Below, piece by piece: positions 1 to 64,000 of a stretch of DNA of 64,000 nt; positions within the stretch are counted from its first letter, which is position 1; each line of letters opens with the position of its first letter. The stretch covers positions 15,953,001 through 16,017,000 of the forward strand of contig NC_092568.1 of the NCBI RefSeq assembly GCF_037975245.1. Direction: 5' to 3'. Both the position numbers and the translations under genes were made by a program. A model generated the notes under the pieces. The model searched no databases and was not told the DNA's origin. It saw only the letters and a list, made by a program, of their open reading frames with translations. Origin of the DNA: Apostichopus japonicus. Taxonomy: Eukaryota > Echinodermata > Holothuroidea > Aspidochirotida > Stichopodidae.

Positions 1-271
1 TAAACTTCATAATGAATCTTTTACTCGTTAGGTCAGTATTCTTGCTCATTGTGCAATCCATTGTTTCACAAGTATCTCTGGTGCTGTTTTACTGTATTTT
101 GTATTTTATCGTTTTTACGTATCTTGCCAGCTTTGTTTTATGTCTTAGTATTTGAAAGTCTCATATATTTTGTATATTTGTGTATTTGTGTATTTTATGT
201 ACTGTACGTATGTTTTATATTGTGAGCAATCAATTGCCCAGCTCGGGATGCAATAAAGAGAATCTGAATCT
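1..271 (+). repeat. Probable 3' tail of a CR1/L2-type LINE
   Basis: AT-rich stretch that ends in CAATAAAGA followed by the short tandem GAATCTGAATCTGAA. A polyadenylation-like motif followed by a short tandem repeat, instead of a long poly(A), is typical of the 3' ends of L2/CR1 retrotransposons. No coding part is visible, so the assignment rests only on the tail. Nothing else is recognised between here and position 596, and the missing first FANCL exon was not found in this interval. Confidence 0.35.
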
Positions 272-596
272 GAAGTAGGTGTGGCCTAATCAGTACACTA
301 GATAAGGAATTATGATAGAACTGATGATGCTTTAACTACATTGTACAAACTGTAAACATCATGAATAGTAACATGATATAGTTTCTTCAATTGAATCTTA
401 AAAGTTTCCAGTAATTCTAAGTAAAATCTGCATATATTTTATGTTCTTGTTCATTTTTAACCAACACACGCAGAAACAATAATCAGTGAAAATTCTCATA
501 TCAGTAAAATCATTTAAAAACAAAAGGAAAAACAATGAGTTTCTAAGAAAATCATTAATTATTCTTTGCATAATGGTTTCCTTTTACACTCAACAG

Positions 597-3500
597 GACA
601 AAGAATTTAGAATAAGAATCGAAATTCCGAAAGACAAAAGCTTGAAGAACCTCAGGTGAACTTTTGCTAAATCTAACATTAGAAATGCTTTGCAGTGTTG
701 TGTGATTGAGCAGTGTTCACAAAAATTGTACTGTACGTACTACTTTTGCAGTTAGTGTTTGAAAGTTATTGTGTCACATTGATTGCTAGGTGATATTAAG
801 TTAAATTTTTGATTACTTTACATTAATTTGAGAGAAGGACAGAAAAATCAACGGAAAGTACAACTGGAACTTTTTAATTGTCGATTTTAACGTAATAGCC
901 AATATGTTATTTGTAGGCTTCGTAGCATAACTTTTAATCAGACCCCATCCGCCCCCCCCCTCCCCTCTGGACAAGATGCATATTCTATACCCTCTTCCAA
1001 TAACATTAAAATGGAAGTCTCACAACAAGACGTTGAAGAAAATGTTCAGTTTATTCAACTGATAGTACGACCCCATTGGTGTACCAAATTCATCTACAAT
1101 GTGATCTAACCATTCATTAGTACATTGCTGAATTCCCGAAAAAACTAAAATGATTGAGATTTTTTTAAAGAAGTGTTTTTCACGTAATATTAAACTCTAA
1201 TTTTTACTGGTGGGCTATGTTTTGATTCTCCTACAGGCTATATGGAGACTGGCAACTGGTTCATCATCTTAGAGGATATGAGGACCTGGTAAAAACTAGA
1301 TTACAGTCAGTTCCAGATGTCACTACCTTTATGATTGAACTTCAAAATATTCTGGTAGGTAGTAACAGATAACAGATTTCTTATTAACTCTTGTTAACTC
1401 TTTATCCTTAGTCAGGTCATTATCATCCTTCAGAACTGATAAGGAATGAAGCTTCTTTGCTCACTCTAAAGGTACAAAATATGTTATAATGTGAAGATTT
1501 ATTCAGGTGAAGCATACTCTTAGTTATTGGTTACATTTCCTCAAATCAGATTTGAATCTGTTGTTAAAGCACACTGCATTCAAACTTCTGAGGATTATGG
1601 CTTCCCAATGACTAATTGGGTTCAATTAGGGTGAAAATGGACCTCAATCTTCTTTCAAACAAAGTACGTGCATCTGATCTTCTCTTTCTTCTCTCGTTTA
1701 CAGCAAAGTACAATAGATTCTTCCAAGACTCCTGAGGCTATAATAGAAACATTAGATACATCTGTGTTTCCAAGAGTAATTCAAGATATTGATGAGATTG
1801 GGTGGCACAGGTAATATGCTATAGATAACATTTAGCAGCAGGGAATCTTTCCAAGGGCGGCGGAACCGGGGGGCACAGGGGGCACGTGCCCCCCCACTTT
1901 TCCTCAGGTTAAAAATGTGCCCTTTTTCTTCATAAAAATTGAGGTGTCTCAAGTTAGCAAGAGGCCAGGGAACCAGAATGAACACTCGGGAAGGGCCGTT
2001 TCCGGCCATCTGAGGGGTTTGTAAAACCAAAAATTTTCTTGTACGCTCCGCGCCGACCGGTGGTGGCGCTCCGCTCAGATAGCCGTGCATACAACTTTGC
2101 AAATCCTGGCTACGCCCCTGACTTTTCAATGAGTTTCTGTGTTTCAAACTCAAAGCTATTTCTAATGGAAAAAAATTGGTTAAGATATTAACAAGAAATA
2201 AACTCTAATTCGGAAGATTCCTACATTTTTTCTTTTGAGACAAAATGAGGTGAAATCATGCAAGTTGCTAATAGCAACTTGCATGATTTCACCTCATTTT
2301 GTCTCCAAAGAAAACTTGTTCCTTGTTTCCCAATTTGCACATTGGATATTGCAGTGCTAGTATGAATATTTTCCTTCAGGGGGGGGGGGGGGGGGGGTGG
2401 GCGTTGATGGAGTGATGTGTATACGCAAATAAGATAATACAATAAGAGTTATAAAGGGTACTAAATATAAGGCTGCATCAGTCCAATCGAATTTCTGCAA
2501 AGTGCCCTTTGATGTCGGTGCCCCCCCAGATTAAAAGTGCTTCCGCCGCCCTTGAATCTTTCTAATGGTTGTCCGTTTATCAGAGACAACCAAATTTCTG
2601 TTTGGACAATCAAAAATCATTGTTTGAGGTCATCCGGGCAGACGACTAGTTGTTAACATAAAATGCATACTGCAGTGTTGCTAAGCAGGCTAGGCCTATC
2701 CTCAAATAGGTAAGATGATAAATTGGTGTCATCCGCCATCAACCTGGAGATATTGCAAGGGGGGGAATGGGGGGGGGGGGTTAATGGCCCAAAGCTGTTG
2801 TATCATTCATCACACCTACTAATCTCTCACACAGTGTACAAATTGGGCATTTTTTAGTTAATATTTGGCAACAGTTTTCAGACAACCATATTTGCTGTTT
2901 TCCATGAGACAGATACAGGTTAGATGCTATCATGGAAACCTGTCTAAATATAGGTCATATGCTATCATAAAAAACTACTTAAAGCAGTAATTTTGGATTA
3001 TCATAGGTGGAGGGTTGCAAAGAGTTCTTGGGAGTAGTTGTCAAATATGTTAATGGTTCTGGTATATTAGCTTTTAACTGCTCAGAGGACTTAAGCATCT
3101 TCGTGCAGTGGGCATTCATTATGAGTGGTTTTTTTAAACTTATTAAATATAGGTATTGGATCATTTTACTTTATAAGTTTAAGTAAAGTTTACATTTTAT
3201 TCTTAAAGCTGTACTAGACCAAAGCTGAAAGACTTTTTCTAATTTTTTAAAATTGTTAACATTTTGGTGTGCCTTAAGTTGAAGGAAAAGTACATGGATG
3301 ATTCAGTATAATAACAGGCATTTGCTCTTTCTTTTGCATATAGAGTGACTTATGTTGATTCCAGCTTTTGTAAATTTCATTTCACCTCTACGGACTCTGG
3401 AAAGAGAGAGCACACCCTACAAGTAAATATTTCCTCAAAGGTAAGCATCAGAATGGTCTATATTGACTAATTATTTGATAAAGAAGAGCTACAAATACAT

Positions 3501-6500
3501 AAAGAGGGTTTATTATTCTGAGTTTCCATATTGAAAGCAGTCTTGTGGAAGATATTCGTTATGTGCAATATTGTTTCTTAATGGGGGTAGCTTATCAAAT
3601 TCCTGCATAACAGATGAAGTGAAACCACTGGATGTTACCAGCTTAACGAAGCTTGCTGGTACAAACTAACCAATACCTTTGCATCTTTTGGTTAACTGTG
3701 CCACAGCATGGGCAGAATCGCTATTTGTCAATTAATGCAATGTGTTGTTTTACCAGTCATTTGTGAGTGACAGAATAATGCTCAACTGTGGTCTGAAGTT
3801 TATTATTCTCATCTTTGTAAAGTTTGACTTTCTTAGACATTTTGCTACAGTTGTCACATCTTTTTATGCAACTAGACATGAAAGCTTTATTTCAAGAGCT
3901 CCAACCTGAAATATCTTGCTCCGATCTCTGGGATATTAAACAGTAATATCAGAACTGGAGATAATCTAGAACAATTGCATCGAAATATCTGTTGTGTTTC
4001 TATGTCTCTTTAGTGTGGACCTTGATGTGAGCTATCCCAAATGAAAGTGGTGTATCATGATAAAAATTCACAAAAATTGATTGGTAATGGATTAAGTACA
4101 AGAAGTGAATGTATTATAATAAAAAAAAGGTTCAAAGAGAGAAGAAACATTCCGAATTTAAATTTTGTTTTTGTTGCCATAGTATCCACTGGAAGTGCCT
4201 GATTGTACAGTAGATCTTCCCCAGTCTTTTGTGCCTCAGTGGTCTGAACAGGTCTGTAGAATTCCTTTATATTTTAAATGTATGGAACAGTATTGTCACT
4301 GTGCACCCACCTTAAATGAGCAAAGGAATGTTCGGGTACATAATGATATTACTTTGCTCTTTTCAATTTTATCGATATAATTTTCCAGTCAGTTTTCCAC
4401 TGTCCATTTACAACAAATTATCGTGACAAATTCACAACAGTCAGTCTTGAATAAGTTTTGGTATCAGTATAGGTAAACATATGAACACGAGACATTGAGT
4501 GTGAAGAAAGTGGGATCTAATGTACTAAGGACTTGTGAAAGAAATAAAGACTATATACTCAAATACTTTAGCCGTGACTCATGAAAATATATATGATGCC
4601 ACAAGTGCATAATGTGCAACTCAATAACCCACAGGCGGTGATTGCTGTTGTTGAATATTCTGTATCAAACATTTTTGAATTTCTTTATATTTGTTCAGCT
4701 TTCACATGATTAAACATTTACAAGGTATCTCAAATTTGATGGTCTGTATGCTAATAGTATGCATAACAGAGATTGTCAGCTGAGATCACATACAGTAGAG
4801 GAGTTTCCATAAAATCAGCCAAACGTATGATCTGTGAGAGATATTCATGCCTTCACATGACTGCAGTACGTACCTGTGAACAAATATGTCCTCCATTCCC
4901 CAGCTTTAGTAATGTAACAGAACCTTGCATGGCCTCAAAGTTTCTCATAATATCACTGACAGATAAATACTATTTGTTTGTGCTGTTAGATTTCAACTAG
5001 GATTCATGTTTGAGTGACCAGAATCTACAGGCAGCAAATACCAGTTTGGATTTGAACTTCTTTTTGTTGGTTTGTACAAGTTATAGAGGATCTCTAATAC
5101 TAAAGGTTTGTTATAATTTCAAGCAGCAGATGTGAACATAACACCTACTGCCTTAAACTTTGAGGAATCAAAGGTCTAACATAGCTGTCACCAGCTCACC
5201 ATCTGGTCTTCTTTTCTCGTTAACACAGACCTCTCTGAAACAGCTTTTGCAACAATTTGAGGAGTTTATAGAGCAATTTAATGACCTTTGGTTCCAGTTG
5301 GAAGAATTTGACCAAAGAACTGTCGTTATCGAGCCAGAGAATCCAAGAAAATCCGACCTTAGTCGGAGAGTTTTCCTAGGTAAGTCAGCTTAACAGATGG
5401 GATCAGGTCAAACAGGTACCAGTGCTTTGTTGTAGATATTGTATTGGTAATTTTGAAAGTTTCAAGGTGATGATGGATATTTTCACAGTTGCAAATCTAC
5501 AAGTACCTATCACTTAAGCCTGGAAGGGGAATCTTTAGCATCATATACCCTAAAAACTTGTTAAATGCAATCCACCAGGGAGAGTCCATGAAAAAAAATT
5601 TGTTGAAATAATAATCAATATGAAACATACCACTCATCAAATTTCGTAAGTGACACAATAGCACTCTACACTATTGCCATAAATCTCTTGAATACAAAAC
5701 CAAGCTGATGACAGAAATCCATTGAACCAATATCATCCTCCTTGGACCACTTAACCGCTGCAGTGATGTAAATGTCATTCCATTTTGATAGATAAAACTT
5801 GTGAGTTTATCAGGAGCATTTGTGTTTCATATAGGAAGAATGAACGACTTATTAAAATGATATTAGAACCTATTCATCACCAAGGATGGTCAGAAATAAG
5901 GGAGGTTAAGTTAATAAGCAGTTTGGTATTCTAATAATTAGATAATATACATACTACGTGCCTCTTTCAGGAGCTTTCAAAATTAGAAGACAAGGTCCTT
6001 CTTAACACACAAAGATATTTGTGTAAATGTTTAAGAAGAATATTTAAGCTAAACTGATCTTTACTCTTTTCTTCTTGTAAATAAATACCAAAAGAATGCA
6101 AAACAACACTTGATCCAAACTTATCCTGGTCAATATTATCCTGTTACCTCTGATCTTCTCTGCAGGTAATCATACCTCCATCCAAATGACGTTAGATCCT
6201 TCCCATCCTAGGATGTGTCCAGACTGTCGATTTCTCGGAGCAGACCACGGTAATAAACATATCTCTTGTGGGTACCTATTGCTTTGTTGAGCAATGAAAT
6301 TGCTAATGGCACTAATCAAAGGATTGAGATGCTGTCATATTTGCAATTGAATGTCCACCTTTTCTTATCTTTCACCTTATCCTTTCCTTTTCATACCTTC
6401 TATAAGGAGATTTGGGCTCTCCGTTATCAAAACAATACCAATATAATGAAATGGCACTCTATTAGGGAGATACTTATTTCTACAGCTTGGTTTGAGATGA

Positions 6501-9500
6501 AAATTCACGTTAAGAATAGAAGGTTTTGCACAAGTCACATTTAGTTTACTCTTTTCACCCATTGCATTTGATTCTTCCCATCAGTGGTGACTCCTCTCAG
6601 AAAGTTGCTAAATGCTGCTCTTTCAAATTGGGATATGACTGCGACAGTTCTCAACAATATTGAAAGAGTCTTGAATATTAAGTTTCCTGAACCATCCAGC
6701 CAGACTAAGCAAGTAAGAGTATTAATTAAATATGTCGTCTCTGTTGAAGTATTTCCTTGCTGTTAATAGTTTATTTACTACTACAAATGTAAAATGAAAA
6801 TGGTGTGAAAGTAATTTATTGTTGTCAATGTTGGCAATCTGATTTATATCAATTGTCATATGATAATATGGTTGTTATTTTGTTAAAAAAGTATCAAATC
6901 ACATGATCTTTACTTCATGGAAGAAGGCTGATGAAACCCTCAAAGCTCTCAACTTGGTCATTTACTGTGTTTGATGTATATTAACATAGAAAATCCACGT
7001 TGTGCAAGTGAGTGCATTAAATGGCTATCCTTGTGCCAACAAAAGGCAATAGTAGATAAAAATACCGGAGGTGGATTCAGAATATGTGTACTACTATATG
7101 TACTACTTATTATAATTTCCATACAATTAAGTAACGCTTATTTCAACATTCAACAAGCCAAGTGAAGCGTGTATTCAAATGATTTCCCTTACATATTTAA
7201 TCCTGGATACTTTGCCATGGCCACAGCCAGGGTGTCAGTAAGGGGGCATGGGTGTAGCATCCCCATAAATTATTTGCTGTTGGCCTGAGTTACTGTTGTT
7301 GGGCAAACCGTGTGGTTTGTCATGAAGATCATGTTTTTCATGTAAATAGCTGTCGAGAAAATATAAAATTTCATCAGGCCTATGATCCATCCAGACTGTT
7401 GATCACCCAGTTTCTTGGTTTCACATGATGATACAATTTTGAGAGTAGTTACAATTTTATCATCTAAAACCTCAAATCGTAAGCATATTCATATTTCTGT
7501 GATATCAGATCAACTGTTTTTGACAGAGGTAACTCTAGTCAATAACCTGTTCGTTTCTTGACGAAGTGTCACATCTGCGGTAAACCTCAGTTTTTAATGA
7601 ACCCATAAGCGTTAGACAGTGGTGCCAAAAGCTTCAAAACATGAGTGACTGAAAGCCATTGGTTGGGCTGTTCCAAATAACAAGTTTGTTTTGTAGGTGC
7701 TATGGTGGCCACCTCAAAGTTTTGAGATGAACCCTCGGTTGGAAAAGCATTATGTTGGAAACGATTAACCATTCTGATCAAATTTGTTACTGTTAATATT
7801 CAAATATGTTTGTTATCCCTGTAATGTGGTGCTTTTTTCTGCAGGATCTTAGTGATGAGTGTGGTATATGCTACACATACAGACTGGATATTGGGATACC
7901 TGATGCAGTATGTGACAACACTCAATGCAGCAGACCCTATCACAAGAGTTGCTTATATGAGGTGTGTATGTAAACTAACACATGTCTACATTGCTACTGG
8001 AGATTGTCTATGCTAGATAATGAAACAGATTAATAGGGGCAAGTTAAAAAAATGTTAATGTGTGCTCTCAATGATATGTAAGGTCTCATTAGCATCAACA
8101 TCCAGATTGAGTAGCATGGAGAATGTTGGTCAATTTGAAGACTCATTTTTTGGTTTCGCTTCCAAATATCAGTGTGTATGAAGACAAATATTTATATTTT
8201 TACTTGAAGGAAGAAAATCTAATGGTTTCACCATGAGACCCACAGGTCTATGTTTCAACTGACAGTGGGATCTCCAATCTCATATGCATAAATCTTTAAC
8301 CAATAAATGAATGTAATAAAGAAGATTTACATAGAATTATGGATATTTTTGGGTACAATAAATGAGTTTTGACTTTAGAACTCTTTGTAAAATATCCATG
8401 TTTCCAGCAATGATCTCCAGGTTTCAATCTTTGCATGGTATATTGGCAGCAGTGTTCGACTTATGGCCAAAAAATTGCATAGCAACAAATTTCGACAATT
8501 GCTATACAATATTTTTGTTGCATAGCAGTTCCCCAATATTGAATAGCAGTTTTGAAATTACCACAAACGAACCAAATGTTGGCGATCAATGTATTAACTA
8601 GAAAATTTGTTTGTTTATTATTATTATTTATACTAGTGTTGCTACGATAATCGTTTTCAATCTCAGTATCGGCCGATATTTGCAATATCGGCAGCATATC
8701 GGTATCGGTAAAATTTTGCCTAATTACCGATAACAGCAAACCGATATTGAACTGTTTTTTTTAACAGCAGAGCTACCTGTACTTATTTATACTTGCAATG
8801 ATTTGTTAATCTGCCCAAGACGATCCATTTCTTTAGCGTCAGTTAAACTCAGATTCATTTTCGATTAATATCCATGGAAACCTGACTCTCCGTAACATCT
8901 AAAAACACGTCTACGGCGCGCGAATATAACCAATGACCTTCGTGAACCTTGGCCTACACACAGCATTAGTGCAGCATATATACACTGTACTAACCATTCA
9001 TTTCCTCAAAGGCCTCTGTGAAAACCTTGAACATAATGTATACAGTAACTGCACAGTTCACTGCAGTGTTGGAAAACCTTGTTCAATTTCCCGCGAACAC
9101 ACTGCCGATTTCCCGCCGGTGTTCGCCTGCCTAGCACGCGTAACGTGCGAGCATAAAGGCGTGGTGTCCAGGGGCCCGTCTTAGGGCTATGGTGGGGTCA
9201 TGGGGTAGAACCCCTCGTGGGGATCTTGGGGGCGAAAGCCCCGAAAAATGTCATTTTTTGCGATGTCTGGCGATGAAAAAATTCGCAGTTGAGGATGCAA
9301 AATACTGACAACTTTTTTATTTAAATTGTCACGAAACTGATGAAAATTTTAAAATGACAAGTTAAAGTAGCTATATTATGTTATAAAATGAAAAGAGATT
9401 TAATCTGTCTTTCAATCTTTAAAAAGTGCAACTTACAAAACTTCCGCTATTATGAAACAAACAACGTTCAGCAAAGCCCCGTTTCTAGACTGCCTAACAA

Positions 9501-10230
9501 TGAATAGCGTGCACTATGCGTACATTTTTACAACTGTAGTGTTTAACCCTATACCCAACTACTGTACCACGGTACATGTGCTGCGAATTTGCCCAGGTAC
9601 CTTCCCAACAACTGTGAGCTCATCCCCTGTGTAACACCTGTTAGTTAACATTATTTGGGCACGTTGCCAGGGAACCTTTTAGTTACGTGAGATCCGTAAC
9701 CGCCGAGGTGGTTAGGCTATTTGCTTTACACTTAACTATGGTAGGATATTATTTTTCAGGGTTTTTTTTCGCTATACGGTCAAGTGAATAAGTTGTACAT
9801 TGAGTATAAACTCAATAAATTATAACTTCTACATTGTGATCGACAGTTCGTAAGTTAAGGTTTGAGTGTTTGCTCCCAAATCTGACTAGGAATTTGTATC
9901 GCACAAATCGGCACAATGTGCGATGCTGATTTGGAAACGTCTCGCAGGTTTGTCGTTTTGGATCGCATTTTGCGATGCGATACCGGAAAAATCGAACACT
10001 GATTGGCAGATTTGGAAATGTAACCTTCTGTTTTGCATTATTTTTCATGAAGTAAGCCTTGAAGTAAGAGTTGAAGTAAGCCATGAAGTAAGAGTATTAA
10101 TATGCTTTTTTTTTTCTTCACTTAGTTGTTGCGATCTCTATCTACTGGAAGTGATAAGTTTGGTTTCAACAATGCAACTGGCGAATGCCCTTACTGTGGT
10201 ACAAACATCACCATTCAGAAACCAAATTGA
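597..10230 (+). CDS. FANCL: FANCL, Fanconi anaemia E3 ubiquitin ligase (5' incomplete)
   Basis: RING-type E3 ligase of the Fanconi core complex, which with UBE2T monoubiquitinates FANCD2/FANCI in the nucleus for interstrand-crosslink repair. Eleven phase-compatible exons: 597-655, 1237-1354, 1412-1471, 1704-1810, 3344-3440, 4183-4251, 5229-5379, 6166-6249, 6585-6712, 7845-7961, 10126-10230, giving 364 codons and a TGA stop. Human FANCL has 375 residues, so roughly 30 N-terminal residues are missing, probably upstream of the window. Recognisable blocks are the ELF-like start (DKEFRIRIEIP), the central UBC-like region (VTYVDSSFCKFHF, VIEPENPRKSD, DPSHPRMCPDCRFLGADH) and the C-terminal RING with CGICY, CDNTQC, YHKSCLYE and CPYC. 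The first residue of the last exon is Leu where human has Trp341 (see findings). hAT elements sit in the fourth and last introns. Family assignment is very confident; small exon-edge errors are possible. Confidence 0.93.
1852..2554. mobile_element. Non-autonomous hAT element in a FANCL intron
   Basis: Bounded by perfect 14-bp terminal inverted repeats, CAAGGGCGGCGGAA at 1852-1865 and TTCCGCCGCCCTTG at 2541-2554. The flanks carry an exact 8-bp target duplication AATCTTTC at 1844-1851 and 2555-2562. An 8-bp duplication with TIRs starting CA is the hallmark of the hAT superfamily. At 703 bp with no transposase frame it is non-autonomous. It contains a G16-type homopolymer near 2380 and a perfect 33-bp hairpin at 2237-2305. 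Confidence 0.88.
2237..2305. repeat. Perfect 33-bp inverted repeat with 3-bp loop
   Basis: The arm at 2237-2269 begins GAGACAAAATGAGGTG, and the arm at 2273-2305 is its exact reverse complement, separated only by AAT. It lies inside the hAT element. It could extrude as a cruciform or fold as a 33-bp RNA hairpin if transcribed within the FANCL pre-mRNA. Confidence 0.95.
7845..7961 (+). CDS. FANCL: FANCL exon carrying the first half of the RING domain
   Basis: Exon of 39 codons between a polypyrimidine-TGCAG acceptor and a GTGTGT donor. It encodes DLSDECGICYTYRLD through HKSCLYE. This supplies the first two Cys pairs, the His and the next Cys of the RING. The Ile between the first two Cys, which matches human Ile309, an E2-contact residue, is kept. 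The remaining CPYC pair comes from the exon at 10126, which is separated by an intron of about 2.2 kb holding a hAT insertion. Confidence 0.9.
8450..10001. mobile_element. hAT-type element in the last FANCL intron
   Basis: Terminal inverted repeats CAGTGTTCGA (8450-8459) and TCGAACACTG (9992-10001) are flanked by an exact 8-bp duplication ATTGGCAG at 8442-8449 and 10002-10009. Length is 1552 bp. No frame resembling a hAT transposase was recognised, so it is probably non-autonomous, with an unusually long GC-richer block around 8900-9300. It ends about 125 bp before the last FANCL exon, so it may affect that exon's branch-point region. Confidence 0.83.
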
Positions 10231-10791
10231 ACATTGTGAATGCCAAGTAGAGAATATGAACACTGAATAGAGAAAAGATTTACTTCACTGGCTATTATTG
10301 TCTCATGGAATATAGATATATTTCATTAAGCCAGCACCTTCAGAAGAATTGATATCAACCACGAGTTGAAATTACAAACTTAGAAGTGTAGGGCTTCATC
10401 AATGATACATGTTTAATGATAATACTAATTATTTGTATAGCGCATTATCTGGCGGTCTCAATGTACTTTACAAGAAACAAAATGAGTACAAAACTACAGC
10501 ATAGTAGAACAAAAAGATACATGAAAGGAACAAGAAAAAAAAAGGCCCAATGAGGGTGGCACATGAATAAGTGTTTATGACGCTTTAACTTCATGTAATT
10601 ATTGTTGATTATAAATATCTGTGTAATATGACTCTTTTAGTGATGCCTTTTGACTGTTGTTCTCGACACAAATCACCTTTACTGGATGATGGTAATCTTT
10701 GTCTTATGTTGTCTCAGATTGTATTTTGCTTGACCCTTGAATTCACCAATCAAATGTGAAACTGGTAGCCAATATTTTTGTAATCTTGCAG

Positions 10792-10875
10792 TTGTCAAAG
10801 AGGAAAGGAGATAAGGAGGCATCAGATTCAGCTGTACCACATTCAGCAGATGGAATACCCTGTTATCTATTGATG
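10792..10875 (+). other. Exon-like open block downstream of FANCL, unassigned
   Basis: An acceptor-like CTTGCAG precedes an open stretch of about 28 codons (LSKRKGDKEASDSAVPHSADG), followed by GATGG and the donor-like GTGAGT. Nothing around it extends the frame into a known protein. It could be an alternative or non-coding exon of FANCL's 3' end or a chance arrangement. Confidence 0.2.
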
Positions 10876-11895
10876 GGTGAGTTGGGTATTTATCATGACA
10901 TTGGCAATCAATACTACATTATCTGGGGTCAATTTGAATGTTCAGGAGTAATGTCTACATTCAAACTCCTCTTGAACCAGTAATTACAATCGCATCTCAC
11001 CGATTATCCTACGTTCCGATGAAAAATACCGACGTTATTTAACACACATACTGCTTTACTTTACTATGCAGCAGTATGGATTGTGGAATACTTAGTTTTC
11101 ACTGTCTTTAGGAGACCAGAAATTAAAAGAATTTATACACAAACTGCATATGTGAAAAAGAGGAAGATGGCTGTTACAATTTCATAGGAGTGGGTGTGAC
11201 AGGGGGAGGTTGTTTTGAGGGACAGGACCTATGTATCATTCACTGGATCCTTTGAACAAGAACTGGAGACTTAACGAAGACCTACTCAAGAGATTATACG
11301 CATGAAATAGCTGATAAAAAGCAGTACAAAGACAAAAAGTAAGAAGTTGTTGGACATTTATCTGGGGAAGGCTTCTTACCCTGATGTCATTCTGTTACCA
11401 TTGTAGAAATGAAAGTGAAATAAAGACAAGAAATACTCCAGGAGTTTGTTTAAATGTACATTCAACTATTTGAGTATGAAAATTAGAGAAAGTATCCCAT
11501 GGACCTCTGTGTACGGTGTTTAATAATTCTACTTGTCTGGATAATGATATAAGAAGTCACATATCATTGTGACATGTAATAATTGTGCAGTTTACATTCC
11601 CCGCCTGCTCCCCAAGAAAAGAAAAGTGATGAAAAATTTGTACAGAAATTCTAATTGCGCATAAAACTAAGGTACTACTTTTGTATAAGGATCCAGCCTG
11701 CTATCTAGTTTCTAATGCAAAGAAGAGAACAAAATTTGTCCTGTATTTGAAGGTAAACCAAGAGAACATGTGCATAGTAGTTCTCAGAAGTGAGGTATCA
11801 TATTATCTAAGAACAACACTGTTGGTGTATGATAACACAACATACCCAACCGACAGTAATTGCCGAAAGTACTGCAAATCAATTATTGAAGACTG

Positions 11896-11967
11896 TTTAC
11901 TACAGGGATCATGTTTACTACAGGGATCATGTTTACTACAGGGATCATTTTTACTACAGGGATCATT
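11896..11967. repeat. 18-bp tandem repeat, four copies
   Basis: Unit TTTACTACAGGGATCATG repeated four times, with only the last two copies slightly altered at the end. The 18-bp period keeps a frame open by chance (LLQGSC repeats), and no gene is inferred from it. Confidence 0.9.
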
Positions 11968-12842
11968 ACCAAAGCACTACAGATTGTGTACATGACGACA
12001 TTTGTAATCTTTTGCAGACCTTGCTGAGTATCATATTATCTTGAACTTTGCATGAGTAACCAAATCTACAGAACTATACATTGGAAACATGGAACCAGAC
12101 ATAGCCATAAGAGCCAGTGTGTGGTCTATACTAAACCTAGTGTCAACTAAAATATAAGTGTACCAAGACAAGCCTTCCATTTAGTTTTCCTGTGACCTCC
12201 ACTGACTTTCATTAATTTACAGTTTCAACCCATGGTTGTGTAATGTAAGGTTTACCAAATTATCTCAGTTGTGATATAAAACACACCTAGAGGTGAGGAA
12301 CAGGTACCCTATTTCACCAGCTTGCTCTTCTTATGATGCCACTCACTGGTTTTGGGGTAGTTTTGATCAAGCATCCACCAGGAAAGAACCTCAGTGCAAA
12401 ATAATACAGTATTGCACTGAACTGATACCATTTTCAGCTATAATATTCTTAAAGTTTAACATAGGTAGTAAATGGTGCATTTAAAGTTTTGGAATGCAGT
12501 TACCCTATTAAGAAATAGTCTTATAGCCATGTTGACACTAATAGCTACTTTACAGTGGAATGATTATATCTTTAACATAACAGGTCATCGTACTCACTTT
12601 GTAAACTACTTACACATAATATTACACTAAAAAGAAAGTTGACGTCAACTGCTTGTTCACGTCAACTGCTTGTTCCTCCATTTCCAGCAATATTTATGTT
12701 TGAAGGCAACTTCCTGTGAGGGGATCTAGGCAAGATAGTCAATATGAAAGGCACTGTACATGCATAGATATTTCAAATGGTTGGTGCTCGATTACAAATT
12801 TCAGTCGTTTAGTACATCTAACACCTTAGAATATCAAGCATC

Positions 12843-12943
12843 TCATTTGCCAGCCTTCTTCCTGGTTCTCCTCAATCCCTTCAATCCTGGTGATGTTTGT
12901 GTTGCTATGGTGGCAGATGCCAGTGTCTTCACCTTCTTTGAAC
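12843..12943 (-). CDS. VRK1: VRK1 terminal coding exon
   Basis: A short last exon. The minus strand reads CCAAAG then GTTCAAAGAAGGTG, and the final G of the previous exon at 13604 completes a Gly codon. It encodes [18 protein letters not shown] ... RTRKKAGK and a stop. If the donor at 13603 is not used, the previous exon reads through to a different end (DHLGNCV, stop at 13578). Confidence 0.8.
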
Positions 12944-15900
12944 CTTTGGAAAGGAAAAATTGAACAATATGAAAGTAATTTCTTTTTCTTTTTTGCTTCT
13001 TCTTAGAAACCTTGAATCAAAAACAAAAATAAATCATGCATGTTTAAACTTGAAACAAAAGACTGACCAAGACTTTTGATGAACTTACACATTTATATAG
13101 AACAGTATACAAACCACTGTCTTCAGTGTAAATAAGTACTTTATCAACTGAGCTATACAAGTATCTGACTCCAAGCTGGTACAAGTTACTAGTTGCTATA
13201 AAGTGTTGTCACAGTCAGAACCCACAGGACATTGCATATCCAGATTTACTATATATATCAAAAACCAGGAAAGTGGATGGTAATGTATTGTATAGCAGAA
13301 GCATGTGCATAAAGAGTAACTGAAATTTGACAATGAAACTGAAACAATTTTTTCAAAATGAAGGGACCTTTGGGTAATGATTAGATTGGATCTTTCATAG
13401 CTTTGTGAATTAATCAATATGGAATTGTGAAATGATCAGGGAGTGCCAGTTAAACCTGCAATTAAACAGCATTATTTAAGTGACTGAATTTTGATTATTC
13501 ACAATGTGAAATTTCAGATGGCATGCATGCAGTAGTAGTGTCACACTGCATGCAGCAGTATTGGCATTTCCAAGCTCCTACACACAATTACCCAAGTGAT
13601 CACCTGGATTTCTTTGGTTGGTCTTTGCTTTCCCACCAGCTGCTCGAGAGATTGGTTTCTTCTCTGGGTTTCTACCAACAGGAGTTCTCTTCTTAGGACT
13701 CTTGACGTCATCATTTCTCTCTGAAACTCTCTTAGATGACCTTGGTGTAGTTGATTCCTCTCTTCCCTTAACCTTTTTCCTTTGAGGGGAAGGAGATCTA
13801 GCATCTGAGGAGCTATCTTCTGTCTGCATCTTTCGCTTGGTTCTTTTCTTTGCTGGTGTTTCTGCAGTTTCAGATGAATCTGAGTTCCTCTTGGCAAGTT
13901 TCTTGGTGTTCTTTGCAGGTTTAACAGGAGTTTTCCTTGGGCTTTTTCGAGGAGTATTAATGGCTTTGATGTTCTCTTTCTTTTGAGTATCAAATTGTAA
14001 TTTGCCATCAAACTTTTCTCCAGAGGACACAATACCTTTTTTGAAGAGTGCTTTAATTTTGGAATAATTTGGTTTTTCTTCGTAGGCTATTTTATCCACA
14101 TAGTTAAAATAGTCCCTCAGCTCAGCTGTACAAAAGAAAACAAATAAGTATCCACAACAGTAACCTTAAAACATTAAAAGAGAAGAGAATAAATTACTAC
14201 TTCAATTTTATTAAATTACAGAGACAGATTTCTTCAAGTAGACAAAGTTCTTCAAGAGACAGTACTATCAAATTAATTTCATTTGTTTGGTGTATAACTA
14301 AATCATTTGGAATAAAAGTATACATGTGACTATAACAGAAAGGAAGCATTAATTAAAGTATTCACTTGATGATTCATGAAATTCAAGCGGGAACTAAATA
14401 AGGGCTTGCATTCGTTTTTCTGGAAAGATTAAAAGAAAAGCCATTGTATCCATTGGTTTCTCAACTAAAGATAAACCCTCAAACGTGTGAGGTGAACATT
14501 TCTTAGCAGCTTGGGTTTTACTTACTAGGGTATGTTTGCTCTTTGAAAGACAACTGTAAAAAGGAATTCCTGTCCTTTGAATGTCTGTAGAAGAAACCCC
14601 AACATAGAGAGGAAACAAAACAAAAATTAAAAAATGAAAGTAAGATAAATAAATGTTGAATCGGTAATATGAGGATACGAAACAATACACTGAAGGTGAC
14701 TGAAACAAAGTTCTTAACTTGCAGGAGAGACATAACTTTCAGAACATATCAAAGTAAATCTCTGTCTTCCTTATGCTATAACATACAGCTAAACCAGCAA
14801 AATGATGGAATGGCATATTTTAAGCAGAATTTTCAAGATATTGTTGCAGAATACACACCATTTAGGGAGTATTAGCTCAGTGGTTAACGCCGGTGCCTTT
14901 CAATCATAAGGTCCATGTTCGAGTCACTCCAAGATTAATGTATGTCGTCCAGTAACAGAGTTGTTGACAATTGACAATTCATAATCATGGATGTTAAAAT
15001 ATGAATCTAAGAGACTGACTTCGGTCAGCTTGCGGCTTTGATAAGCCAAAGATGGATTCTTCGCGAGTTCCTGCTTGCAGGAGGATCTAAAATACATACA
15101 TTTACAGAGATGGAGGAGAAACAGATCTGCTTCCTAAAGCAACTTTCTGAATCTGGTTGTAAATTTCTAGCAATTTTACTAAGTCTTACCAAGCATAAAA
15201 TAATGATTGCCTCATCAAAGGAAGACACACTCTTGATGAATTTACGTAATCAACTTCATTAGTGAGTAGTTAATGATTCCATCTTGAAAAGTGTAATCAA
15301 CCAGACATGTTTGGATTTGGATTGATCAGAAATGATGTTATGTAAATCGCAACTTCAAATCCTCAACTTTCCGTCATGGTCTGAAGAAGACGACTATAAA
15401 AGCTAATCAAGTGCATTATTTTGAAATTTAAGTTTTTCAATATGAGTGAAAGCTACATTCAAGGAGCCAGTATGTTGGCAAAATGATATCTCCTGCCAGG
15501 CAATACACATGAGGACGAGGTAGATATATTCTGGCAGCTTATTCCAGATTAGGATTAAACCTAGGTACACAATAGTTCATAATAGTTTACAGTTAGCCCA
15601 CTCTACATATCAGAAACATAGCAGAGATGCTAGTGTCAGAAAACTGGGTATTGGTTAGCTACCAGCTTATTTGCAACAGTTTGAAGAGAGAAACTTTTTA
15701 TAGTGTACTATAATACACTAGTTAATAGCCTGCATCTGATGGAAAGCAAAAAAACGATATTTAAAGTTCAGTAACCAAGAAGATATCAGCTGCTTTAAGT
15801 GTCACAAATTTAAACATCATATGACTCTCTGAGACCATATCATAATTATTGAATAAGAAGACAAGTTATTTTAGAACATCAAGTATTACGACAGTAAATT

Positions 15901-18900
15901 AATAACAGCAGGCAATTCATATAGGGAAGTGGAACCACTGTTAGCTTTAAATATACTGTACATGGCACTGATTGATAATCTATCAGCTAAAAATTTATCA
16001 TCTTTTGGCTTCGGTTTACCAAGTTGGAAGACAACTACAGAGGGGTAAACAGTGGAGTTCTAATACATGGAGATTCAAATTCCTACAGCGGGCAGTGGCT
16101 GAAAACCACAACCTGCCAGTATCGCAACAATATACACTTACTTGACCTTAATGGCTTGGACTTCAGTCTCCTTGGTGACCTTTGACCATGGAAGGTCACC
16201 AGACATCCACTGAACAAGATTATAACCCAAAATTTCAAAATCATGTCTCCTAGAAGATGCTGTCAACAGATACAAAACAGATGCAAATACAGATGCAAAT
16301 AATACAGCTCTTCCTATCATAGAAGAGGAATAGAATAGAAATGCTTAAAGCAGTAAATATGTACATTGGTATTGAAAGGTAGCCAATGAGCCAATAGCCA
16401 ATTGCATGAGTAAGCAGTAATATATTAGAGAAGTGGTCAATGGTGCCTTACTCTTCAGTATCACTCAGAGAGGTCAGATTCTGGAGGCAATGAAAGCAAA
16501 GGTTTGTTGAAGTAATACTAAGACAACAATACAGTTTTCTTTTCCAAAGGAACCTTTTTTGACACTTTAAAATGCAAATTTCTAGGGATTTGTTGTCTAT
16601 GGTGTGCCTAGCATGCAAATGCAATAAGCCCTGAAAATCGACACATACCACAAATTTTGTCACAAATGGTACTTTCTAGTGTTCTGATTGGTTCATTTAG
16701 ATACTGTAGTAGCGTTCTGATTGGAAGAAATCAAATTGGCTTCTGTCAGCTTCTCGTAATCTCAATGGAGAAGTTTGGCATGTGTCAGTGTTTAACGTTC
16801 TTGATTGGAAGAAACTCTCATGTGTGAGATAAATGGGCAAATGTCAAATTAATTTATCATCTCAAAGTTTTTCACACTTTCCAGAATATAGTTATTTCTT
16901 GGTCTTCAAGAATCTGTTATCCTTAAGCCAAGGAAAGATCCCAAGTCTGTGAACCTTTGTCAGTTCACATCATTATTCCATGCATTCTGCCAAATCACGC
17001 TGGTAATTAACAAACTTGTGGGAGACACCAGGATTAATTATTAAACAAGACCCCACAGTCAGCTCTCTTGTATACTCACAGATGCCTTCATGTGCTCCAA
17101 TGCTTGTGTACTCCAGGGTACCTTCATGGGCCTTCTTTGGATCTGGTTTGTATTCTCTGTGGACATCACCCGGCATATACTTGGATGCCAGCCCAAAGTC
17201 AACAAGGAAAACCTGAAACACAATGATAGCATTAACATACTGTTCAAAGCACAGACAGAAATGTAAGAAAGTCAGTATCCTCACTGGAGTGTGGAGTAAA
17301 AAACCAGAATTCTGTTCTGAGATTGCGATACTGTCACTAGTATACTACAAAGTGGCTCCATTCCTTCAAAGTGGCACGTATCATGGCTTACCTGATCTTT
17401 AGCCTTAGGTTCAAACCCAAGAAGAATGTTGGATCCTTTGATGTCAGCGTGGACATAACCCTGATCATGGACGTACTCTAACGCATCGACCTGCACAAAA
17501 TAAAACCAGACAGTGCGGTATTGATAACATAACTGCATTTTCAGTGAGCTGCTAGTTGGCCTAGCCTTGTTATTATTTGTTCATAAGTTTAATATTCTTC
17601 AATGTATCTAAAACTTAAGAATAAATTTACATTTAAGCTGCTTCTCAGTGATGTGAGTTATTAGCCAATGTTTTATAAATACAGGTATTTGTATAAACCA
17701 GAGATGTGTTTCATGCTTTGTAGTATTTGACTAATTTCATTGCTTCTAGTGTAATTTTATTAAAGTAAAAACATTTGTTCAAATTTTCTTTTAGCTAATC
17801 TCTAAAAAAAAAACACCAGGTTAGAGCAAAGTCAACACAAAATGCAACATTTACCCTTTCTTGCTTGAAGTTAATAATGATATTTGATCATGACCTATCC
17901 AGCAATTGCTGAAAACAATGATATAGATACTTGAACGTTATAGAAAGCATTGGTAACCTATAATGACATTAATATATTACTCTGATACCTTCTTACCTTC
18001 AAAATGCATATTCTGCATGACTGCATCTTTAAGTACAACTGCTAATTTTTTTTAAATTATGACAGCTAACCCTTATAAATTTGTTGTATTCTATACTTGT
18101 TGACTCAAGGTTGATAATGGCAATGCAGAGAACCTTTGCATTTAAAAACTCATATGCATATGTTTAGGGAAGATAGTTTAGCCTTCAAATTTTGTAGGCT
18201 ATAGTAAATTTTGCAGGTTCTGAATGCTGTCTCTTATAAAATACATCTTGTTCCTGTGCTATACACCTTGTTCCTGTGCTATACATCTTGTTGTATTCTA
18301 CGCTTGTTGACTCAAGGTTGATAATGGCAATGCAGAGAACCTTTGCATTTAAAAACTCATATGCATATGTTAAGGGAAGATAGTTTAGCCTTCAAATTTT
18401 GTAGGCTATAGTAAATTTTGCAGGTTCTGAATGCTGTCTCTTATAAAATACATCTTGTTCCTGTGCTATACACCTTGTTCCTGTGCTATACATCTTGTTG
18501 TATTCTACGCTTGTTGACTCAAGGTTGATAATGGCAATGCAGAGAACCTTTGCATTTAAAAACTCATATGCGTATGTTTAGGGAAGATAGTTTAGCCTGC
18601 TATACATCTTGTTCCTGTGTAAAAGACTGCTATACATCTTTAGACTTGTACAGCAATTTGACCATTTTGTATAGCATTTTTGTGCTATGATACTGGATAA
18701 ATGATTCCCAGGCTTATATAGTATGCCCTATGCATACACTATCCATATGTACAATGTGGGTGCTAGTTGCACTACACTGAAACATTATGGTTTCCTACAT
18801 CAATTATGTAACAGGGTTGATTTATCACCCCCCCCCCCTTTAAAAATTAACTATAAAGTATTTGTTATTAGAGGGCACGCGACATAATACATTTGTTGCT

Positions 18901-21900
18901 GTATAACGTTTAGCTGTCAGTTGCTATTTTTGCACAGAATGAGTTGGAGCCGCATCTACAACTGCCAGCAAGTGAGACCTTTAGCTAATTGTAGATACAA
19001 CGTAACATATCAAAGTAAAATTGCTTAGCCATTCCATCACACTCCACTTCAATATATTATGTACAGATCATTAGTATTCCCAACTAATTCAGTGCTGGTT
19101 GACTATTACAGTCACTGCAAATGCAGTTCTACTCACCATTTGGATGCCAATAGTGAATGCAGCTTTTGGCGAAAATTTCTTTCCACTTTTAAGGAAAAGG
19201 TTCCATAGATCCTCTCCAAACCGATCCATAACTAGAAATCTGTACCTTTTGTTTTTATGATCATGTAGACCAGCTGCAATGTAGCTAGGGACACCAAGGT
19301 GTTTTAACTTCTGCTTTTTCTTCCATGACTTGACTGTATAGTGGTTTAATGATTAGAATAAAGTATTGATATACAGTACTCAAAAATACAGAAGTTCTCA
19401 TTCCCAAAATCAAACACTCATAATGACAAAAATATGAAAACATAGTCGAAACAACGAAGAATATTTGTTTGTTAGGTTGGCAGCTGTACACAAATTAGAA
19501 GGGGTGCATTTCCACCTTACTATATGATGGTATCATATAGTAATCTTATCACAAATATACCTCATTTACATCCTGGTTAAACATAATTCCACTAACCACG
19601 TAACACATCTTTCAAAAGATAAAATCTTTCTCTAATGTGGCACTCTGGCAAGGTCAATTCATCTACTTAAAATAAAGGTAATATCTTGATGGAAAAATGA
19701 ATTGCTATGTAGAGTTAAATTCTGATCAATTTCAAGAAAGAAAATATTACCAAAGCAGAAAGAAAAAAACACATTAAACAGTTTCATGCCCGATTATGGA
19801 CAATGAATGAAAGAAAAGTTATTAATTCACTGGGATTATATACACAGCCTTTGACCATTTGCAACAATCATGCAGGAATTTGATCTTAATCCCCTTCCTT
19901 TGCTATGGTAAGCTATATTAATTAGCCTAAAATTCCATACCACATAATGGACCTTCTTTGGTAGGTTCATGGTTTGAATGAACAAAGTTCAATCTTTGAT
20001 CCATATACAACCACCTATTGAAAAGATGTCATTGAATCGAGTCACTGAATTTCAAGTGACTTGATACGTCAAACCTTAACATAAAGTGACTCCTTAAAAA
20101 CTCTTTCATTAACCTACCAAACTTACAGGGGTGGGGAGGGTTCAGGCAAGATGCGATAATTGCATGTACTGGCAAAAAGTTTAAGATATTTCTCTCTGTT
20201 GATTGAACTGGACTTTAGAGATCAACAAACAACAATATGTAATTCAGTTCAATATGTAGGTGACTTACTTATGTCAGGTTTAGCTGCTCTTTGGTAAAAG
20301 TGAAGCTCACAGAATAATGGACCATTCTCTTGTGGTTCCTGTCAAGGACAAATTTTTAAAGGATGCAAATCTTACATTGAAGAGAAAAATATTCCACACT
20401 GCAGTTAAAAACACCTCCACATCTTGCCTCTAACTCGGGCATCATTTGATTGAATGTGACCTTTGCTGACTGTCAAAACCCACTACTCCAAAAAGTTGAA
20501 TCACAGTAGGGGGTCTGTGATCTCTCTAGATTTATTAGAGAAAAGCAATTTTTAAAGCAATCAAGTTTGTTTATTATCAAGTTGCTAAATTGTGAAAAAC
20601 TAGGCTGTACTATGATGTATTTAGTTACTTTGTGGAGTTTCACTTTCCATGATACAATACAAAAACTGGATGGTGATGGATGGTGATGTTAAGTAACCTT
20701 TGACCTCCAGAAAAAAACAATACCGTCCTTTTACTGTACAAGATGGAGCCAAATACGAAGTACAATCAAGCTTTACTTTTAGAGTAACCAGTTTAATGTG
20801 GACCTAACATGGCCTTGCACATATAAAGAGAACAATAGGGATCTTGTACTCACTAATTTGAAGTCAAATACTAAGTATGATGTAAATCTGAACACAGTGT
20901 TCTTTATGAGGTAGACTTTACAAGCCAGGAAGTCACATACACACAGACTTATGCACATACACGCCATCGCAAAAATTCCTTTTGCCTTCGGCAAGGAATC
21001 AAAAAGCTTGTTGGACAGCCTGTTAGAGTTCTTGATAAGACTACAAGGTATTAACTCACAATTTTGATCACATGGGAAGGATTTTCTTGTGGTTTTCCTT
21101 CCTTAACTTCAGAGGCTGGGAAAAAAAGTCAAACAAAGCGTCATGAAACTTTTTGAAATGAAATGGAACTAGTAGTTATACAAATATTAAAATCATATAC
21201 ACCACTTAAAGGGTGTGAAGACTTGCGCAAAAAGAACATCTAATGCCGGTAATCTGACCATAGTTAGACATTACCATCGATCCCAGAAAATACGCACACA
21301 ACTTGCTAACTTCGGTAATTAGACACTAGTGTACAGTCAGTACATACAGCTGTGGTCAATACCCACAGCACAGTGTATAACGAAACAGCCATGGACATCT
21401 CAGGTCCAGCTTAAGATAACAATGTATAACGTTTCATTACTGTCTGCATTTTGTAGCGACAAGCAAAAATCTTCACTCGCAAGCAACGGAAAGTTAACTT
21501 TTCAAACAATCAAGCTCATGACCTGTAGACGCCATTATTACATCCAGGACAAAACTTTCAGATTCAATTTCAAACTCCATGATGATGACATTGGATATAC
21601 ATAGACTCTGTATATTCCTCCCCTTTCTACTCTTGTGTTTAAGTCACTAAAACACCAATGGAAACAAATTTAGGAGACAATTTAAGCCACTTCTGGCAAT
21701 GATAATGATCATAGCAACATTTTGTTTAAAGAAAATTTGTGCAGTAAAACACTACAATACATTTTCAAACAATTTTTGGGTTGGGGTATTTATGAATGAT
21801 GACTTAACTAGAATGAGGAGGGTCAGTGAATGAAAGCAGCTGGTCTCTAACAGGGTTCAGTGCCAAAGAGTTTGCTAGTTCACTTCAGACGAGACTGCTA

Positions 21901-22537
21901 GAGTGCTAAGGTTGTGGAGGAGACAGGTAAGCGAGCAAGGGAAGAAAGTCTGTAAGCACTGATAGCCACTGCAAGTGATTAATGTTCAGAGAATGCATCT
22001 CGTCTCTCATCTTATAGAATACAGACGAAAGACACCTACCAAGATATATCTCTCCAAATCCTCCTTTACCAACTGACGGACCAAGTGCCCACTTTTTCTT
22101 CTGAAAGTCTGTTAATTCTTCTCCCAATGGCAGAGGGTCAGGCATCTGATAGATACCCTTTCTCTTCTTCGGAGCAGGTTTATCACCTACGAGAATAATG
22201 ATTAGTCAATCTGATAGGTACTGCAGTTAGAGATTGTACTGTAAAATTGCAAATATTTCTACAGATTAATCTTGAACCTGTATTTAAGAAGTAGCAAACT
22301 TAAAGATCCTCTTTATCTAGATGATCAAACTTTAAGCCTTTCGATAACATTTCACATTCACCAACATTCCCAATTTATTGCAAATGATACAAATGTCTGG
22401 CAATTCATTTCAGTTTGAATCAATATTTCAGACCAGTTGGCAATTTTTTATTGAAAACATGCATAACATGTCAAAATGAAACAAATTTGAACAACTTTGG
22501 ACATCTCTGTACCTGCTGCCTTTGCTGCACGTGGCAT
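12843..22537 (-). CDS. VRK1: VRK1, vaccinia-related-kinase-type nuclear Ser/Thr kinase
   Basis: VRK1 phosphorylates BAF/BANF1, histone H3 and p53 in animal nuclei. Eleven coding exons on the minus strand with matching phases: 22537-22513, 22186-22040, 21115-21060, 20338-20269, 19333-19137, 17490-17392, 17212-17080, 16259-16142, 14584-14526, 14125-13604, 12943-12843; 508 aa. The ATG at 22537 gives [11 protein letters not shown], like the vertebrate MPR start. Seen: glycine loop [10 protein letters not shown] (about 48-57), VIKI with the catalytic Lys (about 75), HADIKGSN with the catalytic Asp (about 181), VDFGLA (about 202-207), and a VRK-type [14 protein letters not shown] activation region. 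The tail is much longer than in human VRK1 (396 aa), is basic, and is rich in SP/TP and Lys-Arg clusters, suggesting nuclear or chromatin targeting. The last exon ends RRTRKKAGK, similar to the vertebrate RTRK end. Confidence 0.93.
14866..15101 (+). repeat. tRNA-derived SINE, copy 1 (inside a VRK1 intron)
   Basis: Begins with a tRNA-like head: TTAGCTCAGTGGTTAACGCC matches an RNA polymerase III A box and GTTCGAGTCACTCC is a mutated B box. A unique body follows and it ends ATCTAAAATACATACAT. A second copy at 61080-61323 shares the whole length, which establishes it as a dispersed family. It lies in the intron between VRK1 exons 8 and 9, antisense to the gene. Confidence 0.85.
18081..18600. repeat. 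207-bp tandem repeat, about 2.5 copies, in a VRK1 intron
   Basis: The motif TTGTTGTATTCTA starts at 18081, 18288 and 18495, an exact 207-bp period. The unit contains a smaller 20-bp internal repeat (CATCTTGTTCCTGTGCTATA). Copies differ by only a few bases, so the duplication is recent or homogenised. The rest of this intron (17491-19136) shows nothing recognisable. Confidence 0.92.
20938..21001 (+). repeat. 3' terminal module of the TGATTCCTTGCC element family
   Basis: Matches the right end of the element at 54380-55865: a CA-rich run, then ACGCCATCGCA, then a hairpin that closes with CTTCGGCAAGGAATCA. The upstream sequence (around 20640-20720) also contains degenerate TTTGACCTCC units. It is a truncated copy in the VRK1 intron between exons 3 and 4. 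Confidence 0.7.
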
Positions 22538-23987
22538 CCTGTGTTCTTCCTATGTCCAGATGAGGTTCTGCAAAGATATCAGGAACATAAAATTGGTATT
22601 AATCAAACTAAGAACTTGCCTTGACATTTTCAGCTAGTTCATAAATCGTGGTCACATTCTTTACCACACTATGAAAAATATATACACACTGCTATCACCT
22701 TGTTTCCATAAGGTAAAATTTCCACTTAACTGGAGCTTCTTGTTTATTCAAGGAAGAAGTTACCTGTATATGCTATTTCTAAACCACTCATTTCCCACAG
22801 TTATAGTCTAAGTTAGGCTAATATTAAGTATCACACGTCTGTGCATCAGACACTGCCCTAACATCAACGTTCTTGTTTGTTTTTCCCCATTAGTTAGGCT
22901 AGGTTAGCCTAAAGTTACAAATGAAAAATTTCACCCCGCATGATTTTCATGCATATGAGTTATGTTCTCAAACGTCAGTGCATTACATAATGAAAGTCTC
23001 CCAATAGAAATCTGGTTCAGTAACCTGCAAGTTTGCCCAATTCTGTGGTACAAGTCAGTCTCCCTAAAAATGAAATGATTCAAAATAAACTGGCTCGCTA
23101 CCAGTACCAGTGTTACATTTCACTCATAGTTTTTGGTCATAGTCTCATAGTCATAGGTACATACTTGAGGTGACTGTCAACGATAAACGATGACATAGTA
23201 GCCTAGTACTAAGACTTCCTACACTTGCAATGAATACCACTCAACCATGCAAGATTATGTGGGATTATACAGTTGTTAGTCTGTAGTTTTTGCTTCATTA
23301 GTTAGAAGAGTACTTATCAATTACTGGATAACAGATTTAGACTGGGCTATGTTAAACCACCAAGCAGACATCTACTGAAGAGAGATGGGACGTGAAATTT
23401 AATGGGAAAGTTATACCTCATGGACTACGCTAAATTAGGCATAGCCTAGTTGTACGAAACTCTAGTAATGAGTTTAGGCCTAGTAGTAGGCCTAGGCCTA
23501 GTACGTCCTAGGCGAACCTACGTTACTCACAAAATTATTATTTGTTATTTTGGGAATGACGGTGACCCGCTGTACTGTAACTTAGGATTGTTAACACGGT
23601 GGTGGAACAAGCGTTCAATCGAAATGATTCGAAGAAGGACCTTCACTTTAACATTGTTGATTAATAATAAACCTAGCCTGCTATAGGCCTATTATTATTA
23701 ACTGCTGCAACTGCAAGTCGAAGACTAGGCCTTAGCATAACTGGTAATTACCAATTTTAAAGTTTGATCAGAACTTTGATTGCCGCGGCTGATTCGACAA
23801 ATCAAAGTCAGGATATTCCTATACATGCATGAATTTAACGGCTTCTTGGTCTGGTGTCAATTATGCATTACATTAATAAACACAACTAGAACTGCAGTAA
23901 CGAGACAGAACGGTAAAACCGCCGCGCCAAAATATTGAAATTACATGTGTGAGGTCTATGGCAAGCCAAATGCTCAATAAATCGAGA
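22538..23987. other. VRK1 upstream region
   Basis: Expected to contain the 5' UTR and promoter of VRK1, which is transcribed leftwards. No clear TATA box was seen. Around 23470-23510 there is a cluster of overlapping CCTAGGCCTAG-type palindromes, and CpG frequency rises towards 23800-23950. No protein-coding gene is recognised. Confidence 0.4.
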
Positions 23988-24685
23988 AACATGTATTTTC
24001 GGTCGAAAAACCATGTTTATCGACCGATAAACCATGTTTATCACTCGAAAAACCATGTTTATCGACCGAAAAACCATGTTTATCTGCCGATAAACATGGT
24101 TTTTCACCGAAAAACCATGATTATCTACCGATAAACATGTTTATCTACCGATAGACATGGTTTTTCACCGAAAAACCATGATTATCGGCAGATAAACATG
24201 GTTTTTCTGAGAAACATGGTTTATCGAACCATAAACAGGGATTTTCATTAGATATTCCATGTTTTTCTTTCGAAAATCCATGTTTTTCTTTCGAAAATCC
24301 ATGTTTATCGGCGATAAACCATGTTTATCGGCGATAAACCATAAACATGGTTTATCGCCGATAAACATGGTTTATCGCCGAAAAACATGGTTTATCGACT
24401 GATAAACCATGTTTTCCGTCGAAAATCCATGTTTATCGGCGATAAATCATGTTTTTCGACAGATAAACATGGTTTATCGCCGATAAACATGGTTTATCGA
24501 CTGATAAACCATGTTTTTCGTCGAAAATCCATATTTATCGGCGATAAATCATGTTTTTCGACAGATAAACATGGTTTATCGCCGATAAACATGGTTTATC
24601 GACAAAATCCATGTTTATCGGCGATAAACCATGTTTATCGACCGATAAGCATAGTTTATCGGCGATAAATCATGTTTTTATATTT
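23988..24685. repeat. Array of about 20-bp palindromic ATGTTTATCG units
   Basis: About 35 degenerate units built from AACCATGTTTATCG and its reverse complement CGATAAACATGGTT, mixed in both orientations, with period about 20-21 bp. Short alternatives at the centre (GGCG, ACCG, ACTG, GACA) connect the halves, so neighbouring units can pair as hairpins. Frames on both strands stay open across much of it (NHVYRP and INMVFR repeats) as a by-product of the period. No flanking target duplication or transposon end was identified. Confidence 0.93.
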
Positions 24686-26856
24686 GGCGACCGGAACTAC
24701 TTCCAAAACTCTACATATTATGTTAGTATATATATGATAAATCTTTAGTTCCGAAGCCGCATGTGGGCGAGCCGTACGCAAACTTCGTATGGGCCCGGCC
24801 CTTTCCATAATTAGGAACAACGAAATATGGCCCCTGTTACCGATGTGAAACTGTTCATGGTGTGCACCGGGTTGTATCTCCTGATAAATTCTGCGTTGGC
24901 GCCTTTGCCGAATAGAGAGGAGAGAGTATCAAATTCCCAACCCTCTGTTGACAATTTCATACACAGACTTTCCAGCTAATAGGCCATCAGCTGAAGCTCA
25001 AAATGTGGCTGTAAAATCAGTTTCGCTCCAGCAACACCGGGTCTAGACTTTTAATGCATTTTTGGGTAGTTTAATGCATCACAAACATTATATCAAAAGT
25101 TTTCCAAAAAATTTCCTGCAGTATTTTTGTAAGAAACCCTTGAAATTGGGTATGTTATGTAGACATTACGTGCTACGATGCTATGTATTAGGAACACATG
25201 TGCTAACGTTAGATTTGGTACAGTGGTGTATACATACCACTCTTTTCTTATATGTTAAATTACGACTGATATATTTTTTTGGTATAATAGTTGGGTCAGG
25301 GTTACAAGAATGGTGGAAGAGGATTCTGGTCTAAGGGTCAGTGAGGGTTGTTTTCAGGCATTACAAGTTGTGCCCCCCCCCCTCCATTTTCGCCAAAATG
25401 GTAAAAAATCACATTTTCAACTTTGAAATATGAAATACAATTTTTGCACATTATAACTTAAGGGTTTTAATTATAAAAATGTACCACTTTTAATAAACTC
25501 AGATATAATGCTTTGTAATAAATCAAATATTTTTAGATTTTCCCCCTATGTTAGGAATGCATTTCGTCTGTGCATGTATGCATAAATATACACATATAAT
25601 GAAAAGTTCCTCTCCATAATTGTTACACTCCCCATCCAAACTGTTTTACAAATGCGACCCCCTCCCCCTCTACTTTACATGTAGCTAAATCCCTAGTTAC
25701 AATGAGATGTACCAATGCCCCAAGACCAGTGAGCTATTTCTTTTGTATAAATCAATATATAAGTTGGCACACTAAGACGTCATGGCATATCGTAGATGTG
25801 AAATAAAGTTATAGTCGGTATATATCCGTTACCTTAGTACTCTTTCTACAGTCTTCTGCAAAACTAGGTACTTTCTCCTTGTTACTGAAACGACATGTTT
25901 ATAATTCGTATTCCTGCAAAAAGAGTTTCCAAGGGAGTTAACGTATAAAAGAAAAGATCGACAAGGTTTCGAATGGTATTTTGAATAATAATAGTTCTAT
26001 ATTCTACAAATAATATGAATAATAAAGGTGAATGGTACAAATAAGTGAATAACGAAGACAGTTAACTTAAGCCCCAGATAGAAAGAAATAATGTATCTAT
26101 TAAGACTGGGTCGATACACTCAATGGTGTAGTAGAGCTGGGCCTTTGCGATGATTCAAGATACAGGTTCTTCATCAAAAGGCGCGGCGCGGAATTAATAA
26201 GTGATTAAAAAGTTCATTCAAGGACAGTTGTACTAGTCTTAACAGTATCCACTTCAATTCACTGCATGGAAGTCAGATATGGTATGGGAAAAGGGAAAGT
26301 CTATTCCGTAGTAGAGGTGAAGATAATTAGATGAAATAAAAGTCACTAAAGACTTGAATATCCTTCAGTCAAAACTTGAACAGATGCACAGAACATATTA
26401 ACAATATGAATAAAACAGGTAACGAAATGTTACCGCAAACAATAAAGAACCGTGATATTGGAACAGGGTCAGGGGCGATGGTTCCCCAACAACAGTATAT
26501 AAACCTTGGACTGGTTTCAGGACGCGGTATTTGCATCATCGTCATCAGTAAATGTAGTTGTGAATATGCAAGAGGTAAAGCATGCCCATAACACCCTCCT
26601 CCCCCCTCCCCTCCCCTCTAAAAAAAAAGTGTGATTTGAAGAAAATGTGGATATTTATCAAAGGTGTCTGGTAGGTAGGGTAATCTACGTAAAACTACTA
26701 ATAGCTAAAATGAATATATGAATAAGATCATGTTTTCTGGTTCCTCTAAACTCTGGGGAACAAAATAATGACAACATGACTTTGAAAAAGTTAACCCTCT
26801 TCACAAACTTCAAACTTGATTAAAATTTCAGACTAAGATATCAAGATTTAACACCA
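24686..26856. other. Intergenic stretch without recognised genes
   Basis: Contains only short open frames, C- and G-homopolymers (near 25371 and 26600) and AT-rich sequence. Nothing could be assigned to a gene, RNA or named repeat family. Confidence 0.5.
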
Positions 26857-28804
26857 TCACAGTTCATCCTCCAAATCATCTTCCCCTGCATCAACAATCT
26901 CAACATCTTCTTGGAAGTTGCTGCAATTTCTATATTTACATAGGTCTGTACACGGTAGTTGTGCATTCATTCAGGAACATCTTCCTTTAAGACATTTGCC
27001 GACTCTACAGCTACTGCTGACACACTGAAGCAAAACATCTGGGTCAGGTGGCTTCGTCATCCAAGTGATTATAAGGTCATCATTTTCAAGTTTCCATCCA
27101 TGTCCCTCTGGTGAGAGTGCATCAATCCTTTGCTGCAATGCCCTACTGTGAATAGCAGCCTGGTTGGTGCAGCGCTTAACATGCTGGATCAGAGCATCTG
27201 TTGTTGGTGGTAAACTCTGCTCTGAGGAGGAGATGAACAGAACACCTTGTACCATGAAATTTGATATTTTTGAGTCTCACATTTTATGATGGGGTACCAA
27301 TATAATTACAATTCAGCTAGAAATATGTTGCAAATTACTTTAATAATTTCAATGGAAAGATTAACCTGATATTGCATCTCAAAGCGTTTAGAGAATTTTT
27401 TAATTTTCCTTGGGGGAGGACCCCCATATTCCAAAAGTCCTAGATCCACCCCTGAACACTCAATGAACCACGCATTGGAGAGAGAGTACTTTACCTTTCA
27501 AGATCTGTATGTCTTCCTTGTCAAGAATTGTATCTAGTTTCTTCAACATAGAGAGTGGTACCTCACTTCAATGGCAACACGGTCTTTTCCTCTAATATTC
27601 ATAAAATCTGGGCTCATCTTTTTTCCGCTCTGCTGCTTGTCGAAGCAATACCTCAATAAAATGAAATAAAAAAAGCAAATTGTTTTGCATTTTCTGTTGA
27701 TCAAAATGTAAGTTTGAACAAATAAGAACTAAGACAATTTTATTTATATACCATGTGATCTGCTCATCTTCTATGGACAAACAAAGACACATTCAAATTT
27801 TGCAAACCAGTGTCATGCAAAAAAGAATTAAAACAGGCTTTTTTTTGACAAAGTACATTATCTCTTAATGTTATGGTTTAAATTATACAATGGTAGATTA
27901 TATCTGTTACTAATAATAAAGGAGACAGATACTTGTTCATTTTGGTAAAGCTAGACAGGCTGACCATAAGACCTTGCAAACCTAACCTTATTGCACCTTT
28001 GTTACACTTATTTTTCTAACTAATATAATATCTCTATCATTCAAATAAAGGGCCACAGTAAGAAAACTATGAAGCCTGTATTCAACACTTAGGCTAGTGC
28101 CCAGATGGAGAATTTGAAACAAATTTCCGTTCCTACCACCATATAACAAAACAAATCAGATGACCATGCCACTAATTATATTATGTTCAGGTCCAACACT
28201 GTGCCCTTTGACTTGGATTATATACCTTAAGAGCTACTGATCTTGCATTATGCAACTTCTCTTAACACTTCAACTATGCCACAGAAGTACAAGTAGAGTC
28301 GTGTAGTATGCTTAGGCTTACCTCCATCGAAAGTCTCTGCCTGCAGCTTGTCCCGTTTGCAACGCCTAGTAATGTATTGTTTCTTTTCCCACATATAATA
28401 AATTGAACAGGCAATACACCAGAGCTTCTGCTTGGTTTCCTCGATCTTTTCCGTCAATTCTTCGTTTAAAATCATATGGGGTCTCCTCTGGAACTGTCCG
28501 TTTTCTTGCAGCAATGTGCTTGCTATCAATGAACCCGCCTGTAACACTTATCGTGGAACCCCATCATACTATGCTGTTGAACACACGCTTGATCGTAGCT
28601 AGTAGGCCATGGAGTAATCAGTAGTACGGCGATATCACTGTCTCCGCCGCTGAGATTAAGCCAATCTTTTGCGCAGGAAGTAACTTTAGTCCATCGTTTA
28701 TTCGTCAGTGCCTTGAATGCTTCAAATTTTACAGATTCAATGTGCACTGAGCACTGTAGATTTCCGTGTGTCGGAGACTGACTAGCGCCCGTGGGAGCCG
28801 CCAT
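26857..28804 (-). pseudogene. Decayed multi-segment transposon-type gene
   Basis: Several minus-strand segments resemble one widespread class of transposon-borne proteins in marine invertebrates. 28804-28530 starts MAAPTGASQSPTHGN, contains CAKDWLNLSGG and ends near GFHDKCYRR, after which a one-base shift restores FIDSKHIAARKRTVPEE. Around 28340 there is a donor-like GGAGGTAAGC. Around 27655-27550 frames give VLLRQAAERKK and, after a shift, GKDRVAIEVRYHSLC. 27255-26857 gives LPPTTDALIQHVKRCTNQAA, HGWKLENDDLIITWMTKP and a Cys-rich end CRVGKCLKGRCS. In the last segment a TGA stands where the family has Cys, and the same frame then continues (MNAQLPCTDLCKYRNC) to a TGA at 26857. Frameshifts plus an in-frame stop indicate a pseudogene. 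The superfamily was not identified. Confidence 0.6.
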
Positions 28805-30407
28805 GTTCGTTGTTTCCTACAAAGATTGCACACAGAACTCATGGCTCATTGGACAATTCATATCACATGGTACAGATATCTCACTGGCGCATAACTTTTG
28901 AACGTAAAACGGCAAGTTTCTTAACATACGCAATAAAAAATATAGTTCGATCTTTCGAGCGGAATTGCAAAAAAACTGCAGGAAAGTACATGGAGAACTT
29001 TTGGATCATTAATCTTAATTAATGTATGTATTCAATGCTGTAGAGAAATTTTAGACCCGCAGTTGCTGGAACGAAACAAGCGAATTTCGACCTTCAGCTG
29101 ATGGCCTATAACTGCGGAATTTGTGTACTGTAATGTAAATAAAATCTTATATAGCGCACTATACGCGCGATGCATCTGTGCGCTTTACAAACAATCTAGA
29201 AAATACAATGCCAAAACAGGTTTGACTTTGCTTAGCCATTGGACTATTGTAAGCCTTTATATTATGCAGTTAGGCTATTTCCATAGAGTTATAAACGAGT
29301 TCCTATTATGCTCAATGGCTGTTTCCTATGACTTTAACGGTCTTCCATATACACGGGCGGCGATTTGTTTCAAATATTGGGGGGGGGGGGGGAATTGGCT
29401 TGGGTGCCGGCGGGTAGCATCTTTCATCCCCAAAATTGTTCGCACGCTTCATGGTATTTTGTATATATACATATATACTGCCTAATTAATTACTTATTTA
29501 AATTATTAATAATGGCGTATGAGGAAATGCACCATTTTGTGGTATGACTCCCAGGACGGCAAGTCGAGAAACTCACATGCAGTCGCAGTGGATAGCTTCC
29601 TTCGCCTATAGTATGTCCGGGGACATTTTGGGACATCGTTCCTATAGGCCTATATCTGAGGCCCTGGGGTCATTCCTTGACCGACTTGGTGCAATATAAT
29701 GTGCCCATTTTGAAGTAAATTTATTCACAGATTGTTAGTTGTAATGGGGTCGAACAAATGAGGGGTATTCCAACTTGAAACATAGCGCAAAATGGGTGTG
29801 GGGTTTCCAGTTCGCCGCATCATTTGTCAACTTGCACTGGGTTATAATGTTCATGTCAATTGGAATCACTTATAAAAGAAATAATCCACCAAAAATTAAG
29901 ACCGCATGAACTTTATTGCAGATTTCCTGAGTGACGAATTTGTAATTTTCTCCCGATATCACGCAACTAGATGGCTGCTATCCAGCCTGGCAAGTGCCAT
30001 CTCCAGCGATCTGGCAGGTATTGAAATCTGAAATTTTCTTGATACGCTGCGCGCCAACCAATGGTGACGCTCCGCTTAGATAGTACTTACGGCCGGAATA
30101 CTTGAATCGATTACGTCCCTCCCACGTTTCAAATCGGATTGACGCCCCTGATATGCATTAATGCTTACGCTATACGCTTGGTACAAAACAACATCACTGC
30201 TTGATAGTCAAGTTATTAAGCGCTTTGCGATAACTGGTTGCGTTTTAGAACTAAAATTACACGCAGCTGTGATGACAAGCTCAAATCTAATTGTCATTCA
30301 GAGTAGATTACTCCAAGGTACCTGTACTTCCAATGTGGTAGCCTAGGCACATGTATGGAATGCCAATATGGCCAAAAGTGACGATGATACTGTATGATGT
30401 GGGACAA
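28805..30407. other. Intergenic, repeat-rich
   Basis: Contains a fragment of the ATAGCGCA ... CTTTACAAA repeat near 29148-29200, a G12 run at 29380, and around 30030-30150 a segment (TACGCTGCGCGCCAACCAATGG ... TTGACGCCCCTG) similar to internal sequence of the hAT element at 1852-2554 (near 2040-2120). An eroded hAT relative is likely, but no matching target duplication was found. Confidence 0.4.
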
Positions 30408-30417
30408 AGATACATTG

Positions 30418-30530
30418 AACAGTAGGCTACATGATACCCTAAAGTGGAGGCTATATGATACCCTAAACAGGAGGCTATGATATCCTGAACAGGAGGCTAT
30501 GATATCCTTAACAGGAGGCTTTGATATCCA
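30418..30530. repeat. 21-bp minisatellite
   Basis: About five copies of a unit close to ACAGGAGGCTATGATATCCT, with the first two copies longer and more diverged. No gene is associated with it. Confidence 0.85.
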
Positions 30531-31394
30531 AATATGTGAAGTTTCTACAACCATAGGAGGCAATGTTAATATTACAACTCTAAACCAGAGTTACTATCAC
30601 TTCTTAAATAAAGTGACGATTCTACTCCTGTGGGAGGCGATGTAGATACCGTCACAAGCAGGAGTCACTACTACTCTAAACAGGTGGCGATATCACTTTG
30701 TACAGTAGGAAGGTTGCTTATGGTCCTTTTGGCATTCAATACACCTCCTGTACATCTAGGCTTAGAACAAGTGTGGCTTTATATATTTGTTCTGCAAGAA
30801 ATCCCTGGAGAGTTCATAATCTGATTTGATATAAATGGAATGCAACAAAACTATATAGACTTGCTCTTCCAAACAACATTGATTAGAAGGTTAAACTGCA
30901 ACTACATACTTTCTAATTTGCAATAATATTTTATTATTTACATAGGACAAGGACAAAAATTCATACAGTAATTAGTATTTATAAGCTGAAAATCCAAGTT
31001 TGACAACTTTCTTCCCACATATCAATGAATGTATGTAAGGAATACATAAATCTGCCTGTGGTCACATGGGCATGAAATGTTGAAGATATCTAACTGGAAT
31101 TCTATTGTGAATTGAATAATTGATGGGTTGAAATTAATTTTGATATGCTGTAGACTGCTAAAACAAAACGTGCTATTAGTCCATGTTGTATTTGCATATC
31201 ACTTTAAATTTATGAGAACTAACCCTCTGACTCATCTAGGGCTCATCTAGGACTCATCTAGGGCAATAAAAGTGTTGGCCTACTTTAGTCTTTACAGACA
31301 GACCATTTGGTCACTTTTGTGTCCTTTTGTATCCTCACAGAGGTGTTAAAGACTGGTAACATTTTACTAAATATACACACCTGAAAGCAAACAG

Positions 31395-32345
31395 GCTTTG
31401 TGATTCCTTGCTAAATTTTGTATGAGACCATTAATGAAGTACATACACAATTTTACTTTTTTTTACAAGATTTTTAGACTTTAACCTCTGTAAACCTCAA
31501 ATGACCTTTGAGCACAAATAGCAGTGTTATTGTATTCCACAGTGTGGAACCACATATGGAGTATCTAGAGTTTACCCAAACTTAACATTTTCAGTTGTTC
31601 AGCATAGATTGCAACAGTTGATCTCCGTTGGCCTGAAAGGACCTTTGACCTCCACAGAGTAGATAAGAATGATTGTACTCCATGTTGACCATCCTACATG
31701 CATAGCACATCCAATCTTTACTTTAGAAGTTATTGTGCTAGTATATTTTCAGACTTAAGTTAACCTTTTCTTGACCTTGAATGAGCCTTGACCACAACAA
31801 AAACAATTGCACTCAATAAGGTGGGATCCATGTAACGGGTATGGCATTCATCCAAGGTTTGTCATGAAAGCTTTCAGAGTTGGAACTCTGTAGGCCTTAA
31901 ATGACCATACAGTTTACCTCCACAGAAAGCAATAGGATTCTTGTATCTTATATAGTGGACCCTCATACATAAGTATAAAGTGCATCCAAGGTTCATTTTT
32001 TGAGATATCATGTGTACAAGGTTTCAGATTTCGACATTTGCTGACTCAAAATTATCTTTCACCACTTGCCAACTTCAAAAAGACTCTAGTTAAATTACAA
32101 AATTGAATATACCTGTCAAAATGAAGTTCATCCAAGCTTTATTTTTGCAGAAATTGTGTATACAAGGTTTTCATACTAACTGACTACTGTTGATTTCAAG
32201 TGACCATCGACCGCCACCAACATTTTGATAGGGTTCTTTACTTACCAACTGGATCTACATACCAAGAACGAACAGTATCCAAGTACTAGAGTTTGACCTC
32301 TGTTGATATAAAAGCTCATTTGAGGTCACCAGAGGCTAATGTCTG
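31395..32345 (+). repeat. Degenerate copy of the TGATTCCTTGCC tandem-core element
   Basis: Opens with TTGTGATTCCTTGCT, a near match to the left end at 54380. It is followed by repeated phrases of the same core: TTTGACCTCCACAG, AATGACCTTTGAG, GAGATATCATGTGTACAAGG, GTTTCAGA. No right end was seen, so it is truncated or eroded. Confidence 0.6.
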
Positions 32346-34240
32346 AAATGCTTGTAAACATGATAACTCCACAAGTAAAGCTGTGATGAACTTCACATTT
32401 AGTATCTCGTTCCACAATAGTGAGTAGAAAAACACATTAGTTTCTGGATGTTCAGCTTCTCTAGAAATGCTCATTGGCAAATTGATTTACACAATCGCAC
32501 CAAAGAGATATTCTTGCCAGCGGGCCACCAAGCAATCTGCCCTTTCTCACCAGATTTCCGTACAGCATTTGAATTGCTTGTTTACTTGGGGTAGGAATCG
32601 AACCTACCTACTTTCAAGAATATCTGTTGTAGTGCACAACCTGAAATAATTATTTAATTTTGTTTTTATTGTATATTTACAATTGAGTGGTAAGTTGAGA
32701 ATTTTTACCAATCAAATATAAATTTTGACACCAGTAGTATGTCTGTTTAATAATGTGACAAACCTTTTATTGTATCATATAAAGCTATTATTTGGTATTT
32801 GTTTCCAAATACCAATTATTAATTTCCTTCAACTTTAAAAGAAATGATCTGATTTTTGTTTTCTTCTCCATGAAGGTGCTACTGTACTTTAGAATCAAAC
32901 CATTAGTGGTGTAAACCTTTGCTGAGAGCTTCTTTTTTTTTGCTGGGGTAGCAAATGGGTCAATGTAGTGAGAATGTAAAAAGTTATGTGGTGCAGGACT
33001 GCATGATAAAACACACAATAAAAGAAACAAATTTGTTACTTCAGCATTAGTTGTTGATAGTCACATCTGGTCTAAGCGCTTTGGAGAGTTTTAAATTTGC
33101 AGTACTTCATCATGTTAATATACACAGCCCGTTTACTTCACTTTAAATGAAGAAAGTTCTTCACAACATGTCATCCCAAAATATTTTCCTCAAGTGAGAA
33201 GACAATCACTCAACTGTATGCATTTTTCATATGTGTAGTTCCTCAGAAATGTAATGATCTCAAACTATTTAGTTTTGTGCCTACACAATGTAAAAGTTGA
33301 ACAGAATTTGACTACAAAATTTCTACTGTGTCAAGTTCTTTCATACCCCGAATTTGACACATTCATCAATAAGCTTACTGTAAGTAAACATCCATTGACT
33401 CTGGATACTGTTTTCTGTGCTCTGAACCTAGTCTAAGTTTAGGTCCAAGAGAGTAGTGATATCATGTTGAGGTAATTTTGGTTATTTGTAGGGAGTTAGA
33501 TTTCCAAATGCCAAAAATATGTGCAAAACTGTGGGTAGGGTGTTAAAAGTTAAAAAAAAACACAATTTGATCACCACATACCTGAAATGGATTCAAACTT
33601 ATGAAATATGTAACTCTGCCAAAAGTATTGGTTGCCTGATGTATCCCCTACACCCTACTAATACTAATAATAGCCTATGCCTAGGTTCGTGTTGTATCCA
33701 AGGCTGTGGATAGTGGAAGTCAAATTACAAGCGTGTAACTGTACGCTAGGAACAATATGTTTGCTATAACCTTGAACTAGGCTTACAAACCTCATACATC
33801 GAATCCGTCATTACTTCAGCCCAATGTTATCATAACTGAAACCTAAGTTAGGACTTAAGTTAGCAAAGGGCCTAATTATGTCTAAATTTATCCAGCGTTA
33901 GGTACAGTTTACGCATGTATACTACTACTACTAAACCGGACTGAACCTGGCCGACAGAGCTAGCAAACAGCAAATTATACTCTAAAGTAGGTATAATGCG
34001 GTCACCTGGCAGTAACGTGACAAACCGTGTGAATGATGAAGGCAAAGTGCAGCCCGGTTACTACTAATACTATACTAGTCACTACTAGTACTACAATACA
34101 ATTGTCAGTAGCCTAACTTAGACTGGTAACGATACTGTTCGATTGCAAAACATACTCAGTTTTCTACTCAAGAAATTTTGCTCTCTGTCACTTTGCCAGT
34201 TTAATCCCAAAATCTATGTAAAGTGCTCTGAAAAGAAAGC
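32346..34240. other. Intergenic, upstream of HSP70
   Basis: AT-rich sequence with only short chance frames. No gene, RNA or transposon end was recognised. The right-hand part (33700-34240) has many TAG/CTA triplets and leads into the heat-shock promoter. Confidence 0.45.
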
Positions 34241-34243
34241 CCT

Positions 34244-34258
34244 GGAACTTTCAGGAAA
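34244..34258. promoter_or_regulatory. Heat-shock element, distal
   Basis: GAACTTTCAGGAA: three 5-bp units in the strict nGAAnnTTCnnGAAn pattern (GAA at 34245, TTC at 34250, GAA at 34255). It is about 415 bp upstream of the HSP70 ATG. HSF trimers bind this pattern. Confidence 0.7.
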
Positions 34259-34456
34259 GGCAGCCAACCGATGTATACCGTCGCGCAATTGACCGGGTTA
34301 CAAGTACGATAAAGTTACGATTACGATAAACTATGTTGATGACGTAATTAGAATTATGGACAGAAAGGTCGAGAAACATCTAGCAGATCGACAGAAGTCA
34401 TTTGACCAATCAGAGCTAAGTATGTTGTAAGCCGCAAAATTTACATCAAGAACAGT

Positions 34457-34471
34457 AGAACTTTCGCGAAT
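34457..34471. promoter_or_regulatory. Heat-shock element, proximal
   Basis: GAACTTTCGCGAA: a perfect three-unit HSE (GAA 34458-34460, TTC 34463-34465, GAA 34468-34470), about 200 bp before the start codon. A shorter GAACGTTC pair lies at 34493-34500. The position and number suggest heat-inducible transcription of the HSP70 gene. Confidence 0.8.
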
Positions 34472-34672
34472 CGAATAAACTCAAAACGTTTAGAACGTTC
34501 CAGTAACGTCGTTCTGTGTTTCATTTTAACTTAAAAAGCGAGAGATAGGGAGAGGAGAATCATTCGCAAACTGCAACAAGAGACGATAGAACGGCTGTAC
34601 GTGATATTCGAGTTGAACATTAGACAATATCATTTCAAATTTTATTCAGAAACGTGTAAGCAAAGTCACAAA

Positions 34673-35018
34673 ATGCCAGGAAAAAGGACATCACCTGCAA
34701 TCGGCATTGATTTGGGGACAACATACTCATGTGTAGGAGTGTTTCAACATGGAAAAGTCGAGATAATCGCAAATGACCAAGGAAACAGGACAACTCCAAG
34801 TTACGTTGCGTTTACAGACACAGAGAGGCTGATCGGGGATGCTGCCAAAAACCAAGTCGCCATGTAAGTACACAACTAATATCAAATCTTTGTTCGTTTT
34901 TCTTTTCTTTTTTTCTATTCCATCGTTCTTCGTTGCCCTCGCATGATTTGAAAGTAAATACAAGAAAGGGTGCTCTTAGCATTAGAAAAAACTGATTGAA
35001 ATTGGCTACCAGTATTGC

Positions 35019-35052
<34 letters not shown>

Positions 35053-38000
35053 GAAAATCGTAATGAGTTGGAAAATCAAGAACAGTGAAAAAACTTTCAG
35101 CCTCCACCGGGATTCGAACCATGGGCCTCCCGCTCTGTACGCGGACACCCTAACCACTAGGCTATGGACGCTGATTGTATGTCCAGAGGTTCGAAACCGG
35201 TAAGGAAGATCGTAATTCCACTGTAGGCGTTTGTCACCTATATCGAACAATACTAGTTCTGTTTTTGGTGACATATTTTGCCTTACTCTAGAGATCAAAC
35301 ATGATGCTATCCAACTCGAAAATCATTTGTGATTCCTAAAGCCGGATCTCGAAAGAGATACTTTGAACAGAGTTCAAAGTATCTCTTTCGAGATAGGTGA
35401 CAAACGCCTACAGTGGAATTACGATCTTCCTTACCGGTTTCGAACCTCTGGACATACAATCAGCGTCTATAGCCTAGTGGTTAGGGTGTCCGCGTACAGA
35501 GCGGGAGGCCCGTGGTTCGAATCCCGGTGGAGGCTGAAAGTTTTTTCACTGTTCTTGATTTTCCAACTCATTACGATTTTCATTTATATATATTCATTTG
35601 CCTTTGTCGTTTACCTCCATTGCATATATTTATATATATATGTATATATATATATATATGCTTATAGTCATCTGTATGCAGTGGCGTAGGAAGGTACTTT
35701 TGAGTGGGGGGGGGGCTGAAGACTGATGGCCGGCCTGTATGGGGGAGGGGTCTAAGGGGAGGGGGTGACCCCCTCCCCTTTGGATTTTTTTTTGCATTTC
35801 CAGGTGGCCTCAAATGCAATTTGGTGCAATATAGCACACTTCAACCCACCCACTCCATTTTGTAAATAATTTTGCATTTTCACCTGGCCTTAGATGCAAT
35901 TTGGTGCTCCTAATGAGATTTTTTTCTCATTTGGAAATGAAAAAGGGGTTTTCTGACTTGCGAAGCGGGGGGGGGGGGGGGCGGAATGATACTTCCGCCC
36001 CTCCATATTTGTCACTGGGGGGGCTGGCGCCCCCCAGCCCCCCGGTTCCTACGCCCTTGTCTGTATGTTCAAACGAGCATGTGTACAGTGTGCCGCATGA
36101 GCTCCTTAACAAAAAAATTTCAGCAAGTTTGTAGCGTGGTACAATTATCTAACTAAACCCATCTTCACCTCCTGTAAATACTTTCGAGTGTCTAAAACGT
36201 CAGGACATTTCTTTTCAAACCTTTTGAAAAATACATTTTAAAGCGAATTCAATACAGTTGCAAATAATGAAGGCATCAATGTTACAAAGATAAATTAAGT
36301 AGCCAGGGGAGAATTAGAGATGTCAGTTTGATATGATTGACATATTGATATAACAATGAGATTATAATAATAATAATAATAATCAGCAGCAGCTATTTTG
36401 TTTTTACCACAAATGATTACTTAGCTTTATTTCTTCAAATGCCACCGCCTTTATGCACTCAGTCATACTTAAAGAATAAATATTAGCAAAATATTAGTGG
36501 AGTTGAGTCATTATGTACTGTAGCTGTTGTTTCATATATAATTAAAACCCTCATCGTTCATCGTGTGGGTCTTTACCAGGTGGGATGGGAGGGGGAACAT
36601 TTTCACGTAGTGGGAACACCTGCCTGGAATGCGTATATTAACACAAAGGAGACGATGATGTCATTTTATCCAGGCTGATGCCAATAAGGAGTATGGTATC
36701 CAAGACTTGGTCTTTTCAAGCTGATAATGTTTGAAAATTAAACTAGAATTTCATTCCTTACTTGACAGGAACCCAACAAATACCATCTTTGATGCCAAAC
36801 GTCTGATTGGTCGATCGTTTAGTGATACAGCAGTTCAGTCTGATATGAAGAACTGGCCCTTTAAGGTCATTAACAAAGCAGGGAAACCAGTCCTACAGGC
36901 GGAACACATGAATGAGGTGAAGACATTCAACCCGGAAGAGATTAGCTCGATGGTTCTTACAAAGATGAAAGAAACGGCTGAATCATACTTGGGTCAAAAG
37001 GTCACCGATGCCGTAGTCACCGTACCTGCCTACTTCAACGATTCACAGCGACAAGCCACGAAAGACGCAGGGGTCATCGCTGGACTTAACGTTTTGAGAA
37101 TAATTAACGAGCCGACGGCCGCAGCTCTCGCCTATGGGCTCGATAAGAAACTTAAAGGTGAACAACACGTCCTCATCTTTGATCTCGGAGGAGGGACATT
37201 TGACGTCTCTGTCCTCTGTATCGACGACGGAATGTTTGAAGTCAAGTCAACAGCGGGAGACACACATCTCGGAGGAGAAGACTTCGACAATATTCTTGTC
37301 GATCATTTCTCGGCGGAATTCAAACGTAAACACAAGAAAGACATCACCGGTAATGCTCGGTCTCTGCGTCGACTGAGAACTGCCTCGGAGAGAGCCAAGA
37401 GAACATTGTCAAGCAGTGCGCAGGCTAACGTGGAGATCGATTCGCTGTTTGAAGGAGTAGACTTCTATACTTCAATTACCCGAGCTCGTTTCGAAGATCT
37501 TTGTTCTGACCAATTCAGAAAATGCCTAGAACCAGTAGAGAAAGCAATACTCGACGCTAAAATTAGTAAGAGTGCCATCGATACAATTGTCCTCGTCGGA
37601 GGTTCTACTCGAATCCCTAAAATACAGAAAATTTTGACGGATTTCTTCAACGGTAAAGACTTGAACAAGTCCATCAACCCAGATGAGGCTGTAGCTTATG
37701 GAGCGGCTGTACAGGCGGCAATCTTGTCTGGAGATCAAAGTGAAGAGGTAAAAGACATTTTGCTAGTTGACGTAGCTCCCCTGTCTCTGGGTCTTGAAAC
37801 AGCGGGGGGTGTCATGACAACACTTATTGAAAGGAACAGCCGCATCCCTTGTAAGAAGGAACAGACATTTTCAACGTTCTCTGATAACCAAACAGGGGTA
37901 TCGATTCAGGTATTCGAGGGTGAAAGAGCATTGACGAAGGACAACAACCGCCTTGGTCAATTTGAACTTTCGGGAATCCTTCCAGCCCCACGAGGCGTTC

Positions 38001-38527
38001 CTAAGATAGAAGTGACCTATGACATCGACGCTAATGGAATTTTGAATGTTTCTGCTAAGGACTCGAGTACTGGTAAATCCAACACAATCACCATCACGAA
38101 CGACAAAGGCAGATTGTCAAAGGAAGAGATTGATCGCATGGTGGCGGAAGCGGAACAATACAAGGCGGAAGACGACGCACAAAGGGAACGCATCACTGCG
38201 CGCAATCAACTGGAGAACTACGCATACAGTGTAAAAAACGCAGTTCAAGATGCTCCAGAGGGAAAATTGAGTCAAGAAGATCGAGAAACCGTCATGAAGC
38301 TAGTCAATGAAACGACAACGTGGCTGGACAGCAATCTCCTTGCAGAAAAGGATGAATGTACCTACAAATTCGAGGAACTGCAGAAGACAGTCGCGCCTAT
38401 TATGACGAAGATTCATCAAAATGGAGGAAGCGCAAGCGACGGAGAAGCCGGTCCTTCCAGCTGTGGGTCTCAATCTAACCAGGGGCCAAGCCAAAGTCAT
38501 GGGCCAACAGTCGAAGAGGTGTATTAA
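34673..38527 (+). CDS. HSP70: Cytosolic HSP70 chaperone with one intron and an EEVY end
   Basis: ATP-dependent chaperone of the cytosolic/nuclear HSP70 class. Exon 1 is 34673-34863 and exon 2 is 36769-38527. The split ATG codon (AT + G) rebuilds QVAMNPTNT, giving 649 aa. All three HSP70 signatures are present: [12 protein letters not shown] near residue 12, [12 protein letters not shown] and [14 protein letters not shown]. The substrate-binding domain includes [11 protein letters not shown]. The intron sits at a position I recall as used by the vertebrate cognate HSPA8 (around codon 63-70), yet perfect heat-shock elements lie upstream. The C-terminus lacks GGMP repeats and is Ser/Gln/Gly-rich, ending GPTVEEVY. 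The start at 34673 is chosen because the frame upstream of it has no family similarity. The intron of about 1.9 kb is filled by repeats. Confidence 0.95.
35051..35605. repeat. Head-to-head pair of tRNA-like repeat units in the HSP70 intron
   Basis: Two copies of one unit in opposite orientation meet near 35365, at the point where GAACAGAGTTC forms the junction. The right-hand (+) copy carries a pol III A-box-like TAGCCTAGTGG at about 35470 and a perfect B box GGTTCGAATCC at about 35514, followed by TGAAAGTTTTTT, which resembles a pol III terminator. The left copy is its reverse complement with a few changes, including GGTTCGAATCC with one flanking substitution. AT dinucleotide tracts flank both sides. 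The transcript of this intron could fold into a hairpin of roughly 250 bp. Confidence 0.85.
35679..36059. mobile_element. Non-autonomous hAT element in the HSP70 intron
   Basis: Begins CAGTGGCGTAGGAA and ends TTCCTACGCCCTTG (12 of 14 positions pair). An exact 8-bp duplication TCTGTATG flanks it at 35671-35678 and 36060-36067. It is 381 bp, with long G and C runs and no coding capacity. The end motifs resemble those at 41303-41747 (GGGCGTA / CTACGCC), so they may share a transposase. Confidence 0.88.
36068..36768. other. Remainder of the HSP70 intron
   Basis: No repeat family is recognised here apart from a short ATA trinucleotide run near 36365. It ends with the acceptor TTACTTGACAG just before the second HSP70 exon. 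Confidence 0.6.
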
Positions 38528-40437
38528 TAAGTAAATTGGATTAACGAAGTAAATGGAATTGATATTATCCATTAATATGCTATAATTAAAAAAATTGTAA
38601 CCTTATTTTCAAGCTACAAGAACTTAATTTACTATAAGCTACAAAAGAAAGAAGTCTTCGCTGAGTCATTCCGTTTAGTTGCCTAAACAGAGATCTTGAA
38701 TTTTTGAAAATAACTTGATGTTTCAAGATCTCAGAGAAACCGTACCTGGGCATCTGGGGTCACAACCACCATTTTTATCCTGGGTCGGGGGGGGGGGGTG
38801 GTAGCAATTAATGCCGTCCAGGGGAGGGGTGCTCCCTCTCCTTTAGACAATTTGGTCAAGTGTAGGGTGCTGAAATGCAACTTAACTATACATAGTGTTT
38901 TAATATTTTGCAAATTTTGAATAAATGTTGAACACTTTTCGACCGCACATATTATATATTTATGTATACAGTACACTAGGATTCTTTGTTATATTCCGTC
39001 TATGCTAATGAAAGCGGGGGCTGAGCGCATCTGAATTTATTTGTGGGGGTGGGGGGATGGGATGGCGTTAGCCGGGAAGACAGAACCATAAATAGTAACG
39101 CCCTGTATTCGGTATAATGATTGATATTGTGCTACAATGTAGTGTATTTGCAGTAGTAGACGGTGCAACAAGTCACTATCATCAGGATCGGAAACGGAGT
39201 GATCTGATATATTTGCTTTGCTTTCATTATGTTCCATGAAACAGACATTTCAGATTGATGCAAGTCATCAATGTCAGTTTGGATTTCATGATATATGGTA
39301 TTCCTTTAAGTAAGTTAAGCACCTTAAAATGCTCCTTTAAAGCCTGTTTTGTCAGTATTTCATTTGATGCGAATTTTAGTTTTAAACACATTAGTTTTCT
39401 TACAATTATCTTCTGTATGTATAGATACCTCTTCATTAAAACTAGTTATTGAGCTTCATGTAGAGAACAGGGTCCCCGGACGAAGACTTTACACAAGATG
39501 ATAGCTTTGTAATCAATTGTAATACATGCATGGATAAACATGTGAACTGTTAGCACATATACTTTACAGACAGGAAAATATATAATTTAAAGTATGTATA
39601 TGAATGTATGTATAATTGAACGATGTTCCATGAAGAAAAGTTAGGCTATCGGTTGTGTGTGTAAATAAATATGAAAAAACAAATTTTATCTGCTTCTGCC
39701 TCTTAATTACTTTATTGAAGACTTCTTCAAAATCCTCTCATTTACACATCCTGCTAGGCAAATAATTCGACCAATGCAGGGATTGTATATGCATCCAAGC
39801 TTTTACGGTAAAAAATAGCCAAATGTTTTTGGATCGAATAATATTTTATCATAAAAGCGTCATCCAGACAGAACCCTCACCTAACGAGTACAGTGTATTA
39901 AATAGTGCATACCATACAATAACATACATCTTGTAAATACAGAGGTCACGTGAATAGGTGGCAGAGTAGTTTGGGCTGCGTATATGCAAAGGTCAAAGGG
40001 AATCTGAACTTGCAACTTTTAATGTGAAATTGAAAACATGTTCTCCTAGAATGTCTGTTATACTTTGCGAACGCGTTGGTCCATGACATTACACCTGTAT
40101 GCTTCAAGTCGTTGGCGTCAATCCAGGGGGGGGGGGAACGGGGGGACACGTCCCCTCCCCACATTTCGATGGGTGGGGGACACACTATCAAATGCCCCCC
40201 CCCCCACAAACACACACATTTGGAAAAAGAGTAGTGTCGTGGCGGTTAGGGCTTACACATCTCAGGATTCATATCATCGAATATCACTCAATGTTGCTGA
40301 AATGGAGAATTCCACCCAGATCTCATGAGTTACCCTGAGCTCTCCGACAATCTTAAGCTTAGTAAGCTTAGCCTGCCTTCCTTTCGAGGCCAGTTCCAGT
40401 CGTCGTCGGTTGAAGGGTATATAGACAAATATTCAAG
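38528..40437. other. HSP70 3' flank and intergenic repeats
   Basis: No coding sequence was recognised. 38750-38890 contains G-rich and AATGCAACTT sequence resembling the interior of the hAT element at 35679 (GAGGGG ... AATGCAATTTGG). 40110-40210 contains GGGGGACACGTCCCC and C-runs of the type found inside hAT-like elements here, but no defined ends. Confidence 0.4.
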
Positions 40438-40620
40438 TTGATGAATCCAGCGGTACGGGCTATGTTTGGTGAAGTCGAAGCTCTCTTGAGGTTGCTCCTC
40501 GTCTCCTCCGCCAGTTCGACGGAAGCAGAGAGATCTCATAGTGCTTTGAGGCCTTTGAAGACATGGCTACGGAGCACCATGACTCAACAGAGGCTGAACC
40601 ATGTGATGGTGTGCCATTTT
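40438..40620 (+). pseudogene. Fragment of a hAT transposase, C-terminal dimerisation region
   Basis: The frame reads FGEVEALLRLLLVSSASSTE, then AERSHSALRPLKTWLRSTM and TQQRLNHVMVCH. The pattern S-A-S-x-E-R-x-F/H-S-x-L-x-x-L-K-T-x-L-R-S-T-M-x-x-x-R-L-x-x-L is the hAT dimerisation motif. Only this end is present; no DDE-bearing part was found upstream. The following 40620-40790 sequence (CGCGCGCTACGCG, TTAATGTGCATATCAT, GGGGAAGTCGTTACAAT) is also found inside the element at 41303-41747, linking that small element to this transposase family. Confidence 0.72.
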
Positions 40621-41302
40621 TCGCGCGCTACGCGTGCATTCCACATGTTAATGTGCATATCATATAGGCATGCATCGGTTTTTACATCGCATGCAAATAA
40701 CATACAATCATTTATCCCGTCATATTACCCTTCCTTATTGTTTATAATTATTGGGGAAGTCGTTACAATATTAGTGGCAATAATAATATAAGGAAAAATA
40801 TTTGGTTGGGCTGGGGTGGGGTGGGGGCTAATAAGTTTGTGAAATGAGTCCCAGTGGGTACAAATGTATCGAAAAAAAGTTCGGAACAAAAGTGCAGTCG
40901 CGAAAGATTGGGTGTCTGTATGACTGACACTGACCGTATCGTTTCCAAGTAGCGCGAGGGTGGGGCGGCGGTACAAAGCAGAAGTCGGAATTTTCTGGCT
41001 TCAAAACCCATCCAGTTGGATTTTCTGCCACTACACCCCCCCCTCCCCCGACCCCAATCAGCAGACCTTAGCTACGTCCCTGGGTACACTGTGGTTACAT
41101 AGTACGCTCCGACCAGAATTTACCCGATAACCAGATGCAGATCTACCTAGCAACCAAGGTAAAAGAAATAATCATGTCTGTACATCTCTTGTGTATGAGT
41201 GTATTATATATACAATCCACATCGATATGGGTTCACTGGGTTTCCATTTGGCCTGTTTCCTACAAGATTTCTAACCGCGTCACAATTTGTTACTATATCA
41301 CC

Positions 41303-41747
41303 CACGGGCGTACAAGCCTAATTTAATTTGGGGAGCTGTAACGACTTGCCCGAAAAATATAACCCAATTTTTCGCGCGTTCCGCGCGCCCTCGACATCTT
41401 AATGTGCATATCATATCAAGGCATTCATCGATTATTGCATCACATGCAAATAACCGATAAATGCCTATTTGATATGCACATGAAGACGTTGAACGCGCGC
41501 GGGGCGCGCAAAAAATTTTGATTATGTTTTCCGTGTTATTACCCTTCCATATTGGTTTTTATTATTGGGGAAGTCGTTACAATAATATTGATAATAATAA
41601 TATCAGTTTAACCATTGAAAAACACATTGCAAATTTTTCTTCTTTCAGTAGGTGCCCGAAAAATTCTCAGCATATTGCCCGAATTTTCACCAAAAGTTTT
41701 GGTTTTGGGGCTGCAGCCCCCCCCCCCCCCCGCCTCCTACGCCTATG
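41303..41747. mobile_element. Small hAT element with a large internal palindrome
   Basis: Starts CACGGGCGTA and ends CCTCCTACGCCTATG, with an exact 8-bp duplication ATATCACC at 41295-41302 and 41748-41755. Subterminal GTAACGACTTGCCC and GGGGAAGTCGTTAC are inverted relative to each other. The interior 41368-41518 is an imperfect palindrome, from CGCGCGTTCCGCGCGC to GCGCGCGGGGCGCGC. It shares sequence with the flank of the transposase fragment at 40438-40620. Confidence 0.85.
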
Positions 41748-41868
41748 ATATCACCAAAAATGTCGCAGACTTTCACCGAAAGTAGTTATTACTTTTTTCG
41801 AAATGAATAAGCTATAGACGGACCGCATCCGTAATGAAATTTGGTTTGCCGATAAAAAAGGTAAATAG

Positions 41869-42048
41869 GGCTGTAGCAACGTACTACCCGAGTACATCGA
41901 CACACAGCAAAATATCACGCGATTGAACAAGTACCTCCGGAGCCCACCCGTCCAACAGACTCTTAATTTGGTTGCTGAACGCACAAGTGTTGATGACATT
42001 ATGTTGAAGGATGCTCTTGACTGGCTGAACGAACTTGACAAACTTTAA
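41869..42048 (+). other. Orphan open frame, possible terminal exon or transposon remnant
   Basis: A 59-codon frame without an ATG near its start begins just after AAATAG, an acceptor-like motif that also contains an in-frame stop. It reads NVLPEYIDTQQNITRLNKYL ... TSVDDIMLKDALDWLNELDKL then TAA, and AATAAA follows 15 bases later. The composition looks like real alpha-helical protein rather than a chance frame, but I do not recognise the family. It could be the last exon of an unseen gene or a remnant. Confidence 0.3.
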
Positions 42049-44280
42049 AGGCAAAGTGGCAAATAAAAAACAAAGTTTCAGAAAATTGCCACTGACCATG
42101 ATCAAGCATCTCCAAGTCCAGCAACTTTAAAACCATTCCGACACGGTTTTTGTTTTGTTTAGGCGAGAAGTAATTACATCTGCTGTAAGTCAGTACTCTG
42201 CAGCCATATTGGAAAGTTGCTTGAAATGAGACAGTCGGATTGGTCCAACACAACAGTCAGAGCACTTGGTCTCTACGAGAATCAAATTAAAGTCAGTATG
42301 TCCAACTGCATTGAAGTCTGTGCTGGATGACATGTCTGCATGACAAACTGGTCAGATACACACTTTACTGTCGGATGGGAACGTTTTGTTAAGTTGTGGG
42401 GATGGGGGGGGGGGGGGTAGAGATGTGGTTGTTACAGGACTGTCTGCAAAACCTTACACACTTGCCTCTACCTTTAAACTATAGTGCTTAATCAAATTCG
42501 ACCAAAAACGAACAGAGAAAGCGCAAACAAATTTCTTGTTTACTCAAAATGATATTTTTGGAACTATCTAACATATTAGCTGTATTCAGCGGGGTAAATA
42601 GGCTGTATCGGTCGACCGGGACCCGGGCCTGATGAGGGCTCCATGACAAGTACCGAACATGATCGTTGTTTCCATGCAATTATTACTGTACATCTGGGGT
42701 AGATGGGTAAATATCTTGTAATAATAAAAGGAATTAGGCACTGAGTACTTCAGTTGTTGCTATATAGTCATTATGGGTCATTACTATACTATAATACGTA
42801 TAACAGTGCTTCGTATAAGGTCAAGTTCATATAGTGTAATATTGTAGAGTTTGTCGATAGGTACGACTTTTGTACATTACTAAATTATATGATAAATCGT
42901 ATTTTAGTTAAACAAAAAGTACCCTAGTTTTGACTTTCAGAAACGTCTCACGAACCCCTGGGATGGACTCACGCAGCCCCTGGGGGTTCATACAACCCAG
43001 TTAGGGAACCCCTGCTATATACGGAGACTCCATTATAAAGGACCAGAAAGGGTAAAGGCTGGACAACTTTACAATTTTTATAAGTTGGTGGATTAATTAT
43101 CCAACCCTTTATAATGCACCAAAAATCCTCATCTGAGGAATCCTCACAGTTATTATTCGTTTTATCGTTCAAGCCATGAAAATGTATATCCGCACTTAAA
43201 GTTGCCAAATTCACGTTTTAAACTTTCAGTACTCATGTGTTCAAGAAAATAAACTTCAAACTGAATATCTATTTCTTCTAAGACTTATTGAATACTGACT
43301 TTTATATCTGAAGTAAGTTCATTTCCCAATTAAGTAGAGTAAAGTGAGGTTTACCCATTATAAAGAGTTGCAGCTAGTGCCATCCATGTAAATAGGCCGG
43401 GGTCACGCCCACTTTAACAGGAAGGCAAACTCCCCAATATTTAAGGAACACCTCGGTATTCCCGATAAAGGACGGAACCATTCATCTCTGTTGACCCCAA
43501 ATTTCAAGCAAACCTGCAACAGCGATTGACACTGGTTGCCACCTTATTTCCGTTTGGTCGCCATTTGTTACATGCAGAACATGTAGAGAAGAATGGATGG
43601 TTAATCATACTGGATTATCCTGATTGATTTGAAGCCAAGATTTACCGTATCTGTTATACAGAAGAAAAAATATCTTTTACGGATGTGTAGGCTACTGGTA
43701 AGCTTATAGTCACTTCCAGTCCAAAGTCAAGTCTCTTGTGCCAAATTGTTATGCAAAGCGCCGCGCCTACACTGGCATGCATATACCCGCATACACTTTC
43801 ATCATTGAGTGTATATACGCACGCGCTGTACATATAACGCGATAGCGAAATTTACACATTGAGCACAGAGATACCAGTGTTAATGCGTCTCGGCGCTTTA
43901 CAACATCATTGAAAACAACTCGGAAAAAGTAACGGACACTCTGGGCCAAACATGTTGACCAGCCTGCCAAGGCAGTATGCGAAGGCCTTACAGCATGGTT
44001 CCCTGATATAACTGTATGCGAACGCGTTGTATAGTATAAACCATGCGTATAGAGGCGCACGCGTGTGCTGACTTCATGTTTGTGAGTGTAAGAAGGATAG
44101 GAGTCATGAAGTATGGCTTTGGCGCTATAAAAAATCCACAAACATTTTGTACAGCGTCAATGCACTATAAAAGATATCTAGGCAGGCGCGCGTTCTCGTA
44201 TCTTTGCGCAACGTGGATTCTCCAATCACAAACTATGCATTTATGGTACGTTGATCTCAGATTGGTTGACGTTATATCTG
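42049..44280. other. Intergenic stretch upstream of the 44.4 kb gene
   Basis: Short chance frames only. G-runs occur near 42404. The last 600 bp become CpG-richer with ACGCGCGTT motifs and two TATAAAA-like boxes (near 44126 and 44165), compatible with a promoter region for the gene that starts at 44414. Confidence 0.4.
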
Positions 44281-44288
44281 TGACGTCA
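44281..44288. promoter_or_regulatory. CRE-like palindrome TGACGTCA
   Basis: A perfect cAMP-response-element palindrome 126 bp before the ATG at 44414. CREB/ATF-family factors bind this motif. It lies downstream of two TATAAAA-like sequences, so the transcription start is uncertain. Confidence 0.45.
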
Positions 44289-44413
44289 CACGCGAAAGTT
44301 TAACAGATTTCTTGCCAACCACACATACACGGATTCATATGTTGGCTCGTTCATCATTAATACACATCGTATACAATTATCTATCAATACCAGCTTACAA
44401 ATATCGAAGTTAA

Positions 44414-47400
44414 ATGTTTCGCATTTTCTTCTTCGGAGCAGCTTGTGTGCTCTGTTTAGTTACACGTACTATCATTAATGTGCCTTTACACGTTAATATG
44501 GAAAGTGTTGGGATTTGTGCTGACGTAAATCCATCTGAAATCGCCACCAGTCTCAACCAGGTAAGGAGCAGTTTAAATCTTAATCTGCAATTTATACCAT
44601 TCTTCTTACAGAAAGACCTGTTTTTTACTTCTTCCGTAACAAAAATCAACCAGTCTAGACGGCATTGGATGGCGAATGTGAACGATTTATTTTTGTTTGT
44701 CAGATGATCATTTAACAGAATTCTCTTTCTGAAACCTATATTTCATCAAGGTTTGGCTTACAGTTTGCCGAGACTCAATCAATCGATATGGCAGTTAAAC
44801 TAAGATGAAACCTAACACAGATGCTTAATTGTATTATAGGCCTAATCTTTATGAATAGGTTACACATTATACACATTTTATTTTTCATTTAATGGTAACT
44901 TATTTGAATTTGAACGAGTACGTGTTACTCATTTTAAGGGGCACGAGCTGCACTCATGCTTTTCACCCCATTGGATCGCTCTTTTTTTTCCCTACCTTAG
45001 ACCTTGGACCTCATTGACGTGAGATGTTACCCTGACCTTGAACGGAACTCTACAGTTCCTCGATCTACCAATTCCTCATTTGACGACGCATCTCTTCCGA
45101 TGTGCCCTCTGCGACCACTAAAGGTAGGCCTCTTCTTGCCCAACTTCGGTTATTTCCGTTTCTGTTTATCATAAGAAAATAAATAAAAATAATGTGGAAT
45201 TGCTTTCTTGTATCGTGTTCAGTCGGATGTTTTGTATATTACAGCTATAACCCCCACTTTTTCCCCCCTTTACCAATGAATGCTTGACAGAACTGAGCTT
45301 TGAAATCTCTCCAATTGACACCCCCCCCCCCCCTGCGTGATTAATAGGGGAAGGTGGAGAAGAAGAAAGGGTAGAGAAGGAACGGGCAATGCACTATAGA
45401 GGGGTATTGTTGGGCAATGTGGAAATCACACAATAACATCGAAGCAATCTTGAAAACGTTCAAATGAATATTTTTCTCATAATATCATCATTCTAAAGTT
45501 AAGGTTGTTTATTATTAGATGTGTTTTATAACACCAGATATTAGTTGATTTTACAATTCATGAAGTAATTTAATGACAAGAAGGGAACTATAAATTAAAT
45601 CTCCTTAGCAACATCTAAACTATATGATTTCATCATTAGAAGACGCTTACAAAATGTCCAAATTACAAAAACTCCCAACCGTTTACAAGTTTATGTAAAA
45701 TTTAAGAAAAGCAGTTGGTACATTATGTACTACAAACAAGTCCGTAAATAATATGCGAAATTTCTAAACTGACATATAACACCTATATGTACCGATTGTT
45801 AATTGCAGCTGTAGAAATCAAATGAATTTTCATACGGTTGAAATATTTATTCATTGGCCAGTTAAGTCATTTATATTCTTTGTCTGTAAATATTCCGGAG
45901 AGATTGCAGAAATTAAATATATTTGAAATAAACTTAAATAAACTTTAATAAAAAAAGCTTTTAATAAACTTTAATATTTAATGCAACTGCACAAACAAAA
46001 AGACGAAAACTATGGATATCAAATTGTAGGTACTGATTGGAAAGATAGGGGCAAAACACTGCAAAACTAATACATTATAAATATGTATGAACCTAACGCA
46101 AGTATATAATGTACTTACACTTATACTAAGATGTTTCGTTTATCCAATTTAGAGGGTTTTCTTTTTAATATCTGTATATATCGAAGCATAATCTTAATTT
46201 GTTACAGCAGATACGGTAATAGGGGTTTCGTTTCCATGCTATCATCAGTTCGAACAAAGTAAAGCCTACTTGGTATTTATCTTCATCTTTTTTTCCCATT
46301 CTTTCTTTTACAGATGATGGTTCATGACACAACTAACAACTTACGAAATAAGGTAATTTTCTTTTTACATTTCACGGTTTGCCAGTGTAAGTCCTTTAGT
46401 ATGGAGTCATGGAGTTTCCACGTCTATGTAGCTCCATTCAAAGACCATAGTAAACTTCTGATTTGGAACTCTGCCTTCTATACCAATAAGAAAAAAACAA
46501 TGGTATCGTGTTTGTGTTACCCTGGTATCTTGGTGTACTCTCTACAAAACACTGTTCTTGAGAGTTAGTCCCTCTTTCATCCACCCCCTCCCCATTAGAG
46601 AAAAACAATTATTATGTCATTAACATTAAAATTAGGAATAATGATAAATTTTTACATTTCGCAGATATGCTTCAGATATGCTAAGACCAACCTGACGAAT
46701 ACCGAAGATGAATATTCAGAGATTCAGGGTGATCACGTGACTACTGGAGCAAACACTGAACACCTCTTATCATCCCTCGTGTACTGCATGATTGACCAAT
46801 ACCACAAAGTTAACCACCGAGTCCAGCGAATAACTAGGGAAGCATTCGTGACTATACATTCATGGACAAAGTACATCTTTCACATCCTTTCGTCAGCGGT
46901 GGACGAGTTGCTAGTCTTTCAAAGAGAATTCATCTCCTTCGTTTATCAAGTCTTCTTCGGTATGCTTAGTTACTTCGAGCAGATTCCAATTGAGAACTCA
47001 ATGGATTATCAATGGAATATGACTTGCCCAATTACTACCAAGAATGATCGACTAAAGGACGCCCTCTCTGATCTTCAAATGACCTCCTTCCTGTTTGTAC
47101 TAACTTGTGGTAAGTCTTCTTGGTTTGGTTATTAGAGGCTACTGTTACATTGAATTACGTAACACTTTGATCATCCTTACTACTTATTATTATGATTTTG
47201 TGTTTTCTTTTCATTTCAGATATAATATTCAGGATCATGATATTCTTATATCTGAGACGACTCTCGAACAGAAATCATTTCCAACCATGGATTCGTCAGG
47301 ATACTGTGACTGACATTGCTGATCCAAGTGAACACCTTCCCGCCCTGTATGATAATGGTAAGAATTATTCTTATAACTGAGTCTCCTAAAGATTTATATG

Positions 47401-49934
47401 TACCCTCACTTTGTAATTTAGTCAGTTGTTAAGCTGATTTTCAAGGGAGAACTCTTACCTTAGCATTAATTGTTTAGGGACGAACCAAATAGTCACAGGT
47501 TGAATTTCTTTACATTTTCTAGTTACTGTTAGTACAGTTAATCTGTCGATGCAAAATCAGATTGTACAAAAATTTTTAACATTTTGTAACATTTAATTTG
47601 TTTTTACTCCCTTTAGCTGATGGCGGCATTCATGAGGACAAGAACCGGATATCTAGAACTGTGCAGCTATTGCCATGGGGATCTGCCTCGTTTGACACTC
47701 GTGCACTTGAAGAAAACATCGGTCATAAGATCCGGCAGAGGTAAATCCATGCAATGATGAATAATAGTGACAAACAAAGTGAACACAATATCTGACATTT
47801 GAAAGCAACTCATTATCATTACATTTTCTTGCAAAGAATAAATTAAAGACGACTTACTAATATTCTTCTCTATCCTCCCTATATGTGAACCTTAATCATA
47901 GTTCCGCTGTGATAATTTTGGGAGGAACCAAAAAGTTGTATATATAAAGATAAAAGGATGGGTTTTAACCCCCCCCCCCTCCCTTTATGGAGCTCGCGCT
48001 CATGAAATTTGGAACTGGACTTAAATTAAACTATGTGGAGAAATTTGTTTGTAGCTTTTCAACGAATATAAAATGTTTCTTATCTATTGTTTCGTAGACG
48101 TTTCCTACAACCGACACGTTATTCACCAACAATAACAATTGACCATGGTGCCAGGAGTATCAAAGATGTATTTCGTCATGAGTCTTCGTTATCTGTCTAC
48201 ACCACCTCCATCGTCACAACCTCCAGTCTGCTATCTTCGTCAACTGTTACTACCTCCAGTCGGTCATCTTCACCCATAGTCAGCAGTTTCAGTCGGTTGC
48301 CCCCAGTTCTGTGTCATTCTTCATTCTTCACTGACACGCCAGACGTTATCTGCGGCTTGAATAATAGAAAGAGATCTGCACACAACCGACCAGACGAGAT
48401 CACTTCCTCTACAACTGCTTCCAACCATGAATCGACCATTGGTGATACGAGCACGAGATACTGCGTCCCATACAGAAACGAAGCACGCCCTCCGATATTA
48501 CCATTGGTTACTGATACCACCTCAAGATTGTCGCTTTCCTCCAGTGGCTCGACTTCCAGCCTGCTTTCATTATCAATTATTAGTCAAGAGGACTACACAG
48601 CACCATCTGTTGATGATGTCATGGAATTTGACAGCCTTTACTCAGAGACTGAAGCAAACGAAGATCCATTTGAAGATGACTCCTACCATCTCGAGCTACT
48701 GTTTCCATCATCCGATGATAGCCTCTACTCTACGATCCAAGAGAACGACATTCCACGCAATAATGGAGCATACGCCATTGACTTACCATCGGAGTTTGAT
48801 AACTTCTGCACTGTATCGCCTCCCTCCAGTGACTCGAGTTCCAGCCTGGTATCTCCCTCCAGTTCTTCATCGCTTTTAACCCAAGAGGACTACGTGGATC
48901 CATTTGCTGATGATATCTTTGCATCTGACAGGTCTAACACCCAGTCACAGGCAGACGAAAGCAGTCCATTTGACTTTGAGGCATCCTGGAACTCAGACAC
49001 CGATGAAGATGAAGTGTCCCATTACGGTAATCCTTACCACCTCGAATTACCATTCGCCAACTCTTTTGATAGCGCTGAATTCTTGACGCAGATGTACGAA
49101 ATTCCACACAGCCATGAGCCTCGCAGACTGGATTTACCATTCGGTTTTGAGAACATCTCAACCATCTCCAGCCTGAGCAGTTCATCCAGTGACATCACCT
49201 CCAGCCTGGCTTCCTCTTCCTCTAATTCATCGATCAGTAGTGAAGATGACGTCATCGATGACGTCAATAATGATGACATTCTGATGAGCTCTGGCGGGTC
49301 TACCTACCAGCCAACTGAGTACTCCTCTTTTGAGTATTCTAGCGGCTTAACGACTGATGAAGACGAAGATCCATTTAACGACGACTCATACCACCTGGAG
49401 TTACTGTTTCCATCCTGCGATGGTAGCCTTGACTCTGCAGTGATACAGGCTAATGACGTTCCAAACAGAAATAGAGCCTGCACCCTTGAGTTACCACTGG
49501 CAACTGACTACATCATCCGTCCTCACCGACATAACCATATCGTTGAAACCGCCAACCGCAGTAACGATCTTCGCACCGAGATAACCGAACAACTCACCGG
49601 CACTGGAAGTCTTCCAACCCGTCTCCTGTACCAGGAGTTACTGTTTTCATACTGCGATGGTAGCCTTGACTCTACAGTGATACAGGCTAATGACGTTCCA
49701 AGCAGAAATAGAGCCTGCACCCTTGAGTTACCACTGGCAACTGACTACATCATCCGTCCTCACCGACATAACCATATCGTTGAAACCGCCAACCGCAGTA
49801 ACGATCTTCGCACCGAGATAACCGAACAACTCACCGGCACGGGAAGTCTTCCAAACGGTCTCCTGTACCCGAATCTCGAAGAAACCCTTTTTTTCCTCAC
49901 TCTGACTTTATTCCAAAAACGTTTTTACAATTGA
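44414..49934 (+). CDS. Unrecognised probable single-pass membrane protein with acidic Ser-rich tail
   Basis: Seven phase-matched exons: 44414-44560, 45001-45123, 46314-46352, 46665-47109, 47220-47357, 47617-47740, 48098-49934; 950 aa. I do not recognise the family. The start MFRIFFFGAACVLCLVTR looks like a signal peptide. The next 200 or so residues contain several Cys and N-glycosylation sequons (NST, NSS, NLT, NMT). A hydrophobic stretch around residues 240-262 (SFLFVLTCDIIFRIMIFLYL) is followed by Arg-rich RRLSNRN, fitting a transmembrane segment with a cytosolic C-terminus, although it holds one Asp and one Arg. The last exon encodes a roughly 610-residue tail of Ser runs and Asp/Glu clusters with repeats of DDSYHLELLFPS, and a near-identical tandem duplication. 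AATAAA lies at 50163. Splice joins are inferred. Confidence 0.7.
49398..49871 (+). repeat. Tandem duplication of 79 codons inside the coding exon
   Basis: Unit 49398-49634 is repeated at 49635-49871 with about 8 differences in 237 bp. Both copies begin ELLF, contain CDGSLDS, VIQANDVP, RACTLELPLATDYIIRPHRH and end in GTGSLP. The 237-bp length preserves the frame. More diverged relatives of the first part occur earlier in the same exon (near 48680 and 49040). Confidence 0.95.
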
Positions 49935-51332
49935 ATTTTCTGCTGTCAATTCATAAAAGCCTCTAAAATAATTTGTTCACTCAAAATATGAAAATATATT
50001 TATTATTGTTGCTGATGACTCGTACTAAATTAAAATTAAAAAATCCAAAGGTTTGTGTGTCAGTACTGTACGTTTCTTGTCTTGATTTAATGTAATATTT
50101 TAGAATAATATTTATGATGTTCATCATTCTATACCATGCATCATATGAACTTATTTTATCTTAATAAAGAGAAGATCAGAATAAAGAAAACAGTCGTGCA
50201 GGCCTCACGAGAGAGAGAGGGGTGAGGGGGGGGGGGGGGATACGGTCCGGAGCCCATAATCAGGGGAGGCGGGGATATATAAAATTGATATATAATGTAC
50301 TAAAAAATAAAGGCATTAAAACAAACTCTTAATCACGAAGAAACCTTTACCTCGCTCTAACGTTTTCTTCAGAAATCGTTTTCTCAATTGAATTTATATC
50401 TGCTGTCAATTCACACCCAATTCTATAATCGTGTTTTTTCCCCTCAATTTAAAAAAAAAATGGTATTGTTGATAACTCGTACTAAAGACAATGACCACAT
50501 AATTATAGTAAATCTGAATTGTCCAGATCTCTCGTACAGTTTACAGATATAGTCGATAACATTAAAAACGTACGCGTTAAAAACTGCATTCGCGACAAAA
50601 TGCAGACTGTAAAAGCGTCATCAATATGCCAACCTTGAAGGCTTGAAAAACTGGCTATATTACCAAATACGTTAGATAGAACAGGTTTTTAAAATATATA
50701 TACAAATTAGGCGTAGAGGGATCTCCTGGTTTGCAAGGCATGTGGGGTAATTTACATAAAGAGGGCGCCAAATCCATACGGCTCTGCGTATCATTAAAGT
50801 TAAACTACTGCAGAACTGATCACGACTCGGAGCAACTCGACCATGGATAGTCATGGATACTAGTATTGTGGTTGGGTTTAAGACAACGACTGATCATGTG
50901 TTTGCCAGTTATAAGTAGCGTCGTCTTCAGTAGGGGAAAGTCCGGTGGATGAAAATGGTTTCGTTTCGCTTGCAAGTTTTAGGGATTTGAGGTGAGTTTG
51001 TGTTTGCCCCCTAAACTCAAATTTACGAGTTCAAACAGTCACACCCCCCGCCACAAATAAAAATACATACATAGGCCCTTCAGAGGGGTCTTTTAACTTG
51101 AGCCCTTGGGAAAGTCGAAGCTGAATGCCATTTATAAGCAATGCCAAAACAACGTGTAGGAAACTAAAGAAGAAGAGAGCGGGAAAAAACAAACATTCTC
51201 TCATGCGCTCCTCATCCCCGTTACAACCTGTTGGTTCCTCCTAACTTCTCCCCACCTTGACACTGAATCGTGGCTTTGAAATTGAAATGAGTTGGAAATC
51301 AAGAGCAGCCTGAAAAAACCTACCGCCATACC

Positions 51333-51337
<5 letters not shown>
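49935..51337. other. 3' flank of the membrane-protein gene
   Basis: Two AATAAA signals at about 50163 and 50180 probably end the transcript. A second stretch near 50345-50470 (CGTTTTCTTCAGAAATCG, TTCTGCTGTCAATTCA-like) partly repeats sequence just after the stop codon at 49910-49990, suggesting a local duplication of the 3' UTR. No further gene was recognised. Confidence 0.5.
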
Positions 51338-51380
<43 letters not shown>

Positions 51381-52720
51381 GAAAATCGTAATGAGTTGGA
51401 AAATCAAGAACAGTGAAAAAACTTTCAGCCTCCACCGGGATTCGAACCACGGTCCTCCCGCTCTGTACGCGGACACCCTAACCACTAGGCTATGGACGCT
51501 GATTGTATGTCCAGAGGTTCGAAACCGGTAATGAAGATCGTAATTCCACTGTGGGCGTTTGTCACCTGTATCGAACAATGCTAGTTCTGTTTTTGGTGAC
51601 ATATTTTGCCTTACACTAGAGATCAACCATGATGCTAACCAACTCGAAATCATTTGTGATTCCTAAAGCCGGATCTCGAAAGAGATACTTTGAACAGACT
51701 TTATGTTAATGCAATGGAGGTAAACGACAAAGGCAAATGAATATATATAAATGAAAATCGTAATGAGTTGGAAAATCAAGAACAGTGAAAAACTTTCAGC
51801 CTCCACCGGGATTCGAACCACGGGCCTCCCGCTCTGTACGCGGACACCCTAACCACTAGGCTATGGACGCTGACTGTATGTCCAGAGGTTCGTAATGTAT
51901 ATATATCGTAATATATATATCGTAATATATATATATATATATATATTACGATATATATATTACGATATATATATTACGATATACATACATTACGATTTTC
52001 ATTTATATATATTTCATTTGCCTTTGTCGTTTACCTCCATTATATTAACATAAAGTCTGTTCAAAGTATCTCTTTCGAGAATCGGCTTTAGGAATCACAA
52101 ATGATTTCGAGTTGGTTAGCATCACTGAGTTTGATCTCTAGAGTGGGATAAATTATGTCACCAAAAACAGAACTAGTATTGTTCGATACAGGTTACAAAC
52201 GCCTACAGTGGAATTACGACATTCCTTACCGGTTTCGGATAGGCCTATCTGGACATACAATCAGCGTCTATAGCTTAGTGGTTTGGGTGTCCGCGTACAG
52301 AGCGAAAGGCCCGTGGTTCGAATCCCGGTGGAGGCTGAAAGTTTTTCACTGTTCTTGATTTTCCAACTCATTACGATTTTCATTTATATATATTCATTTG
52401 CCTTTGTCGTTTACCTCCATTGCATTAACATAAAGTCTGTTCAAAGTATCTCTTTCGAGATCCGGCTTTAGGAATCACAAATGATTTCGAGTTGGTTAGC
52501 ATCATGTTTGATCTCTAGACTGGGGCAAAATATGTCACCAAAAACAGAACTAGTATTGTTCGATACAGGTGACAAACGCCTACAGTGGAATTACGACATT
52601 CCTTACCGGTTTCGAACCTCTGGACATACAATCAGCGTCCAAAACCTATAGTGGTTAGGGTGTCTGCGTACAGAGCGGAAGGCCCGTGGTTCGAATCAGA
52701 GAATACACCGGCAGAAGAAC
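51338..52720. repeat. Cluster of tRNA-like repeat units, inverted and tandem
   Basis: Same unit as in the HSP70 intron. Reverse-oriented copies lie at about 51377-51700 and 51750-51890, forward copies at about 52005-52395 and 52396-52700. The two forward copies are in tandem with a period of about 380 bp (GTTCAAAGTATCTC at 52059 and 52439). Each full unit has A-box-like TAGNNTAGTGG and B box GGTTCGAATC. The centre, 51893-52003, is a palindrome of ATAT tracts broken by CGTA. The tRNA-like part could form an anticodon arm with stem CCGC/GCGG, but units are embedded in repeats and are not credible functional tRNA genes. Confidence 0.85.
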
Positions 52721-52977
52721 AATACACAAAAAACCCTATAATCCCCAGTAATCCCGATGAGGAACCTATATATTCATGGAGCATAACTTGAAGCTATCCA
52801 TTGTCTGACGATCGCTAAAGCGCGTGAAACTCTGAGTTACAACTAGTCTCAACTAGTATCAACATATATTCCGCTCTGTGCACTGGACATAGAGCACTCT
52901 GCGCCAAGATAGACGCCAATCAACCAACTCTCTCTCTCTCTCTCTCTATATAGATATATATATTATATATAAATATG

Positions 52978-53016
<39 letters not shown>

Positions 53017-54379
53017 ATTTATATTTGTATATAGTAAGATGGTTGTCACCATTTTGTGACTGACTTTGACTGGTTTTGCTTGCACTGTTCTCTGCCCAAA
53101 TAAGATATTATGAGACACTGAAGGAAACTCCTATTCTTTGGAAGAGACTCAAATGCAAGGAAAATCCCAAAACATTATAAGAACCGGTATCCACAACACT
53201 ATAAAACCTGCACAAGAGTTGAAAGTTTGTAGGAGGAAGGGCCGAAAAAACATCCACAGTTCATAGTTGTCTACAATATCTTGCATAATGGCAAAGTTTG
53301 TAAATGCCACTTTATAAATAAATGAATGACTGTACAGTTATCAATTGGGGTAATTAATATTGAAGACCAATAAAGTATAATTCTTCATGATATGATACAA
53401 TTTTTGCTTATTATTTTTATTCTTTATTCATATACTAATTTGTTGTAACTGTTTTGACCTATAAACTATAAAAATATTCTATTCAAAATATAAAGTTGAT
53501 CCTGCTAGGATGGATATGTCTCTTACCTTTACACACTATAAACTATCAGGTAAGAAGGAGAAATGCACAAACTTAGTATACCACGATTAAATTTTAAATT
53601 TGATAGTCAATAAACCTCCATTTGATCGCCAACATAATTTATTTGTTCTTTATCACATGCTCGCTAATGTCTGTTGTATTAACATATCATTTAAAACAAT
53701 TTACATTGTAAGTAGTGACAGTGGGAGGACTTCTCCCGCATCACCAGATCCACTTGCAAATTAGATAAAATATCTTATATACACCACTTTTCACTGTTAA
53801 CTTCTTGATCATAAACACTTGACTGCCAAACACGACTGATAAATTGATTCTTCCATACATTACAATTTCTGGTGACCCACTGTACTTGAAATAGTATATA
53901 CATCATAGAGAATAAAAGATAAAAACAGAGAAATGGATTGCAAATATATAAAAATATGCTCAAACGGTTGGAATCATTTGTGCTTGCTCTAAGATATGTC
54001 TCCTTATGGATATATGATGTGATGGCTAGACCTGGAATTGTATGACCTCGGTATTGCTACTTCTCTGTTCATTTCTTGCATACTATTCACTACTCATGAA
54101 CAATGTAATAACTGGCTTGTGCTAGGAGGACAAATTTAGGAGGAAAACAAATGTTTTGGGAAACATTCTGCTGAGTATAATACCAACAAAACTTTCATGA
54201 AAAGTCTAACAATAGCAAGAAGAAAATATATTCCAATGTCACATATATCAGTGTTCCTACAATAATTGTCGATTTATAGGGGCATCACTTTATAACAAGG
54301 TTACTTTCAAAGGTCAACTGTGATGTAACTGGTTACATTCTGAACTAGAATATATAAACCAGAAAGTCAAAAGACTTAG
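52721..54379. other. Intergenic AT-rich stretch
   Basis: Contains (TC)n and (TA)n simple repeats at about 52928-53030. No gene or transposon end was recognised in the remainder. Confidence 0.5.
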
Positions 54380-55865
54380 TGATTCCTTGCCCATATGATA
54401 ATAAACTTTAGGTAGAAGATTTTCTAACGATCTGAAATGCTCAGCAGAAATGGCAAGTCTTGCAGAATTGAGTAATGCATATCTATGCAAAGAGGGTCGA
54501 AGGTCAAATAAACTTCACTTCTGTATAATTCTACTTATTCTGACTATAACCAACAATTGACCTTGAATGACCTTTGACCTCCATGAAAAACAATAGGGAT
54601 TATCTTCTCATCAAAGGCTACCAACATACCAAGTTAAAGTTCATGAAACTTTTCTTCTTGAGATATTGTATTCACAAGGTTTACAGCCTTTGACCTCTGG
54701 TGACCTCAAATAACCATTAGCCTCCATGAAAAACACTAGGGATCATCAGTACACCAAAGGCTACCAATATACCAAGTTTAAGCAACTTTTACTTCTTGAG
54801 ATATCGTGTTTACACGGTTTTCAGACTTTGACCTGTGGTGACCTTTGACCTTCATGGAAAACATGAAAAACCATGTCGGACCCCATCAGTTGGAGTTTCA
54901 CAAGTTATTGCCCCCAAGAGCCATAACTGACCTTTGGTGACCTTGGATTACAAAACGGTTATTTAGTAAAATGTGCACCTACTTCATTCACAATATGTCC
55001 CAATATATCAGCCATGTCAGACTTCGTCACTGAAAGTTGTTGCAAAAATTAACGTAAGTGGACATTTTTTTGCCCATAAGCAACCTTGAATGACCTTGGA
55101 TGGCGATTTTATGAAAAATGTTCCCCTTGATGAAGTGCACTCCATCCTTAAATTGTTATGCACTCCAATGTACATACACAATGTTATTGCCTTGAGATAT
55201 TGTGTTTACAAGTTTTTTAACTTTTGACCTCTGGTGACCCCAAATGACCTTTGACCTCCATGAAAAAGCAATAGATATTTTTGCTCACCAAGGGCTATCT
55301 ACACACCAAGTTTAAAGTTCATGCATCTTTTACTGGCTGAGATATCATGTTTACATGGCTTTCCGCCTTTGACCTCTGGTGACCCTAAATGACCTTTGAC
55401 CTCCATGAAAAAGAGTTGGGATCATCTGCTATCCTAGGTCAATCCACAGTCTAATTTTCAAGTTGAAGCATCTTGTACTTCTTGAGATACCGTGTTAACA
55501 ATTTTTTCCGCCTATGACCTCTGGTGACCTCTCAAATGACCCTTGACCTCCATGAAAAAAGATAGAGACCATCTACTCACTAAGGGCTACCCACATACTA
55601 AGTTTGAAATTCCAAAAACTTTTACTCCCTGAGATATTGTGCTTACAAGGTTTTCAGACTTTGACCTCTGTTGACCTCAAATGACCTTTGACCTCCATGA
55701 AAAACAATAGGGATCATCTACTTACCAAGGGCTACCCACATACCAAGTTTGAAGTTCATCCAACTTTAACTTCTTGAGATACCGTGTTTACAAGCAAAGC
55801 GTCACATACACACACACACGCCATCACCATCGCATAGATTCCTTTCGGCCTTCGGCAAGGAATCA
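54380..55865. mobile_element. TIR element with a tandem core of about 145 bp rich in TGACCT
   Basis: Perfect 12-bp terminal repeats TGATTCCTTGCC (54380-54391) and GGCAAGGAATCA (55854-55865). The core from about 54550 consists of about eight degenerate copies, period near 145 bp, of phrases such as TTTGACCTCCATGAAAAA, ACCAAGTTTAAAGTTCAT and CTTGAGATATTGTGTTTACA. The right end has a CA run, GCCATCGCA, and a hairpin (GATTCCTTTCGG / CTTCGGCAAGGAATC). Truncated relatives lie at 20938-21001, 31395-32345 and near 60692. No transposase and no clear target duplication were seen, so the class (MITE or Helitron-like) is open. Confidence 0.72.
54568..55694. promoter_or_regulatory. Cluster of DR1 and DR4 nuclear-receptor half-site repeats
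   Basis: The exact DR1 TGACCTTTGACCT occurs at 54568-54580, 54839-54851, 55245-55257, 55390-55402 and 55682-55694. Exact DR4 arrangements (TGACCT, 4 bp, TGACCT) occur at 54691-54706, 54829-54844, 54928-54943, 55515-55530 and 55662-55677. DR1 is the HNF4/RXR/COUP-TF-type consensus and DR4 the thyroid-receptor/LXR-type. The match is direct; binding is inference. Confidence 0.6.
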
Positions 55866-56019
55866 ATAATGCTCTAAATACAGCAAGAATGGCTAGTCTT
55901 CACTAATAACCACTACTCCTCCCCAAGTTGTATTCTTTGAGTCTGTGATCCATTTCAATCAAATGACTATTTAACGTTTCCGAACATACGCTTGAGTTCA
56001 TCTTGCGAGTCTGACAGGA

Positions 56020-59000
56020 TTATGACGTTACGAAACCAGAATCATCTGAACTATTCTGAGACAACATACTTTTAGGCCTGGTACTAGGAGAGTCTGGAAA
56101 ATCAATCCACGATGAAGATGATGGGGTTGATGATGACAATGATGATGTTGATGATGATGAAGAAGGATGTCTCCTGCCAATACCATCTCCCTCCTTGAAA
56201 TTCACTGCCAACTTTAACTTCCTCCTGGGTCTGCTTTTGGTTTGAGCATTATTATTAACGAAGCTGACAGGACTGCTGAACCCTGAGTCTCCCTTCCCGC
56301 TACAGGGAGATATTAATGGACGAACAGGCAAGCCGGGGAATTGAAGTGAATCTGAGGATACTAGATTAGCTCTCATTGGAGTGGAGTGATGGCCAGGATG
56401 AGAGATTGGTTGGACAGAATAACCTCTTGTCAACAACCTTGGATCGTTTCCATGAGGAAGACGTACAGGAAGGGAACTGAGGTCAGTTTCATCCCGGCCA
56501 GCATCTTCTTCCCAGTAATCTGTGGAGATGGTGAATGGTGCAGAAATCTGGCGTGCTGGCTTCAACTTCTCGAAGTCCGGAGCATCGCAGGCGTTTGGTT
56601 GAGTGAGGTATCTACTCCCTTTTGCCAGGCACTCCCTGACTAAGGCAGCTGCATCTTTCCTTTCAATACCTTCAAGATGAGATATCAATTCATCATAGCT
56701 CTTAAGCCTACCTGACCTACAGGCACTCAAAAGGACTTGTTTGGTATGATGTTTCGCCTTTGCAAATAATTGAGTATCTTGGTGTGTATAGTGCAGTTTA
56801 CCAGCAAGTCCTTCCCAGTTGTTGCAAAAAGTATCTTCAGTGTCCAACAGATTAGACAGCCCAATAGCAACACTTTCCATAACATGAAAGGTTGGGGGTG
56901 ACGCTGGTGACATCTCATTGTCTGAATACCGACTTGGAGAAGTTGGTGGAAGATGAACATGAATGTGAGATGCATTTCCATTGGATGGAGGTATATGAAT
57001 TTCACTGCCGTTAAATTTAAGGGCTCTTTGCTTCTCCTCAGTCACGTCTGAGTCTCTCTTGTGTGTATTCTGCATTGATTGTGCCAATGGCTTCTCAAAA
57101 GGCTGGAATCTAACTTCCTCTAGCTTCAAGAAGTCAGAAATCTGCAAAGAAAAGAAAATACCTTGAAATATTTCACATGGATTTACCTGATTAAATCGGT
57201 TATACAGTTAAGTTTTCCAAGAAAAGTCTTGCAACAACCCTGTTAACAATTTCAACATCTGTAGTGTTTCAACTTCAAATCATCTAAGTTCACTTCTTAT
57301 GCAGCAGTCTGGTATAAAAGGTTCTTGCTTTCACACCTTTTTGTTTGGATAAAAGCTTCATACGATTGTGATAACCCCATGTCATGACCTTAGACTTTCC
57401 TTGATAGTGGCATTTCTTTATACAAACCAAGTTAACCACGGTGGGTTTTTTTCTATGTCTTTAAAGTAACAATTTAGTTTGTGAACAGTGAACATTTTGG
57501 TGGATGATAGTTGACCTCTACCCCCCAAATAGCATGCATGCTATGGGGGGGGGACAAACAAACAGAAATGTTGTCTATTTATAAAATGTCTCATTTATAA
57601 ACTTCCCAACCAAGTGTCTCTTGTTACTCAAAACTAGACCACATATATGAACCGATTAGTACCTCTTTTTGGAGTTCAAATTTGACACTCTCACTATTTT
57701 CTTCTTGCTGTACCCTCAAAGTTCCACTCAGTTTTCCACCACCAGATTCAGTGTTACTTTTCATCCTGAGGTTAGCCACACCTCTGCTGCCATGCCAAAG
57801 AAGGTGATATCCAATGGTCTGTAAAATAATTTACATACAGTATATGAAATATCTCATTTTACCTATGACCATTGTGTTACTATGTGCCATTATGCACACA
57901 ATGTCGTAAAATGATAGGCCATTCAGGACCAATTAAAACAACTTTGTGCGTGATCTTAAATCTGCATCTTTCGGGCACACTCCATCTTATCTCTCATCAC
58001 CTATCCTCCCCCCATCCCCCCTTGTCATTCCTTCCAAAAATTTCACTAGTGCACATTCACATAGAAATTCTTCTCTGCTGCCCACCATCAAGACATTTTC
58101 ATTTTAGTTTTTATCTGGATATTTTGTAGACAGGGCTAAAACACAAATCCCTGTCTAAATGAGATATAGTGAATACAATTTGCTTGAGAGTGAAAGGTAT
58201 GGTCAGATTCAGTACTCTCTGAAAAAGAGCCAAACGGTCACTATGGTTCCTTGCTGACTGTTGTGCCTAAAGTGTTGTATGCCATCACCCAATATAAATA
58301 ATAGTGATTGCAACGTTTAAAAATATTTGGGCCCAAATGGTCCCAAACATTGGGCCCAAAGAATGTGTCCAAAAATGCATTTGAGGTGGAAACTAAGCAG
58401 CAATGCTGCAGTGACTCAACTCATCATCTGTAAAAGGAAAACCAATTCAGTGGAGGGCTGCCATGAGTCCTGTTCTGCACCCTGCAGAGCTTCCTCCCTC
58501 CATATCCTATATACAGTATATCCACATTATCAAAGCAGTGAGAACTCTAAAAAGAGTGCTAAGACTCTGAAAAAAATATCAAACTTGCACAAAATTACCA
58601 CTCCCCTTTATCCAATCATCTATTCCTGAACAAGCTGTATTGCCACCCCAATGTAGCACATTCACTGCAAATTTTACAAAAATCAGCCAGCAATTATATA
58701 AAAAAGTAGGCTTTTTAAAAAGAGACAGACAATTCCCCAACTTCAGTCTCACATAAGCTCTACCCATATTAGTAGGTTGAGCTAGAATTTGGGCCCAATG
58801 AGTGCCACAAAGGGCCCAGTTGGTCTCAAAGTATTTAGGCCTACATGTAACAGCTCTATTAACCAACAACTGGATACCACGATTGGAAAAAGTGGGCCCA
58901 ATGGTCCCAAAAATATTTGGTCCAAAGAATGTGTCCAAAATGCATATGAGGTGGAAATAAAAGTTGGGCCCAGAATTTTGGGAGGCCCAGATGGTCTCAA

Positions 59001-62000
59001 CAAAAATACATGTATCAGCTGTTAACCAACAACTGCACACCAAGATCGGAGTTATTGCAATGTAAAGATAACCTCATTAATATTCATAAGATCCATACCA
59101 AAATGGATAGGGCACACCTTCTCACTTTAATACATCTACATAGCCAGTATGACAAATGACTCGGTTGTTGAGTTATTGCAGACCCAAGCAAGTGTTACAA
59201 ATGCACACACACACAACACACACCAACCTGACTGCATAGGTTCTTTTACTTCCAACAAGGAACCAAAACTGAAAGTATTATCATGTATTCATATTGTTCC
59301 ATCAGTATAGAATGTTGGACAAGTAGAAAAAAACCAGGAAGAAGAAGTAGGCAGACCATTAACATTTAAGTCTAAACTGAAATGAACCATTTTAAAATCA
59401 TTGTGAGAGCTTTCAATAATTCAATGGGAGAGTGCTGTGATGAAACAAACTGAAAGTTGACGCTCACTTCGTTGTTAACATCGCTCAATACGTGCAGATG
59501 ATAATTAAAAAGAATAGCATTATATCCCTTTATGCTTCTTTGAATAATCTTGGCCTTTGAAGCTTCCATCTTTCTGACAATGTCTCCTCACCTCTCTCAA
59601 AATTATCTTCCTCACTGTCACTACCGCCTTCCTATTTATTTATTTTTCATTTCTACCTGTTAAAGTCTAAATCTTTGTGCTACATACATGTTAAGTTCTG
59701 TTCAATCTCCACCATCCCCAACTGTATGATGAAGCCAATGTACTGTGTTAATTTCCTCTTAAAACAACCAAAATTAAAATAATTATGGCCCATCAATTAG
59801 CACTAACACCTTTACTGAAAGAAATTTCTTCCAAACTTGCACTAAATTGATGACATTCGTTGGCTGGTTTTATATAAACAGAAAAGTTCAAAATGGCGTT
59901 GGTAAAATCTAAGTCTTGTTCATATGATGGATGAGGAGGTCAGATCAAGGTCACCTTGGAACATGAAGAGAAGAAACCCAGCATAGACTAATCTTGCCTA
60001 CATATATAAATCAGTCAGTTCTAGCCCCTGATGGACTTATATACAATCAATACAATCATAACAACTCATTTACATAAACATTTAGTTCATAAATTGTTCA
60101 AACTTTAAATATATTCCTACCTCCTCAGCAGTAACAACCTTCCATTGATTACTAAAATTTGTGTATGAGATGTTGACAGCTTTGTTCGATACCAACAGCA
60201 TGAAACTCCTGTAACTATCAAGTACCTTTCTTCCATGATCACCAGTCTGCTCTTGAATTAATTCCTGTCAAACCAAATAATAATTCAAAAACAGTTCAAG
60301 CTGAGTTTGAGGTTAATTGAGAAACTAGATTACTAACACCAGTATTGTGGTGTTTGTATTTCAATCTATAAATCAACAAGGAAGTTCTGACTGGTTCCAC
60401 AGTGATATGTAATATACATCATGTATATAACATGTAACAAACTCCTGGTAGGATCTGGTAGAGGGTATAAAATAAGGATCTTGCCTTGGGTGTTTGATTG
60501 AAAGTTTGACTACCAGGCTAGAATTATCGCTTTCCGATTCCACAAATTAAAGTGCAAGTTGCTCTTACGATGAATTATTAGTGTAGAGCTTCTCCTTCTT
60601 TTCAAATTATTTTTGAATGGCGATTTTCATCGATCATGTAAGAAAATGATAAGGCTGTTAAATTAAATAACCAGAAATCCTGATGCCTTTGTGATTCCTT
60701 GCCACATAAGTTGCTCAAAATTCAACTGAACTATCTTCTCTTTTCCCCTTCTTATTCTTTATTCTGACTAATGTAGAACAAGTGAGTTAAATATATCCAA
60801 GAATTAAGTGCAAATCAAAAAACCATTTCCAGCACTGGCAATGTAAATCAAGAGACTCTAATGTTGACCAAACATATACCATCTATTGCAAAAGTTTATG
60901 ACTTGAAATAGTACAACTTCAACTTATGATATTTGCTCTTTGTTAAGCTCAGTCAGATGACTTCAAAACTTTTGCCCACCACATATAACACAAGGATAGG
61001 ACATCAAACCAAGTGTGCATTCTTGATCTACTATATCCTGTTTATGATTTATGATGTTGCCTAACTTCTGTCACAACTGGAGTGTTAGCTCAGTGGTTAA
61101 CGCCGGTGCCTTCCAATCATAAGGTCCCCGGTTCAAGTAACTCCAAGATTAATGTATGTCGTCCAGTTACAGTGTTGTTGACAATTGATACTTCATAATC
61201 ATGGACGTTAAATATGAATCTAAGAGAATCTAACTGCGGTCAGCTTGCGGTTTTGTCAAGCCAATGAGGCTTCTTCGCGTGTTCCTGTTTGCAGGAGGAT
61301 CTAAAATACATACATACATACATACAACTGATCTATAGGCTACAGCATTTAGCAAACCATACCGTTTCTGGCAACATACATCTGTGCATTCCAACATAAC
61401 AAAACCATATGTTGCTTATTTAATGCTATCATATGTACAAAGCTTTGAGATTTTGGCGCCTTTATCGCACGGTTGGACTCACTAGTATACTGATGAAAAT
61501 GTCTTCACTAAAGACAGGTTACGCAAATCACCAGCTATGCCCAACCAATTGGCCTTTGTTTGACTTCCCAAGATGAAGAAGACTTTTTGCTCACTACTGT
61601 ATAGATGTGCAGGAATGATACAAGAAGGCTAACAATCAACATTGTCTGTACAAAGGAATGAAAAAGGATTTCATTATTTTATACTCTGATCACCGGAAGA
61701 AAATAATTCATTTCCACATTTCCAAATGTTGAACGAGAGGGTTGTCAAGCGAGAGAAGTGTCACACTATGTTGTACAAACGTTTTGCAAAGTTTACTTAC
61801 TTCATAAACTTCTTGTTGATTGTTACATATCCAAAGAGACAGAAGAAGGTCATCTGCAGGTCCACTCAATCTGTTGATCATTGGAAAGACTCGAAGCATT
61901 TTACCAATGATGCAATCATAATCGCTGAAGTGAGTCAGAAAGATGGAACAAGAAGTTTTCTCAAGGGATGCCCTGGATGATGCATCCTCATCTCGAACCC

Positions 62001-63674
62001 AGGATGGTTTTAATCCTATTAAATTAAGAGAACGTTTCCAAAGGATAAATCTTGCTGAAAGATAAACTTCTCCTAATTCTACGACTGTTTTCTACAAATT
62101 TAAGACAACTAGAGAAACATGCATCATCTTTCAAGACATTGGCTTTCGTTGTTTCAAATTAACTGCCAGGATTCTTTGCATTATAACATTGTAAGAGATA
62201 AACATAAATGTATCAACTAATGAAATAATTGATTTACATCTTAACAAATTTATGACCGAGGGCAAAACATGACTACTATGGATCATATATGCTGAGTACT
62301 TTCTGCCAATCTCTATTGTTGAAATGGAGACTTGGTTCATTGAGAAACTTTACAGTTGACTACTGCAACATATCTGGGACGAGCACAAACTTCTGCAAGT
62401 AACAAAACACTTTGAATACCTTCTTTATCTGGATGAGGCCTTGTGTACACCTCTACTGGTACTTTAGCTGGCTCCACAATTACCCCACAGTGTGGTATAA
62501 CTAGTTCCACTGGGACCTGGAAAGATATTCCATCAGGTTGGCACCTCACGAGAGGAGTAATTCTCGGAGAATCATCTGGCCGAGGGCAACCGTGCTCAGC
62601 TGGGTCCATAAAGGCACTGAGCTGAATTTGATATCCACTGGTCAATGCTCCCGGAGGAATTCGGAGATAAATGCTAGATCCAGGTATGAAGAGAATCCCC
62701 CCTTCTTCGTCAATGTAATCACATGCACAGAGACTCTCGTTGACTGATAGTCTGGAATCATGCTCATCAGAAGGCAAATAGAAAAGTGGAGATACCTCAG
62801 CAGATCCAAAACCAGAATCCACTGGACCAAGGAGCAATTCTGCTGAACTTAATTGCTTGACAGTTTTATTTCCAGCAAACCCTTGCGGTTCTTTTTCAAC
62901 AGGTTTCTGATGAGTAGATTCTGGGTCTGACTGATCTGAACTCGAAGGTGTCCTTGTCTTTGTATTCTTGTGACTATCTAGGAAAATATTCTCAAAATTT
63001 ACCGAGGAACTTAACTGTTCGGAGTTACTTGAATTCAAGGAAATTATGCATCTATCATATTCGCGATCAACATCCACATCTACAGATTTATTTGAGATCT
63101 CCGCATCAATCTTGTTCCTGATCTGACTATGGTGTTTCTCTATAAGAGCTATTGCATTATCCAACTTCAAAATTTCGAAGGCCTGCTGAAGATGGCTAAG
63201 ATCCTTTCGAAACCTCTCACCTTGTGTCATTACAGATATGGCTGGATTATTAGTTGATTGATACAGTCTATTAAACTGTTCTTGAGTAAGACCTAACAGC
63301 AATGCCAGCTGATTAAGTGTTCGGCGCTCCAAATGATTCAATACCTCTGATAGCTCGTAAAGTAGTCCAAATGGGATAGTAGCTGAGTCATCCAAGGAGA
63401 AATTGCACCTCGGTAGACTGCCTTCACTCAAGCTCTCGTGGAGAGACATTTTAAGGCTATTGGACAGGCCAGAGCCATAATCAACAGAAGAGCTGTGCTC
63501 TGATCTGCTGCCTTTTGGTCCGAGGTCTGAGGTCATCATGTGTGATCGACCATCAAACTGAAGTTCATGGGCTGAGTAAGGGCGAGTACTGAGTTTCTTC
63601 AACTGACGATGTGAGACAAAAGACTTGCCACTTGCATGTGCTGCCATAGCTGTGCACTGGCTCTTACAATCCAT
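56020..63674 (-). CDS. Death-fold / ZU5 / UPA-like / death-domain protein (UNC5- or PIDD-like)
   Basis: Five phase-matched minus-strand exons: 63674-62354, 62054-61801, 60264-60121, 57818-57663, 57141-56020; 998 aa if translation starts at the ATG at 63674. An acceptor-like TAG directly precedes it, so more N-terminal exons may exist upstream. Residues about 100-183 (LLYELSEVLNHLERRTL ... LIEKHH) look like a helical death-fold domain. Residues about 316-406 are a ZU5 domain (EEGGILFIPGSSIYLRIPPG, TPLVRCQPDGISF, ELVIPHCG). Residues about 440-625 occupy the UPA position. Residues about 716-797 are a death domain with its typical Trp (NNWEGLAGKL) and helices to LVRECLAKG. The tail is Ser-rich and probably disordered. 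No transmembrane segment is visible. ZU5-UPA-DD modules act in UNC5 receptors, ankyrins and PIDD in apoptosis or adaptor signalling; the specific role here is unknown. Confidence 0.85.
58244..59265. mobile_element. TIR element TGGTTCCTTG in an intron
   Basis: Perfect 10-bp ends TGGTTCCTTG (58244-58253) and CAAGGAACCA (59256-59265), preceded on the right by a CA run and a hairpin (GGTTCTTTTACTTCC ... AAGGAACC), the same right-end design as the element at 54380-55865. The interior has tandem phrases such as GGGCCCAAATGGTCCC, AAGAATGTGTCCAAAA and AACCAACAACTG. It lies in the intron between exons 60264-60121 and 57818-57663 of the death-domain gene. Confidence 0.65.
61080..61323 (+). repeat. tRNA-derived SINE, copy 2 (intron of the death-domain gene)
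   Basis: Full-length relative of the copy at 14866-15101: GTTAGCTCAGTGGTTAACGCC (A-box region), GGTTCAAGTAACTCC (B-box region), body, and an ACATACAT tail. It is flanked by the 7-bp duplication ACAACTG at 61073-61079 and 61324-61330, as expected for target-primed insertion. Confidence 0.88.
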
Positions 63675-63676
63675 TC

Positions 63677-64000
63677 CTATTTTCACAAATGAAAGAGATC
63701 AATATAGTTTCAACTTAAAACAGCATTTTGTAGCCATGTAATATAATGTAGGGTTTCCATTAGTGAGACTAAGGACCACATTTATGCAGTAAGAATTGAA
63801 CACCATTGTAAGGTTATGTTCAGTAGGATGTGTGGCAATATAGGGTCCACACCAGAGACTTGGATGTAAGTTCTACAGCTGCAAATAGCTGCATTACTAA
63901 AATAAAAAAATAACAGTTCTGCAGTTAGTGAAGTGCTCTAATTAAAAAGTGATAAGAATTCCTGCTTTGATAGTTGTAATCTCCTAAAAAACATCACATG
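63677..64000. other. Upstream of the death-domain gene, nothing recognised
   Basis: Probably intron or 5' flank of the minus-strand gene. The minus strand reads TGTGAAAATAG into the exon, so an acceptor is possible at 63677. No further exon was identified before the window ends. Confidence 0.4.

Follow-up and report, generated by a model that had tools for sequence, protein, structure and literature searches.

A HINE-like mobile element of the sea cucumber Apostichopus japonicus carries an array of DR1 and DR4 half-sites, probably as a passenger

Does a mobile element that carries a dense array of hormone-receptor half-sites lay down regulatory sites for its host, or do the sites travel with it as passengers? 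The question is raised by one element in a 64,000-nucleotide stretch of DNA from Apostichopus japonicus (the window, meaning the whole stretch that we analysed), which contains all exact DR1 and DR4 sites of the window. The preliminary description of this locus had claimed at least five exact DR1 and five exact DR4 sites; we find five exact copies of DR1 (TGACCTTTGACCT) and seven of DR4 (TGACCT-N4-TGACCT), so that the first count holds and the second is exceeded. When up to two mismatches are allowed, the whole window contains 18 DR1 matches against 1.61 expected and 26 DR4 matches against 5.24 expected, and none of 100 shuffles reached either number. These shuffles, together with the genome-wide control given below, rule out a chance origin of the sites.

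The sites are embedded in tandem repeats. The 145-bp internal repeat that had been described is real: a 145-bp period runs through 55193-55794 (4.1 copies, 76% matches), and more units lie at 54558-54867. On the written (plus) strand, the central repeat units form two blocks. Block 1 (54558..54867), with unit profile matches at 54558-54655, 54660-54796 and 54798-54867, contains DR1 at 54568 and 54839 and DR4 at 54558, 54691 and 54829. Block 2 (55194..55795), made of four full units and one partial unit with a period of 145 bp, contains DR1 at 55245, 55390 and 55682 and DR4 at 55515, 55662 and 55672. The remaining exact DR4 (TGACCT-TTGG-TGACCT, 54928..54943, plus strand) sits isolated between the two blocks. 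Within the 145-bp unit, four TGACC half-sites with a spacing of 10, 10 and 7 bp form a box that reads DR4-DR4-DR1 and places the half-sites about one helical turn from each other. The minus strand, which is the canonical strand of the element, reads these half-sites as AGGTCA.

The kind of element that carries this array can be read from its ends. When the window element and its flanks were used as a DNA query, 126 matches were returned, the window included (40 of 6,145 candidates were scored), and 20 copies were retrieved with flanks for the comparison. All 22 compared copies start with ACCAGAAAGTCAAAAGACTTAGTGATTCCTTGCC on the written strand, three of them with one mismatch, and the 19 copies with a 3' end stop at GGCAAGGAATCA, followed by an A-rich run (L060 has one changed base). 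L055 and L065 are without a 3' end, the 5' block is not covered in L064 and L066, and L052 has no match to the 3' block. By this comparison the window element occupies 54358..55865, followed by a short A-rich run, and is oriented on the minus strand, where it begins with TTTTGATTCCTTGCC and ends with TTTCTGGT/T, the slash marking the boundary. Its canonical order is a T-run, a subTIR, a short inverted repeat, a microsatellite, the central tandem repeats, the second subTIR, a palindrome and CTGGT/T. The subTIRs form a perfect 12-bp inverted pair, written on the plus strand as TGATTCCTTGCC on the canonical 3' side (54380..54391) and as its partner GGCAAGGAATCA on the canonical 5' side (55854..55865). 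The short inverted repeat, complementary to the subTIR, gives a hairpin, GATTCCTT-N12-AAGGAATC (55837..55864), and the adjoining (CA)n microsatellite (55804..55819, plus strand) varies in length and make-up between copies. Near the canonical 3' end, the palindrome AAGTC-AAAA-GACTT (AAGTCAAAAGACTT, 54364..54377) lies 6 nt from the terminus and is unaltered in 21 of the 22 copies compared. Genome-wide, the 34-nt end on the canonical 3' side occurs at 107 places with at most three mismatches, and the 21-nt end on the canonical 5' side at 231 places with at most two, each against a control of 0.

The ends are common to the 19 copies, and their flanks, compared by eye, differ between copies. The very termini carry no inverted repeat in any of these 19 copies, all of which have both ends. 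On the written strand, the last base of the 5' flank is A in 16 of the 19, and AAAA follows the ATCA of the 3' end in 16 of the 19. Flank matches of 4 nt are present in three of the 19 copies and consist of A/T only (ATAA, AAAA, AAAA); flank repeats of 1-2 nt were not scored as duplications in this comparison of inserted copies. These flanks accord with insertion in T-rich sequence (T/T) without a target-site duplication, as in HINEs, and the other features of a HINE, that is the subTIR pair, the 5' inverted repeat, the 3' palindrome, the microsatellite and the central tandem repeats, are also present. The terminal inverted repeats of a TIR transposon or MITE were found in none of the 19, and of its target-site duplication there is no sign beyond the three A/T-only matches. 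The locus had been described as a TIR element; because its 16-nt inverted pair lies inside the mapped ends, the pair is subterminal, and with two termini that differ from each other in the 19 copies that assignment fails. Rather, the anatomy of these copies, set against the published plan, indicates that the element is HINE-like, a presumptive non-autonomous Helentron. Over the full 833-bp 5' block, the window copy shares 93.6-98.9% identity with 16 others. The window copy is shorter, lacking about 470 bp at 55190/55191 relative to most retrieved copies, and has fewer central units than most; a few copies carry about 330, 500, 760 or 1,840 bp more than it at the same point.

The HINE plan has been published in PMC4067079, on mite and Drosophila elements, and in PMC7492417, on the Pacific oyster, and the likenesses drawn here refer to the available portions of the papers cited. 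Like HINEs and DINE-1 (PMC4067079), the sea cucumber element has subTIRs, an inverted repeat beside the 5' subTIR, a microsatellite, central tandem repeats and a 3' palindrome, and inserts in T-rich DNA (T/T) without target modification. What sets it apart are its own ends and a 145-bp unit of its own, in which four half-sites make up a TGACC box. The 12-nt spacing of its hairpin falls in the range of 1-12 bp given for Cg_HINE. Cg_HINE and pearl (PMC7492417, PMC5139131) also have arrays of short satellite-like units in HINE ends, with a unit of about 160 bp in pearl, and in bivalve HINEs, as here, related repeats are present in several elements. Two conserved motifs are common to the bivalve BIV160 and Cg170 monomers (PMC7492417, PMC5139131). 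The clam BIV160 primer TTTGACCCCAGGGGAATAATT starts with TTTGACCCC, a likeness that is only a lead, drawn from two BIV160 primers. In the available portions of PMC7492417 and PMC5139131, hormone-receptor half-sites are not mentioned for pearl or for BIV160-Cg170. A match to the DR1 letters in PMC11239237 proved to lie in an oligo for cloning a coding sequence and does not count as evidence for the repeat. Six fragments of the unit found no match in the text of the CC-licensed papers searched, and neither did a search of those papers for Helentron together with nuclear receptor. The HINE family was not encountered in the literature searched; it is to all appearances a known kind of element, whose central module is unusual and very abundant.

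An echinoderm parallel is offered by the Tsp elements of sea urchin, whose central tandem repeats are about 140 bp long. In the available text of PMC4067079, Tsp elements are cited as DINE-1-like, and the element described here resembles them, by description only, as an echinoderm DINE-1-like element.

A non-coding derivative of this kind would move by rolling-circle replication and would be mobilised by the Rep/helicase/endonuclease of an autonomous Helentron. The genome contains 50 matches to Helitron_like_N, and in ten cases the match lies in an open frame of 2,064-2,489 amino acids. One 2,348-aa open frame (L166) combines Helitron_like_N, PIF1 and Exo_endo_phos, with OTU just below the Pfam cut-off; by the description in the available portion of PMC4067079, it is a predicted Helentron protein. 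The search for an autonomous Helentron with the TGATTCCTTGCC subTIR and the ACCAGAAAGTC...GACTT end gave none: no ends were found for L166, and when 100 listed end sites (of the 107) were set by eye against the 50 Helitron_like_N matches, no proximity was apparent, the nearest pair seen lying about 0.1 Mb apart.

How widely has such an array been scattered? We searched the 671,581,487-base assembly (35 contigs) for its motifs and for controls. Exact DR1 occurs 14,819 times (6,817 + 8,002) against 45 for the reversed control, an excess of about 330-fold, and perfect DR1 (AGGTCAAAGGTCA) reaches a density of about 22 per Mb. The sequence TGACCNNNAATGACCTTTGACCT occurs 7,204 times and the four-half-site box TGACCY-N4-TGACCY-N4-TGACCTTTGACC 4,244 times, both against a control of 0. 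Two further 13-mers from the unit occur less often, GAGATATCGTGTT at 4,660 places (control 16) and CTTGTACTCAATG at 1,253 (control 11), which makes the DR1 13-mer about 3 and 12 times commoner, respectively. Each of 19 copies of the window family contains 4-7 exact DR1, and we estimate from the 107 ends and the DR1 per copy that the window subfamily supplies a few percent of the DR1 in the genome. The proposal that a mobile element scatters dense DR1/DR4 arrays is hence borne out for a wider class of repeats, for which both DR1 and the box so far exceed their controls.

HINE units do not account for all of these sites. Among 20 DR1 places, picked by eye among the first 100 listed matches and all on one contig (C1), the unit profile matched ten and gave no match at the other ten. 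Reading of the sequences placed 6 of the 20 within a clear 145-bp unit and showed the shared box at another 3, in surroundings that have diverged further; at L074, L075, L079 and L082 the stretches start or stop at the DR1 itself, so that their context is one-sided. The remaining sampled DR1 are in other repeats (for example a 42-bp minisatellite at L080) or alone, which indicates that the motif has been spread by more than one class of repeat. Exact DR1 outside a clear 145-bp unit was seen in other repeats or single contexts at L070, L073, L079, L080, L083, L084 and L086, and DR1 outside clear units far exceeds what the control predicts.

The unit itself reaches beyond the window family. Its GAGATATCGTGTTTACAAG segment has 6,323 matches with at most one mismatch (control 0), and through this GAGATAT-anchored segment, not through DR1, we selected 40 loci by eye among the first 100 listed, on contigs C1 and C2. 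At 20 of the 40, the unit adjoins one of four types of terminus, the window type included: 15 have GGTTACGATTATCATCGAAACC, three GGTTACC...CGTAACC, one GTTACTTGCC...GTAACC and one the window type. The other 20 show no recognised end within the stretch. As read from these junctions, the box is part of a repeat class common to several HINE families with different ends. The GAGATATCGTGTTTACAAG segment occupies columns 1-19 of the unit and is its most conserved part; it contains TGTTTAC, a forkhead-type core, and this may be by chance so close to the receptor-like box, at a distance of under 20 bp. In the viral and prokaryotic collections, 39 loci yielded no convincing homologue of the unit (best nhmmer E 0.18) and were taken as chance pattern matches. 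Two IMG/VR contigs, L067 (5930-6087) and L068 (402-559), are closely similar to each other; in them, TGACCTTTGACCT and inverted AGGTCA words form an array that resembles what may be an iteron-type region, without a match to the HINE unit profile.

Older relatives are present in the window, in line with the degenerate copies noted earlier. On the plus strand, the unit profile matches two degenerate units at 20680..20883 and eight at 31462-32449, two of the latter inverted, and gives a weak partial match at 59091-59153. The eight units belong to an old, decayed HINE-like copy (31401..32449) that retains 11 bp of the window element's subTIR (TGATTCCTTGC, 31401-31411); its second end was not found. 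None of the old units contains an exact DR1, and two retain it with one mismatch. Their cores are kept in 130 of 169 positions versus 535 of 807 for the rest (Fisher 0.0065), a count to be read, as for other diverged units, with the caveat that detection favours units that keep the box.

Next to the window copy, a minus-strand frame that contains a Death domain has its stop codon at 56020-56022, and the element starts 155 bp past it. A ZU5 domain lies upstream (62337-63698); the two domains would fit an UNC5-type gene. Given this distance from the stop codon, the window copy may lie in the 3' untranslated region of that putative gene, with the orientation of the gene corresponding to the canonical strand of the HINE. 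Elsewhere in the window, tRNA-Cys (aca) is called five times in some 17 kb (35098-35172, 35462-35536, 51426-51500, 51797-51871 and 52263-52337), and these calls are probably copies of a tRNA-derived SINE, an array of 20- and 41-bp palindrome-rich units of the CGATAAACATGTTTATCG type (24004-24677) is likely to form hairpins, and a large HSP70 open frame spans 36728-38527 (Pfam HSP70, E 4.2e-222).

Are the sites kept once a copy has inserted? We counted private and shared changes in 17 copies for the 5' block and 16 copies for the 3' block, the window copy included; L059 and L060 were dropped from the 3' block, where their best match is a non-corresponding unit at 79-80% identity. Private changes number 8 in 65 DR1 columns versus 158 in 1,372 others, a comparison of low power at about 2% divergence, and 15 in 162 columns of all half-sites versus 151 in 1,275 columns (rotation fraction 0.248). 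DR pairs are intact in 14-16 of the 17 copies of the 5' block, against a mean of about 80% for windows of the same shape. Because private changes do not avoid DR1, falling in its columns at the frequency seen in others, and the intact fractions are ordinary, inserted copies give no sign of being under selection, and the suggestion that such selection might be at work is not supported. The overall rate of change, by comparison, is lower in half-sites, at 0.0101 versus 0.0185 (rotation fraction 0.150, not significant) and 0.0127 versus 0.0195 in a count that includes two misaligned rows (rotation fraction 0.089, not significant), a hint toward constraint. The preliminary description had named decay at the rate of neighbouring bases as the observation that would speak against function. 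The private changes largely display such decay; the overall half-site rate departs from it, without significance.

The reading that we prefer, and hold with a good measure of confidence, is that of a HINE that carries its DR1 array as a passenger and decays at about the neighbouring rate after insertion. The array would have spread through transposition and tandem turnover of units, inserted copies would lose half-sites about as fast as other bases, and conservation of the box between unit types would reflect common descent and homogenisation, perhaps together with use in the element's own cycle.

That last possibility can be extended into an explanation of its own, in which the phased TGACC box serves the element itself as a docking site, either iteron-like for the Helentron Rep or for a nuclear receptor of the host, by which chromatin would be opened or germ-line transcription driven, with selection acting among master copies. 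We regard such an element-level function as possible but rather doubtful. It would account for the spacing of half-sites by about one helical turn in what is presumably a rolling-circle element, and for a DR1 13-mer that outnumbers the two other unit 13-mers, but this excess comes partly from other repeats. Shared, lineage-level changes are less frequent both in half-sites (5 in 162 versus 80 in 1,275 columns; rotation 0.080) and in DR1 (1 in 65 versus 84 in 1,372 columns; rotation 0.120), neither difference being significant. When 12 non-redundant unit types from the window family are compared, agreement is 0.979 in the TGACC cores and 0.835 in the rest (2/126 rotations), and among 74 non-redundant units cores match the consensus at 0.868 versus 0.742 (4/126 rotations). 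Diverged units of low identity, however, are detected preferentially if they keep the box, so the core conservation in the 74-unit set is only suggestive. Indeed, exact DR1 is present in 9 of 18 units in the quartile farthest from the consensus and in 1, 3 and 2 of 18 in the others; in the nearest quartile, where exact DR1 is found in 2 of 18, spacers are kept better than cores (0.902 versus 0.875). In the sample not selected for DR1, cores (0.866) barely differ from spacers (0.858), with the rest at 0.808 (20/126 rotations), and exact DR1 survives in 6 of those 40 units; for other 13-mers, taken outside the box, the mean is 0.103 and the highest value 0.225. Homogenisation of units, moreover, predicts the same pattern. 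Together, this suggests that conservation lies between unit types and families and would reflect constraint at the level of the element, or homogenisation, rather than selection by the host. A bolder form of the idea, to which we give a lower chance still, holds that the helically phased DR4-DR4-DR1 array might be a conserved working part of an old rolling-circle superfamily, iteron-like or receptor-docking and selected on master copies, with a large share of the roughly 15,000 perfect DR1 sites as a by-product.

Far less probable is the retention of many copies for a role as HNF4/RXR/COUP-TF or TR/LXR-type response elements, by which they would seed a regulatory network in the host. The density of perfect DR1 would suit such a role, and the genome encodes zf-C4 receptors (48 matches to nuclear-receptor DNA-binding domains, several of which are pieces of one domain). 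Vertebrates offer a precedent in Alu, a SINE. In the available portion of PMC3252374, ChIP and reporter evidence is given for low-affinity HNF4 sites in Alu, which is, like the class described here, an abundant repeat family with HNF4-type sites; unlike those of Alu, the sites of the window element are perfect and arrayed, and are candidates from sequence alone. A further point in favour is that the 145-bp unit appears to occur in coelomocyte transcripts of Holothuria leucospilota that are among the differentially expressed ones. The available text of PMC7161275 gives 20 primer pairs for such transcripts, eight of them tested, and three of the eight tested pairs fall in the unit, one primer being identical to the consensus. 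Against 2,000 shuffles, five of these six primers were matched by none and the sixth by two, and ten other primers did no better than shuffles. The unit thus appears to be present and transcribed in H. leucospilota, as judged from the primers; the repeat is not mentioned in the available text of PMC7161275. The pairs in question are the qPCR primers for unigenes 6841, 1366 and 1518, and assays with primers inside a repeat unit may measure repeat-containing RNA and not single genes. Retention by the host, however, finds no echo in the post-insertion changes, which do not avoid DR1, in the ordinary fractions of intact sites, or in the old window units, which are without exact DR1 even though two keep it with one mismatch. 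A TIR transposon, cut-and-paste or MITE, is scarcely credible and was rejected on the boundary comparison of copies, since the 16-nt, 94% inverted pair near the ends that speaks for it is set back from one end by 22 nt, the two termini are unlike, and a flank repeat of at least 4 nt is absent from 16 of 19 copies and consists of A/T only in the remaining three.

With a passenger array as the favoured reading, a regulatory interpretation of the DR1/DR4 sites would draw no support from sequence decay. If receptors do bind them, about 15,000 perfect DR1 sites, many laid down by transposition, would be a natural experiment with independent, near-identical insertions, and the rewiring of hormone-receptor networks by transposons would become testable outside vertebrates and insects. 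If receptors do not bind them, the family would caution against equating the abundance of a motif in repeats with regulation, because the sites are numerous, perfect and arrayed, yet bear no sign of retention after insertion. In either case, the unit class may bear on how satellite-like units persist in the HINEs of distant animals.
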